Positions 1-64,000 of a stretch of 64,000 nucleotides of DNA are shown here, in pieces. Both the position numbers and the translations under genes were made by a program. How positions within the stretch are numbered: the stretch's first letter is position 1; each line of letters begins with the position of its first letter. The DNA comes from Phytoamicus setariae (GTDB lineage: Bacteria > Pseudomonadota > Alphaproteobacteria > Rhizobiales > Rhizobiaceae), in contig NZ_JAEQNC010000008.1 of NCBI RefSeq assembly GCF_016722925.1, forward strand, positions 62,001-126,000, written 5' to 3'. Under the pieces are notes generated by a model. It made no database searches and was not told the origin of the DNA. It was given only the letters and a program-made list of their open reading frames with translations.

Positions 1-525
1 GCCGAAAAAGGTCTGGTTGCCGCGCGTCAGGGCGTCGGCATTGCGCAGGAGCTCGTTCATGATCACCAAAAAGCCGAACGTCATGATGCCCGCGGCGGCG
101 CCGGCAAGCCGCATGACGATCGGTCCGATGAGCAGCGCCACGAGTGCCGCCGCCAACCCTCCGAGCAGGATGGCCGGAACCATTCCCAGCTGCGCGGTAG
201 CCAGAAAGGCCGGTAGATGCGGCAGCGTAGCGGCCTTCATGCCGGCAGGCACCGAGACGAGCCCGGCTGCATAGGCACCGACCGCGACGAAACCGGGATG
301 TCCGAATGAAACAATGCCAGTGCTGCCGGCGAATATCTGGTAGCCCATGGTCAGCACGATCGAGATGCCGAGGCTGACGATAAGCGCGCTGTACTGACCA
401 GCGGTTACGATATCCAATACCGCGAGCAGCCCGACAAAGACCCCGGAAAGCAGAACCGCGCCGCCGACTGCGGCGCCATAGCCGGTGCGACCAAGCGGCT
501 TGTCAATTGACAGGAACGGCATCAT
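1..525 (-). CDS. livM: Branched-chain amino acid ABC transporter permease LivM (partial)
   Basis: Second inner-membrane permease of a LIV-type (HAAT) importer; the C-terminal part lies beyond the left edge of the window. The visible 175 residues begin MMPFLSIDKPLGR and continue into hydrophobic helices with the LivM-typical stretches SALIVSLGISIVLTMGYQIF and STGIVSFGHPGFVAVGAYAA. The ATG overlaps the TGA of the upstream livH by an ATGA junction, so it is translationally coupled as the last visible gene of the livJGFHM-ordered operon. The exact substrate of this subfamily cannot be told from the permease: amino acids, amides, urea and aromatic acids are all possible. Confidence 0.9.
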   Translation of the reverse strand, partial: MMPFLSIDKPLGRTGYGAAVGGAVLLSGVFVGLLAVLDIVTAGQYSALIVSLGISIVLTMGYQIFAGSTGIVSFGHPGFVAVGAYAAGLVSVPAGMKAATLPHLPAFLATAQLGMVPAILLGGLAAALVALLIGPIVMRLAGAAAGIMTFGFLVIMNELLRNADALTRGNQTFFG

Positions 526-1406
526 TTCGACACCTCCAGCGTCTTGCCGGCTATGCCCTGTGGGCGCAGAAGCAGAATGAGAATAACCAGCACGAAGGCC
601 AGCGTCTGTTGGTAGTTGATCAGCGGCGCATCGAGCGTTGCGGACAGAACGCTTTCGAGCATGCCGAGCGCAAGCCCGCCGATGACGGCGCCGCGCACGG
701 TCCCTAGACCGCCGAGCACGACGGCGATGAACGCCTTCAGCGTCGGGTTGAAGTCTGCGCGTGGCGTCACAGTACCCGTTTGCGCGAACCAGACGAACGC
801 CACAATCGCTGCGATGAAGCCGCTGAGCGCGAATACCAGCATCAGCACCCGGGAGGAGCGCACTGCCATCAATCGCGCAGTGGCCGCATCCTCGGCGGCG
901 GCGCGGATCTCGATGCCGTAGCGGGTCTTGTGGATCAGGAAATCAAGTCCGATCAGCACGGCCGCCCCGAGAGCCAAGGCCACCAGTTGGAGGACAGAGA
1001 CGCGCACGATACCGAGGTCGAGCGAGGTGATCAGCGCCGATGGCGTTGGCACGACGCGGGGACCCTCGCCGAACACCATGACGGCGAGCGCCTGCAGCGC
1101 CATCGCGACACCGAACGAAGCGAGCAGCAACGTCGCGCCTGGCGCGCCGACAAACGGCAGGAAGGCGATCCGGCCCACCGCCATCGACAGCAGCATCGCA
1201 AACACAACCGAACCTGCAAGGCTGATTGGGTAGGGCAGACCCATCGCGTCAAGCAGGTAGAGCGCATAGCCCGACCAGACGATCAGGCCGCCATAGGCGA
1301 AATTGATAAGCCCCATGACGCTGAAGACCAGACTCAGCCCTAGCGCAAGCAGTACATAGAGTGTCCCGCTGCTGAGGCCGTCGACAAACATTTGCAAGAG
1401 GTTCAT
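522..1406 (-). CDS. livH: Branched-chain amino acid ABC transporter permease LivH
   Basis: First permease subunit of the LIV-type importer, 294 residues, about eight predicted membrane segments. Family features seen are the N-terminal GLSSGTLYVLLALGLSLVFS, then GLINFAYGGLIVWSGYA, and the cytoplasmic coupling region with RAAAEDAATARLMAV (EAA-like loop) followed by ALSGFIAAIVAF. The C-terminus PQGIAGK is typical. It pairs with LivM and receives the ATPases LivG and LivF. ATGA overlaps with both neighbours (livF upstream, livM downstream) show tight coupling. Confidence 0.93.
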   Translation of the reverse strand: MNLLQMFVDGLSSGTLYVLLALGLSLVFSVMGLINFAYGGLIVWSGYALYLLDAMGLPYPISLAGSVVFAMLLSMAVGRIAFLPFVGAPGATLLLASFGVAMALQALAVMVFGEGPRVVPTPSALITSLDLGIVRVSVLQLVALALGAAVLIGLDFLIHKTRYGIEIRAAAEDAATARLMAVRSSRVLMLVFALSGFIAAIVAFVWFAQTGTVTPRADFNPTLKAFIAVVLGGLGTVRGAVIGGLALGMLESVLSATLDAPLINYQQTLAFVLVILILLLRPQGIAGKTLEVSK

Positions 1407-2134
1407 GCAGTTTCCACTCCGAGATAGGCCGAAGCAAGGTTGCCCGATTGCCGAAGTTTTTCGGCACTGTCGCGGCGAACGATGCAGCCGTTGCGCATGA
1501 CGATCGCATCGTCGGCGAGCGCCAGCGGCCGTCCCGCCGCTTCCTCGACGACGATGATCGTCAGCCCCTGCTTTTTGAGCAGGTGGAGCGTCGCATAGAC
1601 ATCGTCGGCCATTTTTGGTGACAGGCCTAGCGAAGGCTCGTCGAGCAAAAGGAGCTTCGGTCGGGCCATAAGCGCGCGGGCAATTGCCAGCATCTGTTGC
1701 TGGCCGCCGGACAGCGCGCCGCCAGAATTTTGCCGACGCTCCTTGAGGATGGGAAAAATCGAGTAGGCGCGCTCAAGGCCGTCCTTGACTGCCCCGGCGA
1801 AGCTTCGGCCGAGCTGGCCGCGCAACGGCGTTGCGCCGAGCATCAGATTTTCCTCGATCGACAGTGATGAGAAGATGCGCCGTCCTTCGGGGCAGAGGAT
1901 AAGTCCGCGCTCGCTGCGTGCTTCGGCCGAAAGCCGTGTGATGTCCGTGCCTTCGTAGAGCACTTGCCCATCCCACAGCGGGACCGAACCGCACATCGCC
2001 CGCATCAAGGTTGATTTTCCGGCGCCGTTGGGGCCGATCACCGCCAGCACCCTGCCTTCGCCGAGTTCAAGCGCCAAGCTGTCCAGCACGCGGATGCGAC
2101 CGTAACCGGTTGCGGCATTTTCAAGTCGCAGCAT
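1403..2134 (-). CDS. livF: Branched-chain amino acid ABC transporter ATP-binding protein LivF
   Basis: Cytoplasmic ATPase of about 243 residues powering the LivHM permease. Walker A is GPNGAGKST, the signature is LSGGQQQMLAIARAL and Walker B is LLLLDEPSLGLSP, the last being the hallmark of LivF. I chose the ATG at 2134 (protein MLRLENAATGYG) because a GGGAG ribosome site lies 6 nt upstream and the family starts here; an upstream in-frame ATG adds 16 residues of poor homology inside livG. It overlaps the end of livG by 14 bp and the start of livH by 4 bp. Confidence 0.93.
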   Translation of the reverse strand: MLRLENAATGYGRIRVLDSLALELGEGRVLAVIGPNGAGKSTLMRAMCGSVPLWDGQVLYEGTDITRLSAEARSERGLILCPEGRRIFSSLSIEENLMLGATPLRGQLGRSFAGAVKDGLERAYSIFPILKERRQNSGGALSGGQQQMLAIARALMARPKLLLLDEPSLGLSPKMADDVYATLHLLKKQGLTIIVVEEAAGRPLALADDAIVMRNGCIVRRDSAEKLRQSGNLASAYLGVETA

Positions 2135-2894
2135 GCGCGTCTCCCAGATATATCCGTGCGACCTCACTGTTGGCGAGCACATGCTGCGGCTCGCCGCTCA
2201 GGATCACCCGGCCATTGGCCAGCACTGTCAAAGTGTCGGCAAGCGCGGTGACGAAAGCAACGTTGTGATCGATGAGCAGCATTGCAAAACCCATCTGCTG
2301 CCGCGCGACTTTCAACGATTCAACAAGGCTTTGCCAGTCGCCGGCGCCGAGACCCGCCGCAGGTTCGTCGAGCAGAAGGACACGCGGATGCGATATCAGC
2401 GCACGGGCGATTTCGGTCCGTTTCTGGAGTCCGTAAGGCAGCGTGCTGACCGCCTTGTGTGCATGGGGCCGCAATCCCTGAAGGTCGAGCGCTTCGTCGA
2501 TCAGCTGTCGCCTTGCCTTGCCGCCCAGCGCAGGATCGGCAGCGAACAGACCTGTCTCGACGTTCTCGGCAACCGAGAGCGCCGGAAACAGTCGCAGGTT
2601 TTGATAGGTCCGCACCAGGCCCAAACGGGCGCGGCGTTCGCGCGCCAGGTTCTCTATGCGAGTTCCGCCCAGTCCTATGGTGCCCTTGGTCGGTGTCAAC
2701 ACACCGGAGAGGCAATTGACCAGAGTCGTCTTGCCGGAGCCATTCGGGCCGAAGAGGCCGGTCACGCGTCCCGGCTCCAGGGCAATGTCGACGCCGTCGA
2801 GAGCCACGACTCCCTGGAAGTGCTTGACGATGCCGGCGGCAACGAGTGTCGTCCCGCCAGCCATATCACCATGCCGCATCGCAGCCACGCTCAT
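2121..2894 (-). CDS. livG: Branched-chain amino acid ABC transporter ATP-binding protein LivG
   Basis: Second ATPase of the LIV-type importer, 257 residues. Walker A is GPNGSGKTT, the signature region has the LivG-type LPYGLQKRTEIARAL instead of classical LSGGQ, and Walker B is VLLLDEPAAGL. The IDHNVAFVTALADTLTVLANG region is the typical switch histidine segment. The ATG at 2894 overlaps the TGA of the binding-protein gene (ATGA). In-frame ATGs at codons 6 and 11 are possible alternative starts. Confidence 0.92.
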   Translation of the reverse strand: MSVAAMRHGDMAGGTTLVAAGIVKHFQGVVALDGVDIALEPGRVTGLFGPNGSGKTTLVNCLSGVLTPTKGTIGLGGTRIENLARERRARLGLVRTYQNLRLFPALSVAENVETGLFAADPALGGKARRQLIDEALDLQGLRPHAHKAVSTLPYGLQKRTEIARALISHPRVLLLDEPAAGLGAGDWQSLVESLKVARQQMGFAMLLIDHNVAFVTALADTLTVLANGRVILSGEPQHVLANSEVARIYLGDAHAAT

Positions 2895-4051
2895 TTGAAA
2901 GAACGGGGATCGAGCAGTTCGACTTCCTTGAACGCGCCACTCGCGTCAAAGCCGACGACTGTAGCGCTGACCGATGGGTAACGGTCGGCCCAACCATAGT
3001 AGATCGCCCCCGGCAGCTTGAGATCCTTCTGTGCAAGCACGGCCTTGGTCAGGGCACTGGCATCGGTTGAACCCGCTGTCTTCAACGCGTCCGCGAGAAT
3101 ATAAGCGGCATAATAGGAAACGATGGCGTTGGTGTTCTCCGGGAAAGTGCCGAATTTGGTTTGATAGGCATCAATCATCCTCTTGAGAGCGGGATTGATG
3201 TCCTTGCCTTCATAATAGGCGGAGGCGACATAGTAGACGTCCTGCAAGCCATCGGCGCCAACAACCTGTGGCAGCGTCGTCGAGGAGAAAGTGCCGTTGC
3301 CTACCACTGCTGCCTTGATGCCGGCAGCCCGTGCCTGCTTGAGGAAAGTGCCGACATGCGGGAAATAGTCATTGAGAAAGATAACCTTGACCTCGTCACC
3401 TGCCGAACGGATCTTGGACACAACGGCGGAATAATCCGACGTGTCCTCATTGACTGCATCCTGGCCGACTATCTTGCCTTTATAGACAGTGCGGAAGACT
3501 TTTTCCTGCTCGGTGAAAAAGCTGTAGGCCGTATTGGTGACGATATAGGCGCCTTCCCAGCCCTTCTTATTGGCGAAGCCCCCGATGGTGGCTCCAAGGT
3601 CGCCCTCGGTCATGCCGCCGACGAAGAAATTAGGCTGTACGGCCTGGGTCCAGGCCACGGATGACGCTTCCGGTGAAATTGAAAACAAGCCGGACGCCTG
3701 CGCAGCGATAGAGGCGCCAACGCCTGCATCGAAATCAGACGGCGCAATGATGAGCTGCGCACCCTGTTTGATAAGCTCGTCCGCCACTTGGCCAGTCATC
3801 GCGGGATTGGACTGCGTGTCGCCCTGGATGAGTTTGATCTCGCACCCTTCGATGCCGCCAGCCGCATTGATCTCGTCGATGCCGACTTCCAGCCCGCGCG
3901 CGCCCGCAACGTCGAAGAATGCAAATCCACCCGTCTTGGCGCGCGCCACACCAATGGTGACGGCGCCGTCCTTGCAATCGAAAGCCGCATGAGAGGTCGT
4001 CGCGTAAGATCCCGCGCAAAATACTGCGGCCAAGACAAAGAGCTTCTTCAT
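2891..4051 (-). CDS. livJ: Periplasmic substrate-binding protein, LivJ/LivK type
   Basis: 386-residue periplasmic type I binding protein that captures the ligand and delivers it to LivHM. A classical signal peptide is visible (MKKLFVLAAVFCAGSYATTSHA, cleavage near SHA-AF). The mature part starts DGAVTIGVARAKTGGFAFFD and contains INAAGGIEGCEIKLIQGDTQ, the normal strand-helix pattern of the LIV-binding family. First gene of the operon, divergent from a GntR/FCD regulator 196 bp away that is the obvious candidate to control it. Ligand not inferable; such orphan LIV systems in rhizobia often take up non-classical organic acids or amides. Confidence 0.9.
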   Translation of the reverse strand: MKKLFVLAAVFCAGSYATTSHAAFDCKDGAVTIGVARAKTGGFAFFDVAGARGLEVGIDEINAAGGIEGCEIKLIQGDTQSNPAMTGQVADELIKQGAQLIIAPSDFDAGVGASIAAQASGLFSISPEASSVAWTQAVQPNFFVGGMTEGDLGATIGGFANKKGWEGAYIVTNTAYSFFTEQEKVFRTVYKGKIVGQDAVNEDTSDYSAVVSKIRSAGDEVKVIFLNDYFPHVGTFLKQARAAGIKAAVVGNGTFSSTTLPQVVGADGLQDVYYVASAYYEGKDINPALKRMIDAYQTKFGTFPENTNAIVSYYAAYILADALKTAGSTDASALTKAVLAQKDLKLPGAIYYGWADRYPSVSATVVGFDASGAFKEVELLDPRSFK

Positions 4052-4190
4052 ATCCGTTCCCCGCTTTTGTTTGCTCCGGAGTGCCTACTGTAGGGCGGCC
4101 CGGTTAGCGTTTGAATCTATTTGCCGGCGTGTCATGTCGGGTCGAAACTCCCTTGCGGATCGATGCCAGCGAGATAAAGCTAGCAGCGCT

Positions 4191-4219
4191 TTGCAAACTG
4201 CGCAACAATTATGTATAAT
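4191..4219 (+). promoter_or_regulatory. Promoter with overlapping operator upstream of the GntR gene
   Basis: A -35 like TTGCAA (4191-4196) and an exact TATAAT (4214-4219) are separated by 17 bp. The -10 lies inside an inverted repeat ATTAT-GT-ATAAT (4208-4219), a natural place for autorepression by the GntR protein encoded 29 bp downstream. Its location in the divergent region means it could also affect the liv operon. The promoter match is seen directly; the operator role is inference. Confidence 0.55.
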
Positions 4220-4247
4220 CTGCGCGGTTAAATATAATGAGGACGAT

Positions 4248-4988
4248 ATGACCGAAGTGTCCACCATGCGCAGCGGGGAAATTTCCAAGGCGGAAAAGGC
4301 GTACGAACTGCTACGACGAGACATTCTCGACGCCCATCTCGCACCGGAAACTCCGCTGACTATATCTTCGCTCAAGGAGCGTTATGAGCTCGGCTGGACG
4401 CCGCTGCGAGAGGCCCTGTCCAGGCTCGAGACCGAAAGGCTGGTCACCTTCTCGCCGAACCGAGGCTACCGCGTCGCTGGCGTGTCGCGAAGCGAGTTGC
4501 TCGATCTGCAGAGGGCCCGTGTGACGATCGAGTCTGATTTGTTGCGCGAGGCGATCCACGCCGGCGATGAAACCTGGGAACAGCAACTGGTCGCCGCCCA
4601 CTATGCGCTGAAGCAGGCAAAGCCTCTCAGGGCGAACATGCCCGAGACCGAACTGATACGCTGGGAACAGCGACACGATGCTTTTCACAACGCGCTGCTC
4701 AACGGCAGTCCTTCGATCTGGCTAAAGCGTTTCGCCGAGCAGATCAGCACCCAACTTCATCGTCACCATCGCAATCTCGTATTCTCCCCCACATTGATAG
4801 CCGGCGGCGGCGCCGATCTGATGGGCGAGGAACACTACAACGCGCTTCTGGAACGTGCGTCGAATGTCGATCACCACACGGCGCTGATGGAAGCGACCCT
4901 GCAAAGAGACGAGAAGCGGGCTATAGAATTGCTGGTGGAGCACATCGGGCTGACATTGCTTACCTATGAGGGGGTGCAACCGAGGTAG
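4248..4988 (+). CDS. GntR-family transcriptional regulator, FCD (FadR-type) subgroup
   Basis: 246 residues. The N-terminal winged helix covers about residues 12-80 (KAYELLRRDILDAHLAP, then LGWTPLREALSRLETERLV and NRGYRVAG), followed by an all-helical FCD ligand domain with the usual metal-site histidines and aspartates (for example RHDAFHNALL). The ATG at 4248 was chosen because AGGACG lies just upstream and the family starts shortly before the winged helix; the frame stays open further upstream but without support. Divergent from livJ, so probably a ligand-responsive regulator of the importer. Confidence 0.88.
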   Translation: MTEVSTMRSGEISKAEKAYELLRRDILDAHLAPETPLTISSLKERYELGWTPLREALSRLETERLVTFSPNRGYRVAGVSRSELLDLQRARVTIESDLLREAIHAGDETWEQQLVAAHYALKQAKPLRANMPETELIRWEQRHDAFHNALLNGSPSIWLKRFAEQISTQLHRHHRNLVFSPTLIAGGGADLMGEEHYNALLERASNVDHHTALMEATLQRDEKRAIELLVEHIGLTLLTYEGVQPR

Positions 4989-5176
4989 CGGTGGAACGGA
5001 GCCGTGAGATTTGTCGCAAATCTCTGTGCTTAGCTGTCTGTTGACCATCGGCAGGGAAATTCCCGCTCCAGATGGTGTGGAGCTTAACGATGATTCTAAA
5101 TGCCTTTGCCGAAAACCCGGCATGCCCGTCGTTCGGACACACCCAATCCAAGTGACATGATTCACGATAGCTCGGG

Positions 5177-5717
5177 GGCACCGTAACGTTCACCGAGTAT
5201 GGATCAAGATGTGGGATCTGCGTCGCCACCGATATCCTGTGGAAGTGACTGCCCATGCCGTTTGGCTCTATTTCCGTTTTCCGCTCAGTCTGCGCACGGT
5301 CAAGGATATGCTTGCGGCGCGTGGAGTCATCGTCTCCCACCAGACCGTCAGGCTCTGGGCGGAGAAGTTCGGCCGGCATTTCGCCAATGTTATTCGGAAG
5401 CGATCAGCCGGCAGGCTCGGTGACAAATGGCACCTCGATGAGGTTGTCATCACTATCGCCGGCAAGAAACACTGGCTCTGGCGTGGCGTGAGAGAATCAT
5501 GAAACGCTTCAAGTCAGCGAGGCAGCTTCAGCGCTTTGCTTCCATCCACGATCCGATCGCCAACCTCTTTCATATCCCCCGCCACGACATACCATCCGCT
5601 CACCATCGCGAACTGGGAGCAACAGCCATGCAGATGTGGAACGAGATCGCTCATATCGCAGCCTGAGCAGGCATCTTCTCCTCCTTTTCCGTAAAAAGAA
5701 CTTTTAAGTTTAGTGCT
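5177..5717 (+). mobile_element. IS6-family insertion sequence relic (copy A, internally deleted)
   Basis: The left end (GGCACCGTAACGTT at 5177) matches the left end of a longer copy at 53773, and the right part ends in a decayed AAGTTTAGTGC. Compared with the longer copy it lacks about 240 bp in the middle (counterpart of 54116-54353). The deletion junction is inside a short GGCGTG repeat, as expected for microhomology-driven deletion. No target-site duplication is visible. It separates the liv/GntR block from the signalling operon. Confidence 0.85.
5209..5666 (+). pseudogene. IS6-family transposase, broken
   Basis: The N-terminal part (HAVWLYFRFPLSLRTVKDML, VSHQTVRLWAEKFGRHFA, WHLDEVVITIAG) retains the first catalytic aspartate of the DDE nuclease. 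An internal deletion then shifts the frame: the first frame stops at 5502 and the C-terminal part resumes in another frame at 5499 (MKRFKSARQLQRFASIHDP). The second Asp (TDKLRSY in the sister copy) and the Glu (RGENSH) are gone, so the product cannot transpose. Confidence 0.88.
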
Positions 5718-5882
5718 GTGACAAGCCCGAGCTAATCCTAGTCACATCTGGCTAGAAAGAGTATTCTCTAATACGCCGCCACCCCCGGCCACGACATTGG
5801 GTTTATGCGCGCCCGAACCGTGGAGTGTAGAGGCTCGTGGCAGAACTGGTCGCCTGGAGAACGCTGTAGTGAGGGGCGTAAG

Positions 5883-8381
5883 GTGGAGGAAACAAGCGTC
5901 AGTCTCTGTCGTCAGGTCGAGTTGCTGAAGCGGGAGCTCGGCGAGGCGATCGAACAGCAGACGGCAACAAGCGAGATACTTCGCGTCATCTCGTCTTCGC
6001 CCACCGATGTACAGCCGGTGTTCGACACGATCGCGCAGCGTGCCGCCCGACTTTGCGGCGCTCAATATTGCCACGTGTTTCGCTATGATGGCGAATTGTT
6101 GCATTTCGTGGCGCATCACCGGCTGGAACCCGAAGGCGCAGTGCCTGCAGCCCCACCGCATCGAGGCAGTGCCGCCGGGCGTTCGATCCTTAGCCGATCG
6201 GTGGAGCAGATAGAGGACTGGCTCATCGATCCCGAATACACGGCCCATACCGTCATCGGTGCCCAATCCTCGAACTACAGAAGCTTGGTAGCTGTACCGA
6301 TCATGCGCGAGGGTGTTCCGATCGGAACCATTGTGGTCGCACGTCCCGATCCGGGGTTGTTCCCCGACCGACAGGTCGCACTTCTTCAGACATTCGCCGA
6401 CCAGGCAGGGATCGCCATCGAGAATGCTCGGCTGTTTACCGAACTCGAGACGAGCAATCTCGAACTGAAAAATTCGCTGCAACAGCAGACGGCAACGGCG
6501 GATGTTCTCAAAGTCATCAGCCGGTCGGCCTTTGACCTTCAAGCCGTGCTCGACACCCTTGTCGAGTCCGCGGCACGACTCTGCGAAGGTTACGATGCGG
6601 TCATATTCTTGAAGGACGGAGACACTCTTTACCGGAGGGCGCATCACGGGCCGATTCCAATCGATTTTCCTGGCTGGCCAATATCGCGGAGCTGGGTTAC
6701 CGGGCGAGCCGTGGTGGACCGAAAACCTGTCCATGTTCCTGATCTGACCGTCACGCCCGACGAGTTTCCTGATGGCCACAGCATGGCCATCAGGATGGGT
6801 CACCGCTCAATCGTGGCAGTTCCTTTGCTGCGGCAGCAGGAAGCAATTGGGGGACTCGCCATTCGCCGGACGGAAGTCAGGCCGTTCACCGAAACGCAGA
6901 TCGAACTCGTCCAGACCTTTGCCGATCAGGCCGTCATAGCGATCGAGAACGTGCGCCTTTTCGATGAAGTGAAGGCGCGGACTAGCGAACTGACGGAAGC
7001 GCTTGAGCAGCAGACCGCGACGGCTGAGGTGCTGAAGGTCATCAGCCGGTCAGCATTCGACTTGCAAGGGGTTCTTGACACTCTCGTAACGTCTGCTGCC
7101 CGCCTTTGCGAGGCGGACATGGCAACAATGACCCGTCCCATGGGAGACGCGCACTATCCTGTCGCAAGCTACGGCTTCTCGCAAGAATTCGGCCAGTATC
7201 TTCGAGCTCTCCCGCTGGAGCCGGGACGCGGCACCATAGTTGGGCGAACCCTGCTCGAGATGCGGCCGGTCCAGGTCGCCGACGTTCTCGATGATCCGGA
7301 GTACGAGAGGCGCGAGGGGCAAAGACTTGGCGGGTTTCGGACGGTACTCGGGGTGCCACTGTTACGCGAAGGCAGCCCGATCGGCGTGCTCGCACTAACC
7401 CGCTCGACCGTGCGTCCCTTCGCCGAAAAACAGGTCGAGTTGGCGTCTACCTTCGCCGACCAGGCAGTGATCGCCATCGAAAATGTGCGTCTGTTTGAGG
7501 AGGTGCAGGCGAGAACCGAGGAGCTGTCGCGCTCGCTCGATGATCTGAGAACTGCGCAGGACCGTTTGATCCAAACGGAGAAGCTCGCTTCGCTCGGGCA
7601 GCTGACAGCAGGGATCGCGCACGAGATTAAGAACCCCTTGAACTTCGTCAACAATTTCTCGGCGCTTTCTGTGGAGTTGATCGAAGAGTTGCAGCAGGCG
7701 CTCGACGGCGCACTCGGCGATGGCGTGACGCGCGCCCAGATCGAGGAGCTAGCTTTGATGCTCAAGGGCAATCTCGAAAAGATCGTCCAGCACGGCAAGC
7801 GCGCCGACTCGATCGTCAAGAACATGCTTCTGCACTCGCGCCAGGGGGCTGGCGAGCATCGGTTGGCCGATATCAACGCCATCGTCGAGGAAAGTCTCAA
7901 TCTAGCCTATCATGGTGCCCGCGCTGAGAATCAAGGATTCAACGTCACGCTCGAGAAGTCGCTCGACCCGACGGCCGGGGAGGTTGACCTATACCCGCAG
8001 GAGATCACGCGCGCGCTTCTCAACCTCATCTCCAACGGCTTCCATGCGACGAGCAAGCGTGCGTCTTCAGAGCCCGGCGACCGTTATGAGCCGACGTTGG
8101 CCGCAGTAACTAGGAACCTCGGCGACAGCGTTGAGATCATTATCCGCGACAATGGACCCGGCATCCCGCCGGAGGTGAAGGAGAAGATGTTCAACCCATT
8201 CTTCACCACCAAGCCTGCAGGCGAGGGAACAGGTCTCGGCCTTTCCCTCAGCCACGACATCATAGTTAAGCAGCATGCCGGTTCGATCGAGGTGGACACA
8301 GAACTCGGTCACTATACCGAGTTTCGCATCCAATTGCCGCGCATGGCCGCTTTAGTCTCAAAGACGGAGGGCCGACTATGA
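5883..8381 (+). CDS. Sensor histidine kinase with three GAF domains
   Basis: About 832 residues, no membrane segment, so a cytosolic sensor. Three GAF domains lie at roughly 35-190, 205-375 and 390-550, each preceded by a near-identical linker (QQTAT.EVLKVIS..AFDLQ). The kinase core follows: H-box [12 protein letters not shown] with phospho-acceptor His580, N-box [12 protein letters not shown]1 DNGPGIP, F-box FFTTK and G2 [11 protein letters not shown] prefer the GTG at 5883 because GAGGGG precedes it; an ATG at 5805 in frame lies in poorly conserved sequence. First gene of a coupled three-gene operon; overlaps the next gene by 4 bp. The GAF ligand is unknown. Confidence 0.9.
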
Positions 8382-8767
8382 GCCTTCTTATCCTGGTAGT
8401 CGACGACGAGCCGGATATCGAGCTTCTTTTTCGACAGCAATTCCGCCATGACCTGCGCGCTGGCCGCTTCGTGATGGAGTTCGAACATTCGGCACCGGCC
8501 GCACTCGAACGTATCGCCGATGCGGCCGGCGTCACGCTCATTCTCATACTGTCGGATGTCAACATGCCAGGGATGAGCGGACTCGAACTCCTCCCGAAGG
8601 CGAGGAGCATTCGGCCTGACGTGCCAGTAATCATGATTACCGCCTATTGTGATGCGGAAACGAAGCGGAGAGCTATGGAAAGCGGCGCGGAAGCGTTGCT
8701 CACCAAGCCGATCGACTTCGTCGCGCTGCGAGAAGTAATCGACATGCGAGTTGGGGGCACCGCATGA
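8378..8767 (+). CDS. Single-domain response regulator (receiver)
   Basis: 129-residue stand-alone receiver. The acidic pair is in VVDDEPD, the phospho-acceptor is Asp60 in [11 protein letters not shown], then MITAY (Thr/Tyr switch) and LLTKPIDF with the conserved lysine. No output domain, so it probably passes phosphate on or modulates the kinase. Starts in an ATGA overlap with the kinase gene and ends in another with the receiver-cyclase gene, so all three should be made together. Confidence 0.9.
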
Positions 8768-10011
8768 GCACCAGTATACTCGTTGTCGACGATGAAACGG
8801 ACCTGGAAATCCTTCTCGTCCAGAAATTCCGCAAGCAAATCCGCGAGGGCACACTGCGTTTTCTGTTTGCCCATGACGGGATCGAGGCTTTGGCCATGCT
8901 TGCGGCCAACCAAGACGTGGACATGGTGCTGAGCGACATCAACATGCCGCGCATGGACGGTTTGTCGCTGCTGGCAAAGCTCCAGGAGAAAGACCAGGAC
9001 CTGTCCACGATTATCGTCTCCGCCTACAGCGATATGGCCAATATTCGCACGGCGATGAACCGAGGCGCCTATGATTTTGTGACGAAGCCGATCGATTTTC
9101 CCGATCTGGAGGCGACGATCGTCAAGACGATTCACCACATGGAGGCGCTACGCGAAGCGCAGCGCCGGCAGGCGGCGGCCGAGCAGGCGCGCGCGTCGCT
9201 TTCCCGTTATTTTTCGCCCAATCTCGCCGAACGCTTAGCCAGCAGTGCCAATGTCCTCGACCTTGGTGGCACGCGGCGAGAGGTTGCCTCGCTCTTTACC
9301 GATCTGGCGGGTTTCACTTCGCTGGTGGAGACGATCGAGCCGAAGGTTCTCGGGCCGCTCCTCAACGATTACATCGTTGGCATGACCGACATTGTATTTG
9401 CTCATGAGGGTACGGTCGCAAAGATCATCGGTGATGCGCTCCACGTGCTTTTCGGGGCGCCTTCCGATCAACCGGACCATGCCAGTCGCGCGATCGCCTG
9501 CTCGCTTGCGCTTGACGCGTTCGCGGAGTCTTTCCGTGAACACTGGAGCAGGAAGGGGATACCTCTCGGCCACACCCGGATCGGCGCGCATGCCGGCACG
9601 GCTGTGGTCGGCAATTTCGGGGGAATAAGATTTTTTGACTACAGCGCCTATGGCGACACTATCAATGTTGCCGCGCGTCTGGAAGCAGCCAACAAAACGT
9701 TGGGCACCCGCATTTGCGTGAGTGGCTGCGTGGCTGGGAAAGTTCAGGGGTTCTGCGGTCGACCCGTGGGCGACCTCCTCCTCAGAGGCCGTACCGAGCC
9801 GATCCGCGCATTCGAGCCGCTTGATGCCAGCAGATGTGCCAGCCCAGAGACACAGGCCTACATTGAGGCCTTCGAAAAACTGGAAGCCTGCGATCCTGGT
9901 GCGATTGCTTCGTTCGCCGCGCTGGTTGGTCGCAATGCGGAGGACCGGCTTGCCAGTTTTCATCTGAAGCGACTGCTAAACGGCGAAACGACCATGACAG
10001 TCATCCTGTAA
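8764..10011 (+). CDS. Response regulator with class III adenylate/guanylate cyclase output
   Basis: 415 residues. Receiver at 1-120 with VVDDETD and phospho-acceptor Asp58 (LSDINMPRMDG), KPIDF lysine, a coiled-coil-like linker rich in A/Q/R (about 125-150), then a class III cyclase domain from about 165. Metal-binding Asp180 (FTDLAGFTSL) and Asp224 (KIIGDALHVLFG) are both present, and AYGDTINVAARLEAA supplies the transition-state Asn/Arg, so the enzyme looks active. Substrate (ATP or GTP) cannot be fixed by eye. Expected to turn kinase phosphorylation into a cyclic-nucleotide signal. Confidence 0.9.
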   Translation: MSTSILVVDDETDLEILLVQKFRKQIREGTLRFLFAHDGIEALAMLAANQDVDMVLSDINMPRMDGLSLLAKLQEKDQDLSTIIVSAYSDMANIRTAMNRGAYDFVTKPIDFPDLEATIVKTIHHMEALREAQRRQAAAEQARASLSRYFSPNLAERLASSANVLDLGGTRREVASLFTDLAGFTSLVETIEPKVLGPLLNDYIVGMTDIVFAHEGTVAKIIGDALHVLFGAPSDQPDHASRAIACSLALDAFAESFREHWSRKGIPLGHTRIGAHAGTAVVGNFGGIRFFDYSAYGDTINVAARLEAANKTLGTRICVSGCVAGKVQGFCGRPVGDLLLRGRTEPIRAFEPLDASRCASPETQAYIEAFEKLEACDPGAIASFAALVGRNAEDRLASFHLKRLLNGETTMTVIL

Positions 10012-10297
10012 AATGGGCAGCCCGATTTTCCCGCTGTCATTGCCCATGCGGTCTGGCTGTACGTTCGATTTCCGCTGAGAAAACGGGAACGCCAGATGCA
10101 AGGGTGCCGATCAGCCAGAGGACTGCAACGGTTCATCTCGATCTTTTCGGCGCTTCGCAATCTATTTGTTGCACCGCTCGCCACTCACATTCATCGCGTC
10201 CGCACCATGGCGCACTGGAAAGTCGTGACCGGCGCCGTAGCCTGATCTCGGGAAACGGCCGAATTGATCGCTCTCAGCCCGATAATGTGACAACTCC
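10012..10297 (+). mobile_element. IS6-family relic (copy C) with in-frame internal deletion
   Basis: Translated from 10012 this stretch reads as the start of an IS6-type transposase (VIAHAVWLYVRFPL) joined in frame to its C-terminus (RSARGLQRFISIFSALRNLF ... AHWKVVTGAVA, stop 10243-10245). Everything between, including the whole DDE core, is missing. The right end GATAATGTGACAACTCC (10281-10297) is repeated inverted at 34159. The cyclase gene ends directly at its left edge. Between the relic and the glyoxalase gene at 10431 I see no other gene. Confidence 0.8.
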
Positions 10298-10430
10298 CTT
10301 CAATCTCGTCTTCCGCTAACAAGGTGACAACGTCACTGAATCGCATTTGAAGAGTTGTGGTATTTATCTACTGCCGCAATCACAGAAACGCATCTACAGG
10401 TTTGCTAAGTAGAAAACGGAGGGCGACACT

Positions 10431-10826
10431 ATGGCGAAGACAATTCACTCGATGATCCGGGTTCTCGATGAACTGCAGTCGGTCGAATTCTATCGTCAGG
10501 CCTTCGGTCTGACTGTCGCCGATCGAATTGACTTCGAGACATTCACCCTCCTGTATCTGAGCAATCCAGAGACCACATTCGAACTGGAATTGACCGTCAA
10601 CAAGGATCGCGCCGAACCTTATGCGCTCGGCGATGGCTATGGACATCTGGCGGTTTCGGTTGAAGATATCGACGCCGAGCACCAGCGTCTGACCTCGCTC
10701 GGGCTCGCCCCCGGCAAGCTGGTGGATTTCAAACACGATGGCAAAACGCTGGCCCGGTTTTTCTTCATAAGCGATCCCGACGGCTACAAGATCGAAGTTC
10801 TACAGCGCGCGGGGCGCTACCTTTAG
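10431..10826 (+). CDS. Glyoxalase-I-like (VOC superfamily) protein
   Basis: 131 residues, two beta-alpha-beta-beta-beta halves of the vicinal oxygen chelate fold. Metal ligands expected for glyoxalase I are present: His6 (IHSMIRV), Glu in FELELTV, His in GYGHLAVSVEDID, Glu in YKIEVLQR. Family role: isomerising the glutathione hemithioacetal of methylglyoxal. Placed beside the monooxygenase locus it could detoxify methylglyoxal, a plausible by-product of acetone/acetol metabolism; that link is inference. Preceded by GGAGGG. Convergent and overlapping by 4 bp with the sigma-54 activator gene. Confidence 0.85.
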   Translation: MAKTIHSMIRVLDELQSVEFYRQAFGLTVADRIDFETFTLLYLSNPETTFELELTVNKDRAEPYALGDGYGHLAVSVEDIDAEHQRLTSLGLAPGKLVDFKHDGKTLARFFFISDPDGYKIEVLQRAGRYL

Positions 10827-12697
10827 GATGTATCGCGGACGTGTTTGTAAACGGTGGTTCGGGAGAGCCCGAGCTCGCGTGCCGTCCGTGATATGTTTTC
10901 GTCCGTTCTATGGTAGAGCAACCGGATTTCCTGGCATTTCGCCCGACTGAGGGGCCGGCTGCGGCAATCGTCGCAGCAATCCGACGAAAGTTGGACGACT
11001 GGGGTGTCGTCGTCAAAGCAGCCTTCATCAATGTATTCCGCGCGTCTGCGCGCCAGTGCGCGTTGCAGCACTGTTCTCAGCTCGCGGATATTGCCGGGCC
11101 ATTTCCTTTGCGCAAGCGCTGATATCGCCGCATCTGTCACAGGGGTGCCGGGCGCCATTTTCTCCATCAGATGGCGGACGACACTGGCGAAATCGGTACG
11201 GCTGCGCAATGGCGGCAGGCGGATCAGGAATGCGTTCAGCCGATAATAGAGATCGGCGCGGAACAGTCTTTGCGCCACCATGTCTTCGAGATCGCGATTG
11301 GTTGCCGAGACGATTTGCACATCGACCTTCTGTGCCTTCTGGCCACCGATGGCACGGATTTCCATACTGTCGAGAAAGCGTAGCAAAGATGTCTGCGCTG
11401 CCAGAGGAATGTCGGCCACCTCGTCGAGGAACAGCGTGCCGCGGTCGGCCGCACGTGCCAGCCCCGGTGAACCTTCCGCGCGGGCGTTGGTGAATGCCCC
11501 GCGCTCGTGGCCGAATATTTCGGCGATGAACAACTCCTCCGGCACCGCGCCGCAATTGACCGGCACGAATTCGCCCTTTCTGCCGCTCAGTCGATGGACG
11601 TGGCGCGCCATCAGTTCCTTTCCGGTGCCGGTTTCGCCGGTGACGTGCACCGGCATGCAGAGCGCGGCAGCCTCGGCCAGATCGTTGAGCGATCGCTTGA
11701 TCGCCGGATCGTCCGAGACGAAATCCGGTGCGTCCTCTTTCCTGACCAGCGCCGGAAGGGAAGGCGAGGAGCGCTTTGGCAACACTGTCCGGCGCTCGCC
11801 GATCTGGCGGCAGACCATGAAGACGCTACTACCGGCACGATCGCGAATGCGGACGACGCCGCCTTTGAGCAGACCGTCGACGGCTGGCCCGAAACCCGCC
11901 TCAAACAGGCTGTCGAAATGATTGCCGGATACCAGAGGCAGCCCCTGCAGCAAGGCCTTGCCCGGACGGTTGACCGACAACACTGCGCCATCGAGCGAAA
12001 CCGAAATAAGCCCCGCCGACAGCGTGTCGAGATATTCGACGCGCGGATGAAAGGCGAACACAAAGCTCTTGGATGCATCTTGGTAGATCAGGCCGTTCTC
12101 GATCTGGGCGGCGGCCATCCGCACCAATGCATGCGTGTGTTCCTGGCGCGCCTCATGGGCGCAGGATGCGTCGAGGAGCCCGAGAACCTCACCGTCTGAA
12201 TTGAAGATCGGCGCCGCCATGCAGCTGAGATGCCCATGGCAGGCGAAATAATGTTCCCTGCCATAGATCGCCACCGGCTTACCGGCCATGGCAGCGAGGC
12301 CTAGCGCATTGGTGCCGCGCTCGCTCTCATTCCACATGCTGCCGGGAATGATCGACCGGCCGGCGTCGCTGTCGGCGAAATGCTGGTCGCTGATCGTGTC
12401 GAGCACGATGCCCTCGGCATCGCCGAGCGCGATCATGAAATTCGAACCGGCGATCTGCGAATGAAGCAATTGCATCTCGGCCAAAGCCAGCAGCCGCATT
12501 GCGGCATTGGCTTCGCGTCGGCGCTTGACATCGGAAAATGCGACGACGCTGTGGCGCGGCGTTCCGCGCGGATCGAGATCGATATCGCGACAACGCTGCC
12601 AGCTGTCGGCCACGATCGGCTGCAAGGCGCCGACAGGAAACCTGTCGCCTTTTTCCAGCGCATTGCGGGCGCGGACTATTCCGGAAAGATGCTGCAT
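10823..12697 (-). CDS. AcoR-type sigma-54 activator upstream of the adh/prm genes
   Basis: 624 residues: N-terminal GAF-like sensory region (about 60-210), AAA+ domain about 325-545 with Walker A GETGTGKE and Walker B TLFLDE, then a Fis-type helix-turn-helix at the C-terminus (ISRTARELGLSRTTVYKHV). The sigma-54 contact loop reads GAFTNA (400-405) instead of GAFTGA. Divergent from adh, which has a -24/-12 promoter, so it is the prime candidate activator; comparable activators (MimR, PrmR) are known from mycobacterial and Methylocella loci. ATG at 12697 has GGAGGAGA upstream. Confidence 0.9.
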   Translation of the reverse strand: MQHLSGIVRARNALEKGDRFPVGALQPIVADSWQRCRDIDLDPRGTPRHSVVAFSDVKRRREANAAMRLLALAEMQLLHSQIAGSNFMIALGDAEGIVLDTISDQHFADSDAGRSIIPGSMWNESERGTNALGLAAMAGKPVAIYGREHYFACHGHLSCMAAPIFNSDGEVLGLLDASCAHEARQEHTHALVRMAAAQIENGLIYQDASKSFVFAFHPRVEYLDTLSAGLISVSLDGAVLSVNRPGKALLQGLPLVSGNHFDSLFEAGFGPAVDGLLKGGVVRIRDRAGSSVFMVCRQIGERRTVLPKRSSPSLPALVRKEDAPDFVSDDPAIKRSLNDLAEAAALCMPVHVTGETGTGKELMARHVHRLSGRKGEFVPVNCGAVPEELFIAEIFGHERGAFTNARAEGSPGLARAADRGTLFLDEVADIPLAAQTSLLRFLDSMEIRAIGGQKAQKVDVQIVSATNRDLEDMVAQRLFRADLYYRLNAFLIRLPPLRSRTDFASVVRHLMEKMAPGTPVTDAAISALAQRKWPGNIRELRTVLQRALARRRAEYIDEGCFDDDTPVVQLSSDCCDDCRSRPLSRAKCQEIRLLYHRTDENISRTARELGLSRTTVYKHVRDTS

Positions 12698-12858
12698 GTC
12701 TCCTCCTCATGCATCATTTTCCTCACAGTACCAGCATTGGATTAACGCGTGCAATAGACAGAAACTGAACAGTCCGGCTGTACATATCGTCCAGTGGGTG
12801 AACGGTTTGGATCAATTCCATTTTGTCTATCGTGTTGATTCGACGACGTATTCCTGTC

Positions 12859-12874
12859 TGGCACAGTGCTTGCC
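12859..12874 (+). promoter_or_regulatory. Sigma-54 (-24/-12) promoter of adh
   Basis: TGGCAC-N5-TTGCC at 12859-12874 fits the sigma-54 consensus TGGCAC-N5-TTGCW, with GG and GC at the required spacing. It lies 48 bp before the adh ATG at 12922 and about 160 bp from the divergent activator gene. A short inverted repeat TGGA-TCAAT-TCCA at about 12809-12821 could be part of an activator site. Confidence 0.88.
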
Positions 12875-12921
12875 TCTTTCTATCGTAACGGGCTGGTTCC
12901 CGCCGATGGAGGAGACTGAAC

Positions 12922-13974
12922 ATGAAGGCGCAAGTGCTAACGAAATACGACGACAGCCTGACGGCGGATCTGTGGGTGTCGCAGCAGGAGGTCGCCGATC
13001 CGGTGATCAGCAAATCGACCGACGTCATCGTGAGGATCGGTGGAGCCGGGGTCTGCCGGACGGATCTCCACATCATCGAAGGCGTCTGGCGGCCGCACAT
13101 GGACCCTGCCGGCAACAATCTCCTGCCGCTGATCATGGGCCATGAGAATGCCGGCTGGGTGGAGGCGATCGGCAAGGAGGTCGAAGGCATCAAGGTCGGC
13201 GATCCGGTCATTGTCCATCCCAAGATTTCCGGAGGGACGTGCCTGGCCTGCCGGCGCGGCTTCGACATGCACGGGCCGGGCAAGTTTCCAGGTCTGGACA
13301 GCAATGGCGGTTACTCGGAATATCTCTGCACGTCCGAGCGCAATATCGTGCCGCTGCCCAAGACCCTGTCGCCCAAGGAAGTCGCGCCGTATGCCGATGC
13401 CGGCTTGACCGCCTATAGGGCGGTCAAGAAAGCCACGCGGCACCTGCTGCCCGGCGAAACCTGCGTGGTCATTGGTGCCGGCGGGCTGGGCCATATCGGC
13501 GTGCAGTGCCTGAAAGCCATGTGCGCCGCCGACGTGATCGTAGTCGACAAATCCGAAGCGTCGCTGGCGCTGGCCGGCAAGAACGGCGCCGACAAGCTGG
13601 TCAAGGCCGATGGCAACGAAGTCGAAGCGGTGCTGCAGCTGACCAATGGCCAGGGCGCGGAAGCAGTGATCGATTTTGTCGGCGAACGCGGCACGACGAC
13701 CAAGGGCCTCGCCATGACCCGGCCGATGGGCAGCTATTATATTGTCGGCTACGGCGAGGACATCCGTATTCCGACCGTCGACATGGTGATCAGCGAGAAG
13801 AACATCATCGGCAACCTGGTTGGCACCTGGGCCGAGCTGGTTGAACTAATGGCGCTCGCCGATCGTGGTCTCGTCGACCTGACGACTGTCGAATACAAGC
13901 TGGCCGATGCCAACCAGGCGCTCAAGGACCTGCATAATGGCAAGATCCACGGCCGCGCGGTGCTTATCCCCTGA
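12922..13974 (+). CDS. adh: Zinc-type NAD-dependent alcohol dehydrogenase of the monooxygenase locus
   Basis: 350-residue MDR-family dehydrogenase. Catalytic zinc ligands are visible in GVCRTDLH and GHENAGWV; the Rossmann glycines are in VVIGAGGLGHIGVQ and VVDKSEASL gives the NAD-type acidic residue. The structural-zinc lobe keeps two of the usual four cysteines (CLACRRGFDMHG), so that zinc may be absent. Expected role: oxidise the alcohol made by the diiron monooxygenase (propanol, acetol or similar). Own sigma-54 promoter; GGAGGA ribosome site. Confidence 0.9.
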   Translation: MKAQVLTKYDDSLTADLWVSQQEVADPVISKSTDVIVRIGGAGVCRTDLHIIEGVWRPHMDPAGNNLLPLIMGHENAGWVEAIGKEVEGIKVGDPVIVHPKISGGTCLACRRGFDMHGPGKFPGLDSNGGYSEYLCTSERNIVPLPKTLSPKEVAPYADAGLTAYRAVKKATRHLLPGETCVVIGAGGLGHIGVQCLKAMCAADVIVVDKSEASLALAGKNGADKLVKADGNEVEAVLQLTNGQGAEAVIDFVGERGTTTKGLAMTRPMGSYYIVGYGEDIRIPTVDMVISEKNIIGNLVGTWAELVELMALADRGLVDLTTVEYKLADANQALKDLHNGKIHGRAVLIP

Positions 13975-14014
13975 GGCGAGCGACGCGCATCGCCATGGTG
14001 GCTGAGAGAACATT

Positions 14015-14045
14015 TGCTCCCCGCGACGACGCGCAGCGGGGAGCA
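14015..14045 (+). terminator. Stem-loop after adh
   Basis: Perfect 10-bp arms TGCTCCCCGC / GCGGGGAGCA enclose an 11-nt loop, 41 bp after the adh stop. There is no T-run, so this may be a processing or attenuation hairpin rather than a simple terminator. It separates adh from the ribbon-helix-helix gene. Confidence 0.6.
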
Positions 14046-14084
14046 TTCGGCGTGAATCTGACAAACCACGGGAGGAGAGGAGAG

Positions 14085-14378
14085 ATGATGTGCAGGGTTT
14101 TGACCGCGCAGAGCACGCAACGGTTTAACAAAGTCAGCCGTTCGGTGAGGATATCGGGGCATTCGACCAGTGTCCGGCTGGAGGCGGCCTTCTGGCAGGT
14201 GCTCGAGGACATCGCAAGAATGGAGGGGCTTTCGACCTCCAAGCTGATTTCGGAACTTTATGACGAAGCGCTGGAACTGCATGGCGGCATGTCCAACCTC
14301 GCATCCATGCTACGCACCGTCTGTCTTATCTATCAGGAAGAGTGCCGCGCAGTCGTCGCTTTGCCGCGTGCGGGCTGA
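14085..14378 (+). CDS. Ribbon-helix-helix (RHH_4-type) DNA-binding protein
   Basis: 97 residues from an ATG preceded by GGAGGAGAGGAG. The core SRSVRISGHSTSVRLEAAFW followed by ARMEGLSTSKLISELYDEA is the RHH_4 domain typical of small alphaproteobacterial proteins: a DNA-contacting beta strand and two helices. Same strand as adh and prmA, between them. Possibly a small repressor or modulator of the locus; targets unknown. A longer frame upstream lacks a ribosome site and overlaps the stem-loop. Confidence 0.82.
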   Translation: MMCRVLTAQSTQRFNKVSRSVRISGHSTSVRLEAAFWQVLEDIARMEGLSTSKLISELYDEALELHGGMSNLASMLRTVCLIYQEECRAVVALPRAG

Positions 14379-14426
14379 TACGAACATCGGCCGTAGTTAT
14401 GAGGCTGCGGCCGATATCTTCGCTTC

Positions 14427-14609
14427 TCAGTTAACCTTTCGGTCGGGCACGGCGTCGGCGCGGCCTTCAGCAATCCAGCGCGCGCCGAGCACCAGTGCGC
14501 CCGCGCTGAATTCCTTGCCATGCGCGGCGACCATCTCCTCGGACAGTTTCGCTATTTTCTCGAAGAAGGCGTCCTTGCTCTTGTCTTCGGCGGTAAGTTC
14601 GGTCTCCAT
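14427..14609 (-). CDS. Small hypothetical protein, last gene of the unknown divergent operon
   Basis: 60 residues (METELTAEDKSKDAFFEKIA ... DRKVN), mostly helical and charged; no family recognised. The ATG at 14609 has the leader GGAGGATAGA immediately upstream, identical to the leader of the beta-propeller gene before it, which argues that it is a real gene of the same operon. Starts 30 bp after the stop of that gene. Confidence 0.6.
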   Translation of the reverse strand: METELTAEDKSKDAFFEKIAKLSEEMVAAHGKEFSAGALVLGARWIAEGRADAVPDRKVN

Positions 14610-14639
14610 TCTATCCTCCATTGTCGGCTACGATGATTG

Positions 14640-15755
14640 CTATTTGAAGATCTGTTCGGGGAAGGTGATGACGGCGGCGCTGCCGAGTACATCACCGGCG
14701 GCGAGATGGCGGCCATCGGCCGACCAGCGAAGCACGGTCACCGGCCCGCCCGCGTTGCGGATCGTCAGTTCCTCGGATGAACCGATTCTGGCGACGGCGA
14801 TCCGGCCGTTCGCATAGCCCGCCGCCACCAGTGGCTTTTGCGGGTGGGCGGCGATTGCGTTGGCGATCACGAAGCCGGCGCGGCCAGCCGCCAAAGCGCC
14901 GGTAGCGCTATTCTCGAATGGCGGCGTCTGCATCGACCATCCGGCGATACGGTAGGCGCCCGAGGCGAAAAATCCGCTGGATGGCGGGCTCCAGCCCAGC
15001 GAGGCGACCGGGCCGGGAAAGTCACCGAGCATCACCTGGCGCCCGGTCTCCGTGTCCATCAGGCAGAACCCGCCGCTCAGCAATCCGCACGCCAGCCATC
15101 TGCCATCCGCACTCCAGGTCAGTGATAGCGGTCTGGCGGAGAGCTGGATCGCATGAAGCCGCTGGCAATCGCTATCCGTGCGGCGGACGGCTAGCATGTC
15201 CGTTCCGGCCAGCGCGATGCGTGCACCGTCATCGGAGATGGCGATGATCTCGGCGGTCGTGACGCCAAGGTCCACTTCATTGATCTGGCCGCTTTCAATG
15301 GATTGCAATCTCAGTCGGTCATGGACGATGGCTGCCGTCAGATCAGTTCGCAGACAATGGTCGAAGGCAGAGATCGGGGTTTTGTCCGCCAGTACCTTCG
15401 CATCGATCTCGCCGGAGCGGTTGATGCGCAGCAATTCGCCGTTGGCAGTGAGGATCATGAAGTCCCCGTTGCCACCTGCCGAAAGGCCCTGGCCACCTTC
15501 TATGCGGGTCTTGATCAGCGGCGACGGCCGACCCTCGCGCGGCCTGATCGTCGTCTGGCGGTCGTCGACCACGATCCGCGAATCCGGCGGCTCGTTGTCG
15601 GCCAGGCGTGCCAGCGCCACGCTGCCGTCGGCAGACGATATCGCCAGCAGCGTATCGTCGCTGTTGAAGAAGAGCCGCTCGATGGCTGCGCGGCTCTGCC
15701 AGGTGCGCGCCAGGAGATCGAACAGGGTTATGTTGGGTATGGTCTGCTGGTTCAT
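14640..15755 (-). CDS. WD40-like beta-propeller protein of unknown function
   Basis: 371 residues with no signal peptide. Repeated blade-like units are visible: LLAISSADGSVALARL, MILTANGELLRINRSG, LSLTWSADGRWLACGLLSGG, VASLGWSPPSSGFFASGAY and VTVLRWSADGRHLAAGDVLG, consistent with a cytoplasmic propeller used as a protein scaffold. Third gene of a four-gene minus-strand operon; its GGAGG site overlaps the end of the coiled-coil gene upstream (stop 4 nt away). Function unknown; its place suggests a role in assembly or control of the monooxygenase, an inference only. Confidence 0.75.
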   Translation of the reverse strand: MNQQTIPNITLFDLLARTWQSRAAIERLFFNSDDTLLAISSADGSVALARLADNEPPDSRIVVDDRQTTIRPREGRPSPLIKTRIEGGQGLSAGGNGDFMILTANGELLRINRSGEIDAKVLADKTPISAFDHCLRTDLTAAIVHDRLRLQSIESGQINEVDLGVTTAEIIAISDDGARIALAGTDMLAVRRTDSDCQRLHAIQLSARPLSLTWSADGRWLACGLLSGGFCLMDTETGRQVMLGDFPGPVASLGWSPPSSGFFASGAYRIAGWSMQTPPFENSATGALAAGRAGFVIANAIAAHPQKPLVAAGYANGRIAVARIGSSEELTIRNAGGPVTVLRWSADGRHLAAGDVLGSAAVITFPEQIFK

Positions 15756-15756
15756 T

Positions 15757-16071
15757 CTATCCTCCACGTGCCGCCGCGATCAACCTGTCGAGCACCGCGA
15801 CATCTTCTTCCGCTGCCGCGATTTCCTCTGCGCAAGCGGCCTGGGCCTCCCGCATCGTCTCGACACTGTCCTCGATCTGATGCAATTCCTGCGCCAGTTG
15901 CGCATTGCCAGGATTTCGGCCGATCTCGAGTTCGATCCGCAGCACGTCCATCTCCATCCCGGAGGTGGCCTGACTAAGCTTCATGGCCTTGGCGGTGAGG
16001 GCGGAAACTTCCGCGACGCGCTCGACGCGGCGACGCAGCAGATCCAGAGCATCTAGGTCCGGGGCGCTCAT
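15757..16071 (-). CDS. Coiled-coil hypothetical protein
   Basis: 104 residues, almost entirely helical with heptad-like spacing of Leu/Ala/Glu (LDALDLLRRRVERVAEVSAL; LAQELHQIEDSVETMREAQA; EEDVAVLDRLIAAARGG), so likely a helical hairpin. No family recognised. The ATG overlaps the TGA of the preceding gene (ATGA), and its stop abuts the start of the propeller gene, so the three are co-translated and may form a complex. Confidence 0.68.
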   Translation of the reverse strand: MSAPDLDALDLLRRRVERVAEVSALTAKAMKLSQATSGMEMDVLRIELEIGRNPGNAQLAQELHQIEDSVETMREAQAACAEEIAAAEEDVAVLDRLIAAARGG

Positions 16072-16514
16072 GACCAGCCCTCCGGAGACTTCCAGGCTTC
16101 CAGAATCTGAGGGAGTTCAGGCAGTTGCGTCCGGAACTGGCTTTCGGCCATGCTGATATGGTTGCGGAGCTGGTCCCAGACATCGACCCGGATCATCGTG
16201 TCTCCGGTCAGCTGTTCGATGTCCTCGACGCGAAACTGCCGCGACAGCGACACGCCGGAGAACACGAATTCGCGCAGCATCAGCGCGTGTTTTTCCGCGA
16301 AGGCATGCAGCAACGGGTGGGTCTCGGGCGTTGCCCCCGTGATCGCCAGTTCTTTCAGGATGAATTGCTGAAAATGGTTCTGCATCAGGTGCTGGCTTTC
16401 GCCGATGAAGCGCATCACGAACACCAGGTCGCGCTGCATGAGTCTGGCCAGCACCGTGGTGACGTCACCCTCCACTCCGCCAAGGGGGATCGGATTTTCC
16501 TTGCTGTCTGTCAT
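16068..16514 (-). CDS. Hypothetical helical protein, first gene of the unknown divergent operon
   Basis: 148 residues beginning MTDSKENPIPLGGVEG, then mainly helical (TTVLARLMQRDLVFVMRFIG, HFQQFILKELAITG, HALMLREFVFSG). No signal peptide or membrane segment and no family recognised. ATG at 16514 chosen because GGAAGA lies 5 nt upstream; the frame continues upstream without support. It is transcribed away from prmA and shares the roughly 500-bp control region with it. Confidence 0.68.
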   Translation of the reverse strand: MTDSKENPIPLGGVEGDVTTVLARLMQRDLVFVMRFIGESQHLMQNHFQQFILKELAITGATPETHPLLHAFAEKHALMLREFVFSGVSLSRQFRVEDIEQLTGDTMIRVDVWDQLRNHISMAESQFRTQLPELPQILEAWKSPEGWS

Positions 16515-16654
16515 GATGTCTTCCAGATTCAGTATGCGGCTCGATTGAGCGATTGAGAAAATATAATTCAAGAATAAAAAATGTCTATCGTGATTTATTC
16601 ATAATTCTCAATCAAGTACTTCTGAAGTTTCAAGGTATATGTAATGTTGCATTT

Positions 16655-16682
16655 GTAAATTACGATTGTAACGTAAATTTAC
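16655..16682. promoter_or_regulatory. Near-perfect palindrome, candidate upstream activator site
   Basis: Arms GTAAATTACG (16655-16664) and CGTAAATTTAC (16672-16682) are inverted repeats with one extra A and a 7-bp spacer. The site is AT-rich in a GC-rich region and centred about 80 bp before the -12 element of the prmA promoter, the normal distance for an enhancer site of a sigma-54 activator. It could equally serve the divergent unknown operon or bind the RHH protein. Palindrome seen; role inferred. Confidence 0.55.
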
Positions 16683-16734
16683 ACTCACGGAATTTCGACT
16701 GTTGTCAAATGCCGGAAGTAACGTGCTTTCAAAC

Positions 16735-16750
16735 TGGCACGCCCCTTGCA
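16735..16750 (+). promoter_or_regulatory. Sigma-54 (-24/-12) promoter of the prmABCD operon
   Basis: TGGCAC-N5-TTGCA at 16735-16750 is an exact match to the sigma-54 consensus. It lies 265 bp upstream of the chosen prmA start, giving an untranslated leader of about 250 nt. No convincing gene fills the leader. Confidence 0.92.
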
Positions 16751-17015
16751 TCGTCTCTGGCATAAGAAGCCATCGCGTTGAAGCGACGCTAGAAGAACGA
16801 AGGAGTGGGAGAGCCGTTTCGATAATCCGGGCCGAGGAGTGCCCGGCTGCTTTTCCAGATTACCTTTGCCGTGATCCACTTGAATGGTCCGACCATCGTC
16901 GCGCCCTGGCGCAACCCTTTGTCGTGCCGTTCCAACTTTCGCTCGCGGTGCGCACGGCGCCGTTCCAGCCGGGGCCGGGAGGCCCGCGGTTCAAACACAG
17001 TGGAGGCTGATGACG

Positions 17016-18683
17016 ATGTCGTCTTTGACACTCAACAAGATCACCTCGCAGCGCGGTATTTCCGTTGGCGAGGCAACCAAGAAGATCTCCGACCTCGGTT
17101 GGAATCCCACCTATGTCCAGGAAGCGATGACGTTTCCGACCGACTACAAGATCACCAAGGCGCCGCGCGATCCGATGAAACAGGTGCTGCGCTCCTATTT
17201 CCCCATGCAGGAGGAAAAGGACAACCGTGTTTATGGTGCGCTCGATGCTGCCCTGCGCGGCGACATGTTCCGCAATGTCGAACCCCGCTGGGTCGAGTGG
17301 ATGAAGCTGTTTCTGGCGATCATTCCGTTCCCGGAAATCTCGGCCGCCCGCTCCATGGCCATGGTGGCGCGTATCGCGCCTGGCGAAGACCTGCGTACAG
17401 GTTTCACCATGCAGATGGTGGACGAGTTCCGTCATTCGACCATCCAGATGAACCTGAAAAAATGGTACATGGAAAACTATATCGACCCGGCAGGCTTCGA
17501 TATCACCGAGGAAGCGTTCGGCAAGTGCTATGCCACGACGATCGGCCGGCAATTCGGCGAAGGCTTCATCACCGGCGATGTGATGACCTCCGCCTGCATG
17601 TACCTGACTGTCGTTGCTGAAACCGCGTTCACCAACACGCTGTTCGTCGCCATGCCCTCTGAAGCCGCTCGCAATGGCGACTATGCGCTGCCGACCGTAT
17701 TCCTGTCGGTTCAATCCGACGAAAGCCGTCACATCGGCAATGGCCACTCGCTGCTGATGGCGGCGCTGAAAGAGCCGGAGAACCACCTGCTTCTCGAGCG
17801 TGACCTGCGTTACTCCTTCTGGCAGAACCACGCGATCGTCGATGCCGCCATCGGTACATTCATCGAATACGGCACCACCAATCGCGACAAGAACAAGGAA
17901 TCCTATGCGGAAATGTGGCACCGCTGGATCTTTGAGGATTACTACCGCACCTACATGCTGCCGCTCGAAAAATACGGCATCAAGGTTCATCATGACGATG
18001 TTCATGAAGCCTGGAACCGCATCACCAAGAAGCACTATGTCCATAAGGTCGCACAGTTCTTCGCGGTCGGCTGGCCAGTCAATTTCTGGCGCATCGAAGC
18101 CCAGCGCGACGCCGATTTCGAATGGTTCGAGCACAAGTATCCGGGCTGGTATGCCGAGTTCGGCGATTTCTGGAAATGGTATGACAAGCTCAGCCATCGC
18201 GGCGAGAAGATCATCACCTTCAACGAGGAAACCGGCTACGTCTACCCGCATCGATGCTGGAGCTGCCTCGTTCCCTGCCTGATCCGCGAGGACATGGTGG
18301 TCGACGAGATCGACGGACAGCTGCACACCTTCGCCCATGAGCTCGACCGCTGGACCGCCGTCGAGGCCTTCGCCGACGAATATCAGGGCCGTCCGACACC
18401 GGCGATGGGCCGCTTTAGCGGCAAGCGCGAGTGGGAAACCCTCTATCACGGTTGGGATCTCGCCGATGCCATCAAGGATCTCAACTTCGTGCGTTCCGAC
18501 GGCAAGACGCTCGTGCCACAGCCGCATCTGCGTTTCGACGGCAAGGACATGTGGACGCTGGACGACGTGCGTGGCCACACGCTGCAATCGCCGCTGAAGA
18601 TCCTGCGCGACATGTCGCCGGACGCGCGTGAAAAGCACCTCGCCGAATACCGCGCGGGCTTCACCATCACGCCTTTCAATTGA
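17016..18683 (+). CDS. prmA: Soluble diiron monooxygenase hydroxylase large subunit (propane/phenol/acetone type)
   Basis: 555 residues, catalytic alpha subunit of a group V-type SDIMO; hydroxylates small alkanes, ketones or phenols with O2. Diiron ligands are visible as Glu107 (PFPEISA), Glu137/His140 (DEFRH), Glu202 (VVAETAF) and Glu236/His239 (DESRH), giving the usual E-ExxH-E-ExxH set. Gene order A-B-C-D then amidohydrolase, DUF59 and GroEL matches PrmABCD/MimABCD loci. I chose the ATG at 17016 (9 nt after GGAGG); an ATG at 17010 is too close to it. True substrate needs assay. Confidence 0.93.
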   Translation: MSSLTLNKITSQRGISVGEATKKISDLGWNPTYVQEAMTFPTDYKITKAPRDPMKQVLRSYFPMQEEKDNRVYGALDAALRGDMFRNVEPRWVEWMKLFLAIIPFPEISAARSMAMVARIAPGEDLRTGFTMQMVDEFRHSTIQMNLKKWYMENYIDPAGFDITEEAFGKCYATTIGRQFGEGFITGDVMTSACMYLTVVAETAFTNTLFVAMPSEAARNGDYALPTVFLSVQSDESRHIGNGHSLLMAALKEPENHLLLERDLRYSFWQNHAIVDAAIGTFIEYGTTNRDKNKESYAEMWHRWIFEDYYRTYMLPLEKYGIKVHHDDVHEAWNRITKKHYVHKVAQFFAVGWPVNFWRIEAQRDADFEWFEHKYPGWYAEFGDFWKWYDKLSHRGEKIITFNEETGYVYPHRCWSCLVPCLIREDMVVDEIDGQLHTFAHELDRWTAVEAFADEYQGRPTPAMGRFSGKREWETLYHGWDLADAIKDLNFVRSDGKTLVPQPHLRFDGKDMWTLDDVRGHTLQSPLKILRDMSPDAREKHLAEYRAGFTITPFN

Positions 18684-18693
18684 GGCGTCGATC

Positions 18694-18719
18694 CGCGGAG
18701 GCCGGTTCCGGCCTCCGCG
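18694..18719 (+). other. Strong stem-loop between prmA and prmB
   Basis: CGCGGAGGCC / GGCCTCCGCG with GG/CC extending the stem and a TT loop, starting 11 bp after the prmA stop. No T-run. Likely an mRNA-stabilising or partial-termination hairpin allowing more hydroxylase than reductase to be made; that role is inference. Confidence 0.65.
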
Positions 18720-18784
18720 ACATCAAGGGAAGAGGCCGTTTTCTTCCAACGAGGGGAACGCGCAGCAATTGGGAGATTGCGTAC

Positions 18785-19870
18785 ATGGCTGACGCACAAA
18801 AAGCACATCAGCACGCGCACAAGGTGCGCCTCGAACCGGTCGGCGTCGAATTCGAGGTCGAGAACGGCGAAACGGTTCTGAACGCCGCATTCCGCCAGGG
18901 CATCGCTTTGCCGCATGGCTGCAAGGAGGGACAGTGTTCTGCCTGCAAATGCGTGCTGCTCGATGGCGAGGTCGACTTGCTGAAATACTCGACTTTCGCG
19001 CTCAGCGAAATGGAAAAAGATTCCGGACATATTCTGCTCTGCCGAGCCATCGCCTTTTCCGACATGGAAGTGGAACTTCTCAACTACGATGAGGAGCTGC
19101 TGGCAAAGGCGATTGCCGTCAAGAGTTACAACGGCCGGATCTCTCGTTTCGAGAAGCTGACCCACGATATCAGAGGCATCGAAATCGAACTCGGTTCCCC
19201 AATCAAATTTTGGGCGGGACAGTATGTCGACATCACGGTCACCACGGAAGAAGGGGAGACGATTACGCGCTCGTTCTCCATGGCAAATACGCCGAGCGAA
19301 ACCCAGAAACTCTCGTTCATCATCAAGAAATACCCAGAAGGAAAGTTCTCCGGCGAACTTGATTCCGGAGGTATTCGGGTCGGAGCCGAGGTCTCCGTCG
19401 TCGGACCCTACGGAACCTGCTTTCGACGGGAAGACCGACAGGGACCATTAGTATTGGTGGGTGCCGGCTCGGGCATGTCGCCGGTCTGGTCGATCCTCAA
19501 TGATCACCTCGCCAGCGGCGAAGAGCGTCCGGTCTATTTCTTCTATGGCGCCAAGACGGAGGACGATCTTTTCCACCTCGACAGGATCGCGGACCTGATC
19601 GCTCGCTATCCCGACGTGACCTTCATCCCGGTCCTTTCGCATGCCGACGAGAATGGTGGCTGGACCGGCGAGCGCGGCTTCGTGCACCAGAGCGTCGACG
19701 CCAAGCTCAAGGAGTTGGCGGTGGATGGCGAGGGCGACGTCTATGCCTGCGGCCCGCCGCCGATGATCGATGCGCTGCAGCCGGTGCTATTCATGAACGG
19801 CTTCGAATCCGAGCGCATCTTCTTCGACAAATTCACGACTTCGTCCGGTGGAGGAACGCCGGGTCACTAG
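18785..19870 (+). CDS. prmB: Monooxygenase NADH reductase component
   Basis: 361 residues. N-terminal plant-type [2Fe-2S] ferredoxin domain (about 12-105) with CKEGQCSACKCVLLDGE and the fourth cysteine in ILLCRA; then FAD domain with RSFSMANTP and an NAD domain with LVGAGSGMSPVWSIL and YACGPPPMIDAL. Passes electrons from NADH to the diiron hydroxylase. ATG at 18785 preceded by GGGAGA; an upstream in-frame ATG would begin right behind prmA and covers the stem-loop. Confidence 0.93.
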   Translation: MADAQKAHQHAHKVRLEPVGVEFEVENGETVLNAAFRQGIALPHGCKEGQCSACKCVLLDGEVDLLKYSTFALSEMEKDSGHILLCRAIAFSDMEVELLNYDEELLAKAIAVKSYNGRISRFEKLTHDIRGIEIELGSPIKFWAGQYVDITVTTEEGETITRSFSMANTPSETQKLSFIIKKYPEGKFSGELDSGGIRVGAEVSVVGPYGTCFRREDRQGPLVLVGAGSGMSPVWSILNDHLASGEERPVYFFYGAKTEDDLFHLDRIADLIARYPDVTFIPVLSHADENGGWTGERGFVHQSVDAKLKELAVDGEGDVYACGPPPMIDALQPVLFMNGFESERIFFDKFTTSSGGGTPGH

Positions 19871-19953
19871 GTCAAGGTCACCAGATCGGGACCATTGGGG
19901 CTGGACGAAGCACGGACAGCAACATCAGCAACTGCAACAAGGGAGTGAGAACT

Positions 19954-21012
19954 ATGGCAGCAATATCGAGTTCGGTCGGGTCGGGTGCGGCCGGGGCCGC
20001 CATCTTCGCCGATTCCGACAGCCGGAAATACCGATATTTCGACCCGAAGGGTCAGCGGGCCACCCATTATGAAGACGTTACCGTCGATGTCCAACCGGAC
20101 CCGGAACGCTATCTGATCCAGAACTGGATCATCTCCTTCGCCAACGGCAAAGGTGCCTATGTCAAGGAGAACACAGCGGCCCAGAGCTCCAACTGGCACG
20201 CCTTCCGCGCGCCGGATCAGGAGTGGGAACGCACCCACTATCAGCGCCAGTCGAAGATCGAGACCATGGTGCAGAGCGTCATCACCAATGCCCGCCGCGC
20301 TGGCGCGCCAAAAGCCTTCGACAAGGTCTGGATCAAGATACTGCAGGCCCATCTTGGCGCATGGAAACACGCCGAATTCGGCCTCGGCACCTCGCTGATG
20401 CAGGCGCAGCGCTATGGCTATACCCAGATGATCAACAACGCCACGCTGACCAACTCGTCCTATAAGCTGCGCCTTGCCCAGGATATCACGCTCTATCTCG
20501 CCGAAATTGGCATGGATATTCCGGGCTGGGACGACGAACTCGGCAAGAAGCATTGGCTCGAGGACGGCATCTGGCAAGGCACGCGCGAAGCCATCGAGAC
20601 GATCATGGGCACCACCGATTATCTCGAACAGTATTTCGCCATCAATATCATCTTCGAACCGATGGTCGGCGAACTGTTCCGCTCCGGCTTCTTGATGCAG
20701 GCGGCGGCGGCGAACCACGACTTCATCACCCCGCCGGTGATTTCGGCTGCCGAGGCCGACTACGAGCGCAATCTCGCCAACACGATCGACCTCATCTACC
20801 TGCTTGCTAACGACGAAAAGCATGGCGCCGCCAATCGAAAACTTTTCCAGGGCTGGGTCAGCAAGCATGCCGCACTCGCGGACAAGGCGGCGCTCGGCCT
20901 TCAGCCGATATGGTCGATGCCGCATTCCAAGCCGATTTCGTTTCCCGATGTTCGTGCCCAGTCCGAAGAGCGGGTTGGCCAGATTCTCGGCGAACTCGGC
21001 CTCAAGCGTTAA
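19954..21012 (+). CDS. prmC: Monooxygenase hydroxylase small (beta) subunit
   Basis: 352 residues, non-catalytic ferritin-like partner of PrmA in the (alpha-beta)2 hydroxylase. It shows family segments (RKYRYFDPKGQRATHYEDVT near the N-terminus; AQRYGYTQMINNATLTNSSY; FAINIIFEPMVGELFRSGF) but lacks the ExxH iron ligands. ATG at 19954 with GGGAGTGAGA upstream. Confidence 0.92.
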   Translation: MAAISSSVGSGAAGAAIFADSDSRKYRYFDPKGQRATHYEDVTVDVQPDPERYLIQNWIISFANGKGAYVKENTAAQSSNWHAFRAPDQEWERTHYQRQSKIETMVQSVITNARRAGAPKAFDKVWIKILQAHLGAWKHAEFGLGTSLMQAQRYGYTQMINNATLTNSSYKLRLAQDITLYLAEIGMDIPGWDDELGKKHWLEDGIWQGTREAIETIMGTTDYLEQYFAINIIFEPMVGELFRSGFLMQAAAANHDFITPPVISAAEADYERNLANTIDLIYLLANDEKHGAANRKLFQGWVSKHAALADKAALGLQPIWSMPHSKPISFPDVRAQSEERVGQILGELGLKR

Positions 21013-21029
21013 ATCCAGGAGATATCAAC

Positions 21030-21398
21030 ATGTCATCAGTCGCACGCGACGCGTCGCAGTCTAACATCTTCAAGTCGATGAAGGAAATCACTTTCGAGCA
21101 GACGATTTCCCACCAGTGTGGCGTCACCATGAGCGACTCGGTCGAGGCTCGCGCCATCGCCGAATTCATGGGCACGAAGCCGGGGGTCACCGTTACCTAC
21201 GCGCCGGCAATGATCCGCATCGACGGCAACGGCAAGCTGATCTTCCGGATGGACGAGATCAGCGAATATCTCGGCCGTGAGATGACCGCCGAGATCTTCG
21301 AGGTCAACACGTCCACCCACTATGGCCGCATGGTCCGGATCGACGACAACGAGGTCATCCTGTTCGGCGATATGGACGAGGTCTTCGAATATATTTGA
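21030..21398 (+). CDS. prmD: Monooxygenase coupling (effector) protein
   Basis: 122-residue MmoB/DmpM-type effector that binds the hydroxylase and tunes electron transfer and substrate access; it has no cofactor. Family core SHQCGVTMSDSVEARAIAEF and VTYAPAMIRIDGNGKLIF. Begins 17 bp after prmC with AGGAGA upstream. An N-terminal tail of about 25 residues precedes the folded core, as in other members. Confidence 0.92.
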   Translation: MSSVARDASQSNIFKSMKEITFEQTISHQCGVTMSDSVEARAIAEFMGTKPGVTVTYAPAMIRIDGNGKLIFRMDEISEYLGREMTAEIFEVNTSTHYGRMVRIDDNEVILFGDMDEVFEYI

Positions 21399-21412
21399 GG
21401 ACGTCGGGAGGG

Positions 21413-21438
21413 CGGCGCGCCGATAGAGCGGCGCGCCG
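21413..21438 (+). other. Stem-loop after prmD
   Basis: Two copies of the self-complementary CGGCGCGCCG (21413-21422 and 21429-21438) with a 6-nt spacer can form a strong hairpin right after the four structural genes. Likely divides abundant prmABCD message from the accessory genes; no T-run. Confidence 0.6.
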
Positions 21439-21468
21439 GAAATTTCAATCATTGCAGCGGAGGCAACA

Positions 21469-22491
21469 ATGTTCATCACACCAGAAGGCAAGGAAATATT
21501 CATCGTCGACGGCCACACCCATTTCTGGGACGGCAGTCCGGAGAACCAGCGCAATATTCACGGCAAGCAGTTCGTCGAGTGCTTCTACGGCTACCACACA
21601 TCGCTGAGCCCCAAGGAACAGCTATGGGAAAAGAGCAAGTTCGAGAAATACAGCGCCGACGATCTTTATCGCGACCTGTTCATCGACGGCCCAGATGACG
21701 TGGCCATCATCCAGTCGACATACCTCAAGGACTTCTACAAGAACGGCTTCAACACGATCGAGCGCAATGCCGAGGTGGCCAAGCGCTACCCTGAACGCTT
21801 CATCGTCAATGGCTCGTTTGATCCGCGCGACGGCGACAAGGCGCTGGAATACATCCACTGGATGAAGGAGACCTACGACATCAAGGGCGTGAAGATGTAC
21901 ACGGCCGAATGGAACGGCGCTTCGAAGGGATGGCGGCTCAATGATCCCGCCGCCTACAGGTGTTTCGAGCTTTGCGAAAAGCTGGGTATCAAGAACGTCC
22001 ATGTCCACAAGGGGCCGACGATCATCCCGCTCAACAAGGATGCGTTCGATGTTCATGATGTCGACTACGTAGCCACCGATTTCCAGAACCTCAACTGGAT
22101 CGTCGAACATTGCGGATTGCCACGGCTGGATGACTTCTGTTGGATCGCCGTGCAGGAAACCAATGTCTATGGCGGCCTGGCAGTAGCGCTGCCGTTCATC
22201 CATTCAAGGCCGCGCTACTTCGCCGAAATCATTTCCGAACTGTTGTTCTGGGTCGGTCCGGAAAAGATCCTGTTCGGGTCTGATTATGCGATCTGGACAC
22301 CGCGCTGGCTGGTGGAAAAGTTCTGGGCCTTCGAATTGCCTGAGGACATCAAGCAGGAGAGGGGCGTCGATCTGACGCCGGAAATCAAGGAGAAGATCCT
22401 GGGTCTCAATGCGGCGCGTCTCTACGACATCGATATCGCCGCGAAGAAGGCCGCACTCGCCGGTTCATCCTTCAACGTTGCGGCGGAGTAA
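21469..22491 (+). CDS. Amidohydrolase-family (metal-dependent TIM-barrel) protein of the prm operon
   Basis: 340 residues, amidohydrolase_2-like. Metal-binding HTHFWDG at the N-terminus, KNVHVHKGP in the barrel and LFGSDYAIWTP near the C-terminus carry the expected His and Asp ligands. A homologue sits in the same position in known prm/mim loci, but its function there is not settled; hydrolysis or decarboxylation of a pathway intermediate is possible. Preceded by GGAGGC. Confidence 0.87.
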   Translation: MFITPEGKEIFIVDGHTHFWDGSPENQRNIHGKQFVECFYGYHTSLSPKEQLWEKSKFEKYSADDLYRDLFIDGPDDVAIIQSTYLKDFYKNGFNTIERNAEVAKRYPERFIVNGSFDPRDGDKALEYIHWMKETYDIKGVKMYTAEWNGASKGWRLNDPAAYRCFELCEKLGIKNVHVHKGPTIIPLNKDAFDVHDVDYVATDFQNLNWIVEHCGLPRLDDFCWIAVQETNVYGGLAVALPFIHSRPRYFAEIISELLFWVGPEKILFGSDYAIWTPRWLVEKFWAFELPEDIKQERGVDLTPEIKEKILGLNAARLYDIDIAAKKAALAGSSFNVAAE

Positions 22492-22496
22492 GGGTG

Positions 22497-23306
22497 ATGA
22501 ACGCCGTCAATCTGTCAGAAAGCCGCCAGGGGGAACTCTGGCGGCGCCTCGAAGGGGTCAATGATCCCGAGCTGGATGAGCCGGTGACGGATATGGGTTT
22601 CATCGAGCGCGCCGAGATTGCCGCCGATGGCCGGGTCGATGTCGGGTTCCGGCTGCCCACATACTGGTGCTCGCCGAATTTCGCCTTTCTGATGCTCGAT
22701 GATGTCAGGAATGCGCTCGACGCCCTCAGCTGGTCGCCGGCCTATCGTCTCACCCTGCATGACCACATGTTTGCCGAAGAGGTGAACTCGGGCATTGCCG
22801 AGGGCAGGAGCTTCGCGGAGATTTTTGCGGGACTTGCGGAGAACACCGACCTTGAGGATTTACGGGAGAAGTTTCGGCTCAAGGCGTTCAAGCGTCGGCA
22901 GGAAGCGGTCATCCTCGACCTCAAAAAACTCGGGATCGCAGACAGCGAGATCGTCAGGGTGACGTTTTCAGTTTTTGACGCGATCATCGCCGGCAGCGAC
23001 GAGGCCAGAAAACGCAAGGCACGCTATCGCCAGGCTCTGCTTCAGCGGTGGCCCGATTTACGCGCACAGGATACCGCAATCGTCGATTACGACGGCGAGC
23101 GCATCGCCGCTGCGGGGCTTTCCGCCCATCTTGCCGATCTCCGCAGCGTCCGGATCAACATGGAGTTCAACGGCGCGCTTTGCCGGGGGCTCAAGCAGAC
23201 GCGCTACAAGGAAATGGAAATGGTCGATGGTGAGCCGACGCTGGTCGATTTCATCCTGGACCGGGTTCCTGCATCCGGCGAGCGGGCGCAGTCAAGCAGC
23301 AACTAA
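22497..23306 (+). CDS. DUF59 / MIP18-like metal-sulphur cluster assembly protein
   Basis: 269 residues. The N-terminal 100 residues are the DUF59 fold (GVNDPELDEPVTDMGFIERAEI, then VGFRLPTYWCSPNF with a cysteine in the usual place). The longer C-terminal part is helical and of unknown fold. Found with SDIMO clusters, where a role in supplying or repairing metal centres is plausible but unproven. ATG at 22497 follows the amidohydrolase stop by 5 bp; a GTG one codon earlier is equally possible. Confidence 0.82.
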   Translation: MNAVNLSESRQGELWRRLEGVNDPELDEPVTDMGFIERAEIAADGRVDVGFRLPTYWCSPNFAFLMLDDVRNALDALSWSPAYRLTLHDHMFAEEVNSGIAEGRSFAEIFAGLAENTDLEDLREKFRLKAFKRRQEAVILDLKKLGIADSEIVRVTFSVFDAIIAGSDEARKRKARYRQALLQRWPDLRAQDTAIVDYDGERIAAAGLSAHLADLRSVRINMEFNGALCRGLKQTRYKEMEMVDGEPTLVDFILDRVPASGERAQSSSN

Positions 23307-23372
23307 TCACAACAGCCTTCTCAGCATAAGGCCCCAAATCAACAAACCGCCCGTCAGGCGGAAGGAGGAGTC

Positions 23373-25004
23373 ATGCCCAAACTGATGTTACACAATTCCG
23401 AAGCGCGTCGCGCGCTTGCCCGGGGCGTCGCGAAGCTGGCCGCCGCGGTGGAGCCCACTCTCGGCCCGAAAGGGATGAACGCGATGATCGACCGACCGCT
23501 CGGGACACCGATGGTGACCCGCGACGGCGTCTCCATCGCCTCGGAAATCGAACTGCATGACCGCTTCGAGAATATGGGTGCGCAGGTGGTGCGCGAGGTC
23601 TCCATGCAAACCAACGAGATCGCCGGCGACGGCACGACGACAGCCATCGTGCTTGCCAATGCGCTGGTACAGAAGGGCATCGAAGCCAATGAGCGCGGCG
23701 TTAAATCCGTCGATCTCTGCAAGGGGATCGACCTTGCCGTGGACAGGGTGGTGAAAGCACTGAAGGCCGGTGCCAAACCCGCGAAAGGCAATGGCGCGCT
23801 TGCAGCCGTCGCCAACATCGCCGCCACCGACCCGAAGCTGGGTGCCTTGGTGGCGGAAGCCTACGAACGGGTCGGTGCCGATGGCATCATCACCACCGAT
23901 TTCAGCGTGACGATCGAGACGACGCTGGATGTGGTCGAGGGCATGTCCTTCGAACGCGGCTATCTCTCGCATCACATGGTCACCAACCAGGAGAAGATGG
24001 AGGCCGTGCTCGAACGCCCCCTGATCCTGATGACGGATCTCAAGATCAGGGAGCCGTCGGCTCTCGATGCGGTACGCCGCATTGCCGACAAGGCCGGTCG
24101 GCCGCTGCTGATCGTGGCGGAGGAAGTGTCGCCCGAGGTGGTCGTCACATTGCTCGGCAAGCAGGGACCGGGGAAATACCTGGTCGTGCATCCGCCGGAA
24201 TATGGCCATTGGCGAAAGGCGATGCTGGAGGATCTGGCGATCCTGACCGGCGGCCGGGTGATCGCCCGCGATCTCGGCGGTCAGATCGAGGATGTCACGG
24301 CAGAAGATCTCGGCTCCGCTGAGCGCGTTCGGACGAGTTCGACCTATACCACGATCGTTCGCGGCGGTGGTGATCCCGCAGCCATCATCGCACGCAGGGC
24401 ACAGGTGCAACGGCAGTTCGAGGTCGCCCCGCCCAATATCGAGCAAGACAAGCTGCGCGAACGCCTGGCCAAGCTTTCGGGCGGCACGGCGGTGCTCTAT
24501 GCCGGCGGGGTGACGCCGGTCGAACAGAAGCGGACGATCCAGCTGATCGAGGATTCGCTGCACGCGGTCCGAGCGGCTGCGGAGGAAGGCGTGGTGGCCG
24601 GTGGCGGCTCCGCCCTTGCCCAGATCGCGCCGGTGCTCGATGCCTTGATTGCCACTGCGGATCATGATGTGGCGGAGGGCATCCGCCTCGTGCAGTCAGT
24701 GCTGACGCGGCCGCTCTGGCGGATCGCCACCAATGCCGGCGGCGATCCCGAAGCGATCATCGCCGAAGTCACGCGCGTCAACAGCGGCCATGGCTTCAAC
24801 GCATCGATCGGAAAGTACGAAAACATGATCAATGCCGGCATTATCGATCCGGTGCGCGTGACCTACACCGCGCTGTGCAATGCAGCTTCGGTCGCCAAGC
24901 TCATTCTGACAACCGAGACGCTGATCGGCGATCTCGCGGAGAACGAGGATCCGACTGCAGGCCCCGCACTCGGTGGCGGCGCGGAGAGGCTTGGCCGCGC
25001 GTGA
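23373..25004 (+). CDS. groEL: Dedicated GroEL-like chaperonin of the monooxygenase operon
   Basis: 543 residues, Hsp60 fold with ATP-site segments LGPKGMNAMID, AGDGTTTAIVLANAL and EEGVVAGGGSAL. It differs from housekeeping GroEL: the C-terminal Gly-Gly-Met tail is missing (ends GGGAERLGRA) and the apical domain is divergent. No groES is next to it. In mycobacterial mim and Gordonia prm systems the equivalent GroEL-like protein is required for active hydroxylase, and the same role is expected here. GGAGGAG ribosome site; last gene of the operon. Confidence 0.92.
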   Translation: MPKLMLHNSEARRALARGVAKLAAAVEPTLGPKGMNAMIDRPLGTPMVTRDGVSIASEIELHDRFENMGAQVVREVSMQTNEIAGDGTTTAIVLANALVQKGIEANERGVKSVDLCKGIDLAVDRVVKALKAGAKPAKGNGALAAVANIAATDPKLGALVAEAYERVGADGIITTDFSVTIETTLDVVEGMSFERGYLSHHMVTNQEKMEAVLERPLILMTDLKIREPSALDAVRRIADKAGRPLLIVAEEVSPEVVVTLLGKQGPGKYLVVHPPEYGHWRKAMLEDLAILTGGRVIARDLGGQIEDVTAEDLGSAERVRTSSTYTTIVRGGGDPAAIIARRAQVQRQFEVAPPNIEQDKLRERLAKLSGGTAVLYAGGVTPVEQKRTIQLIEDSLHAVRAAAEEGVVAGGGSALAQIAPVLDALIATADHDVAEGIRLVQSVLTRPLWRIATNAGGDPEAIIAEVTRVNSGHGFNASIGKYENMINAGIIDPVRVTYTALCNAASVAKLILTTETLIGDLAENEDPTAGPALGGGAERLGRA

Positions 25005-25125
25005 ACCTTTTTGGAGCGCCGTGGGTCCCTTTGGACGCATGGCGCCCCAAGTCTTTGAATCTACGCATCGTGCTTTCCGAGAATAGTTTCCGATTTTCGG
25101 GCCGATGCTGTAATGCCTGATCGAC

Positions 25126-25155
25126 AAAACCCATGGCGCGAATGCCATGGGTTTT
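25126..25155. terminator. Bidirectional terminator between the chaperonin and the second activator
   Basis: Perfect 12-bp arms AAAACCCATGGC / GCCATGGGTTTT with a 6-nt loop. A run of T ends the plus-strand arm and a run of A begins it, so it can act as an intrinsic terminator in both directions between the two convergent genes. Confidence 0.85.
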
Positions 25156-25189
25156 CCATATCTGCTCCGATGGGGTAAGGCCTGTGGGA

Positions 25190-27271
25190 TCAGACGAAGC
25201 TGCGTTTGATACCGAATTGCTCCAGCTTGCGGTACAGTGTCGGGCGCGAGACGCCGAGACGCTGGGCGACCTTGCTGAGATTGCCGCGCTCGGCTGCAAG
25301 CGCATTCCTGATTGCGTGCCGTTCCGCATCATCGAAACTGAAGATTGGAATTTCCGCTTCGGCGACTGCATTCGGCGAAGCCGGGATGGCAACACGGTTC
25401 TCAGGCGGGTCGATCATATCCGCCGGCAAGTCATGAATGCCGACGACACCATTGTGCGAGAGGACATGTAGCCGTTCGACGAGGTTTCGCAGTTCACGGA
25501 CATTGCCCGGCCAGTGATAGGCAAGCAGCGTGTCGAGCGCCTCGTTCGAGAAATGCAGCGGCACGCCTCCTTTGCGAGACGCCAGCTTTCGATTGAAATG
25601 TTCGACCAGCAACAGGCTGTCGCTGCCGCGCTCCCTGAGCGGGGGAACATGGATCGACACCGTGCTGATCCGGTAGAAAAGGTCCCGACGGAAGCGACCG
25701 GCCGCCACTTCTGCCTTGAGTTCGCGGTTGGTGGAAGCGACGAGCCGGACATCGACCGGCCGCGAACGGCTGTCGCCGAGGCGGTGGACCACCCGCTCCT
25801 CAAGCACGCGCAACAGAAACGGCTGGATATCCAGCGGCATCTCCCCGATTTCATCGAGACTGAGGACGCCACCACTGGCGAGCTCGAAGACACCGGGCTT
25901 GCCTTCCCTGGAGGCGCCAGTGAAGGCGCCGCTGACATGGCCGAACAGTTCGCTGCCAAACAGCTCCTTGGTGATGGCGCCGCAGTTGAGGGCGATAAAG
26001 GGGCTGCTGGCGGATTTCTGGCTTGCGACGTGAATGAGTCGAGCGAACAGCTCCTTGCCGACGCCGGTTTCGCCTTCGATCAGCAACGATGTCACATCTT
26101 CGGTCTCGCCGACCCGGCAGGCGATATCGATGGCCGAGCGAAGAGCCTCGCTCTCGCCGACGATCAGCGCACATTCATCCTTCAGGCGTTGCGATGTGCT
26201 GCTGATGCCGGAGGAAGCCACCCTGCCGCTGCTGGTCTTGGGGAAAACCAGCGCCGCGCCGCGCACGTCTCCATCCAGCTCCAGCGGGCAGACGTCACAG
26301 GACTGCATGTCCTGGGGCAACGCTGTCGTGACACTGTCGAGAAAGCCGGAGTTGGTCAACTCCGGCAATCGACAGCTGCGGGTTCCCTGGCGGATCGTGT
26401 CACCGAACCGCTTTCTTGCGGCGATCGGCACATTGTTGCTGTAGATCGCGCGGCCGTGCCGGTCGATGATCATGACACCATCGCTCGAACGGTAGTTGCG
26501 TGCCGATGCGATAAAGGCCTCCAGCAGCCGCATCCGCTCTTCGTTCTGTGAATCGGCCAGCGCCCGCTCGATTTCCCGCGCTGCTGCGGCGACGAGCGCG
26601 ATATTATGCGGCCTGAAAATGTCCGGGTGTCCGGAAAGATCGACGACCCCGATGACCTTGCCGTCGAACGGGTCGCGGATCGGAGCACCGGCGCATGTCC
26701 ACGTCTTAATGCCCGCGCAAAAATGCTCTGCGGCGTGGACAATCACGGGTTCGCCCGTCCAGAGAGCCGTGCCGATACCATTGGTTCCGACAACGTCCTC
26801 GGTCCATTTCCCGCCGACCCCCAGATGGATGTCCATGCCGTCATAGATCGTCTTCTTGTCACCGATCACGTTGATCAGCACGCCTTCGCTATCGGCGAGA
26901 GCCAGCATTGCCCCAGTGCCGTCGAGCAGTTGTCCGATGGCCGCGAAGGGTCGGGTGGCGGCGGCCAAAAGTTCCCAATTGCTTCTGGCAAGCGCAGCGA
27001 CGGCGTCCTTGTCGGTTTCGAGCGGTGCCTCGTTTCGCTGGGCATCTATGCCGCCATTCGCGCAGCGATGCCAGGAATCATGAATTGTCGATCTCACCGG
27101 CAACGACGACCGAGCAGGCTCCGTCTTGCCTTCCAGCAGGGTTTCCCACGCGCGCATGGTTATCAGTTCATCATAGGCCGAGTGTAACGTGAGATCGCCG
27201 GACATGAAGCCGCCAATCTGCGGCGGTCGAACCGGAGCAGGACTTCCCGGCGTATATGAACCTTGTTTCAT
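25190..27271 (-). CDS. AcoR-type sigma-54 activator at the far end of the prm locus
   Basis: About 693 residues. N-terminal GAF-like sensory region (FAAIGQLLDGTGAMLALADS), a second sensory segment with SCRLPELTNSGF, AAA+ domain with Walker A GETGVGKE, an intact GAFTGA loop and Walker B GVLSLDE, then a Fis-type helix-turn-helix (NLSKVAQRLGVSRPTLYRKL). Convergent with the chaperonin gene. Two activators for one locus suggest either distinct signals or that this one serves another target. The start is uncertain: ATG 27271 is used, with 27205 (GGCGG upstream) as alternative. Confidence 0.88.
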   Translation of the reverse strand: MKQGSYTPGSPAPVRPPQIGGFMSGDLTLHSAYDELITMRAWETLLEGKTEPARSSLPVRSTIHDSWHRCANGGIDAQRNEAPLETDKDAVAALARSNWELLAAATRPFAAIGQLLDGTGAMLALADSEGVLINVIGDKKTIYDGMDIHLGVGGKWTEDVVGTNGIGTALWTGEPVIVHAAEHFCAGIKTWTCAGAPIRDPFDGKVIGVVDLSGHPDIFRPHNIALVAAAAREIERALADSQNEERMRLLEAFIASARNYRSSDGVMIIDRHGRAIYSNNVPIAARKRFGDTIRQGTRSCRLPELTNSGFLDSVTTALPQDMQSCDVCPLELDGDVRGAALVFPKTSSGRVASSGISSTSQRLKDECALIVGESEALRSAIDIACRVGETEDVTSLLIEGETGVGKELFARLIHVASQKSASSPFIALNCGAITKELFGSELFGHVSGAFTGASREGKPGVFELASGGVLSLDEIGEMPLDIQPFLLRVLEERVVHRLGDSRSRPVDVRLVASTNRELKAEVAAGRFRRDLFYRISTVSIHVPPLRERGSDSLLLVEHFNRKLASRKGGVPLHFSNEALDTLLAYHWPGNVRELRNLVERLHVLSHNGVVGIHDLPADMIDPPENRVAIPASPNAVAEAEIPIFSFDDAERHAIRNALAAERGNLSKVAQRLGVSRPTLYRKLEQFGIKRSFV

Positions 27272-27350
27272 ACGGCTATCACATCCACGCTCGAGGGAAC
27301 TGACGTCAAACATCGTATTCTGCAAGTGAGAGGCGCTGTGCTTATCGCGC

Positions 27351-27833
27351 TTACGTCTCGGGAGGAATATCGAGCCGGAGACCGATGTCGGTCGCCAGGT
27401 CTGCGCCTGAGTAGGACGGGCCCAGCACGACACCGTCAATATCGGCCAGCGCCTCGGTCTTCGCCTCGTCCAACGGTGCGATGAAGCCGTTGGCCGTCGT
27501 CGCCAGAACGAAAATCTTCAGGCCTCGCCGGTCGCGGATGTCGCCGAAATGCTGCAACTGGCGCCCGGAGGGAACATCGACGGCGATGACGCGGCCATTG
27601 GTGGTGAGCCGGATTTTCGGCTCCGGTTCGGGAGCCGGTTTAGCAGAACCGCCTATATGGATGATCAGCCCTTCGGCTTGGGGCAATTGCTTCGGTTTCT
27701 TCGATTCCGAATAGCGGCCGCCACTGAACTGGTCCGCGAGCTGCGTGATCACGCCCCGGTTCTGCTGCAGTAAGCGCCTGACTTGCGCGTCCTCCCGACG
27801 CGGGCCGTCATGCTTAGAAAAAATCTCGACCAT
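27351..27833 (-). CDS. Hypothetical protein upstream of the second activator
   Basis: 160 residues (MVEIFSKHDGPRREDAQVRR ...), no signal peptide, a Pro/Glu-rich middle (PAPEPEPKIRL) and a beta-rich C-terminal half ending LRLDIPPET. No family recognised. Same strand as the activator, ending about 80 bp upstream of its start, so the two may be co-transcribed. GGGAGGG precedes the ATG, which supports it being a real gene. Confidence 0.6.
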   Translation of the reverse strand: MVEIFSKHDGPRREDAQVRRLLQQNRGVITQLADQFSGGRYSESKKPKQLPQAEGLIIHIGGSAKPAPEPEPKIRLTTNGRVIAVDVPSGRQLQHFGDIRDRRGLKIFVLATTANGFIAPLDEAKTEALADIDGVVLGPSYSGADLATDIGLRLDIPPET

Positions 27834-28144
27834 GAACCCTCCCAGATCCTGTTCGCATCAAACATGCATCAGCTGTAAGAGGCAGCCTAGCATATTTAGC
27901 CACATTCACTAGGGATAACATAACATCAGATATCGCGGGGCTGGTGGTATATCATAGCGACGGTCGCATAATCTGAAACGATGCTTCGGACGGTTGTGGT
28001 GGCCCCACGCGGCAATGCGACGAGCACGAGACAGGGTTGATGTCTACCAGGCTGCTGCAGAACGACTTGATTGGTTGTTCTTTGGGTTTTGCGGTTGTGG
28101 ATTGTCGGTGATGCGAATTCGTTGAAGTGACAACTCCCTGAACA
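27834..28144. other. Gene-free stretch with an IS-end-like remnant
   Basis: No credible gene. Near its right edge GAAGTGACAACTCC (28124-28137) shares GTGACAACTCCCT with the right end of IS relic C at 10286-10298, so this may be the last trace of another IS6-type element. The rest is moderately AT-rich and shows nothing recognisable. Confidence 0.4.
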
Positions 28145-28753
28145 TCAGTCTTGCTCCCGTGTCTCGGAGGAATCGGTGCCTTCGCCTGGCTTTGCCTGCG
28201 TCATCGCCAGCAGGCGCTTCAGAAAAGCCTTGCGATCGTCGGGTTTAAACTGAGGCAGCCCAATGGCCTCACTGAAGTAGAGACCGTCAACTGCGAGGCG
28301 TATCACTTGAGCATAGAAATAATCCAACCCGTCAGCTTCCAGTCGGCTAGACCACTTGGCGTTTTCCATTCCGTAGTCCTCAAGCAAATCGCGATCTGTC
28401 GCGATGCCAGCAATCATCGCGGCGGCGATGTCGTCGGCGCCTTCGGCAGGAAAGCTCGTCGTAATATAGGCACGAAGATAGGAGCCAGGCGTCGGGTCCG
28501 TGGCCACCATCGCCATCGTCTTCTCCTCGAACGAATCCAGGCCGGCCGTGATCATGGCCCGGATCAGATCATCCTTTGAGCCAAAGTAATGCAACAATCC
28601 CCCTTTGCTGATACCGGCTTCCGTAGCAACGTCAGCCAGCGTCATTCGCGCGGCTCCACGTTCCATCACGATGCGGGTGGCGGCACCGACAATCAGCGCT
28701 CTGATTTCGTTGCCGCTTTTGCGAACCTTTCGTGCCAGTTTCACTTGATTCAT
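28145..28753 (-). CDS. TetR-family transcriptional repressor
   Basis: 202 residues with an N-terminal helix-turn-helix (TRIVMERGAARMTLADVATE followed by AGISKGGLLHYFGSKDDLIR) and a helical ligand domain. Divergent from the betaine-type transporter operon and separated by twin palindromes that fit its operator. The ATG at 28753 (MNQVKLARK) was chosen because the N-terminus is then family-like; an ATG at 28795 is possible. Probably relieves repression of the transporter/hydrolase operon when it binds the transported compound or a product. Confidence 0.88.
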   Translation of the reverse strand: MNQVKLARKVRKSGNEIRALIVGAATRIVMERGAARMTLADVATEAGISKGGLLHYFGSKDDLIRAMITAGLDSFEEKTMAMVATDPTPGSYLRAYITTSFPAEGADDIAAAMIAGIATDRDLLEDYGMENAKWSSRLEADGLDYFYAQVIRLAVDGLYFSEAIGLPQFKPDDRKAFLKRLLAMTQAKPGEGTDSSETREQD

Positions 28754-28838
28754 TGTCTTTTCTAGCTCCGTAAGCCCGCGCCCATGGCGAGACATAGCAA
28801 ATCACCCGCAAGATAAAACCCTACAGATGAAAAATTTC

Positions 28839-28879
28839 GACCGGCTGGACGGTTTGTTATAGACCGGCTGGACGGTTTG
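28839..28879. promoter_or_regulatory. Twin TetR operator
   Basis: The 18-bp unit GACCGGCTGGACGGTTTG occurs twice in direct repeat (28839-28856 and 28862-28879, 23 bp apart), and each contains the palindrome ACCG-N6-CGGT. Located 86 bp from the TetR start and 44 bp before the substrate-binding protein gene, so one repressor could block both promoters. Confidence 0.82.
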
Positions 28880-28922
28880 AATTACATATACCATCAAAAG
28901 CGGGAACACAAAGGAGATTGCC

Positions 28923-29861
28923 ATGAAGAGCGTTCGATCCATTTGCTTTGCGACAGCTGCGTTAGTGACTGTGGCTTTCGGGCCAACCCTGGGTGCGGCG
29001 GCGCCGCTTGGCGATGCAGACGCCCCTATTCGAATTGCATTGAACGAATGGACCGGGCAGAATATTACCGCCCATCTCGCTGGCCAACTCCTCGAAAAGC
29101 TCGGATACAAGGTTCAATACCAGACCGCCGGCGCGTTCCCGCAGTGGATCGGCATGCAGGACGGCTCGATCGACATGACGCCGGAACTGTGGACCAATAA
29201 CCTCGGCGATATCTATCCCAAGATGCTTGCGGCAAAAGAGGTCGAAGTCGTTGGCGATCTCGGCCTCAATGCGCGCGACGGCTGGGGTTACACGGATGCG
29301 ACCAAGGAGGCTTGCCCGGGCCTGCCGGATTGGAAGGCCTTGCTGGAACCTTCTTGCGCCGCTGCATTGGCAACAGCCGAAACGCTTCCCAACGGTCGCC
29401 TCCTCGACTATCCGGCCGATTGGGGTACGGCCTCAGCCAATGAGATTGCAGATTTCAAGCTCCCAATGACGGCTGTACCGGCTGGTTCGGAAGGTGCCCT
29501 TGTCGCCGAACTCCAAGCGGCTGCTGCGGCCAACAAGCCTCTGCTGATGCGGTTCTGGGCTCCGCATTGGATTCTGACAAAGGTCAAACTCAACTGGCTC
29601 GACATGCCGCCGTGCGACGCGAAAGACGGCGCACGCTGCATCCTGCCGTCGCCGGTGATCAAGGTGGTTCGTGCAGACTTCGGCAAGAAATGGCCCGCCG
29701 CCTATGATTTCATGAAGCTCTACCAGCTCGGCGCCGACGATCAGCAAAAAATGATTGCAGAGGTCGACCAAGACAAGAAAGAGATCGGCGCCGTTGTCGC
29801 GGCATGGATCGGTGCGAATTCTGCTCGTTGGTCCCCCTCGATTGATGCTGCGAAAAAGTAA
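28923..29861 (+). CDS. proX: Glycine-betaine-type ABC transporter substrate-binding protein
   Basis: 312 residues, signal peptide MKSVRSICFATAALVTVAF through GAAA, then an OpuAC/ProX-type fold (IRIALNEWTGQNITAHLAGQ, WIGMQDGSIDMTPELWTNN). Aromatic residues expected for a cation-pi cage around a quaternary amine are present (several Trp, such as in RFWAPHWIL). AAGGAGA ribosome site. First gene of the TetR-controlled operon. Ligand could be a betaine, choline-like or another cationic zwitterion. Confidence 0.87.
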   Translation: MKSVRSICFATAALVTVAFGPTLGAAAPLGDADAPIRIALNEWTGQNITAHLAGQLLEKLGYKVQYQTAGAFPQWIGMQDGSIDMTPELWTNNLGDIYPKMLAAKEVEVVGDLGLNARDGWGYTDATKEACPGLPDWKALLEPSCAAALATAETLPNGRLLDYPADWGTASANEIADFKLPMTAVPAGSEGALVAELQAAAAANKPLLMRFWAPHWILTKVKLNWLDMPPCDAKDGARCILPSPVIKVVRADFGKKWPAAYDFMKLYQLGADDQQKMIAEVDQDKKEIGAVVAAWIGANSARWSPSIDAAKK

Positions 29862-29888
29862 GCCGATCGCAATCATCGGAGAGCCGCT

Positions 29889-30956
29889 ATGAAATCCGCG
29901 CATATACCGGCAGGCCCCGTGAAGCTTGCCTGCCAAGACCTTTGGAAAATCTACGGAGTAAAGCCTCGGGAGGCCGCGGAAATCGCGCGCGCCTCTCGGG
30001 ATAGCCAGGGAAAGCCGGGAGCGGATCGGGCGGCGCACCAGCATATCGCAGCTGTCGCTGGCGCTACACTCGATATCCACGAGGCGGAGATCTTCGTGCT
30101 GATGGGCTTGTCCGGATCGGGTAAGTCCACGCTCCTGCGCTGCTTGACACGATTGATCGAACCGTCCTTCGGCAGTGTAACGTTGGATGGAGAGGACCTG
30201 CTGATGGCCGACCGCCGACGGATGACGGAAGTCCGTCGTAAGGCCATGGGGATGGTCTTTCAGAACTTTGGCCTTCTGCCCCACCTCACCGTTCTCGACA
30301 ACGTTGCCTTTCCGCTGCGGGTTCAGGGCATCGATAGGGCGACACGAGAAGCTCGGGCCCGGGAAATGACTGAGCTGGTCGGGTTGAGGGGCCGTGAGGC
30401 TCAATACCCAAGCCAGCTTTCCGGCGGACAACAACAGCGCGTCGGAATTGCCCGGTCGCTTGCTGCCGAGCCGGAAATCTGGTTTCTCGACGAGCCGTTT
30501 TCGGCTCTGGATCCACTGATCCGTCGGCAAATGCAGGACGAGTTCATCCGCCTGCAGAAGATTCTGAGAAAGACGATCGTCTTCGTCACGCATGACGTGC
30601 AGGAGGCATTCCGGCTAGCTGACCGGATCGCCATCATGCGTGACGGCGCGATTGTCCAGATCGGTACGCCGGCTGAAATCGCCCTTGCCCCCGCCAACGA
30701 CTATATTGCCGAGTTCCTGCGCGACGTACCGCTTCTGAAGGTAATCCGGGCCGGCGAACTGATGACGCCCTCCTCCGACAGCGAGCGGCCGTTGAGCGTA
30801 TTTTCGGTCGATGACACCTTGGAGGAGCTCCTTCCGGACTTGCTTGGCGGGTCGGGCACCGTGGGCATACGCGACGCAGCGGATAAAATTGTAGGGAGGA
30901 TATCCGCGTCCGATATTACCCGCCTGTTGCGTGGCGATCGAGCGGCATTGGCATGA
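29889..30956 (+). CDS. proV: Glycine-betaine-type ABC transporter ATP-binding protein
   Basis: 355 residues. Walker A GLSGSGKST, signature LSGGQQQRVGIARSLA, Walker B WFLDEPFSALDP. A ProV-type N-terminal extension with KIYGVKP is present, and a C-terminal domain (about 275-350) with VGRISASDITRLL looks like a reduced CBS regulatory module, the ionic-strength sensor of betaine systems. GGAGAG ribosome site; overlaps the permease gene by ATGA. Confidence 0.9.
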   Translation: MKSAHIPAGPVKLACQDLWKIYGVKPREAAEIARASRDSQGKPGADRAAHQHIAAVAGATLDIHEAEIFVLMGLSGSGKSTLLRCLTRLIEPSFGSVTLDGEDLLMADRRRMTEVRRKAMGMVFQNFGLLPHLTVLDNVAFPLRVQGIDRATREARAREMTELVGLRGREAQYPSQLSGGQQQRVGIARSLAAEPEIWFLDEPFSALDPLIRRQMQDEFIRLQKILRKTIVFVTHDVQEAFRLADRIAIMRDGAIVQIGTPAEIALAPANDYIAEFLRDVPLLKVIRAGELMTPSSDSERPLSVFSVDDTLEELLPDLLGGSGTVGIRDAADKIVGRISASDITRLLRGDRAALA

Positions 30957-33025
30957 GGCGTTCCAATATGACCTTCAATGGACCCGCCTTTTTTAAGGTG
31001 GCGGCAATGCCTGCCCTTGTCCTGTTATGCTTGGCCGCCGGAAAGATGTCGCCGGAAGTCGCCGCCTTTCCACAGGCTTGGGCCATTCCTGTGCCGGCGG
31101 CCGTCAATGCCATGCTCGGCTGGTTTGTCCCAGCGATATTGCCCCTTACCTCCGTTGCGAGCAAGGTGGCGTCAGCTCTGCTCGAAGCGCTCATCGGCGC
31201 GCTGCAATTTCTCCCCTGGCCGGCGGTTGCCTCAGCCGTTGCGTTAATCGCTTTCAAGGCCGGCGGCCTTCGGATGGCCGCTCTCAGCCTCGGCGCCATC
31301 GCCTATATCGTGCTTGCCGGTTTCTGGCAGCAAAGCATGGCGACGTTGTCTCTCGTTATCCTTGCTGTTCCGCTTTCGGTCACTATAGGCTTCCTGCTTG
31401 GACTGGGCGCATTCTTCCTGCCCCGAATTCGGCACGCACTGGAACTGGTCTTCGACTTCATGCAGACCTTTCCGGCCTTCGCCTATCTGCTGCCGCTGCT
31501 TCTCCTGTTCGGCTTCGGCCCGATCGCCGGCCTCGTTGCGACAGCGATCTATGCGATCCCGCCGATGGCGCGGTGCACCCTCAGCGGCCTTACCGAAGTG
31601 CCGGCGGAACGTGGCGAGGTCGCGGAAATGAGCGGCTGCACGACCTGGCAACGACTTGTCTGGGTCGAGCTCCCTTCGGCCCGCGGCATGATGGGCCTTG
31701 GCTTCAACCAAACCACCATGGCCGCGCTGAGCATGGTCATCACGGCATCGATCATCGGCGGCTTCGACGATGTCGGCTGGGCGGTGTTGAGCGGACTACG
31801 GCAGGCCGATCTTGGAAAGAGTCTGCTGGCAGGACTGGTCATTGTGATGATTTCGATCGTCATCGACCGGATCACCGGCAGCCTCTTCGCAACCGTTCCT
31901 GCGAACGATACTAGGCTGCGGAAAATTCGCTGGTTGAGGGTGCTGTTTGCCGCAGCAGCGGTTATTGCTGTCGGCGCGGTCGCGCGCCACTTTTTCCCGG
32001 ATACACTGAGAGCCTGGAACGAAGGCCGGGGTGTCGTCGACTTTCAGGTTCTTAATGAGGCGCTTCTGGCTTTCGTGGCACGCTATAGCGACGTACTCGA
32101 CGCCATAAAGAATGCCGTCCTCTATTATCTCGTGCTGCCGTTGCGCGTCGGACTGTCCGGAGCTGTGCTGCCGATCACCTGGGGATTTTCGATGACCCCT
32201 GCCGTGACCGCGACATATGCCGTGTTCGCAACTTTGTTCTCGCTTCGACAACTGATGCGGGGCAGACCGTCGGCCGCCGCCGCGACCCTCTGCCTTGCCA
32301 TGCTGCTTTATACAGGCCTGGTTGCGTTTCCTTGGCCCGCGGCGATCGCCCTCGCTGTCTGGAGCGCATGGCGCGCATCGGGCATGAGGCTGGCGATCTT
32401 TACCGGTCTGAGCCTTGCCTTTGTCCTCGTGACCGGCTTTTGGGTGCCTTTCGTAAAATCGTTCTACCTCGTGATCGTGTCGGTGGTGCTCTGCGCATTT
32501 GTCGGGGGACTGATCGGAATCATCGCGGCGCGTAGCGATCGGTTTTCAGCCGTCATCCGGCCGGTCAACGACGCTCTTCAGACGATGCCGCAGTTCGTCT
32601 TTCTGATCCCGGCTCTGATGTTCTTCAAAGTCGGGGAATTCGCGGGTCTGATCGCTATCTCGCTTTATGCCGTCGTGCCGGCCATCCGCTATGCCGAGGC
32701 AGGATTGAGAAGCGTCTCGGCGAATCTGCTCGAAACGGCAACACAGCTCGGCTGCACGCCGCTGCAGAGCACGGTGCTTGTGCAGCTGCCCACGGCGCGT
32801 CCCGCCCTGCTGCTTGGTCTTAACCAGGTCGTGATGGCCGCCATCACCATGCTCCCCATAGCGGCCACGGTCGGCACGGCCGAACTCGGGCAGCAGATCT
32901 ACATCGCTTTGGGAAAAGCCGATGCCGGGCTCGGCATCACCGCCGGTCTGGTCTTCTGCCTCCTTGCCATCAATCTCGATCGTGTCCTGCGTGGCGTCGC
33001 CGAACGTCTGCGCGGCGCGCACTAA
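30953..33025 (+). CDS. proW: Double-length ProW-type permease (two fused permease domains)
   Basis: 690 residues, about twice a normal ProW. Two complete MetI-like permease domains are seen: the first has its EAA loop at about residues 200-245 (GLTEVPAERGEVAEMSGCTTW), the second at about 580-625 (GLRSVSANLLETATQLGCTP). Each is surrounded by several membrane helices, so one chain probably replaces the usual homodimer. Starts in an ATGA overlap with the ATPase gene. Confidence 0.88.
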   Translation: MRRSNMTFNGPAFFKVAAMPALVLLCLAAGKMSPEVAAFPQAWAIPVPAAVNAMLGWFVPAILPLTSVASKVASALLEALIGALQFLPWPAVASAVALIAFKAGGLRMAALSLGAIAYIVLAGFWQQSMATLSLVILAVPLSVTIGFLLGLGAFFLPRIRHALELVFDFMQTFPAFAYLLPLLLLFGFGPIAGLVATAIYAIPPMARCTLSGLTEVPAERGEVAEMSGCTTWQRLVWVELPSARGMMGLGFNQTTMAALSMVITASIIGGFDDVGWAVLSGLRQADLGKSLLAGLVIVMISIVIDRITGSLFATVPANDTRLRKIRWLRVLFAAAAVIAVGAVARHFFPDTLRAWNEGRGVVDFQVLNEALLAFVARYSDVLDAIKNAVLYYLVLPLRVGLSGAVLPITWGFSMTPAVTATYAVFATLFSLRQLMRGRPSAAAATLCLAMLLYTGLVAFPWPAAIALAVWSAWRASGMRLAIFTGLSLAFVLVTGFWVPFVKSFYLVIVSVVLCAFVGGLIGIIAARSDRFSAVIRPVNDALQTMPQFVFLIPALMFFKVGEFAGLIAISLYAVVPAIRYAEAGLRSVSANLLETATQLGCTPLQSTVLVQLPTARPALLLGLNQVVMAAITMLPIAATVGTAELGQQIYIALGKADAGLGITAGLVFCLLAINLDRVLRGVAERLRGAH

Positions 33026-33042
33026 TCAAAAAGGAAGATTCA

Positions 33043-33990
33043 ATGTCCATGTCCGAATCCTATCGACTTTCAATGCTTGCGCCGCGATCCGGCAAACGCC
33101 GCATTGTCATCGATACGGACACCTACAATGAAATCGACGACCAGTTCGCCATCGTGCATGCACTGCTTTCTCCCGAAAGCGTGGATGTCGAGGCGATCTA
33201 TGCGGCTCCATTCGTCAACGAGACGAATGACGATCCTGGCGGCGGAATGGAACTCAGCTATGAGGAGATCCTGGCGCTTCTGCAGCGCCTGTCCATTCCT
33301 CACGAAGGCTTGGTCTATCGAGGCGTGACCAACTATGTAGGGCCGGGAAAGCAGCCGGTGAGCGCCCCGGCGGTTGATGACTTGATCGCTCGGGCGAGGA
33401 ATTCGTCTTCCGGCGATCCGCTCTATGTCATCGCGATGGCTGCGATCAGCAATGTCGCTTCGGCGATCCTCGCAGCGCCCGATATCATCGATCGGATTGT
33501 CGTCGTCTGGCTTGGCGGCCATGCAATCGACTGGCAGCATCAGAACGAATTCAACCTCGAGCAGGATATCGGTGGAACGCAGGTGCTGTTCGATTCCGGC
33601 GTCCCGCTGGTGCTCGTGCCCTGCGAAGGCGTCACCTCCATATTGCACAGCACCGTCCCGGAGATCGAACGCTACGTTGAACCGAGCGGTGAAATCGGCC
33701 GGTTTCTCGCGATGCGTTTCAAGGGATATTGTGACGACCATGTCGGCTGGGCAAAAGAGATCTGGGATATGGGTGCGACGGCATGGGTCCTGAATGCTGA
33801 TTGGGCACCTTCGGTTCTTATGCCCACACCCATACTCACGGATGACATGCATTACAGCCTGGACCGCTCGCGCCACATGATGCGCTATGTCTACGCGATA
33901 AACCGCAATGGCATCATGAAGGACTTCATCGTACGGCTTTCGGCGGTAAACGCTGCTGCTGGCGAACAAATGGTTTCGCCCGCAGCGTAG
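33043..33990 (+). CDS. Inosine-uridine nucleoside hydrolase-family enzyme
   Basis: 315 residues. The N-terminal calcium-site motif IDTDTYNEIDDQFA is characteristic (DTD...DD), and the later Asp-bearing strand is replaced by VLNADWAPSVLMP. Expected chemistry: cleavage of an N-glycosidic bond to a ribose. Its place in a TetR-controlled operon behind a betaine-type importer suggests the imported molecule is a ribosylated or related cation; that is inference. AAGGAAG ribosome site. Confidence 0.85.
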   Translation: MSMSESYRLSMLAPRSGKRRIVIDTDTYNEIDDQFAIVHALLSPESVDVEAIYAAPFVNETNDDPGGGMELSYEEILALLQRLSIPHEGLVYRGVTNYVGPGKQPVSAPAVDDLIARARNSSSGDPLYVIAMAAISNVASAILAAPDIIDRIVVVWLGGHAIDWQHQNEFNLEQDIGGTQVLFDSGVPLVLVPCEGVTSILHSTVPEIERYVEPSGEIGRFLAMRFKGYCDDHVGWAKEIWDMGATAWVLNADWAPSVLMPTPILTDDMHYSLDRSRHMMRYVYAINRNGIMKDFIVRLSAVNAAAGEQMVSPAA

Positions 33991-34007
33991 CGATCGTCGA
34001 AAGATAG

Positions 34008-34038
34008 CCCTCGAAGGCCTCCCACCCACCTTTGAGGG
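34008..34038 (+). terminator. Stem-loop after the nucleoside hydrolase gene
   Basis: CCCTCGAAGG / CCTTTGAGGG pair in nine of ten positions with an 11-nt loop, 18 bp past the stop codon at the end of the transporter operon. No clear T-run. Confidence 0.5.
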
Positions 34039-34158
34039 TCCGGCGAGGGACCTTTAGCTAATGTGGCGGGCCTTGGCTATTTGGCCCCTCGCTTTGCCTT
34101 TGATGGAATGGAACTATGCCCTGGCAACCGGCGGAAAACCGCTACGAGACGATAAAAT

Positions 34159-34346
34159 GGAGTTGTCACATTATCGGGCTGAGAGCGATCAATTCGGCCG
34201 TTTCCCGAGATCAGGCAACGGCGCCAGTCACGACTTTCCAGTGCGCCATGGCGCGGACGCGATGAGTGTGAGTGGCGAGCGCGGAGCGATGGTGAAGCGG
34301 TGTAACGAATAGATTGCGAAGCGCCGAAAAGATCGAGATGAACCGG
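34159..34346 (-). mobile_element. IS6-family relic (copy D), C-terminal end only
   Basis: Reverse-complement copy of the same element as relic C (10.0-10.3 kb): the end GGAGTTGTCACATTATC begins at 34159. Read on the minus strand it encodes the transposase C-terminus (RFISIFSALRNLFVTPLHHR then AHWKVVTGAVA and stop). It retains six residues (HHRSAL) missing from relic C. No catalytic core left. Confidence 0.8.
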
Positions 34347-34384
34347 TGATAGCTCGTTTACGTGACAACGCCCCCACGGCGCTT

Positions 34385-34510
34385 GTCGAGAAGAAGGGCA
34401 AGATCTCTGACAGCGTCGAGGCACACGGCTATCGCCGCTGGAAGCGCGGCATCGTCGTCAACCACAAGGAGATGAAGCGGCTGGTGCGCGAGCATGATCT
34501 GCATGCTGCC
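34385..34510 (+). mobile_element. IS3-family OrfB fragment
   Basis: About 40 codons in plus orientation read KKGKISDSVEAHGYRRWKRG and [17 protein letters not shown], the conserved region before the DDE core of IS3-group transposases. No other part of the element remains. It lies directly against the 3' end of the ferredoxin gene. Confidence 0.75.
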
Positions 34511-34820
34511 GTTCGGGCGTGGTGACCCTCAGGCCATCGCAATCCTCCGAAACCGCGATCTGGCAGGAAAGGCGGGAGTTGGGGCGAATGCCTTCGGCGA
34601 ACTCCAGCATCGACAATTCTATGTCCGCCAGCGCCGGAAGTCGGTCGAGGAACGCCGCATCGACGTAGACATGGCAAGTGGCGCAGGCGCAAGCGCCACC
34701 GCACTCGGCATCAATGCCGGGCACGGCATTCTTGACGGCAGTTTCCATAACGGACTCGCCAACGATTCCTTCAATGATGCGTTCCTCGCCGTCGTGGCTC
34801 GTGTAGATGATCTTAGGCAA
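34458..34820 (-). CDS. [2Fe-2S] ferredoxin of the P450 system (C-terminus altered by an IS)
   Basis: Putidaredoxin/adrenodoxin-type ferredoxin, about 120 residues. Cluster ligands are in CGGACACATC (C-x5-C-x2-C) and LSCQI. It should carry electrons from the reductase next to it to the P450 at 38.2 kb. Best start is TTG at 34820 ([11 protein letters not shown]) with GAGGAG 7 nt upstream; an ATG at 34835 is an alternative. After the natural-looking end PERQ the frame runs through IS3 sequence, adding about 15 foreign residues. Confidence 0.85.
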
Positions 34821-36066
34821 CGCACTGCTCCTCATTCCCGGCCTGCTCGGCGATTTGCTTCATGGACATCGAGGTGTCGGCAACAAGTTCCCGCGCGACC
34901 GTCGTTCCCGCCTCGATCCATCGCTTTGCGACGACAAATTCGGGCGGCGCGTTTACGGCATCGACCGCCAGCAGCCGGCCAGCCCCGAAGTAGAACGCGG
35001 CAAACTTCCGGTCAGCGGGGTTGCCGCGCAAGATGACTTCATCGTGCCCTTCCGAGAGTCCGGCGATCTGAAGCTTGAGATCATACTGATCGGACCAGAA
35101 CCATGGGCATTCGTCCACCGGGCGAGGGCTCCCTAAAATGGCGGCCGCCGCCTGCTTGCCCTGCTCGATCGCGTTGTGAACGCTCTCCAGGCGCCCGCTG
35201 CGTGCATAGCGGACGATCGGACGGCGCGTGCAGTCGCCACAAGCGAAAATTTGGGGATCGCCGGTGCGCGCATTCTCATCGACTACGATGCCGCCGTCGA
35301 AATCGAGGCCGGCATCCGCAGCTAGTTGTCCGTTCGGCACGATGCCGATCCCTCCAATCACGATGTCGGCCGGTACCTCATCGCCATTCGCCATCCGCAC
35401 AGCAGCAACACGGCTGTCCCTGCCGACGATTTCATGCAGTTGGGTGCGGGTACGGATCTCAACGCCATGTCGGCGGTGCTCCTGCGCGAAGAATTCGCTG
35501 ATGAGTGGGCTGGTCACGCGGGCCAACGCCCGGTCCGCCTGCTCAATCACCAATACCTCCAGGCCCATCACACGCAACGCTGCTGCCGTCTCCAGACCGA
35601 TGTAGCCGGCGCCGACGATGACGACCCTTGCAGATGGCACCAGAAACGGCTTCAGTCGGGCGACGTCGCATAAGCTGCGCAGGTTGAACACGCCGCGGAG
35701 TTCGCTACCCGGCACAGGCAGGGTACGGGGTCGTGCGCCCGTGGCGATGACGAGGCGCTCGAAGGAGATTTCAGAACCATCGTCCAATTCCACGATGCGA
35801 CTCCGCCGATCGATCTTCACAGCCTTGCGCGCAAGATGGAGGTGGACATTGTTGGACGCGTACCAAGCCTCCGGCCTCAAGCGCAAGCGCTCGGCCGATA
35901 TCGTGCCGAAAAGGACGGCCTTCGAGAGGGGCGGACGCTGATAGGGGGGCTCGGGTTCCTCTCCTATCATATGGATTTCGCCGGGAAATCCACCTTGGCG
36001 CAAGGAGAAGGTAACCTGTGCGCCGGCTTGGCCTGCGCCAAGGATCACGACTTTCGCCGCCGTCAT
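34813..36066 (-). CDS. Ferredoxin-NAD(P) reductase of the P450 system
   Basis: 417 residues, putidaredoxin-reductase-like flavoprotein. FAD site [23 protein letters not shown] site [18 protein letters not shown], and the FAD-tail motif [11 protein letters not shown]. Transfers electrons from NADH to the adjacent ferredoxin, whose start it overlaps by 8 bp. ATG at 36066 ([12 protein letters not shown]) fits the family; the open frame continues 53 codons upstream without support. Divergent from the MFS gene. Confidence 0.9.
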
Positions 36067-36172
36067 CTGTTGCCCCACCGCTGGTTCGGCACGGAAATGC
36101 ATGAAACGGTAGTCATCAAGATACGTCCTCCGATCATGTTGATCCTCCTCTCCGGAGGGCGGCCTCCGGTAT

Positions 36173-36205
36173 GTTCGGTACGATTGACAGTGCGTTCGAT
36201 ATAAC
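36173..36205. promoter_or_regulatory. Putative regulon motif sites upstream of the reductase/ferredoxin genes
   Basis: GTTCGGTACGATTGAC (36173-36188) and GTTCGATATAAC (36194-36205) resemble sites before the P450 and aminotransferase genes, notably GTTCGGTATATTGAAC at 41004. They lie in the divergent reductase/MFS control region. Sequence similarity is seen; binding by the XRE-cupin protein is inferred. Confidence 0.5.
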
Positions 36206-36283
36206 ATACATTTCGGTCGTTTCAATAGCCTTATCCATCAAAGAATCCGAAACGGCTGGTAAACGAACAGGGAGGGAAGAGTT

Positions 36284-37426
36284 TTGCAAACCGATTCAAT
36301 GGACCGGCAGGTCAATATTTCTGTAGGGGTCACGGGCCTCGTATTCGCCATCGGCATCTTGGGCGCGTGCAGTTTCATGCTGGCCCCATTCTATGTGGCC
36401 GGCCTCGTGGTCATCGAGCCATGGACGGCGTCGAGTGCCGGCTTCTCCGTCGCGATCGAGCTTTGGGGAGCCGCCTTGGGATCGCTCGCCATGGCGCGGG
36501 CGCGCCCGGCAGCTTTGACGGGGCTGGGGCTGCTTATGTTGTCTATCGCAAATGCGTTGGCTGGGTTCTTCCTGATCGATCACGGCGCGAGCGTACCGCT
36601 CATCTACGCGCTGCGTTTCGTTGCCGGCCTAGGCGGCGGCGCCTGCCTTGCCGCCGCCTATGTGGCGCTCGGCAGCACCCGTGACCCGGACCGTTACTTT
36701 GGGCTGCTGCTGGCCGTCGCCCTGGCCGTGTCGGGTGTTGCCTACTTCACCTTGCCATGGCTGCTGGAGCGGATCGGCATCGCCGGCATCTTCTTCGGTC
36801 TCGCCGCAATCGCCGTTCTGCTGATGGCCGCTTATTGGCGGGTAGCAGACAGCATCCATTTCGCGCGTTCGTCTTCCGGGGCGGGAAACCTCGCCGCTTC
36901 GAGCGAAATTCTCATCGCGATTGTGCTTCTGTATACGGCGCAGGGTGCTGTCTGGACTTTCGTCGAGCGCATCGCGGTGGTGTCCGGCATAGACCCGTCC
37001 GTCTTCGGATTGAGCCTTGCGGCCTCCAGTGCGACCGGCTTTCTCGGAGGCCTCGTTAATGCGATACAGGGCAAACGGGGTGGGCGCCGTATACCTGTAG
37101 CGATTGCCCTCATCGCCACTGTTGCCCTGCTCTACATGATGATCCTGCCGGTTAATGCGCTCTATTTCGCCATTGCCGTCTGCGGCCTCCAGTTCGCCTG
37201 GTGCTACGTGACGCCGTTCCTGATGGGCGGCCTTGCCGAAACGCTCGACGACATGAGGTCGCTCTCGGTCGGAGTTTTCACGCAGTTGGCGGGACTCGGC
37301 CTCGGTCCATTCGTGGCTGCGACACTTCTGGAAACCGGCAGCGACATCTCGATGGTACCCTGGGTCGCGATGGCAGCCACCTTGCTGGCGGTATTGGCCG
37401 CTGTTCGCGCGATGAAGCACCGTTGA
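36284..37426 (+). CDS. Major facilitator superfamily transporter
   Basis: 380 residues with 12 hydrophobic segments in two six-helix halves. The conserved loop-2 motif of classic MFS proteins is weak. TTG start at 36284, 7 nt after GGAGGG; an ATG five codons later is badly placed relative to it. Probably imports the cluster's substrate, or exports a toxic product. Confidence 0.82.
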   Translation: MQTDSMDRQVNISVGVTGLVFAIGILGACSFMLAPFYVAGLVVIEPWTASSAGFSVAIELWGAALGSLAMARARPAALTGLGLLMLSIANALAGFFLIDHGASVPLIYALRFVAGLGGGACLAAAYVALGSTRDPDRYFGLLLAVALAVSGVAYFTLPWLLERIGIAGIFFGLAAIAVLLMAAYWRVADSIHFARSSSGAGNLAASSEILIAIVLLYTAQGAVWTFVERIAVVSGIDPSVFGLSLAASSATGFLGGLVNAIQGKRGGRRIPVAIALIATVALLYMMILPVNALYFAIAVCGLQFAWCYVTPFLMGGLAETLDDMRSLSVGVFTQLAGLGLGPFVAATLLETGSDISMVPWVAMAATLLAVLAAVRAMKHR

Positions 37427-37443
37427 CGTGGCCGGCGAATCTC

Positions 37444-37463
37444 GTTCAACCTATTGCGTGAAC
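37444..37463 (+). promoter_or_regulatory. Inverted repeat before the XRE-cupin gene
   Basis: GTTCA-N10-TGAAC at 37444-37463, with further CTCGTTCA/TGAACGAG symmetry flanking it (37441 to about 37482). It resembles the GTTC...GAAC site at 41004 and is a reasonable autoregulatory operator. Confidence 0.45.
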
Positions 37464-37482
37464 AACGCAGAGAGTGAACGAG

Positions 37483-38094
37483 ATGAGTCGCATTGCACAA
37501 GTGACGAACCCGCCCGCCCAGACGGGAGCCGATCAAGTTGCGCTGACCGTCGGAGAAAACCTGCGCCGCCTGCGCCGTGAGAGGCGGCTCTCGCTTTCCG
37601 AAGTCGCACGGATGTCCAACATCGCCAAGGCGACGTTGTCCAATCTGGAAGGCGGCAGCGGCAATCCCACCATCGTGACGCTGGCGGCGCTCGCCAGTGT
37701 CCTGGGCGTAATGCCAGGCGACCTTCTCGCCAGTCCCGAGCCCCGCGTCATGCGGGCCGCGGACGGGCTCTATGTCCATGGCCCTGCCACCAGGGGCCGG
37801 CTGGTCACGCGTCATCATAACTCATCGGTGGATCTGCACGAGGTGGTGTTTCTCGCCGATACGCCGTTCGATTCAGTCCAGCCGGAAAGCGATGCCATCG
37901 AGCAGATCTACGTCGTCGAAGGCGACCTGCGCATCGAAATCAAGACCGAGAGTTATGTGCTGGGCAGCGGCGACATGATCCAGTACCCGCTGCATGAGGG
38001 TGCCCGCATCACCGCACTCGGCAAGGACGCCAAGACGATCGTCATCATGGCCTACACACTGCGTGGCGCACGGGGCCAAACGCCCTTTTCCTAG
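37483..38094 (+). CDS. XRE-family regulator with C-terminal cupin domain
   Basis: 203 residues: helix-turn-helix at about 20-75 (GENLRRLRRERRLSLSEVAR, then SNIAKATLSNLEGGSGNP) and a cupin sensor domain at about 110-195 (IEQIYVVEGDLRIEIKTESY, GSGDMIQYPLHEGARI). Family members sense small metabolites. Central position between the MFS and P450 genes makes it the likely regulator of this cluster. ATG at 37483 preferred; a GTG three codons upstream is possible. Confidence 0.87.
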   Translation: MSRIAQVTNPPAQTGADQVALTVGENLRRLRRERRLSLSEVARMSNIAKATLSNLEGGSGNPTIVTLAALASVLGVMPGDLLASPEPRVMRAADGLYVHGPATRGRLVTRHHNSSVDLHEVVFLADTPFDSVQPESDAIEQIYVVEGDLRIEIKTESYVLGSGDMIQYPLHEGARITALGKDAKTIVIMAYTLRGARGQTPFS

Positions 38095-38096
38095 GT

Positions 38097-38132
38097 AAAT
38101 ATAACGAACTATTTGTACGTTTTACTGTACAA
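38097..38132. promoter_or_regulatory. Operator region upstream of the P450 gene
   Basis: Two elements: AAATATAACGAAC (38097-38109), which on the minus strand reads GTTCGTTATATTT like the other regulon sites, and a perfect inverted repeat TTGTAC-N8-GTACAA (38113-38132). Both lie within 85 bp of the P450 start. Confidence 0.55.
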
Positions 38133-38180
38133 TATAGAGACTTCCGCTATGCTGGCTGTTGCCAACATGGGGAGGAGCAT

Positions 38181-39380
38181 ATGATGACCCAACTGAACAA
38201 GGAGCGGGAAAAACAGTTCCCGATCGGCGCATCGATCGATCTCGATTCGCTGGACCGCGATCCCAATCCAATCTATGCGCGGTTGCGCCGCAGCGAGCCG
38301 GTTACTTGGGCTGCCTGCCTGCAGTCATGGCTGCTCACACGATATCAGGACATCGCAACGGTGCTCCGCGACAGTGTCGCGTTCACAGTAGCGGATCCAC
38401 AGTCCTTGCTTTCGGTGATCTTCGGACCGCAGATCCTGAGCGTCGATGGCGAGCAGCACGACAAGTACCGTCGGCCGCTGCACCAGTATTTCACGCCGAC
38501 CTCCGTTCGTGCGACGATGACGGAAAGCATCAGGCAGCGCGCTGCCCAACTGCTCGGCCCGTCTTTGAACGACACAAAGATCGAACTTCGCTCGTGCTTC
38601 GCCTCGCGCTATCCGGTCCTCAACATCCTTGACTTCATCGGCCTTTCTGACACGCTCGAACCGTCGATGCGTCAATGGTACGACGACTTCGAGCGGGCGC
38701 TGTCGAATTTCGGCGGCGTCGCCGAAATCGAGGCGCGCGGCAAGACGAGCAGCGCCGACTTCATGGAGATGTTCAAGGACCGGCTTGCCCGACCGGACGC
38801 CGGCGGCTTCATCCGAGCGCTGAAAGGTGACGGCGGCACGGCCGCCGATGACGTGGCGAGAAATGCGCTGACGATCTTTTTCGGCGGCATTTCGACGGTC
38901 GAGGCGCTAATCCTCAACGCGACCTGGGTCTTGTGCGCCGACAAGAATCTGCAGGAGCGCCTGCGCTTGGACCCTACGCTCATCAAAGCGCTGCTCGAAG
39001 AAACTATGCGGTGGGCGTCTCCAGTTCAGTCGTCGATCCGGCTTGCGACCCGCGATTTCGAGATCGCCGGCATCCTCATCCGCAAGGGCGAGAGAGTGAG
39101 CTGCATGCTGGGCGCCGCCAATCGCGACCCGGCTCTGTGGCCGGACCCCGATACCTTCGACATCGACCGCCCCAATATAGGCCGTCATATTGGATTTTCC
39201 ATGGGTCGGCACTTCTGCCTGGGATCGCATCTGGCGCGGCTGGAGGCCGAGATTGCTATCGCCGCATTGCTCGCAAAATTCGGACACATAGCGTTCGCCC
39301 CGAATGTTCCTTCGCCCATCACCGGCAGCGAATTCAGGCAGCCGCGTGCGCTGCACATAATCGGCTGCAGTCGGCACTGA
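38181..39380 (+). CDS. Cytochrome P450
   Basis: 399-residue soluble bacterial P450. Heme-binding loop FSMGRHFCLGSHLAR (FxxGxxxCxG) with the axial cysteine near residue 350; K-helix ExxR in EETMRWASP; I-helix FFGGISTVEALI, where the usual acidic residue before the conserved Thr is replaced (GGIST rather than AGxDT). Electron supply from the ferredoxin and reductase at 34.5-36.1 kb (class I). Substrate not inferable. GGGGAGGAG ribosome site. Confidence 0.92.
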   Translation: MMTQLNKEREKQFPIGASIDLDSLDRDPNPIYARLRRSEPVTWAACLQSWLLTRYQDIATVLRDSVAFTVADPQSLLSVIFGPQILSVDGEQHDKYRRPLHQYFTPTSVRATMTESIRQRAAQLLGPSLNDTKIELRSCFASRYPVLNILDFIGLSDTLEPSMRQWYDDFERALSNFGGVAEIEARGKTSSADFMEMFKDRLARPDAGGFIRALKGDGGTAADDVARNALTIFFGGISTVEALILNATWVLCADKNLQERLRLDPTLIKALLEETMRWASPVQSSIRLATRDFEIAGILIRKGERVSCMLGAANRDPALWPDPDTFDIDRPNIGRHIGFSMGRHFCLGSHLARLEAEIAIAALLAKFGHIAFAPNVPSPITGSEFRQPRALHIIGCSRH

Positions 39381-39418
39381 GCGTCAAACCTACGCCGCGC
39401 GTATTTCCACAAGCAAAG

Positions 39419-39445
39419 GCGGCCGGGGCTTGAAGCACCGGCCGC
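39419..39445. terminator. Terminator-like hairpin between the P450 and aldehyde dehydrogenase genes
   Basis: GCGGCCGG / CCGGCCGC arms with an 11-nt loop lie between the two convergent stops (39380 and 39466). AAAG and CTTG flank the arms; suitable for either direction. Confidence 0.6.
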
Positions 39446-39465
39446 TTGTCTCCGACAGCGCGACG

Positions 39466-40917
39466 TTACGCTGTCTCGTGCCGGACCATCACATGCTTGA
39501 TGTGCGAATAGTCCTCCAGGCTGTACATTGACAGATCCTTACCGTAGCCAGAGCACTTGACGCCTCCATGCGGCATTTCCGGCGTGACCGCATCGTGACA
39601 GTTCACCCATACGGCTCCCGCTTGGATGTCGCGCGACAGCGCCATCGCGCGGCCGACATCCTGCGTCCACAACGATGCCCCCAAACCGAAGTCGGTGCCG
39701 TTGGCGAACGCGATCGCCTCTGCTTCAGTCCCGAACTTCTGCAAGGTCAGCACCGGACCGAAGACCTCGTGCTGGACGAGTTCGTGGTTCTGTTCGACGT
39801 CGGCAACGATCGTTGGCGCGAAGAAATAGCCTGATGGGTCACCGGGCAGGCCGCCGGTCAGCACATTGGCTTTGGTCGCGCGTGCTCGATCCATGAAGCC
39901 GCTGACACGCGCGAGCTGCTCCGCCGAGACGAGCGGGCCCATCTCGGTGTCGTCGGTGTCGGGATCGCCGACGCGGACTGCCTTGGCCATTTCGACAACC
40001 GCGTCTCGCAAACGATCATAGATCCCCGCAGCGGCGATGACACGCGTCGCCGCAGTACAGTCCTGACCAGAGTTATAGAAGGCACCCTTGCGCAGTCCTG
40101 CGACGACGGCGTCGAGATCGGCATCGTCCAGCACAACCACGGGCGCCTTGCCGCCGAGCTCGAGATGGACCCGCTTGAGGTTCGACGTGGCCTCACGGGC
40201 GATGATACGGCCGGTCGCGGTCGATCCGGTCAGGGACACCAGCCGGATATCGGGATGGCGCACGATAGCCGCTCCCGCTACCTCGTCACCGGTCACGACA
40301 TTAAACACGCCTGGCGGCAATATCTCCGCGGCGAGTTCGGCCACCTTGAGTGTGGTCAATGGAGTCTGCTCGGCGGGCTTCAGGATCAGCACATTGCCGG
40401 TCGCCAGGGCGGGACCGAGTTTGTAGGCCAACATCACGATCGGATAGTTCCAGGGTGTGATCCCGGCGACGATGCCGAGTGGCTCGCGGCGGATGAAGGA
40501 GGTATGCCCCGGCAGGTATTCGCCGGCAGCCTTGCCTTCCATGCAGCGTGCGGCTCCGGCACAGAACCGGATCAGATCGATGGCAAAGCGGGTTTCCTGG
40601 TGGGCGTTTCGGCGCGGCTTGCCAACATTCAACGTCTCGATCGCCACGAGCGTCTCGATCTCTGCCTCCATGCTGTCCGCAAGCCGGTAGAGCAGCCGCG
40701 AACGCTCGGACGGCGTCGTCAGCGCCCAGGAGCGCTGAGCACGGCGCGCGGCTGCAACGGCCGCTTCGACATCAGCCGCCGTACCGCGCGGGATCTCGAA
40801 AATCGGCTCTGCCCTGGCTGGGTTGAACACTGCCAGCCTGTCGACGGCGTGGCCAGCGGTGAAAACGCCGCCGATGAAATGCTGCATGGGCAGCTTGCTT
40901 ATCGCGTACGGGTCCAT
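39466..40917 (-). CDS. Aldehyde dehydrogenase (aminobutyraldehyde/betaine aldehyde type)
   Basis: 483 residues. Catalytic Cys in NSGQDCTAATRV, general-base Glu in LELGGKAPVVVLD, NAD-binding ITPWNYPIVM and LTGSTATGR. Closest by eye to the gamma-aminobutyraldehyde/betaine aldehyde group. Divergent from the aminotransferase operon and sharing its control region with GTTCG motifs, so part of the same catabolic set. Likely oxidises an aldehyde released after P450 attack or deamination. Confidence 0.9.
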   Translation of the reverse strand: MDPYAISKLPMQHFIGGVFTAGHAVDRLAVFNPARAEPIFEIPRGTAADVEAAVAAARRAQRSWALTTPSERSRLLYRLADSMEAEIETLVAIETLNVGKPRRNAHQETRFAIDLIRFCAGAARCMEGKAAGEYLPGHTSFIRREPLGIVAGITPWNYPIVMLAYKLGPALATGNVLILKPAEQTPLTTLKVAELAAEILPPGVFNVVTGDEVAGAAIVRHPDIRLVSLTGSTATGRIIAREATSNLKRVHLELGGKAPVVVLDDADLDAVVAGLRKGAFYNSGQDCTAATRVIAAAGIYDRLRDAVVEMAKAVRVGDPDTDDTEMGPLVSAEQLARVSGFMDRARATKANVLTGGLPGDPSGYFFAPTIVADVEQNHELVQHEVFGPVLTLQKFGTEAEAIAFANGTDFGLGASLWTQDVGRAMALSRDIQAGAVWVNCHDAVTPEMPHGGVKCSGYGKDLSMYSLEDYSHIKHVMVRHETA

Positions 40918-40957
40918 TGCTCCTCCAATTGGGTGAATCTATCAGAATGAACGAAAT

Positions 40958-41037
40958 GTTCGGCATGAATATACGCCGGGCCCGCCATTGACACAATGAA
41001 AAAGTTCGGTATATTGAACGAACCGTTTGATATAAAG
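40958..41037. promoter_or_regulatory. Cluster of regulon motif sites between ALDH and aminotransferase
   Basis: Three related sites: GTTCGGCATGAAT (40958), GTTCGGTATATTGAAC (41004-41019, GTTC...GAAC palindrome) and GTTTGATATAAAG (41025-41037). They match the motif before the reductase and P450 genes. The last site ends 10 bp before the aminotransferase start and would overlap its promoter. Confidence 0.55.
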
Positions 41038-41047
41038 AGAGGTAGCG

Positions 41048-42391
41048 ATGTTGAACACCGAATTGAAGTCGCGTGACCGTGTCTTCGACATGTCGGTCCG
41101 TCTCCTGGCGGACGCCGCACGCGTCATTCCCGGCGGCGTTACCAGCGCGGCCAGGGCTTCGACAAAACCGTCGCCGCTGATGGTCGAACGCGCCGAGGGT
41201 GCGTGGTTGTTCGATGCCGATGGTCAGGACTATATCGATTACGTCATGGGATTCGGGCCACTGTTGCTTGGACATACGCCGGCCGCCGTCATCGACGCCG
41301 TGACCGCGCAGTTGTCGCGTGGATTTTTGTACGGCGCCCCGCATCGGGCCGAAGCCGAATTCACGGCGCGATTGGTGGACTGCCTGCCGTGTGCGGAGGG
41401 GGTGATCCTGTCCAACACCGGCAGCGAAGCCGTGCACATGGCGTTGAGGCTGGCCCGCGCCTTCACCAACCGGGAGCTGATCGTCAAGTTCGAAGGCAAC
41501 TATCATGGTTGGTTCGATCCGATGTGCTACGGCACGCCCGGCCAGCCGCCGATCAACCAGGCTTCGCCAGCTCTGCGCCCGCATTTGCCTGCCACGGCGG
41601 GGATCGCGCCGAGCAATCCCCACCTGTTGATCCTGCCGTTTAACGATCCGGAGGCGCTCGAAGCCGTCTTTGCTTTGCACGGCAGGTCGATCGCCGCCGT
41701 CATCATGGAAGGCGTGCCGCAAGCGGGGGCAATCCGCCCGCAAGCTGATTTTCTGGATGCTGTCCGGCGCCTCACTAGCGAGCACGGAGCGGTGTTCGTC
41801 ATGGATGAGGTTGTTACGGGGTTTCGCATGGGTCTCGGCGGCGCCCATGGCCTCCTCGGCATCAAGCCTGACCTATGCGTGTTGGGCAAAGCGATCGGCG
41901 CCGGTTATCCGGTCTCGGCAGTCGTCGGACGCGCCGACATCCTTTCGCTCACTGCGAAAGGCCGTCTGCCCCATATGGGAACGTTCAACGGGCACGCGGT
42001 GAATCTGGCTGCAGGTTTGGCGGCGATCGATTGTTACAGTGAGGATGGCTTTTATGCACAGCTCAATGAGCGTAGCGAAAGGCTCGCGCTTGGAATTCAG
42101 GCGGCAATCGACGACGCCTGCCTGGCTCTAAAGGTCTGCCATTTCGGTGCGTTGATCAGCATCGTCGGTTTGCCCAAGGATCGAACGATCGAACGCTACT
42201 CCGATCTCCATGGCGCCGACGGCGCTTTGGTCTCCGAGTTTTCCGAGGCGCTGTTGCGACACGGCGTCCACACCCAGGCCCGCGGCACTCTCATGCCCGC
42301 AAGCGTTCACGATGACCGCCTGATGGACGAAACTCTTGCGCGCATCCAACAGGCATGTGCCTGGCTCAACACGCATTCCAGAGGCGCCTGA
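41048..42391 (+). CDS. Class III pyridoxal-phosphate aminotransferase (GSA aminomutase-like)
   Basis: 447 residues, fold type I PLP enzyme. PLP-lysine in LCVLGKAIGAGYPVSAVVG; cofactor aspartate in FVMDEVVTGF; phosphate-binding SNTGSEAVHMALRLARAF. Similar to glutamate-1-semialdehyde aminomutases in the N-terminal half, but the cluster is catabolic, so an omega- or beta-amino acid or amine substrate is likelier. GAGAGGTAG upstream. Its TGA overlaps the ATG of the next gene by one base. Confidence 0.88.
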   Translation: MLNTELKSRDRVFDMSVRLLADAARVIPGGVTSAARASTKPSPLMVERAEGAWLFDADGQDYIDYVMGFGPLLLGHTPAAVIDAVTAQLSRGFLYGAPHRAEAEFTARLVDCLPCAEGVILSNTGSEAVHMALRLARAFTNRELIVKFEGNYHGWFDPMCYGTPGQPPINQASPALRPHLPATAGIAPSNPHLLILPFNDPEALEAVFALHGRSIAAVIMEGVPQAGAIRPQADFLDAVRRLTSEHGAVFVMDEVVTGFRMGLGGAHGLLGIKPDLCVLGKAIGAGYPVSAVVGRADILSLTAKGRLPHMGTFNGHAVNLAAGLAAIDCYSEDGFYAQLNERSERLALGIQAAIDDACLALKVCHFGALISIVGLPKDRTIERYSDLHGADGALVSEFSEALLRHGVHTQARGTLMPASVHDDRLMDETLARIQQACAWLNTHSRGA

Positions 42392-44130
42392 TGTCGAGTT
42401 CAAGCAAAGTCATTGTCGTCGGCGCCGGGCACAACGGACTGGTGGCGGCAGCCTATCTGGCGAAAGCTGGCCTCGAGGTGACCGTTGTCGAGGCGCGGGA
42501 CGTGGTCGGCGGCGCCGCGGTCACCGAGGAAATTATTCCGGGGTACAGGATGAGCGTGGCCTCTTTTGTGGTCGGCCTGCTCCGACCGGAAGTGATCGAG
42601 GACCTGCAGCTGTCACGGCACGGGCTCGAACTATACGCCTCCAACCAGGCGATCAGCTGCACGATCTTTGACGACGGTTCCAACTTCCTGATGTGGAAAG
42701 ACCTTGATCGCACTTTGAAGGAGATCAGGGCGAAATATGGCAAGAACGATCTCGAAGGTTTCATGCAGTTCGGCATGGACATGCAGCGGCTAGGCGAGAT
42801 CATCGGGCCGACGATCATGTCGCAGCCGCCGAGCCTATCGTCCTTCGTCAAATCATTCGAGGACGCCAGCCAGCAGGCCCTGTTCGAACGCTTCATAACC
42901 GGCAGCGTGCGTGATCTCGTTGAGCGCTATTTCACATCCAGGCAACTGCAGAGCCACTTCGTCTTCCCCGGTCTGGTCTCGATGTATGGCGGGCCAGCGA
43001 CGCCGGGCACGGCCTACCTGCTGGCGCATCACTGCGTCGGCGAGTTCATGGGTCAGTTCGGCATGTGGGGATATGCCCGCGGCGGAATGGGATCCATCAC
43101 CCGCGCCCTCGCCGACAGCGCGACAGCCGCTGGCGCGACGGTCCGCACCAACGCCGCCGTCCGGCGAATCGTGACCAGGCGTGGTGAAGCGACTGGCGTC
43201 GAGCTCGAAGGTGGCGAAATCGTCGCTGCGGACCTGGTTATCTCGAACGCCGATCCCCATCGCACATTCTTCGGTCTGGTCGGCGAGGAAAATCTTCCGC
43301 CGGTCCTGTCGAAATCCATACAGGACTACGACATGCGTGGGACGATGGCCCGCGTCTATCTCGCGGTCGACCGCCTGCCGGAGTTCATCGGCTTCGGCTC
43401 GTCGCAGCCAGGGCCGGAACATGAGGGCCATTTGTTCCTGGGGCCATCGATGGACCTTTTCGAGGATGGCTGGGATGCTCAACGGCGTGGCCGAATTCCC
43501 GAGCAGTTCGCACTGGAAGCACTGATCGACACGGTCCGAGACAACAGCTTCGCGCCGTCCGGCCATCACGTCATCACGCTTGGCGTGCAGCAGCTTCCTT
43601 TTGCCCTGCTTGGTAGCGACTGGGACAGCGAGAAGGAGCGGTTCACCAAGCGGGTCGTCGAAACCTTCCTGCACTACGCTCCGAATCTGCGCGGGCACAT
43701 CCTGGCGGCGGAATGCCGTACCCCACTGGACTGGGAGCGCACCTACCGGCTGACGGGCGGCAACATCTATCAAGGCGCCATGTCCTTGTCTCGCCTCATG
43801 GGAGGCAGGCCTGGCGAGCTGCGCAAAGGCTATGCTGCGCCAATCGGGGGGCTCTATCTCTGCGGAGCGGGCACGCATCCCGGCGGCGGCGTCATGGGTG
43901 CCAGCGGGTTCAATGCCGCTATGGCGGTGCTTACCGATCTCGGAATGGACACTCCGCGCCCCTGGCTGCCGCGACAGGACGACGTGCGTCAACCGCAACA
44001 ACGACGATCGCTGGCAGCGATGGCCTTCGACAATGAATATCTGAGGCCGCTGATGGCCAGCCTGGCGACGACGCCCTTGGCTCGTCCGATCGGCAAGCTG
44101 CTCACTCGTGGAAGGACAAAACGAACATGA
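42391..44130 (+). CDS. FAD-dependent oxidoreductase, phytoene-desaturase-like
   Basis: 579 residues. N-terminal dinucleotide motif VIVVGAGHNGLVAAAYLAKA followed by VVEARDVVGGAA, and the C-terminal FAD signature LYLCGAGTHPGGGVMGASGFNAA. Members oxidise or desaturate C-C or C-N bonds in varied substrates; carotenoid synthesis is unlikely because no partner genes are here. Start overlaps the aminotransferase stop (TGATG); ends overlapping the dehydratase start. Confidence 0.87.
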   Translation: MSSSSKVIVVGAGHNGLVAAAYLAKAGLEVTVVEARDVVGGAAVTEEIIPGYRMSVASFVVGLLRPEVIEDLQLSRHGLELYASNQAISCTIFDDGSNFLMWKDLDRTLKEIRAKYGKNDLEGFMQFGMDMQRLGEIIGPTIMSQPPSLSSFVKSFEDASQQALFERFITGSVRDLVERYFTSRQLQSHFVFPGLVSMYGGPATPGTAYLLAHHCVGEFMGQFGMWGYARGGMGSITRALADSATAAGATVRTNAAVRRIVTRRGEATGVELEGGEIVAADLVISNADPHRTFFGLVGEENLPPVLSKSIQDYDMRGTMARVYLAVDRLPEFIGFGSSQPGPEHEGHLFLGPSMDLFEDGWDAQRRGRIPEQFALEALIDTVRDNSFAPSGHHVITLGVQQLPFALLGSDWDSEKERFTKRVVETFLHYAPNLRGHILAAECRTPLDWERTYRLTGGNIYQGAMSLSRLMGGRPGELRKGYAAPIGGLYLCGAGTHPGGGVMGASGFNAAMAVLTDLGMDTPRPWLPRQDDVRQPQQRRSLAAMAFDNEYLRPLMASLATTPLARPIGKLLTRGRTKRT

Positions 44131-45872
44131 CTACGCGTCCTCGCAACCCCCGTAGCCGTCACTGGTTCGACGCACAGGACCTGCCCGGCTTCGTGCACAG
44201 ATCCACCCTAACGCCGACGGGTTTGCATCGGCGCGATTTCGGCGGGCGGCCTGTCATCGGCATCGTCTCGACATGGTCAGACATCAATCCGTGCAACCTC
44301 AACCTTCGCTACCTGGCGAAGGAAGTGCGCCAAGGGGTGCAGGAAGGCGGTGGCATTGCCTTCGAACTTCCCGCTATGTCGCTCAGCGAAAACCTCATCA
44401 AGCCAACGTCCTTCCTGTTCCGTAATCTGCTGGCGATGGAGGCGGAAGAGATGATCCGCGGCTATCCGCTCGACGGAGTGGTGCTACTCGGCGGCTGCGA
44501 CAAGACGATACCCGGTCTGCTGATGGGGGCTGCAAGCGCCAACGTGCCGACCATCGTCGTGACCAGCGGCCCGTCCATCCCGCGCGACACACCCCAAGGC
44601 GTGCAGGGAACCGGAACGACAGTCTGGCGGTTCGTCGACAACCTGCGTTCCGGCGCAGCCGGTTCGGATGACTTCGTTCGCTTTGAAGACGAGATCATGA
44701 CTACGGCCGGCCATTGCAGCGAGATGGGAACCGCCTCTAGCGTTGCAGCGGTCTGCGAGGCGCTCGGGGTGGCGTTGCTGGGCAGTACGATGATCCCGGC
44801 TCCCGACGGTCGGCGCGCACAGGTCGCGCGTCAGGCCGGCAGGCGCATCGTTGAGGCTGCGGGTCAGAACGGCATGCGACCGAGCGATATCCTTACCAAG
44901 GCGGCGTTCGACAACGCCATTACGACGCTCTGCGCGCTTGGTGGGTCTACGAATGTCATTCTTCACCTGCTGGCCTTGGCAGGGCGCGTCGGCGTCGACC
45001 TTACCTTGGATCGTTTCGATGCGATCGCACGACAGACGCCTCTGATCGGCGATATACAGCCGTCCGGCGTGCATTTGACATCACGGCTCTATTCGGCGGG
45101 CGGCATTCCAACGGTATTGCGCCGGTTGGGAGACCTGATCGACCGTGGGTGTAACACGATTGAAGGCGTCGAACTCGGCGATTTGCTCGGTGGAGACCGA
45201 ACTGAAGACACCGACGTAGTCCGCCCCCTCGACCGACCGATCAAACCGGGACCTGGCCTGGCGGTGCTGCGCGGCAGCCTCGCTCCTTGCGGTGCGGTAT
45301 TGAAGGCAAGCGCGGCGGACGGCGCCTTGTTCAGCCACCGGGGACCAGCGTATGTGTTCGAGAGCGTGCAGGAAATTTCCGATCGGATCGACGATCCGGC
45401 CCTGGCTATCACGCCGAATACAGTTCTGGTCCTGCGGGGGGTAGGGCCTGTTGGTGCGATGATGCCAGAGTGGGGCATGTTGCCGATCCCAAAGTACCTG
45501 ATGGAACAAGGTATCCGCGATATGGTGCGCGTATCCGACGCCCGTATGAGCGGCACAGCCTATGGCACGGCCGTCCTGCACGCGGCCCCGGAAGCGGCAA
45601 TCGGTGGCCCACTCGCGTTGGTCGAGACTGGCGATATAATCGAGCTCAATGTCGACGAGCGCCGGCTTGACCTTCTGGTCGAGGAGGACGAGATGGCTAG
45701 ACGCCGCGCCGCTTGGATGCCATCTTCACAGCGGTTCACGAGAGGATACCGCGCGCTCTACGGCCGCCATGTGCTGCAGGCGGATCGCGGATGCGACTTC
45801 GACTTCCTGGTCGGCCTGGACGATGACACCATGCCGGAAGGCCTGTTCCGTGGCTGGGTCGGCGGTTGGTAG
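44127..45872 (+). CDS. IlvD/Edd-family dehydratase (sugar-acid dehydratase type)
   Basis: 581 residues. Iron-sulphur cysteines sit in DINPCNLNLRYLA, LLGGCDKTIPG and TTAGHCSEMGTASS; Mg/substrate residues in LGGSTNVILHLLA and MSGTAYGTAVLH. The C-terminal pattern is nearer to aldonate dehydratases (arabinonate/xylonate type) than to valine-pathway IlvD. Would dehydrate a 2,3-dihydroxy acid to a 2-keto acid. Overlaps its neighbour by ATGA. Confidence 0.88.
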   Translation: MTTRPRNPRSRHWFDAQDLPGFVHRSTLTPTGLHRRDFGGRPVIGIVSTWSDINPCNLNLRYLAKEVRQGVQEGGGIAFELPAMSLSENLIKPTSFLFRNLLAMEAEEMIRGYPLDGVVLLGGCDKTIPGLLMGAASANVPTIVVTSGPSIPRDTPQGVQGTGTTVWRFVDNLRSGAAGSDDFVRFEDEIMTTAGHCSEMGTASSVAAVCEALGVALLGSTMIPAPDGRRAQVARQAGRRIVEAAGQNGMRPSDILTKAAFDNAITTLCALGGSTNVILHLLALAGRVGVDLTLDRFDAIARQTPLIGDIQPSGVHLTSRLYSAGGIPTVLRRLGDLIDRGCNTIEGVELGDLLGGDRTEDTDVVRPLDRPIKPGPGLAVLRGSLAPCGAVLKASAADGALFSHRGPAYVFESVQEISDRIDDPALAITPNTVLVLRGVGPVGAMMPEWGMLPIPKYLMEQGIRDMVRVSDARMSGTAYGTAVLHAAPEAAIGGPLALVETGDIIELNVDERRLDLLVEEDEMARRRAAWMPSSQRFTRGYRALYGRHVLQADRGCDFDFLVGLDDDTMPEGLFRGWVGGW

Positions 45873-45882
45873 GGAGGGACAG

Positions 45883-46701
45883 ATGAAACTGGCAACGCTT
45901 CGGATCGGCGGCGGCACCCGTGCGGCGATACTTCGAGACCAGGCTTTTTATGCCCTGGACTGGCCTGATGTAGGCGGGGTCCTTGTATCAGGCGTTGCGC
46001 TTCTGGATTTGAAGCCCGGTCCATACGTCTGCTCTATCGCCGACGCTGACTACGCGCCGTTAGTTCTACGCCCGCCGAAAATTTTCTGCGTCGGCATCAA
46101 CTACATTTCGCATCTGCAGGAACTTGCGATGGAACAGCCCTCCCATCCCACGCTTTTCTCCAAATTTCATACATCCCTGGCCGGGGCGAACGATGACATT
46201 GCCCTGTTCGGCATGTCGTCAGCCATCGACTGGGAAGCGGAACTTGTTGCGGTGATCGGAAAGTGGACGTCAAAGGCCGACCGTGACCAAGCGGCAACGG
46301 CGATTGCCGGGTTCTGCCTGGGTAACGACGTCAGCGCACGCGACCTTCAGACTCGCACCCCCCAATGGTTGGCCGGCAAGACCCTCGATGCCAGCACGCC
46401 GCTCGGTCCCTGGCTCGTGTCCACGGACGAGATCGGTGTGCGCCCCGATCTGGAACTGTCTTGCTCTGTGAACGGCACCATCATGCAACACGGGCGAACC
46501 GGCGACCTGCTTTTCGATGCGGCTGATCTCGTCGTCGACATTTCCGCCTTCTGCACATTGGAGCCGGGAGACATCATCTTTACCGGCACCCCAGGCGGTA
46601 TCGGAGCGGCCCGTCAGCCGAAGCAGTTCCTCAAGTCCGGTGATATCCTCATGACGGAGATCGACGGACTCGGCCGCTGCGTCAATCGGTTGGTGGCATG
46701 A
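45883..46701 (+). CDS. Fumarylacetoacetate hydrolase-family enzyme
   Basis: 272 residues. Metal-binding acidic set visible in DWEAELVAVIGK and GNDVSARDLQ; also IFTGTPGGIGAAR near the C-terminus. Family reactions include hydrolysis or decarboxylation of 2-keto acids and hydration of 2-oxo-enoates. Directly after an IlvD/Edd dehydratase it could process a 2-keto-3-deoxy acid. ATG at 45883 with AGGGAGGGAC upstream. Confidence 0.88.
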   Translation: MKLATLRIGGGTRAAILRDQAFYALDWPDVGGVLVSGVALLDLKPGPYVCSIADADYAPLVLRPPKIFCVGINYISHLQELAMEQPSHPTLFSKFHTSLAGANDDIALFGMSSAIDWEAELVAVIGKWTSKADRDQAATAIAGFCLGNDVSARDLQTRTPQWLAGKTLDASTPLGPWLVSTDEIGVRPDLELSCSVNGTIMQHGRTGDLLFDAADLVVDISAFCTLEPGDIIFTGTPGGIGAARQPKQFLKSGDILMTEIDGLGRCVNRLVA

Positions 46702-47345
46702 TGAGTGAAACCGACAACCTTGTCAGAAACTATCCACATCTGGACGCGGCGACCGTCGGCAGGTTGGCGATGCTTACCGATGGCCCGCCCTTTGACCTGG
46801 CGTCCGTCCCGGTGGCAGTCGCCAGGGAACTGGCGTCAAGGTATCTGACGGAAATGGGGAACGGCTGGGCGCCGACCGAGACGTTGCGCGAAGTCCACCA
46901 GTTTCAAGCCGGATTGGAGGCACATGTTTTCCAGGCCCGGCAAACGCTTACCGACGCAGCCCCGCTGGTGATCTGGTTTCATGGCGGCGGGTGGGTTTTT
47001 GGTTCCGCCAGCCTTCATGCGCCGTGGGCGCGCGAAATCGCGAAGCTGGCTAACTGCCTGCTGGTGGACGTTGACTATCCGCTGGCGCCAGAGGCTTCGT
47101 GCGGCGAAATGCTCGAAGCGTGTGTAGCAAGCGTGCGGTGGTGTGCCGAGACAATCAGTTCGAGGTTCGGCTCGACCGGCCGACGGAAGATTCTGATCGG
47201 TGGCGAGAGCTCCGGAGCGCATCTCGCACTGCTGACCGGCGCAGCACTCGGCCCGTCCGAGGTCGATGGCATTGTTGCCGTCAATCCGATCACCGATCTT
47301 CGTGCTAATCGGGGGGTTGTTTCCGCGCTTCGGAACGCCAAGTAG
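46698..47345 (+). pseudogene. Alpha/beta hydrolase (HSL-type), C-terminally truncated by IS sequence
   Basis: 215 residues where the family has about 300. HGGGW oxyanion motif and nucleophile Ser in GGESSGAHLA are present; after VNPITDLRANRG homology ends and a stop follows within 12 codons. The catalytic Asp and His that belong in the last 90 residues are missing, and an IS110 fragment begins 65 bp downstream, so the gene has probably lost its 3' end to insertion and deletion. Start overlaps the previous gene by ATGA. Confidence 0.8.
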
Positions 47346-47409
47346 GAGGCCGTCTATCTCATCAGGCCCGTTGAGAAGCAGCCCTGGCCCGAACGAGATC
47401 TCGCATAGC

Positions 47410-47793
47410 CTAGTGACCTTGGTCAGGAACCCCGACCGCTGTGAGCTCGCCGGCCCTCAATAGCCGGGCGAACGCAAGCGCGTCTCGACGGTTCGACTTC
47501 ACCCGGTCGCCAGGCTTCTTCGGGATCAATGACGGGGCGACAACCATACAGTCATGGCCAAGCGACCGGATCAGCCGATGGAGGCCGTAACCGGTGGGGC
47601 TGGCCTCGTAGCAGAAATGCAGGCGATCAAACTTTGCTGTGATTCGCTGAATTATGCGGCACATGCCGGCATCCGATGCCTCGACCTCGCCGAAATAGCG
47701 GACCTCTCCGTCCCGGTCAGATTCGGCAATAGCAATCGCATTCTTCAGCTTGGCGACATCGATTCCGACAAAAGCTTCTCCATAATCTGCCAC
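47410..47793 (-). pseudogene. IS110-family transposase, N-terminal fragment
   Basis: 127 residues from a GTG at 47793: AFVGIDVAKLKNAIAIAES with the first DEDD aspartate, FCYEASPTGYGLHRLIRSLG with the Glu, and VKSNRRDALAFARLL with the third acid. Ends at GVPDQGH; the C-terminal serine-containing domain is absent. Inserted in the damaged 3' edge of the P450 cluster. Confidence 0.82.
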
Positions 47794-47869
47794 GGCTCGC
47801 CCTCCTGTGATGAGGATCGGCTCGGCCCGTCCGGGCAACCCTCGGAAGACCAGTGTAGGGCAGCCACCT

Positions 47870-48166
47870 CAGGCGCGAAGACGGACATACGGTCTTACGT
47901 GTTGTCCGAGGCGGCACGAAGAGATTACGGACCGCGGAGAAAGCTGAGAGGAACCGTTGAAGGCTTCCCGATGATCGAAATGCCTGCATCGCCCGCTCCC
48001 GTTTTCGCAGCGGCAGAGGCGAGTTCTCCGCTCGATTGTTTAATCCTTCGTGGGAACGGTGCTTGAGAGTCGGCATGATCTGGCGTTTTGCGGCGGCGTA
48101 AGATCGTAGCTTGTCGGTGATCATCCGCTTTGGCGCTAAGCCGGCGTTGGTGCATCTGTGGACCGA
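47870..48166 (-). mobile_element. IS6-family relic (copy E), C-terminal half
   Basis: Minus-strand translation gives MITDKLRSYAAAKRQIMPTL (second catalytic Asp), NNRAENSPLPLRKRERAMQAF (catalytic Glu) and SLQRFLSAFSAVRNLF. The N-terminal half is missing and the end is fused to other sequence. Distinct in sequence from copies A/B and C/D, so a third IS6 lineage. Its upstream edge is 31 bp from the sugar permease stop. Confidence 0.78.
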
Positions 48167-48196
48167 CGCCGATCACCGCGCAAAAAAGTTGTCGGC

Positions 48197-49195
48197 CTAC
48201 TCGCTCTGGCGGAAATTGCGGATCCGGTCGAAGAGCACGGCGAGAATGATCGCGCCGCCGATAAAGGTGCCTTGCCAGAAGGCGTTGATGCCGAGCAGGC
48301 CGAGGCTGTTGCGGATCACCTCGATCAGGGCGGCGCCGATGATGGCGCCGAAAGCGGTGCCCACACCGCCCGCCAAGTGGGCACCACCGATGACGGCCGC
48401 GGCGATCACCTGCAATTCCATCCCCGCGCCGATATTGGTCGTCACCGCGCCGAGCCAGCCTGTCTGGATGATGCCGGCGACCCCTGCCGAGAGCGCGGAC
48501 ATCATATAGACGAGAACCTTGATCTTGCGGACCGGCACCCCGGTCAAAGTGGCCGCGTGCTCATTGCCGCCGATCGCGAAGACGTAACGCCCGAAACGCG
48601 TCCACCGCAGCACGAAGCCGGTTATAAGGGCAAGCGCGATCATGTAGAGCACCGGATTGGCGATGCCGAAAAGCCATGCGCCGCCACCGAGCGAAAGCAG
48701 CTGGTCGTGATCCGGGCCGAACTGAAAGACGACTGTGTTGTTGGACGCGACCATCGCGAGGCTTCGTGCAATCGACAGCATGCCGAGTGTCACGACGAAG
48801 GGCGGAAAGCCAAGATAGGCGATCAATACACCGTTAAAGCCGCCGATCAGCAGGGCGCATCCGATGGAGGCGGCGATCCCGACTTCGATGCCGTAGCCGG
48901 CATGCATGACGACCGCCAGCACCATGCTGCAAAGACAGAGAACAGAGCCGACCGACAGGTCGATGCCGCCGGTGATGATCACCAGCGTCATTCCGAGCGC
49001 GATAATGGCGACGAAAGTGGTGTTGCGCGTGATGTTGTAGAGGTTCGCAGATGTTGCGAAGGAGCTCGTGGTCAGCGACAGGAATATGCAGGCGAGGATG
49101 ACCGCGATCAGGACCCAGAATGTCTGGCTGGCGAGGATCGAAGAAATCCAGCTCTGCTGCTTCTGCTCGATTGTCTGGTCAAGGGTAATTGCCAT
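48197..49195 (-). CDS. Sugar-type ABC transporter permease (RbsC family)
   Basis: 332 residues, 8-10 hydrophobic helices, with family segments NITRNTTFVAIIALGMTLVI, TGGIDLSVGSVLCLCSMVLA and YVFAIGGNEHAATLTGVPVR. Forms the membrane pore of a ribose/fructose-type (CUT2) importer with the ATPase upstream and the binding protein at 51.5 kb. Confidence 0.9.
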   Translation of the reverse strand: MAITLDQTIEQKQQSWISSILASQTFWVLIAVILACIFLSLTTSSFATSANLYNITRNTTFVAIIALGMTLVIITGGIDLSVGSVLCLCSMVLAVVMHAGYGIEVGIAASIGCALLIGGFNGVLIAYLGFPPFVVTLGMLSIARSLAMVASNNTVVFQFGPDHDQLLSLGGGAWLFGIANPVLYMIALALITGFVLRWTRFGRYVFAIGGNEHAATLTGVPVRKIKVLVYMMSALSAGVAGIIQTGWLGAVTTNIGAGMELQVIAAAVIGGAHLAGGVGTAFGAIIGAALIEVIRNSLGLLGINAFWQGTFIGGAIILAVLFDRIRNFRQSE

Positions 49196-49237
49196 CGTCG
49201 ACCTTCGTTTCCTTGTAACATCGACGGGCGGTGTCGG

Positions 49238-49978
49238 TCACACCTGTTCGATGGCGCCAGTGATGAGACCGGTGACTTCCTCCGGCGAACTCGCCGCGAT
49301 ATCCTTGTCGGCGACCTTGCGGCCGCGCCGCATGACGATGACCCGATCGGCGACCGTGAAGACATCAGGCATGCGGTGGCTGATCAGCACGACGGCGATG
49401 CCGCCGTCGCGCAACTCGCGGATCAGGTTTAAAACTTCGGCGACCTGGCGCACCGAAATAGCGGCGGTCGGCTCATCCATCAGCACGATCTTGGCTTCGG
49501 ACAGCATCGTGCGAGCGATTGCCACCGCCTGCCGCTGTCCGCCCGACATCTGCTTGACGAGATCGCGCGGCCGGGTCTCGGATTTCAGTTCCTTGAAGAT
49601 CTCGCCGGCGCGTTTGTACATCTTCTTGTAGTCAAGGACGCTGAATGGCCCGATGCCGCGCCTGAGCTCGCGACCGAGGAAGACGTTTGCGGCGGCGGTC
49701 AGATTGTTGCAGAGCGCCAGATCCTGGTAGACGATCTCGATGCCGTGCTGGCGGGCTTCCACCGGCTTGTGCAGGACGATTTCCGCGCCATCCAGGCGCA
49801 TGGTGCCGTGGCTCGGGCGAAAATTGCCGGCAATCATTTTGACAAGGGTTGATTTGCCGGCGCCATTGTCTCCCATCAGGCCGACCACCTGGCCCGCTTC
49901 GAGCGCAAGCGAAACGTCGCTGACCGCCTGGATGGCGCCGAAATGTTTTGAGATGTTGGTGAGTTCGAGAACCGCCAC
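49238..49978 (-). CDS. Sugar-type ABC transporter ATP-binding protein (single domain)
   Basis: 246 residues with one ATPase domain: Walker A GDNGAGKST, signature MSGGQRQAVAIARTM, Walker B IVLMDEPTAAIS. RbsA proteins carry two such domains; this is the short FrcA-like type and probably works as a homodimer. Located 42 bp upstream of the permease gene on the same strand. Confidence 0.9.
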   Translation of the reverse strand: MAVLELTNISKHFGAIQAVSDVSLALEAGQVVGLMGDNGAGKSTLVKMIAGNFRPSHGTMRLDGAEIVLHKPVEARQHGIEIVYQDLALCNNLTAAANVFLGRELRRGIGPFSVLDYKKMYKRAGEIFKELKSETRPRDLVKQMSGGQRQAVAIARTMLSEAKIVLMDEPTAAISVRQVAEVLNLIRELRDGGIAVVLISHRMPDVFTVADRVIVMRRGRKVADKDIAASSPEEVTGLITGAIEQV

Positions 49979-50057
49979 CAGCCTTCTAGCCTCCCAAAAC
50001 CGAAAGGCTCTCTACCCAATCGAGCTGTAGTCGCTCCCGCGGGTTTCGCGCCTCCGC

Positions 50058-50354
50058 TTGCCGGTTTCCTTCGAGCCAAGCGATAGAGTTAATCTACTCA
50101 AAAGCAGTCGATACCGTCAATCATTGTCGGATGGCTGGGACGAATACGCGGTCACGCCGACCGAACTGGGGATTTTGCGCTCACGCCTGCAGATCCTCCA
50201 TGACGATGAAATGCTGCGGATTAGTCCGGACCGCCCCGAGATGCTGCGTCGGCGGATCCAGAACGGCCTTGAGGTCGCTCTCGATTTGTCCGGAGAAACG
50301 GAGGTCGAGGTGATCCGGATGTCTGCGGTCGGCGGTGGAGGCCCGCCGAGCTGA
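50058..50354 (+). CDS. Possible short hypothetical protein or gene remnant
   Basis: 98 codons from a TTG without a clear ribosome site; the C-terminal half (LRSRLQILHDDEMLRISPDR ... VEVIRMSAVGGGGPPS) looks protein-like. A strong hairpin starts 8 bp after its stop, which hints that something genuinely ends here. It may be the 3' remnant of a longer gene. No family recognised; the rest of the 49979-50492 gap holds no other gene. Confidence 0.3.
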   Translation: MPVSFEPSDRVNLLKSSRYRQSLSDGWDEYAVTPTELGILRSRLQILHDDEMLRISPDRPEMLRRRIQNGLEVALDLSGETEVEVIRMSAVGGGGPPS

Positions 50355-50361
50355 CCGGCAC

Positions 50362-50395
50362 GTCCGCGGGGACTGAAATTCCAGTCCCCGCGGAC
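50362..50395 (+). terminator. Strong hairpin before the epimerase promoter region
   Basis: Perfect 14-bp arms GTCCGCGGGGACTG / CAGTCCCCGCGGAC with a 6-nt loop. No T-run on the plus strand. Stable enough to stop or protect transcripts; it insulates the epimerase operon from upstream. Confidence 0.7.
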
Positions 50396-50417
50396 AATAC
50401 TGCCGCCGTTGGCAGTT

Positions 50418-50441
50418 ACAAAATTGCATTTTGTAGTACAA
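50418..50441. promoter_or_regulatory. GntR-like operator before the epimerase gene
   Basis: TTGTA-G-TACAA (50431-50441) is a perfect palindrome matching the TnGTnnnACnA pattern of FadR-type GntR regulators. It overlaps another perfect repeat, ACAAAAT-TGC-ATTTTGT (50418-50434). Located 52 bp before the start codon. No GntR gene is adjacent; the only one in the window is at 4.2 kb. Confidence 0.6.
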
Positions 50442-50492
50442 TTGCGATCGACGACCGAGCTGATGGTCATTTGCTGGGGCGGAGAGAGGGTT

Positions 50493-51473
50493 ATGCTTAT
50501 CCTTGTGACCGGTGCGACGGGCAAGGTCGGGCAGCACTTCATCGCTGGGCTGCTTGACGAGCCGCGTTTTGCGCAGGCGCGCGTGCGCGCGCTGTGCCAC
50601 AACCGCGTGTGTGAGGAAACCGACCGTGTCGAGGTGATGCGCGGCTCGATCGCCGATCGCGATGTCGTTGCGGCGGCGCTGTCCGGCGTCACCCACGTCG
50701 TCCATCTCGCGACCTGCAAGGAAACGCCTGCAGACGTCATGGACGTGACGGTCAAGGGGCTCTTCTGGCTGCTGGAAGCATTTCGCCAGAGCCCCACCGC
50801 GCGGCAATTCATCTTGATTGGCGGCGATGCGGGCATTGGCCACTTCTTCTACCGCAATGAAAAGCCGCTGACCGAGGACGCGCCGCACCGCGCCTATCCG
50901 GGATGCTACGCGTTGTCGAAGGTGCTGGAAGAGGTGATGCTGGAGCAGTTCGGCATCCAGTACGACATCAACGCCTGCTGCCTGCGGGCGCCGTGGATCA
51001 TGGCGAAGGACGATTTCAAGTACACGCTTTCATTCGGTGACGATGTCTTCGGCGGCCCCGAGTGGAAGACGATGGTTCCAGCCGAGGACGCGCGCCGCTA
51101 TGCCAGCGACGGCACGATACCGCTTCTGCTCGATGCGGACGGACTGCCGCTGAAACGCAATTTCGTGCATGTCGAGGATCTCGTTGCCGCGATCCTGACG
51201 ACTATCGACAACCCGCGCGCCAAAACCCAGCTCTTCAATATCTGCATGGACCGGCCCGTCGATTATGGCGAGGTCGCTGGCTATCTGGCCCGCACCCGCG
51301 GGGTCGGCTCGGTCGTCATTCCGAGCCGGTTCCATTCGAACTGGATGGACAATGCCAAGGCCAAATACCTGCTGGGCTGGCGGCCCCGATACGATCTGGA
51401 ATTGCTAATCGACTCGGCATGGCAGTACGAGCGTTCGCAGGATGACCCTCGCATCGTCTGGTATCCGGGTTGA
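50493..51473 (+). CDS. NAD-dependent epimerase/dehydratase (extended SDR)
   Basis: 326 residues. Rossmann motif ILVTGATGKVGQHFIAGLL; the catalytic Tyr-Lys pair in YPGCYALSKVLEE; a downstream RNFVHVEDLVAAIL typical of sugar-nucleotide or sugar-lactone extended SDRs. Co-oriented with the sugar-binding protein gene 48 bp downstream, so it likely acts on the imported sugar or sugar acid. GGAGAGAGGG upstream of the ATG. Confidence 0.87.
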   Translation: MLILVTGATGKVGQHFIAGLLDEPRFAQARVRALCHNRVCEETDRVEVMRGSIADRDVVAAALSGVTHVVHLATCKETPADVMDVTVKGLFWLLEAFRQSPTARQFILIGGDAGIGHFFYRNEKPLTEDAPHRAYPGCYALSKVLEEVMLEQFGIQYDINACCLRAPWIMAKDDFKYTLSFGDDVFGGPEWKTMVPAEDARRYASDGTIPLLLDADGLPLKRNFVHVEDLVAAILTTIDNPRAKTQLFNICMDRPVDYGEVAGYLARTRGVGSVVIPSRFHSNWMDNAKAKYLLGWRPRYDLELLIDSAWQYERSQDDPRIVWYPG

Positions 51474-51520
51474 TCATGTGGCGGGCACGCCGTGTCCGCC
51501 TGTTTCAACGGGAGGAATCG

Positions 51521-52507
51521 ATGAGAAAGTTATTGTTGCTCGCAGTCTCAGTTCTGGCTCTCTCGGCAGGGCAGGCGCTTGCCAAGAAACAGCTTGTCAT
51601 CGTCGTGAAAGGCCTCGACAATCCATTCTTCGAGGCGATGAACCAGGGTTGCCAGAAATGGAACAAGGAAAACCCTGATTCCGAATATGAATGCTTCTAC
51701 ACCGGTCCGGCATCTTCATCCGATGAAGCCGGCGAGGCGCAGATCATCCAGGATATGCTGGGCAAGGCGGAGACCGCCGCTATCGCCATCTCGCCGTCCA
51801 ATGCCAAGCTGATCGCCCAGACCCTGAAGACCGCCAATCCGCAGGTGCCGGTGATGACCCTCGACGCCGACCTTGCTGCCGAGGACTCGGCGCTGCGCAA
51901 GACCTATCTCGGAACCGACAACTACCTGATGGGCGCCCGGATCGGCGAATACATCAAGAAAGCCAAGCCGAACGGCGGCAAGATCTGCACGATCGAGGGC
52001 AATCCCGGGGCCGACAACATCCTGCGCCGGGCGCAGGGGATGCGCGATACGCTGACCGGCCAGAAGGGCCTCGCCGAACTGAAGGGCGAGGGCGGCTGGA
52101 CGGAAGTCGCTGGTTGCCCCGTCTTCACCAATGACGATGGCGCCAAGGGTGTTCAGGCGATGACCGACATTCTTGCCGCGAATCCCGACCTTGACGCATT
52201 CGGCATCATGGGCGGCTGGCCGCTGTTCGGGGCGCCGCAGCCCTATCGCGATCTATTCAAGCCAATGGCCGACAAGATCGCCAAGAACGAGTTCGTCATC
52301 GGGGCCGCCGACACCATCGGCGACGAAGTGGCGATCGCCAAGGATGGTCTGGTGACGGCGCTCGTCGGACAGCGACCGTTCGAAATGGGCTACAAGGCGC
52401 CCACGGTGATGCTCGACCTGATCGCTGGCAAGCAGGTGGAGGATCCGGTTTTCACCGGGCTTGACGAATGCACCAAGGATACGGTCGATACCTGCATCCA
52501 AAAGTGA
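51521..52507 (+). CDS. Sugar-type ABC transporter substrate-binding protein (RbsB family)
   Basis: 328 residues. Signal peptide MRKLLLLAVSVLALSAGQALA then KKQLVIVVKGLDNPFFEAMN, the periplasmic type I binding fold with IEGNPGADNILRRAQGMRDT. Works with the permease and ATPase encoded on the opposite strand at 48.2-50.0 kb. GGGAGGA ribosome site 5 nt from the ATG. Confidence 0.9.
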   Translation: MRKLLLLAVSVLALSAGQALAKKQLVIVVKGLDNPFFEAMNQGCQKWNKENPDSEYECFYTGPASSSDEAGEAQIIQDMLGKAETAAIAISPSNAKLIAQTLKTANPQVPVMTLDADLAAEDSALRKTYLGTDNYLMGARIGEYIKKAKPNGGKICTIEGNPGADNILRRAQGMRDTLTGQKGLAELKGEGGWTEVAGCPVFTNDDGAKGVQAMTDILAANPDLDAFGIMGGWPLFGAPQPYRDLFKPMADKIAKNEFVIGAADTIGDEVAIAKDGLVTALVGQRPFEMGYKAPTVMLDLIAGKQVEDPVFTGLDECTKDTVDTCIQK

Positions 52508-52516
52508 GCGTGTGCC

Positions 52517-52546
52517 GGTGGGGCGCTCGATCTTTGGCGCTCCACC
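52517..52546. terminator. Hairpin between convergent binding-protein and dehydrogenase genes
   Basis: GGTGGGGCGC / GCGCTCCACC pair with one G-T wobble and a 10-nt loop, between stops at 52507 and 52562. Fits a shared terminator. Confidence 0.55.
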
Positions 52547-52561
52547 TCGCGACTGGCGATT

Positions 52562-53503
52562 TCAGGCCCCGTCGCTCTCGTGCTTTTCCGGCGGGGTCAG
52601 ATCGACGCCGTTGATTCGGCCGATATGGGTCGCCAGCATCGGGATGTACTGGTCGGCGCCGCCTGTGGCCGCAAGTCCGGCGAACGAATTTTTTGCCGCG
52701 TTGCCCAACGGATTGGCGACGCCCACCGCGTCGGCCATCGATTCCAGATAGGTCAGATCCTTCAGCGCATTGGCGATGGTGAACTTGTGGGCATCGCGGT
52801 CACCCTCCAGCGTCCATTTCATGAAGGTCTGGTAGAAGCCGCAGTCCATCCGGCTGTCGCGGATGATGCTGTCGAAGCGATCGGGCGAGATGCCCACCTT
52901 CTGCGCTAGCGCCAAAGCTTCGGAGTAAAGCGCGGCGTAGCCGAGCGACAGGAAATTGTTCAACAGCTTCATGCGGTGGCCGTCGCCGGTGGCGCCGATA
53001 TGAACGACGCGACCGGCCCAGGTGTCGAACACTGGTGTCAGTCGGGCGAAGATGGCGTCGGAAGCGCCGACCATGGTGTCGAGTGTGCCAGCCCATGCTT
53101 CCTTGGGTGTGCGGCCGAGCGGCGCGTCGACAAGATCGACACCGATCGTCGACAGTTCGGCCGCAAGCGCGATTGTCGAGTCGGGATCGGACGTCGAGCA
53201 GTCGACGACAACGGAACCCGGTTTCAAACCGGTCTTCAGCCCATCCGGCCCGCGGACGATCGCTTCGACTTCCCGCGAACTGGTGACGCAGAGGAAGACG
53301 ATGGTCGAATGTGCCGCGACGTCGCCGGGCGTGGAAACTTCCGTGGCGCCCCTTGCGATCATGTCTTCGGCGGGCGCCCGGTTCTTGCGGCCGAGAAAGG
53401 TCAGCGGATAGCCCTTCTCGACGATGTTCTTGGCAATGCCGTGCCCCATCAGGCCGAGGCCGATGAAGCCGATTTGTTCTCTTGCGTTAGCGGTCGTAAT
53501 CAT
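52562..53503 (-). CDS. Beta-hydroxyacid dehydrogenase (3-hydroxyisobutyrate/tartronate semialdehyde type)
   Basis: 313 residues. NAD(P) motif IGFIGLGLMGHGIAKNIV; substrate loop DAPLGRTPKEAWAGTL; catalytic Lys in GHRMKLLNNFLSLGYAAL. Uses NAD(P)H/NAD(P) on a 3-hydroxy acid. Convergent with the sugar-binding protein gene and probably part of the same sugar-acid pathway. Confidence 0.9.
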   Translation of the reverse strand: MITTANAREQIGFIGLGLMGHGIAKNIVEKGYPLTFLGRKNRAPAEDMIARGATEVSTPGDVAAHSTIVFLCVTSSREVEAIVRGPDGLKTGLKPGSVVVDCSTSDPDSTIALAAELSTIGVDLVDAPLGRTPKEAWAGTLDTMVGASDAIFARLTPVFDTWAGRVVHIGATGDGHRMKLLNNFLSLGYAALYSEALALAQKVGISPDRFDSIIRDSRMDCGFYQTFMKWTLEGDRDAHKFTIANALKDLTYLESMADAVGVANPLGNAAKNSFAGLAATGGADQYIPMLATHIGRINGVDLTPPEKHESDGA

Positions 53504-53772
53504 CTTCTCTACTCACCCCGGCGCTTGGTGGGTTGGCGATTTCCTTCAGGCAGGATTTCGCGTTTCTGGCAAGGAAGCAATTGCCGCGCGCGTGCCGGCA
53601 GACTGCGCTCACCCACATGTCATCTCGATGCGGAAATTATTTCCGCATGGTCGTCGGTGCACGGGGTGTCACAAACTTGAATCGATCGGGCCAAATTGAT
53701 TCCAATAGGTCGTTGGACGAAACGGCACTGCAAGCCGATAGTTCCTGCATGTATGTCGAGATCACTTCTATC

Positions 53773-54587
53773 GGCACTGTAACGTTAACCGGGCATCGAT
53801 CAAAATGTGGGATCTGGCGGCATTACCAGACTTGCCCGTGATCCTTTTTATCGACGGCACCGATATTCAGTGGGAGTGATTGCCCATGCCGTTTGGCCCT
53901 ATTTCCGTTTTCCACTCAGTCTGCGCATGGTCGAGGATATGCTTGCAGCGCGTTGCGTTACCGTCTCTCACCAGACCGTGAGGCTCTGGGCGGAGAAGTT
54001 CGGCCGGCATTTCGCCAAGGATACTCGCAAGCGATCAGCCGGCAGGCTCGGTGACAAATAGCACCTCGATGAGGTTGTCATCACTATCGCCTGCAAGAAA
54101 CACTGGCTCTGGCATGCCGTCGATCAGGATGGTTTCGTCGTTGGTGTCCTGGTCCAGAGCCGCCGCAATACCGCGACTGCAAAGCGTTTGATGCGAAAGC
54201 TCCTGAAAAGACAGGGCCGTTTGCCGCGCGTGATGATCACCGACAAGCTTCGATCCTATGATGCGGCGAAGCAGGAAATCATGCCCGGTGTTGAGCATCG
54301 CTCCTACAAGGGCCTGACCAATCGGGGCGAGAATTCTCATCAGCCTATCCGACGGCGTGAGAGGATCATGAAACGCTTCAAGTCTGCCAGGCAGCTTCAG
54401 CGCTTTGCTTCCATCCACGATCCGTTCGTCAACCTCTTTCATATCCCCCGCCACGACAAACCATCCGCTCACCATCGCGAACTGGGAGCAACAGCCATGC
54501 AGATGTGCAACGAGATCGCTCATCTCGCAGCCTGCGCAGGCATCTTCTCCTCCTTTTTCGCAAAAGAACTTTTAAGTTTACAGTGCC
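53773..54587 (+). mobile_element. IS6-family insertion sequence (copy B), nearly complete
   Basis: 815 bp. The terminal inverted repeats GGCACTGTAACGTT (left, 53773) and AAGTTTACAGTGCC (right, ending 54587) match in 12 of 14 positions. No 8-bp target duplication: CTTCTATC flanks the left end and ACATTGAC the right. Same lineage as relic A at 5.2 kb. Its right end lies 47 bp before the amidase gene. Confidence 0.88.
53807..54587 (+). pseudogene. IS6-family transposase interrupted by one stop codon
   Basis: A single frame covers the whole transposase: N-terminus RDPFYRRHRYSVGVIAHAVW, first Asp HLDEVVITIA, second Asp MITDKLRSYDAAK, Glu TNRGENSHQP. The only defect seen is TAG at 54059-54061, where copy A has TGG (Trp). 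The frame runs past the IS end to 54637. One base change, or readthrough, would restore a full product. Confidence 0.88.
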
Positions 54588-54590
54588 ACA

Positions 54591-54618
54591 TTGACAACTT
54601 CCACAAATTCAACATAAA
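54591..54618 (+). promoter_or_regulatory. Candidate promoter of the amidase operon next to the IS end
   Basis: TTGACA (54591-54596), an exact -35 consensus, starts 4 bp after the IS right end; CATAAA follows at 54613-54618 with 16-bp spacing. It is placed to drive the amidase gene at 54634, leaving a very short leader. Confidence 0.5.
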
Positions 54619-54633
54619 TCCACATAGACGGAG

Positions 54634-56112
54634 ATGATGGTCGTGGATTTTTCGATTCTTGCACTCAGATCGGCAATAGCATCGGGCAGCCTCACTTCGG
54701 AGGCGCTCGTCCAGGAGTGCCTGGCGCGCATCAAGCGGCTGAACCCCGTCGTCAACGCTTTCAGTCAGGTCTACGAGGTGGAGGCGCTGGAAGAGGCGCG
54801 GGCCTGTGACCGGGAGGCGGCTCAGGGCCGGTTGCGCGGTCCGCTCCACGGCATTCCGATGGGCGTCAAGGACCTCTTCTTCGTGGCGGACCGCCTGTGC
54901 CAGCGCGGCTCGGCCGCCTATCGTAATTTCGCTCCCAAGGCGACGGCGCCGATCGTCCAGCGGATGATGGACGCCGGATCGATCATGATCGGCAAGACCA
55001 CAACCACCGAGATGGGCTGGTCCGGTTCGAGCAATTCCGAATTTTACGGTCCGACCCGCAATCCATGGAACCCCGACCTAACAAGCGGCGGCTCCAGTTC
55101 CGGGTCCGGCGCGGCGCTCGCCGCGCGCATGGTGCCGATTGCGCTCGGATCCGATGGCGGCGGTTCCGTGCGCATCCCGGCGGCCTTCTGCGGAATCTTC
55201 GCCATGAAGGGGTCGCTCGGGCGCGTGCCCGCCTGGCCGTGGAGCGCGACGGAAATGCTGTCGCATGCCGGCCCCATGAGCCTGTCGGCCAAGGACAGCG
55301 CGCTGCTGTTCAACATCGCCAAGGGCCCGGACCCGCGTGATCACCTAGCCCTGCCGGATGATGGCGAGGACTATACGGAGATGCGATCGGTCAAGACGCT
55401 GCGCGTCGGCTTCGCCCCGACCCTGTTCGGCTTCGATGTGGCACCGGAGATCGCGCGCGTGGTCAACGAGGCTGTGGGCTCCATTGCCCGCGGGCTCGAC
55501 ATCGACGTTCGCCCGGTCGCGCCGGACTGGTCGGATCCGATCGACATCTTCGAGACGCTCTGGGTGGCGGGCAGGGGGGTCGCGTATGGCGCCCAGGCCG
55601 ATATTTCCAGCTTCGGCAGCGGTTTCCGTGGACTGGTGGAGGCCTCGGCGGCATACGATCTCGGTGACTATCTCTCGGCGATGAAGGTGCGCGCGGAATT
55701 TTCCGGCAGCGTGCATGTGCTGTTCGAGGATATCGATCTTCTGCTCCTGCCGACGGTGCCCGTCGAACCGTTTTCCGCCGACCGGGAGGCGCCGGAAGGC
55801 TTTGCGTCCCCGTCGCAGACGCTCGCCTGGACCGGCTGGACGCCCTTTACCTACCCCTTCAACCTTTCCGGCAATCCGGCGGCCTCGCTGCCCTGCGGCT
55901 TGACGGCGGGTGGTCTGCCGGTCGGCCTGCAGGTCGTCGGCCGCCGCTATGCCGACGCGCTTGTCATGGCGTTCTGCCAGCAGGCCGAAGATTACGTTTT
56001 CAAAAATAAAATACCTCCGCTTGTCGTTGCTGGCGGCAAAGCGGGGTGGGGAACACCCAGCAACCCAACTGTGGAGATGTCGTCATGGAATTCAACAGGA
56101 GAGCATTCCTAA
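54634..56112 (+). CDS. Amidase (amidase-signature family)
   Basis: 492 residues. Ser-cisSer-Lys triad visible: Lys79 (GIPMGVKD), Ser154 (SGGSSSGSGAALAAR) and nucleophile Ser178 (LGSDGGGSVRIPAAF). Hydrolyses an amide to acid and ammonia. First gene of an operon with a dipeptide-type importer and an M20 amidohydrolase, pointing to breakdown of an imported amide or peptide-like nitrogen compound. Start ATG 54634 or 54637. Confidence 0.9.
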   Translation: MMVVDFSILALRSAIASGSLTSEALVQECLARIKRLNPVVNAFSQVYEVEALEEARACDREAAQGRLRGPLHGIPMGVKDLFFVADRLCQRGSAAYRNFAPKATAPIVQRMMDAGSIMIGKTTTTEMGWSGSSNSEFYGPTRNPWNPDLTSGGSSSGSGAALAARMVPIALGSDGGGSVRIPAAFCGIFAMKGSLGRVPAWPWSATEMLSHAGPMSLSAKDSALLFNIAKGPDPRDHLALPDDGEDYTEMRSVKTLRVGFAPTLFGFDVAPEIARVVNEAVGSIARGLDIDVRPVAPDWSDPIDIFETLWVAGRGVAYGAQADISSFGSGFRGLVEASAAYDLGDYLSAMKVRAEFSGSVHVLFEDIDLLLLPTVPVEPFSADREAPEGFASPSQTLAWTGWTPFTYPFNLSGNPAASLPCGLTAGGLPVGLQVVGRRYADALVMAFCQQAEDYVFKNKIPPLVVAGGKAGWGTPSNPTVEMSSWNSTGEHS

Positions 56113-57650
56113 AAAGTTCGGCGCTCGCTGGCCTTGCCGTCGGCCTGCCGGTTCTCAATACCGCGTTTTTCGTCGATCCGGCACATGCCGCTGAAGGCAA
56201 AGTCATCAACTTCATGTCGGCAGAGAACCTGACCGGCAATTGGGACCCGTCGTCCCACACGACGCTGGCCCAGATCAACCTCGAAAGCTTCGTGTTCGGT
56301 TATCTGACCCGCGCACCGATGCGGCCGGACAATCCGGACGAACTGGTGATGGAGCTCGCGACGGACATGAAGCTCGTCGACGAGCATACGCTCGAGTTCA
56401 CGTTGCGCGAAGGCGTGACCTTCCATGACGGCAAGCCGTTCACGGCTGAAGACGTGAAAGCGACCTTCGAATATGCCAGCCAGCCCGACCGGCCGGCGGC
56501 CTGGTATCCGGGTCCCTGCGAGGTCGAGGTGGTCAGCGATCATGTCGCGCGCATCAAGACGGACAAGGGCGGTTATCCGGCGAGCCTCTTCTGGTTCCTG
56601 TCGGCCTTCCTGCCGATCATGTCGGCAAAGGATGTTGCCGATCCGAAGACGCTTTCGTCCCGTCCGAACGGCACGGGCGCCTTCAAGTTCGCCCGTCAGG
56701 AGGGCAACACCACCGTGCTCGAAGCCTTCGACGGCTTTTATCTCGGCAAGCCGACCCTTCCGGGCATCAATTTCAGCTTCGTCGGCGACGCCACGACCCG
56801 CACGCTGGCGCTCCTGAACGGCGAGGCCGATCTCATCGAACGGCTTGAGGCCGAGCAGGTCCAGACCATCGAGGAGGCGGGCGGCTACAAGCTGAACAAG
56901 GCAGTCTCCGTCGAGAACAAGTATCTCTGGTTCCGCTGCTCCAAGCCGCCCTTCAACGATCCGCGCGTGCGCAAGGCGGCGGCCCATGCCATCGACCGCA
57001 CCGTGCTTCTCGACATTCTCGGGGTGTCCGGCCATGCCTCCAAGGCCTGGATTTCGCCTGTGAAGTTCGGCTACATCGATACGCCGAACTATCCCGAGTA
57101 CAATCCGGAGGAAAGCCAGCGCCTTTTGGCGGAGGCCGGCTTCCCAAAGGGCGAGGGCCTGCCCGAACTCGAATACATCACCTCGGTCGGTTTCTACCCC
57201 AAGACCAAGGAATATGGCGAGGTCATCACGGCGATGCTCCAGGAGCAGGGGTTCCCCGTGAAGCTCAACGTCATGGAGGTTGCGGCCTGGAACGAGCGCC
57301 TCTACGACCGGCCAGGCGGTGGACCGGGTCACATGATCGACTGCGGCTGGTCGACAGGCTCGCCGGAACCGGACCTCGTGCTGCGCACCCACTTCCACTC
57401 AAGCTCGAAACGCATCTGCGGCATCGAGGACAAGGATCTGGATGCGGTGCTCGACAAGGAGCGCAACACGCTTGATCCTGCGGCCCGCAAGGCGGTGATC
57501 CAGAACGAGGTCATGCCGATGCTTGCCGACAAGGTGCCGGCGCTGTCGTTGTTCACCTCGGTCTTCATCCACGCCATGCGAGACGGACTGGATGGCATGT
57601 ACTTCTATCCGAATGGCATGATGGACGCGAACAAGGCGACCCTGGTCTGA
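56085..57650 (+). CDS. Dipeptide/oligopeptide-type ABC transporter substrate-binding protein, Tat-exported
   Basis: 521 residues. The N-terminus MEFNRRAFLKSSALAGLAVG carries a twin-arginine signal (RRAFLK), so it is exported folded. Family 5 binding fold follows: VTFHDGKPFTAEDVKATFEY, SSRPNGTGAFKF, DPRVRKAAAHAIDR. Start at 56085 lies inside the end of the amidase gene (28-bp overlap) with GGAG upstream. Ligand likely a peptide-like or amide compound. Confidence 0.9.
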   Translation: MEFNRRAFLKSSALAGLAVGLPVLNTAFFVDPAHAAEGKVINFMSAENLTGNWDPSSHTTLAQINLESFVFGYLTRAPMRPDNPDELVMELATDMKLVDEHTLEFTLREGVTFHDGKPFTAEDVKATFEYASQPDRPAAWYPGPCEVEVVSDHVARIKTDKGGYPASLFWFLSAFLPIMSAKDVADPKTLSSRPNGTGAFKFARQEGNTTVLEAFDGFYLGKPTLPGINFSFVGDATTRTLALLNGEADLIERLEAEQVQTIEEAGGYKLNKAVSVENKYLWFRCSKPPFNDPRVRKAAAHAIDRTVLLDILGVSGHASKAWISPVKFGYIDTPNYPEYNPEESQRLLAEAGFPKGEGLPELEYITSVGFYPKTKEYGEVITAMLQEQGFPVKLNVMEVAAWNERLYDRPGGGPGHMIDCGWSTGSPEPDLVLRTHFHSSSKRICGIEDKDLDAVLDKERNTLDPAARKAVIQNEVMPMLADKVPALSLFTSVFIHAMRDGLDGMYFYPNGMMDANKATLV

Positions 57651-57713
57651 TTGCAAAGGCGGCCGCCTGTCGATGGCGGCCGCACCAATTCCGATCGGTT
57701 CAAGGGGAATCGG

Positions 57714-58694
57714 ATGTTCGTTCTGGCGTTTCTGTTGAGACGGTTCCTGCAAGGGATCCTGATCATCCTGCTCGTGACCTTCATCATTTTCACGCTGCTG
57801 CGTGTAGTGCCGGGCGATCCGGCGCGTCTCATCGTCGGCGGCATGGCGCCCGACGAGGTGGTGGCGATGAAGGCGAAGGAGCTCGGCCTCGACCGGCCCA
57901 TTCCGGTTCAGTTTCTGTCCTATGTCGGTGATCTCGTGACCGGCGATCTCGGCACGTCCTTCGTCCGGCCGAAGAGCGGCGCAAGCCTCGGAGGTGCTGC
58001 TTTCGACGACGAGACGCGCGAGGAACGCGCCAAGGTGCTGGAACTCATCCTCGGCTCGCTGCCGATGACGCTGCAACTCGCCGCATTGGCGCTGGCCTTC
58101 GCGCTACTCGTCGCCGTGCCGCTCGGCACTGCCGGCGGCCTCTATCCCGGCCGCTGGCCCGACAAGCTGGCGCTGGCGATCGGATCGATCTGTGTATCCA
58201 CACCGAATTTCTGGCTGGGTATCGTTCTGACGCTGTTTCTGTCGGTGAAGCTGAAACTGTTTCCGGCCATCGGCTACCGCGGCTTCAGCTACACCATCCT
58301 GCCGGCCATCGTGCTGGCGGTGGAGATTGTGCCCTTCATCCTGCGCACGCTCACCGTCTCCGTGGCGCAGGTGATGCGGGAGGAATTCATCCAGCTTGCG
58401 CCGATCCGGGGCTTGAGCCGCAGCCGCACCATCTTCTCGCATGCCCTCGGTAATTCTGCGATCCCGCTGATCAACCTACTAGGGGTGCAGCTCGGCATGC
58501 TGCTCGGCGGCGTCCTCGTCATCGAGTTCATCTTCGACTATCCGGGCCTCGGCCTCCTGACGATCAACGCCGTGCTGCAGCGCGACTTTCCGCTGATCCA
58601 GGGGATAGCGATCTTCATTTCCGTGATGTTCGTGGCGATCAACGTCCTCGTCGACCTGATCGCGATGACCATCGATCCGAGGCTGGAGTACTGA
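57714..58694 (+). CDS. Dipeptide-type ABC transporter permease (DppB-like)
   Basis: 326 residues, six membrane segments. N-terminal FLLRRFLQGILIILLVTFII and LLRVVPGDPARLIVGG are typical, and the EAA loop is REEFIQLAPIRGLSRSRTIF. ATG at 57714 after AAGGGGAA. Followed by its partner permease after one base. Confidence 0.92.
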   Translation: MFVLAFLLRRFLQGILIILLVTFIIFTLLRVVPGDPARLIVGGMAPDEVVAMKAKELGLDRPIPVQFLSYVGDLVTGDLGTSFVRPKSGASLGGAAFDDETREERAKVLELILGSLPMTLQLAALALAFALLVAVPLGTAGGLYPGRWPDKLALAIGSICVSTPNFWLGIVLTLFLSVKLKLFPAIGYRGFSYTILPAIVLAVEIVPFILRTLTVSVAQVMREEFIQLAPIRGLSRSRTIFSHALGNSAIPLINLLGVQLGMLLGGVLVIEFIFDYPGLGLLTINAVLQRDFPLIQGIAIFISVMFVAINVLVDLIAMTIDPRLEY

Positions 58695-58695
58695 C

Positions 58696-59613
58696 GTGAC
58701 CGATATCGTTCAGCCGACCGTCGCGCCGCGCGCCGCCGCAAGGCGTGGCGTCACCCCCACCCGGCGCATCCTCCAGATCGCCGCCGCGCGCACCGACTTC
58801 CGCATCGGCCTCATTGGTTTCAGCCTGCTCGTCGGGCTGGCGATCTTCCTGCCGCTGATCAGTTCGATCGACCCGATCAAGATCGCCTACACCTCCAAGC
58901 TGCTTCCGCCGTTCCCGGCCGAAGGGTGGAAATGGCCGCATGTGCTCGGCACAGACCAGCTGGGCCGCGACGTCCTGATGCGCTGCCTGGTGGGGCTTCG
59001 CTATTCGCTGATGATCGGCATCACCACGGTGGTCCTGATGTTCATCGTCGGGTGCAGCCTCGGCCTCTATGCGGGCTTCCGCGGCGGCTGGGTCGATGCC
59101 GTCATCATGCGGCTCACGGATGCGCAGCTGTCGATCCCGATGATCATCCTCGCCATCACCATTCTCGGCGTCTCGCGACCGACGGTGCCGGCGATCATCC
59201 TCGTGCTCGGCCTGTCGGGCTGGCCGCTCTATGCCCGCGTCGCCCGCTCGGTGGCGCTCGGCGAGCGCAATCGCGGCTATGTGTTGGGTGAGCGCGTGCT
59301 TGGCGCGTCCGACATCCGGATCATGCTGCTCTTCGTCGCGCCGGTCGTGCTGCCGCCGATCGCCTTCGTGGCGGTTCTCGACATCGCCCGCATGATGATC
59401 TTCGAGTCCATCCTCGGCTTCCTCGGTCTCGGCGTTCAGCCGCCGACGCCGACCTTCGGCAACGTCATCGCCGATGCCCGGAAATATCTGCTCAATGCCT
59501 GGTGGATCGCCACCATGCCCGGCGTGTTCATGCTGGTCTCGCTCACATGCCTCAACATCATGGGATCGGCACTGGAGCGCGCCCGTAACGCGGTTCTGAG
59601 AGGAGAGGCGTGA
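58696..59613 (+). CDS. Dipeptide-type ABC transporter permease (DppC-like)
   Basis: 305 residues from a GTG directly behind the DppB-like stop. Family features: HVLGTDQLGRDVLMRCLVGL, GLYAGFRGGWVDAVIMRLTD, EAA loop GERVLGASDIRIMLLFVAPV. Pairs with the preceding permease. Its stop overlaps the next start (TGATG). Confidence 0.92.
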   Translation: MTDIVQPTVAPRAAARRGVTPTRRILQIAAARTDFRIGLIGFSLLVGLAIFLPLISSIDPIKIAYTSKLLPPFPAEGWKWPHVLGTDQLGRDVLMRCLVGLRYSLMIGITTVVLMFIVGCSLGLYAGFRGGWVDAVIMRLTDAQLSIPMIILAITILGVSRPTVPAIILVLGLSGWPLYARVARSVALGERNRGYVLGERVLGASDIRIMLLFVAPVVLPPIAFVAVLDIARMMIFESILGFLGLGVQPPTPTFGNVIADARKYLLNAWWIATMPGVFMLVSLTCLNIMGSALERARNAVLRGEA

Positions 59614-61436
59614 TGAACGATCCCATTCTCGCCGTCTCCGGCCTCGGCGTCGATCTGCAACGGGAAGGCGGCAGCCGGCGGATCGTCGACAATGTCAGTT
59701 TCGCGCTGGCCCCCGGCGAAGTGCTCGGCCTCGTGGGCGAGGCCGGTTCCGGCAAGTCGGTGCTGGCGCGAGCGCTGGTGCGCGCGATTTCCTCGCCGCT
59801 GGAGATCACGTCCGGCAAGGTCGTCTTCGAGGGGCGCGACGTGCTCACCCTCGATGCACGCGGTTTGCGATCGGTGCGCGGCAACCGCATCGGCTTCATC
59901 GGCGCGAATCCGATGGGATCGCTCGATCCGCGCCTGCCCATCGGCAACCAGATCATCGAGAAGCTGCGCTGCGTGCAGCCGAAGATCGGACGTGCGGAAG
60001 CGCGGGAAAAGGTGCTCGACCTGCTCGGCCGTGTTCGCATCCCGTCGCCGAATGCCCGGTTCCACGAAGCGCCGTTCCAGTTTTCCGGCGGAATGATGCA
60101 GCGGGTTATGATTGTCGATGCGCTGATCTCCGATCCCTCTCTGGTGATCGCCGACAACATCACCCAGCCACTCGACGTAACCGTGGCGGCGCAGATCATC
60201 CGCCTGATCGACAGCCTGCGACAAAGCCTCGATACGGCCTTCTTGTTCATCTCCTCGTCGTTGCCGGTGGTCGCGCAGATCGCGGAAAGGACGCTGGTCA
60301 TGCAGCGCGGCCGGATCGTCGAAGAGGGGCCGACGGCAAGCCTGGCGGTGAGCCCGCAGCAAGCCTATACCCGGACGCTGCTCGCCCGTATCCCGCCGAT
60401 CTGGAAGGATGTGGCAGCGCCCGCCGCCACCGAAGGCAAGCCGGTGCTGACAGTCGACAATGCCATGCGGTCCTACCTCGTGCGCAAGCGTGGATCCTTC
60501 AACAGCTACAATGAAGTCAAGGCCGTGCGCGACGTCTCCTTCATCGTGAAGGCCGGCGAGAACTTCGGCATCGTTGGCGAAAGCGGTTGCGGGAAGTCGA
60601 CGCTGACCCGCCTTCTCGCCTGGCTGGAACGGCCGGACAGCGGCCGCATCGCCTTTCTCGGCGAGGACCTCTCGCATCTCTCGGCCCGATCGCTGACCGA
60701 GATGCGCAAGTCGTTCCAGCTCCTCTTGCAGGACCCCTATGGCTCGCTGCCGGCCGGCATGCCCGTCCAGCGCATGATCGAGGAACCGTTGCTCATCCAC
60801 GGGGTCGATCGTACGCAGACGGCGCGGCTCGCACAGGAGGCGATGGTCGAAGTGGGGCTCGATCTGGAGCTTGCGGATCGGCTGCCGGTAGGCCTCAGTG
60901 CCGGGCAGCGCCAGCGTATCAACATCGCCCGCGCGCTGGTGCTGAACCCTCGCCTGCTCATTCTCGACGAGACGCTGTCGGCGCTCGATCAGGTGGAGCA
61001 GGCGGAGTTGCTGGACCTCTTCACGCGGCTTCAGGCGACGCACGGTTTTTCCTATGTTTTCATCTCGCACGATCTCGCGCTGGTGCGCAGGATGTGCCAC
61101 CGTATCGCGGTCATGTATCTCGGACGAATCGTCGAACTCGCCGACAACGCCACGCTGTTCGAACAGCCGCACCACCCCTATACGCGGGCGCTGCTGAGTG
61201 CGATGCCGACGCTGGAGGACAACCGTTTTCCGCGTCCCGAATACCTGCTGGACGGCGAACCGCCGAGCCCGATCGATCTGCCGCAGGGCTGTTCGTTCCG
61301 CTCGCGTTGTCCGCGCGCCCAGGCCGATTGCATGACAAACGATCCGCCGCTGTTGGCGCTCGGCGGCGGCAATTCCGTTGCCTGCCTGCACAGGCACGCG
61401 GCGCTGCAAGTGAAGGAGACCGTCGATGTCGAGTGA
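59613..61436 (+). CDS. Fused DppD-DppF-type ATPase with two ABC domains
   Basis: 607 residues containing two complete ABC modules. Domain 1 (about 5-260): Walker A GEAGSGKS, signature FSGGMMQRV, Walker B region LVIADNITQPLDVT, where the catalytic Glu is Asn. Domain 2 (about 275-540): Walker A GESGCGKST, signature LSAGQRQRINIARAL, Walker B LILDETLSALD, intact, then the oligopeptide-type C-terminal CSFRSRCPRAQADC cluster motif. So one ATP site is probably non-hydrolytic. ATG at 59613 overlaps the previous stop. Confidence 0.92.
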   Translation: MNDPILAVSGLGVDLQREGGSRRIVDNVSFALAPGEVLGLVGEAGSGKSVLARALVRAISSPLEITSGKVVFEGRDVLTLDARGLRSVRGNRIGFIGANPMGSLDPRLPIGNQIIEKLRCVQPKIGRAEAREKVLDLLGRVRIPSPNARFHEAPFQFSGGMMQRVMIVDALISDPSLVIADNITQPLDVTVAAQIIRLIDSLRQSLDTAFLFISSSLPVVAQIAERTLVMQRGRIVEEGPTASLAVSPQQAYTRTLLARIPPIWKDVAAPAATEGKPVLTVDNAMRSYLVRKRGSFNSYNEVKAVRDVSFIVKAGENFGIVGESGCGKSTLTRLLAWLERPDSGRIAFLGEDLSHLSARSLTEMRKSFQLLLQDPYGSLPAGMPVQRMIEEPLLIHGVDRTQTARLAQEAMVEVGLDLELADRLPVGLSAGQRQRINIARALVLNPRLLILDETLSALDQVEQAELLDLFTRLQATHGFSYVFISHDLALVRRMCHRIAVMYLGRIVELADNATLFEQPHHPYTRALLSAMPTLEDNRFPRPEYLLDGEPPSPIDLPQGCSFRSRCPRAQADCMTNDPPLLALGGGNSVACLHRHAALQVKETVDVE

Positions 61437-62184
61437 GATCCGCAAGGAAGCCATTCTGGAGCGGCTGGATCGCGATCAGCGCGTCAGCGTGCTCGAATTA
61501 TCGACGGAATTCGGCGTTTCGGGTGAGACGATCCGGCGTGACCTCAAGGACCTCGAGGCCGAGGGGGCCGTGCGGCGCGTGCATGGCGGCGCCATCCCGG
61601 CCGGGCGCACCGCCGACACGCCGATCACGGAGCGCATCAAGCTGAATGCGCTGGAAAAGGACGATGTCGCCGGGCTGGCCCATCGGCTGATCAACGACGA
61701 TTGCGTCATCTTCCTCGACACGGGCACGACGACGCTGGCGCTGGCGAGACGGCTGGTCGGCTTCAAGAAGCTCCGCCTTTACACCAATTCGCTGCGCATC
61801 GCGCAGGCTGCCTGCGAACATTTCGGGGTACAGGTGCAGATGACACCCGGCCATCTCCGTTCGGTGGAGCAGGACCTCGTGGGCTACGACACGATCTCCT
61901 ATATCCAGCAGTTCCATTTCGACATGGTGTTCATGGGGGCCGCCGCCATTAATGCGGACTATGGCTTCATGGATTTCGAGGAAGACGAGGCGCGTATCCG
62001 CCAGGTTCTGCTGAAGCAGACGTCGAGAAGCGTCATGCTCGCCGATCATTCCAAGTTCGGCAAGGTCGGCAATGTCATCACCGCACCGTTCGGCCGCGTC
62101 CATACGCTCGTGACGAACCGGATACCGCCCGAAGACATCGTCGTGGCGGGCCGTGCGGAGCAACTGGAGATCGTCCATGGATAA
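61426..62184 (+). CDS. DeoR-family transcriptional regulator
   Basis: 252 residues. N-terminal helix-turn-helix RVSVLELSTEFGVSGETIRR followed by DLKDLEAEGAVRRVHGGAI, then a sugar-phosphate-isomerase-like effector domain (IFLDTGTTTLALARRLVGF; FMGAAAINADYGFMD). Sits inside the operon, overlapping both neighbours (11 bp and 8 bp). Effectors are usually phosphorylated metabolites; the phosphotransferase-like gene downstream could make one. Confidence 0.9.
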   Translation: MSSEIRKEAILERLDRDQRVSVLELSTEFGVSGETIRRDLKDLEAEGAVRRVHGGAIPAGRTADTPITERIKLNALEKDDVAGLAHRLINDDCVIFLDTGTTTLALARRLVGFKKLRLYTNSLRIAQAACEHFGVQVQMTPGHLRSVEQDLVGYDTISYIQQFHFDMVFMGAAAINADYGFMDFEEDEARIRQVLLKQTSRSVMLADHSKFGKVGNVITAPFGRVHTLVTNRIPPEDIVVAGRAEQLEIVHG

Positions 62185-63454
62185 CAGCGGGACGGTCGCG
62201 GATCACGACGGGCTGTCGGCGATCTTTGACAGGATATCGGCCATCGGCGCGCACTCCGGCCAAGGCGTGACGCGGCTTGCGGCGAGCGCCGAAGACGGCG
62301 CGGCGCGTGCCATCTTCGCCGAATGGATGACGCGTGGCGGCGCGCGCATGGCTGAGGATGCGGTGGGCAACCAGTTCGCCTGTTTCGACTGGGCGGGAGA
62401 AAATGCGCCCTGGGTCTTCGCGGGCTCGCATCTCGACACCCAGCCGCGTGGCGGACGCTTCGACGGCACGCTCGGCGTGCTCTCCGCAGGCTGCGCCGCA
62501 CTCGGCCTTCAAGCGGAAAAGCAGGCCGGGGGCTTCAAGTCAGCCCGCAATCTCGCCGTCGTCAACTGGACGAACGAGGAGGGCGCGCGCTACCAGCCGA
62601 GTCTCACGGGCAGCGCTGTCTTCTCCGGTGCGTTACCGCTCGGCGAAGCCCTCGCGCTGCGTGACGGCGCGGGAATTTCGCTCGGTGACGCGCTTGCCGG
62701 GATCGGCATCGTCGGCGAAACGGGCTCGGTTCCGCCGCGGCCGGAGGCCTATGTCGAACTGCATGTCGAGCAGGGCCGGACGCTTACGGAGGCGGGCTGC
62801 CGCGTCGGCACCGTCGAAGGCACGTGGGCGGCGCGAAAGATGACCGTCCGCTGGATCGGCCGTGCCGCGCATACCGGCCCGACGCCCATGGCTGACCGCT
62901 GCGACGCCCTTCTTGCGGCGGCGCTGGGCATTGCCGCGTTCGAGGCGGTGATGGCGGAACACTATCCGCGCCTTCACCGCTCCGCCGCGCGGCTTGTGGT
63001 CGAGCCGAATTCGCCGAATGTGGTGGTGGAGCGCGCCACCGTCTGGTTCGAATTGCGTGGCCTCGACATCTCAGAACTCGACAGGGCGGGGAAGGCGGTT
63101 CTCACCGCCTTCGAGACGGCGGCCGTCGATACCGGCACCCGGCTGGAGGTTTCCGCCGATGCGCTGCGGGCGCCGGCCGGCATGGATGGCGGACTTGTGG
63201 CAATCGTTGACCACACCGCGCGGTTATGTGGCTTTGAGCCACTCGCCATGCGGTCCGTTGCGGGCCACGATGCGGTCGCCCTCCAGAACAGCGGCATTCC
63301 CTCCGCCCTGATCTTCATTCCGAGCGTGGACGGCATCGCGCACCACCCGGACGAACTGACGCTTGCGGAAGACATGCAGGCCGGGCTGACGGTGCTGACG
63401 GCGGTGCTTCGGCATCTGGCGGAAGGCGGCTATGGCAACGGACAGGCACGGTAG
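62177..63454 (+). CDS. M20-family amidohydrolase (N-carbamoyl amino acid hydrolase / allantoate type)
   Basis: 425 residues. Binuclear metal ligands in GSHLDTQPRGGRFDGTLGV (His, Asp), NWTNEEGARY (Glu) and ELHVEQGRTL (His), with dimerisation-domain WIGRAAHTGPTPMADR and a C-terminal metal His in VDGIAHHPDEL. Hydrolyses N-carbamoyl or ureido amide bonds. Combined with the amidase and importer it supports use of an organic nitrogen source. ATG at 62177 overlaps the DeoR gene by 8 bp. Confidence 0.9.
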   Translation: MDNSGTVADHDGLSAIFDRISAIGAHSGQGVTRLAASAEDGAARAIFAEWMTRGGARMAEDAVGNQFACFDWAGENAPWVFAGSHLDTQPRGGRFDGTLGVLSAGCAALGLQAEKQAGGFKSARNLAVVNWTNEEGARYQPSLTGSAVFSGALPLGEALALRDGAGISLGDALAGIGIVGETGSVPPRPEAYVELHVEQGRTLTEAGCRVGTVEGTWAARKMTVRWIGRAAHTGPTPMADRCDALLAAALGIAAFEAVMAEHYPRLHRSAARLVVEPNSPNVVVERATVWFELRGLDISELDRAGKAVLTAFETAAVDTGTRLEVSADALRAPAGMDGGLVAIVDHTARLCGFEPLAMRSVAGHDAVALQNSGIPSALIFIPSVDGIAHHPDELTLAEDMQAGLTVLTAVLRHLAEGGYGNGQAR

Positions 63455-63464
63455 GAGGAGCGCC

Positions 63465-64000
63465 ATGCAGACGGACAATGCACTTCATGCCGCGCTCGAG
63501 CGGGGCGGCTTTCGCGGCGCGGTGCTCTCCCCGCCGATTGGCGGCGTCGTGTCTCCGATCCATCGGGCGGTCGAGAACCATTGCTGCTTTGCGACGGCAG
63601 CCGGCGCGAAGCCGGTCTTCGTCAAGCGCCGCCACGATGACATGGCGGCCTTCATCGAGCCTACGCGGGTGATGGAGGCAAGCCGCAAGGCCGGCGAACT
63701 CGGCATAGCGCCCCGGCTGCTGCATGCGGATCCGGACGATGGGGTTCTGGTGTTCGAGGCGCTCGGCGAGGATTGGCGATGGGGGCATGCGGACGTGCTG
63801 CGCCACCCGGCGGTTCTGGAAAGCCTGCTCGCTGCCAAGCGGAAATTCCATACGGCGGCGGCGCTTTCAGAAATGCGTAGCGTGTTCGATCTCGTCTTGG
63901 CCTATCGCCATTTGGCAGCATCGCCCGAGGTGACGTTGCCCGCTCCGGTCCAGACGGTTTCGGCGGCGGTCGATCGCATCGCGGCGGCGATTGCGGCTGC
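63465..64000 (+). CDS. Aminoglycoside-phosphotransferase-family kinase (partial)
   Basis: 178 residues visible; the gene runs off the right edge. The N-lobe is recognisable: PVFVKRRHDDMAAFIEPTRV supplies the ATP lysine, and APRLLHADPDDGVLVFEAL the strand before the hinge. The catalytic HxDxxxxN loop would lie beyond the window. Likely phosphorylates a small hydroxyl or amino compound of this pathway. GGAGGAG 4 nt before the ATG. Confidence 0.75.
   Translation, partial: MQTDNALHAALERGGFRGAVLSPPIGGVVSPIHRAVENHCCFATAAGAKPVFVKRRHDDMAAFIEPTRVMEASRKAGELGIAPRLLHADPDDGVLVFEALGEDWRWGHADVLRHPAVLESLLAAKRKFHTAAALSEMRSVFDLVLAYRHLAASPEVTLPAPVQTVSAAVDRIAAAIAA

Follow-up and report, generated by a model that had tools for sequence, protein, structure and literature searches.

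Soluble diiron monooxygenases (SDIMOs) oxidise propane, acetone, methane and pollutants, and are hard to produce in foreign hosts. According to passages of PMC7994243, diiron monooxygenases require a GroEL-like protein for active enzyme, and MmoD is said to bind the diiron hydroxylase; an excerpt of PMC7176365 ties a related actinobacterial Mim cluster to acetone hydroxylation. Beta-propellers are described in connection with metals: in passages of PMC6689063 the zinc-transfer propeller AztD takes part in metal handling and is often encoded near CobW-family genes, and in part of Haas et al. 2009 (PMC2770081) the genes of COG0523 subfamily 5 cluster with WD40 genes and znuABC.

The locus described here lies in the window, by which we mean the whole 64-kb stretch of Phytoamicus setariae DNA that was analysed. 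It carries a set of four genes that is conserved and specific to one diiron monooxygenase type (Prm/Mim). The set is a new accessory module of a known kind of enzyme and is apparently undescribed: nothing in the open PMC literature mentions WD40 together with propane or soluble di-iron monooxygenase, and among the papers listed by wider queries of the same library, none points to such a set in its title or opening abstract lines.

Composition and surroundings of the set

The four genes are listed below. The counts refer to a profile survey of 97 loci, namely the window, six loci from its family, ten from plasmids and the best 80 of 211 gene 4 relatives; at least five of the 97 loci are present twice (G045/L060, G064/L093, G073/L062, G080/L076 and G176/L061).

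16068..16514, minus strand: gene 1, 148 aa, mostly helical, of no known family; relatives in 83 of 97 loci
15757..16071, minus strand: gene 2, 104 aa, a poorly conserved coiled-coil protein; 93 of 97 loci
14640..15755, minus strand: gene 3, 371 aa, a WD40 beta-propeller akin to COG0523-partner WD40 proteins; 94 of 97 loci
14427..14609, minus strand: gene 4, 60 aa, the best-conserved member, of no family; 95 of 97 loci

The first-pass annotation had reported four minus-strand open reading frames of 148, 104, 371 and 60 aa, and all are found where it placed them. Its account of how they are joined is likewise exact, comprising the ATGA overlap of genes 1 and 2, the abutting stop of gene 2 and start of gene 3 (a 1-base gap) and the leader GGAGGATAGAATG in two identical copies, at 15765 and 14619. 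This 13-mer has no further copy on either strand of the 64-kb window. The label "operon" appears compatible with the spacing of the genes.

Genes 1–4 are real coding genes; chance open reading frames were rejected, as the conserved gene order and dN/dS speak against them. The order and strand of genes 2, 3 and 4 are kept, with gaps below 200 bases, in all 93 loci that hold all three (the window is counted among them, and five or more loci appear twice under different ids). Values of dN/dS for the four genes are 0.06–0.30 between the window and three relatives (L034, L033 and L040), at a dS of 0.8–1.7 that is close to saturation, and 0.07–0.35 in five closer pairs, gene 4 giving zero in one pair and no computable value in another. 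Gene 4 has the lowest ratio in six of the eight comparisons. All four genes are thus under purifying selection. Gene 3 is fast-changing, with 44–46% identity in six family relatives versus 92–95% for PrmA. The core of the set is the coiled coil (gene 2), the propeller (gene 3) and the 60-aa protein (gene 4), and gene 1 is sometimes missing.

Genes 1, 2 and 4 match nothing above the family cut-offs of Pfam or NCBIfam, and nothing in PHROGs at E 1e-3. The family scans of gene 2, which used only the window protein as query, gave weak matches of coiled-coil type, the best at E 0.014. Gene 1 has conserved acidic and His residues (D29, E39, H47, H66, H76, E100, D111, D114 and H119); profile searches of the PDB with genes 1 and 4 returned no match at E<=1, and a fold search with gene 1 gave no lead. 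As had been noted from the sequence at first reading, none of genes 1–4 matches a family of SDIMO components (hydroxylase, reductase or coupling protein) among the Pfam and NCBIfam profiles, and the proposed composition of coiled coil plus propeller is borne out by genes 2 and 3, the latter being a WD40 propeller.

An opposite-strand gene of ~90 aa beside gene 2 was considered as a further member and rejected. Its profile matches in 30 of the 97 loci, a count that includes two apparently spurious matches (L039 and L042), a partial one (L024) and two duplicated pairs (L014/L093 and L015/L060); no match lies in the window.

Around the set lie the following genes.

10823..12697, minus strand: sigma-54 activator with a GAF domain
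12922..13974, plus strand: alcohol dehydrogenase (adh), named from annotated relatives
14085..14378, plus strand: ribbon-helix-helix protein converging on gene 4 (PF13467, 90 bits)
17016..18683, plus strand: prmA, hydroxylase large subunit (PF02332, 1.3e-60; start placed by eye from the leader)
18785..19870, plus strand: prmB, reductase
19954..21012, plus strand: prmC, hydroxylase small subunit, named from annotated relatives
21030..21398, plus strand: prmD, coupling protein (NCBIfam MimD, 110 bits, under the cut-off of 150)
21469..22491, plus strand: amidohydrolase-like protein of the cluster
22494..23306, plus strand: FeS-assembly-like protein of the cluster (PF01883)
23373..25004, plus strand: GroEL-like chaperonin of the cluster, likened to MimG/MmoG by position only

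Because the MimD score lies below its cut-off, we use "Prm/Mim type" simply to denote relatives of this cluster. Gene 3 and prmA are divergent in 84 of 93 loci (the window excluded); gene 3 is co-directional with prmA and upstream in seven, co-directional and downstream in one, and one locus has no prmA. In Caballeronia zhejiangensis the core sits immediately 5' of prmA in the same orientation, and no gene 1 was found there.

Linkage to prmA and the shared intergenic region

Relatives of gene 4 were sought in 84,980 species genomes by two short peptide patterns together with tblastn and profile searches, a scan that detects solely relatives matching one of the two patterns and that yielded 211. 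Among the best 80 of these 211, prmA lies within 10 kb in 78, and the remaining two (L038 and L108) are on contigs that begin within 0.5 kb of the match. By tblastn, the same 80 loci hold gene 3 in 79 cases, groEL in 74, gene 1 in 71 and gene 2 in 66, and a relative of the window's adh in 24, three of them weak (25–27% identity). The most constant partners of the set are prmABCD and groEL.

The first-pass annotation had named, as a test of its proposal, a neighbourhood survey asking whether the homologues occur mainly far from monooxygenases. They do not, given prmA beside 78 of the best 80 of 211 relatives. The same figure speaks against a generic WD40 protein with accidental neighbours, amounts to the conserved hydroxylase neighbourhood by which an SDIMO accessory module is recognised, and agrees with the original idea of an undescribed system next to an SDIMO, the set being, as far as the open literature goes, an apparently undescribed companion of these enzymes.

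Draws of genomes at three taxonomic levels give the following picture. Gene 1 occurs in seven of 199 genomes of the family, and prmA in the identical seven; the six besides the window's have the four genes together and divergent from prmABCD. In the phylum draw, the gene 4 profile matches in five of 299 genomes and prmA in four, which are the gene 4 carriers minus G808. The G808 match, of 24 aa at E 5e-4, was taken as chance, and its short locus (L118) has no match to the window genes. The family and phylum draws are not independent, because they share genomes (G000 and G073) and the four consist of the window genome and three of one genus. In one class draw, of 385 genomes, gene 1 is found in the window genome alone; another, of 260 genomes, has prmA at E<=1e-60 in four, namely the window's, one at 75% identity (G225) and two at 31–33%, which we take for other SDIMOs. 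Among these four, gene 4 is present in the window genome only, G225 giving no match.

The set is found in many Alphaproteobacteria and some Betaproteobacteria. Its limits can be seen in 52 plasmid records that encode the large subunit of an SDIMO, binned by identity to the window PrmA: gene 4 is present in all ten records with PrmA at 83% or above, in one of eight at 75–80% (Skermanella) and in none of 34 below 65%. Among the ten, Shinella HZN7 has a prmA interrupted by an IS21 element; in Skermanella, gene 4 follows groEL and genes 1–3 were not found. Gene 4 occurs in 13 plasmid records overall, two of which look decayed. In Rhizobium CB3171 the end of prmA abuts gene 3 from residue 76, with prmBCD to groEL retained, and in Phyllobacterium zundukense gene 3 is missing ~32 residues at its start, close to genes annotated as ISL3 transposases, with no prm in 24 kb.

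In the profile survey of 97 loci, Azospirillum (L030) and Methylocella (L031) have none of the set genes. The set is also absent from the one actinobacterial mim-like cluster examined (L123), which has the amidohydrolase, the FeS gene and GroEL. Rhodoblastus (L099) has genes 2–4, prmABCD and groEL, with neither the amidohydrolase nor the FeS gene found in 20 kb. In a PrmA tree of 25 of the 92 sequences (dereplicated), which leaves 12 of its 22 inner forks open and contains two very long branches, Azospirillum, Methylocella and Skermanella group together (92/100, not a starred fork). As PrmA relatives at 75–80% identity are mostly without the set, not every such enzyme needs it. Thus, the set belongs to one branch of the enzyme family and is no general requirement of SDIMOs.

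The region between gene 1 and prmA contains three elements.

16560..16587, minus strand: best sigma-70-like site towards gene 1, TAGACA-16-TATATT, 10/12, a consensus match only
16650..16685, plus strand: block of TTACA/TGTAA half-sites upstream of the sigma-54 promoter, a candidate activator site with approximate limits set by eye
16735..16750, plus strand: sigma-54 -24/-12 promoter TGGCACGCCCCTTGCA, a perfect match, towards prmA only

The sigma-54 element is the sole site with at most one mismatch in a scan of the 64-kb window. Across 82 relatives (duplicates counted, scanned over at most 900 bases from gene 1), the best sigma-54 site towards prmA has no mismatch in 68, one in ten, two in three and three in one, versus two mismatches in two, three in 16 and four or five in 64 for the best site towards gene 1. 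Half-sites of the TTACA/TGTAA kind, ~50–90 bases upstream of the sigma-54 element, are common to nine loci compared by eye, and the block is likely an activator site. Sigma-70-like sites number five in 14000–17200 on both strands, versus 1.1 in shuffles.

The suggestion that the set shares the control region of prmA holds for the intergenic region as such; co-regulation through one sigma-54 promoter is not supported, since that promoter points at prmA alone (at most one mismatch in 78 of the 82 relatives, and in none towards gene 1). The set and prmA probably share a region but not a switch.

Gene 3 and the WD40 partners of COG0523 GTPases

The assignment of gene 3 to the WD40 propellers is carried by PF12894 (46.0 bits, cut-off 22.9) and PF00400 (38.0 bits, cut-off 27), and by an AlphaFold2 model (pLDDT 93.1, pTM 0.91) with 1890 matches in the PDB at E<=0.001, WD40 proteins being topmost. 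An NCBIfam scan of 15 gene 3 proteins gave weak matches to two families, in two members and one. A six-frame search of the window genome with PF00400 returned no match, missing gene 3 itself, and so gives no count of WD40 genes.

A profile of gene 3 finds matches in 57 of 61 family genomes. Besides those in two Prm loci, 59 matches score 84–146 bits, and the next eight score at most 44, which sets the 59 above the other WD40 proteins of these genomes. Inspection covered 29 of the 59, that is, 28 with loci (125–146 bits) and the window genome's own. A COG0523/CobW GTPase lies upstream on the same strand in 27 of the 28, the other beginning at a contig end, and the gap from GTPase to WD40 gene is below 80 bases in 23 of them, 230–375 in three and ~1 kb in L144. 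The second match of the window genome itself (117 bits, L016) is also beside a COG0523 GTPase (PF02492, 5.2e-61). With gene 3 of Caballeronia as query, 12 non-Prm plasmid records were matched; in all six that were fetched the WD40 gene follows a gene annotated as "GTP-binding protein", the CobW domain was confirmed in all four of these that were scanned, and zinc or metal transporter genes adjoin three of the six.

Compared profile to profile, gene 3 and the COG0523 partners match at E 1.8e-36, and gene 3 of Caballeronia acts as a bridging sequence, with 243 bits against the COG0523-partner profile. As a caution, the repetitive WD40 protein 2ymu from the PDB reaches 127.8 bits summed over five stretches, and because such a protein scores similarly, the kinship is best claimed within Pseudomonadota. 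On these alignments, the nearest relatives of gene 3 elsewhere are WD40 proteins encoded after COG0523 metallochaperone GTPases, whose placement in subfamily 5 is taken from the description in part of PMC2770081.

No COG0523 gene is found in the 97 set loci at E<=1e-6, so the link of gene 3 to metals would be by ancestry only. No Cys or His of gene 3 is conserved in at least 85% of 36 sequences, and among 1646 open reading frames of 35 COG0523-WD40 loci none is related to gene 1, 2 or 4.

Proposed function and comparison with known systems

We tentatively propose, with a chance somewhat short of even, that genes 1–4 encode factors dedicated to the assembly (maturation) of the PrmABCD hydroxylase. 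The gene 3 propeller, a descendant or sister of the WD40 partner of a zinc-linked COG0523 GTPase, would be the docking platform, and the products of genes 2, 1 and 4 would be adaptors holding the newly made hydroxylase, free or bound to GroEL, as its subunits and metal come together. A propeller recruited from a metallochaperone setting would now serve hydroxylase assembly beside the GroEL of the cluster. Complex formation by the set proteins, contact with PrmA and the involvement of metal are steps that we infer.

Several observations touch on this proposal. On its side are the linkage to prmABCD and groEL, which survives changes of layout, and the kinship of gene 3 to COG0523 partners. On the other side are the missing COG0523 gene, the want of conserved Cys or His in gene 3, close PrmA relatives and the actinobacterial L123 cluster that do without the set, a set that has no prmA-type promoter, and genes 1, 2 and 4 that have no relatives at COG0523-WD40 loci. 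A bolder version, which we regard as rather doubtful, is that a duplicate of a WD40 propeller linked to a zinc chaperone was put to new use, together with three new small proteins, as a dedicated machine for inserting the diiron metal. If true, this would be part of why SDIMOs are hard to express in foreign hosts; to our knowledge, no earlier metal-insertion machine has been described for these enzymes.

The first-pass annotation had suggested a scaffold for hydroxylase assembly, sensing or localisation. Scaffold, sensing and localisation are not told apart by the present data, and assembly is the better guess, because gene 3 is akin to metallochaperone-linked propellers. The main rival is a sensing or regulatory module, in which a propeller complex binds the sigma-54 activator, or a substrate or metal, and sets prm expression. 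It ranks as such because the set sometimes adjoins an activator or a dedicated rpoN: the set lies 14 bp after a sigma-54 activator gene in Bradyrhizobium CB82 and 10 bp from a dedicated rpoN in Paracoccus aminophilus, a copy of rpoN is also close in Gemmobacter and Ponticoccus, and a set without an inducible sigma-54 promoter is what would be expected of a pre-made sensor. However, the activator of the window is on the far side of adh, the core of Caballeronia is directly before prmA, and genes 1–4 match no DNA-binding or signalling family above cut-off, although WD40 propellers as such can serve signalling; we consider a regulatory role unlikely.

A role as structural scaffold, gathering the mature monooxygenase together with adh and further enzymes of the pathway or placing them in the cell, would fit a coiled coil and a propeller with small, tightly packed partners and no enzyme family among them; it is less probable again, as the relative of adh is present within the fetched stretch in only 24 of 80 loci, versus near-constant prmA and groEL. 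Least probable of all, in our judgement, is an MmoD-like regulator of the activity of the finished hydroxylase that would, for instance, inhibit the resting diiron enzyme or protect it. The tight linkage to the enzyme genes would suit such a role, as would the promoter match of only sigma-70-like type towards gene 1 and the small conserved gene 4, found after groEL in Skermanella without genes 1–3, whereas the family profiles show no match of genes 1–4 to an SDIMO component or regulator.

Returning to hydroxylase assembly, the set is conserved beside one enzyme type and is thus a direct candidate for a missing factor in foreign-host production; it also makes the building of the diiron site testable by adding or removing four genes. 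The need for a GroEL-like factor published in passages of PMC7994243 indicates that assembly is a bottleneck.

Among known systems, the MmoG/MimG GroEL-like chaperonins resemble the set in being encoded by an accessory gene of SDIMO clusters and, according to passages of PMC7994243, in being needed for active enzyme, a likeness that for the set would hold under the assembly reading. They differ from it in fold and sequence, and in 74 of 80 loci a GroEL-like gene accompanies the set. MmoD, from soluble methane monooxygenase, is comparable as a small protein without catalytic role whose gene accompanies those of a diiron hydroxylase; in family profiles, genes 1, 2 and 4 have no match. AztD, described in part of PMC6689063 as a propeller linked to metal handling, is like gene 3 by fold class only, and differs in its place in the periplasm or at the cell surface. 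The closest likeness is to the WD40 partners of zinc-linked G3E GTPases of COG0523, which align collinearly with gene 3 over 317 columns and share with it features outside the repeats, such as SGA..W and a P-ELG/GAL-TG stretch (by eye). Unlike these proteins, gene 3 is encoded without a COG0523 gene beside it and has a longer N-terminal part with a conserved TIRPR loop.

Other genes around the window's prm cluster

Two further genes lie close to the diiron monooxygenase genes (prmABCD) of the window: a ribbon-helix-helix protein gene that converges with gene 4, the 60-aa member of the minus-strand set (genes 1–4), and, past the cluster's GroEL-like gene and on the strand opposite to it, a second sigma-54 activator with GAF, AAA+ and Fis domains. 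Relatives of the ribbon-helix-helix protein are also found close to the prm genes of Azospirillum (L030) and Methylocella (L031), at loci that both lack genes 1–4. Farther on in the contig are a transporter set and one cytochrome P450.

Window features
14085–14378, ribbon-helix-helix protein, convergent with gene 4
25193–27439, second sigma-54 activator
28923–33022, ABC transporter set, glycine-betaine type
38181–39377, cytochrome P450

Neighbours of the set in related loci

A gene for an additional protein of ~90 aa lies beside gene 2 (the coiled coil) on the opposite strand, frequently between genes 1 and 2. A profile search matched it in 30 of the 97 loci, a few of these matches being spurious, partial or duplicate; the window has no copy. 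In three Rhodobacterales (L025–L027), annotated copies of rpoN, the sigma-54 factor gene, adjoin the prm clusters, and in two of these a ~320-aa protein, apparently common to both as judged by eye, adjoins gene 4.

Features of related loci (the ~90-aa entries are examples; further loci also carry it)
L025 10504–10779, ~90-aa protein
L026 10880–11155, ~90-aa protein
L027 7200–7475, ~90-aa protein
L032 10787–11050, ~90-aa protein
L025 6491–7777, rpoN
L026 7828–9090, rpoN
L027 10183–11442, rpoN
L025 7864–8829, ~320-aa protein
L027 9146–10099, ~320-aa protein

Incomplete and apparently decayed loci, and a second WD40 gene

In Skermanella (L122), gene 4 and an unrelated 88-aa protein both lie 3' of groEL (16295–17051), and genes 1–3 were searched for at this locus and not found. 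The plasmid loci of Rhizobium CB3171 and Phyllobacterium zundukense appear to be decayed prm loci: at one, the end of prmA abuts gene 3, the WD40 propeller gene; at the other, gene 3 is shortened and ISL3 transposases lie nearby.

Elsewhere in the window's genome, a COG0523 GTPase and a WD40 protein are encoded back to back (L016, 8379–10459), and this WD40 partner of the GTPase is widespread across the family.
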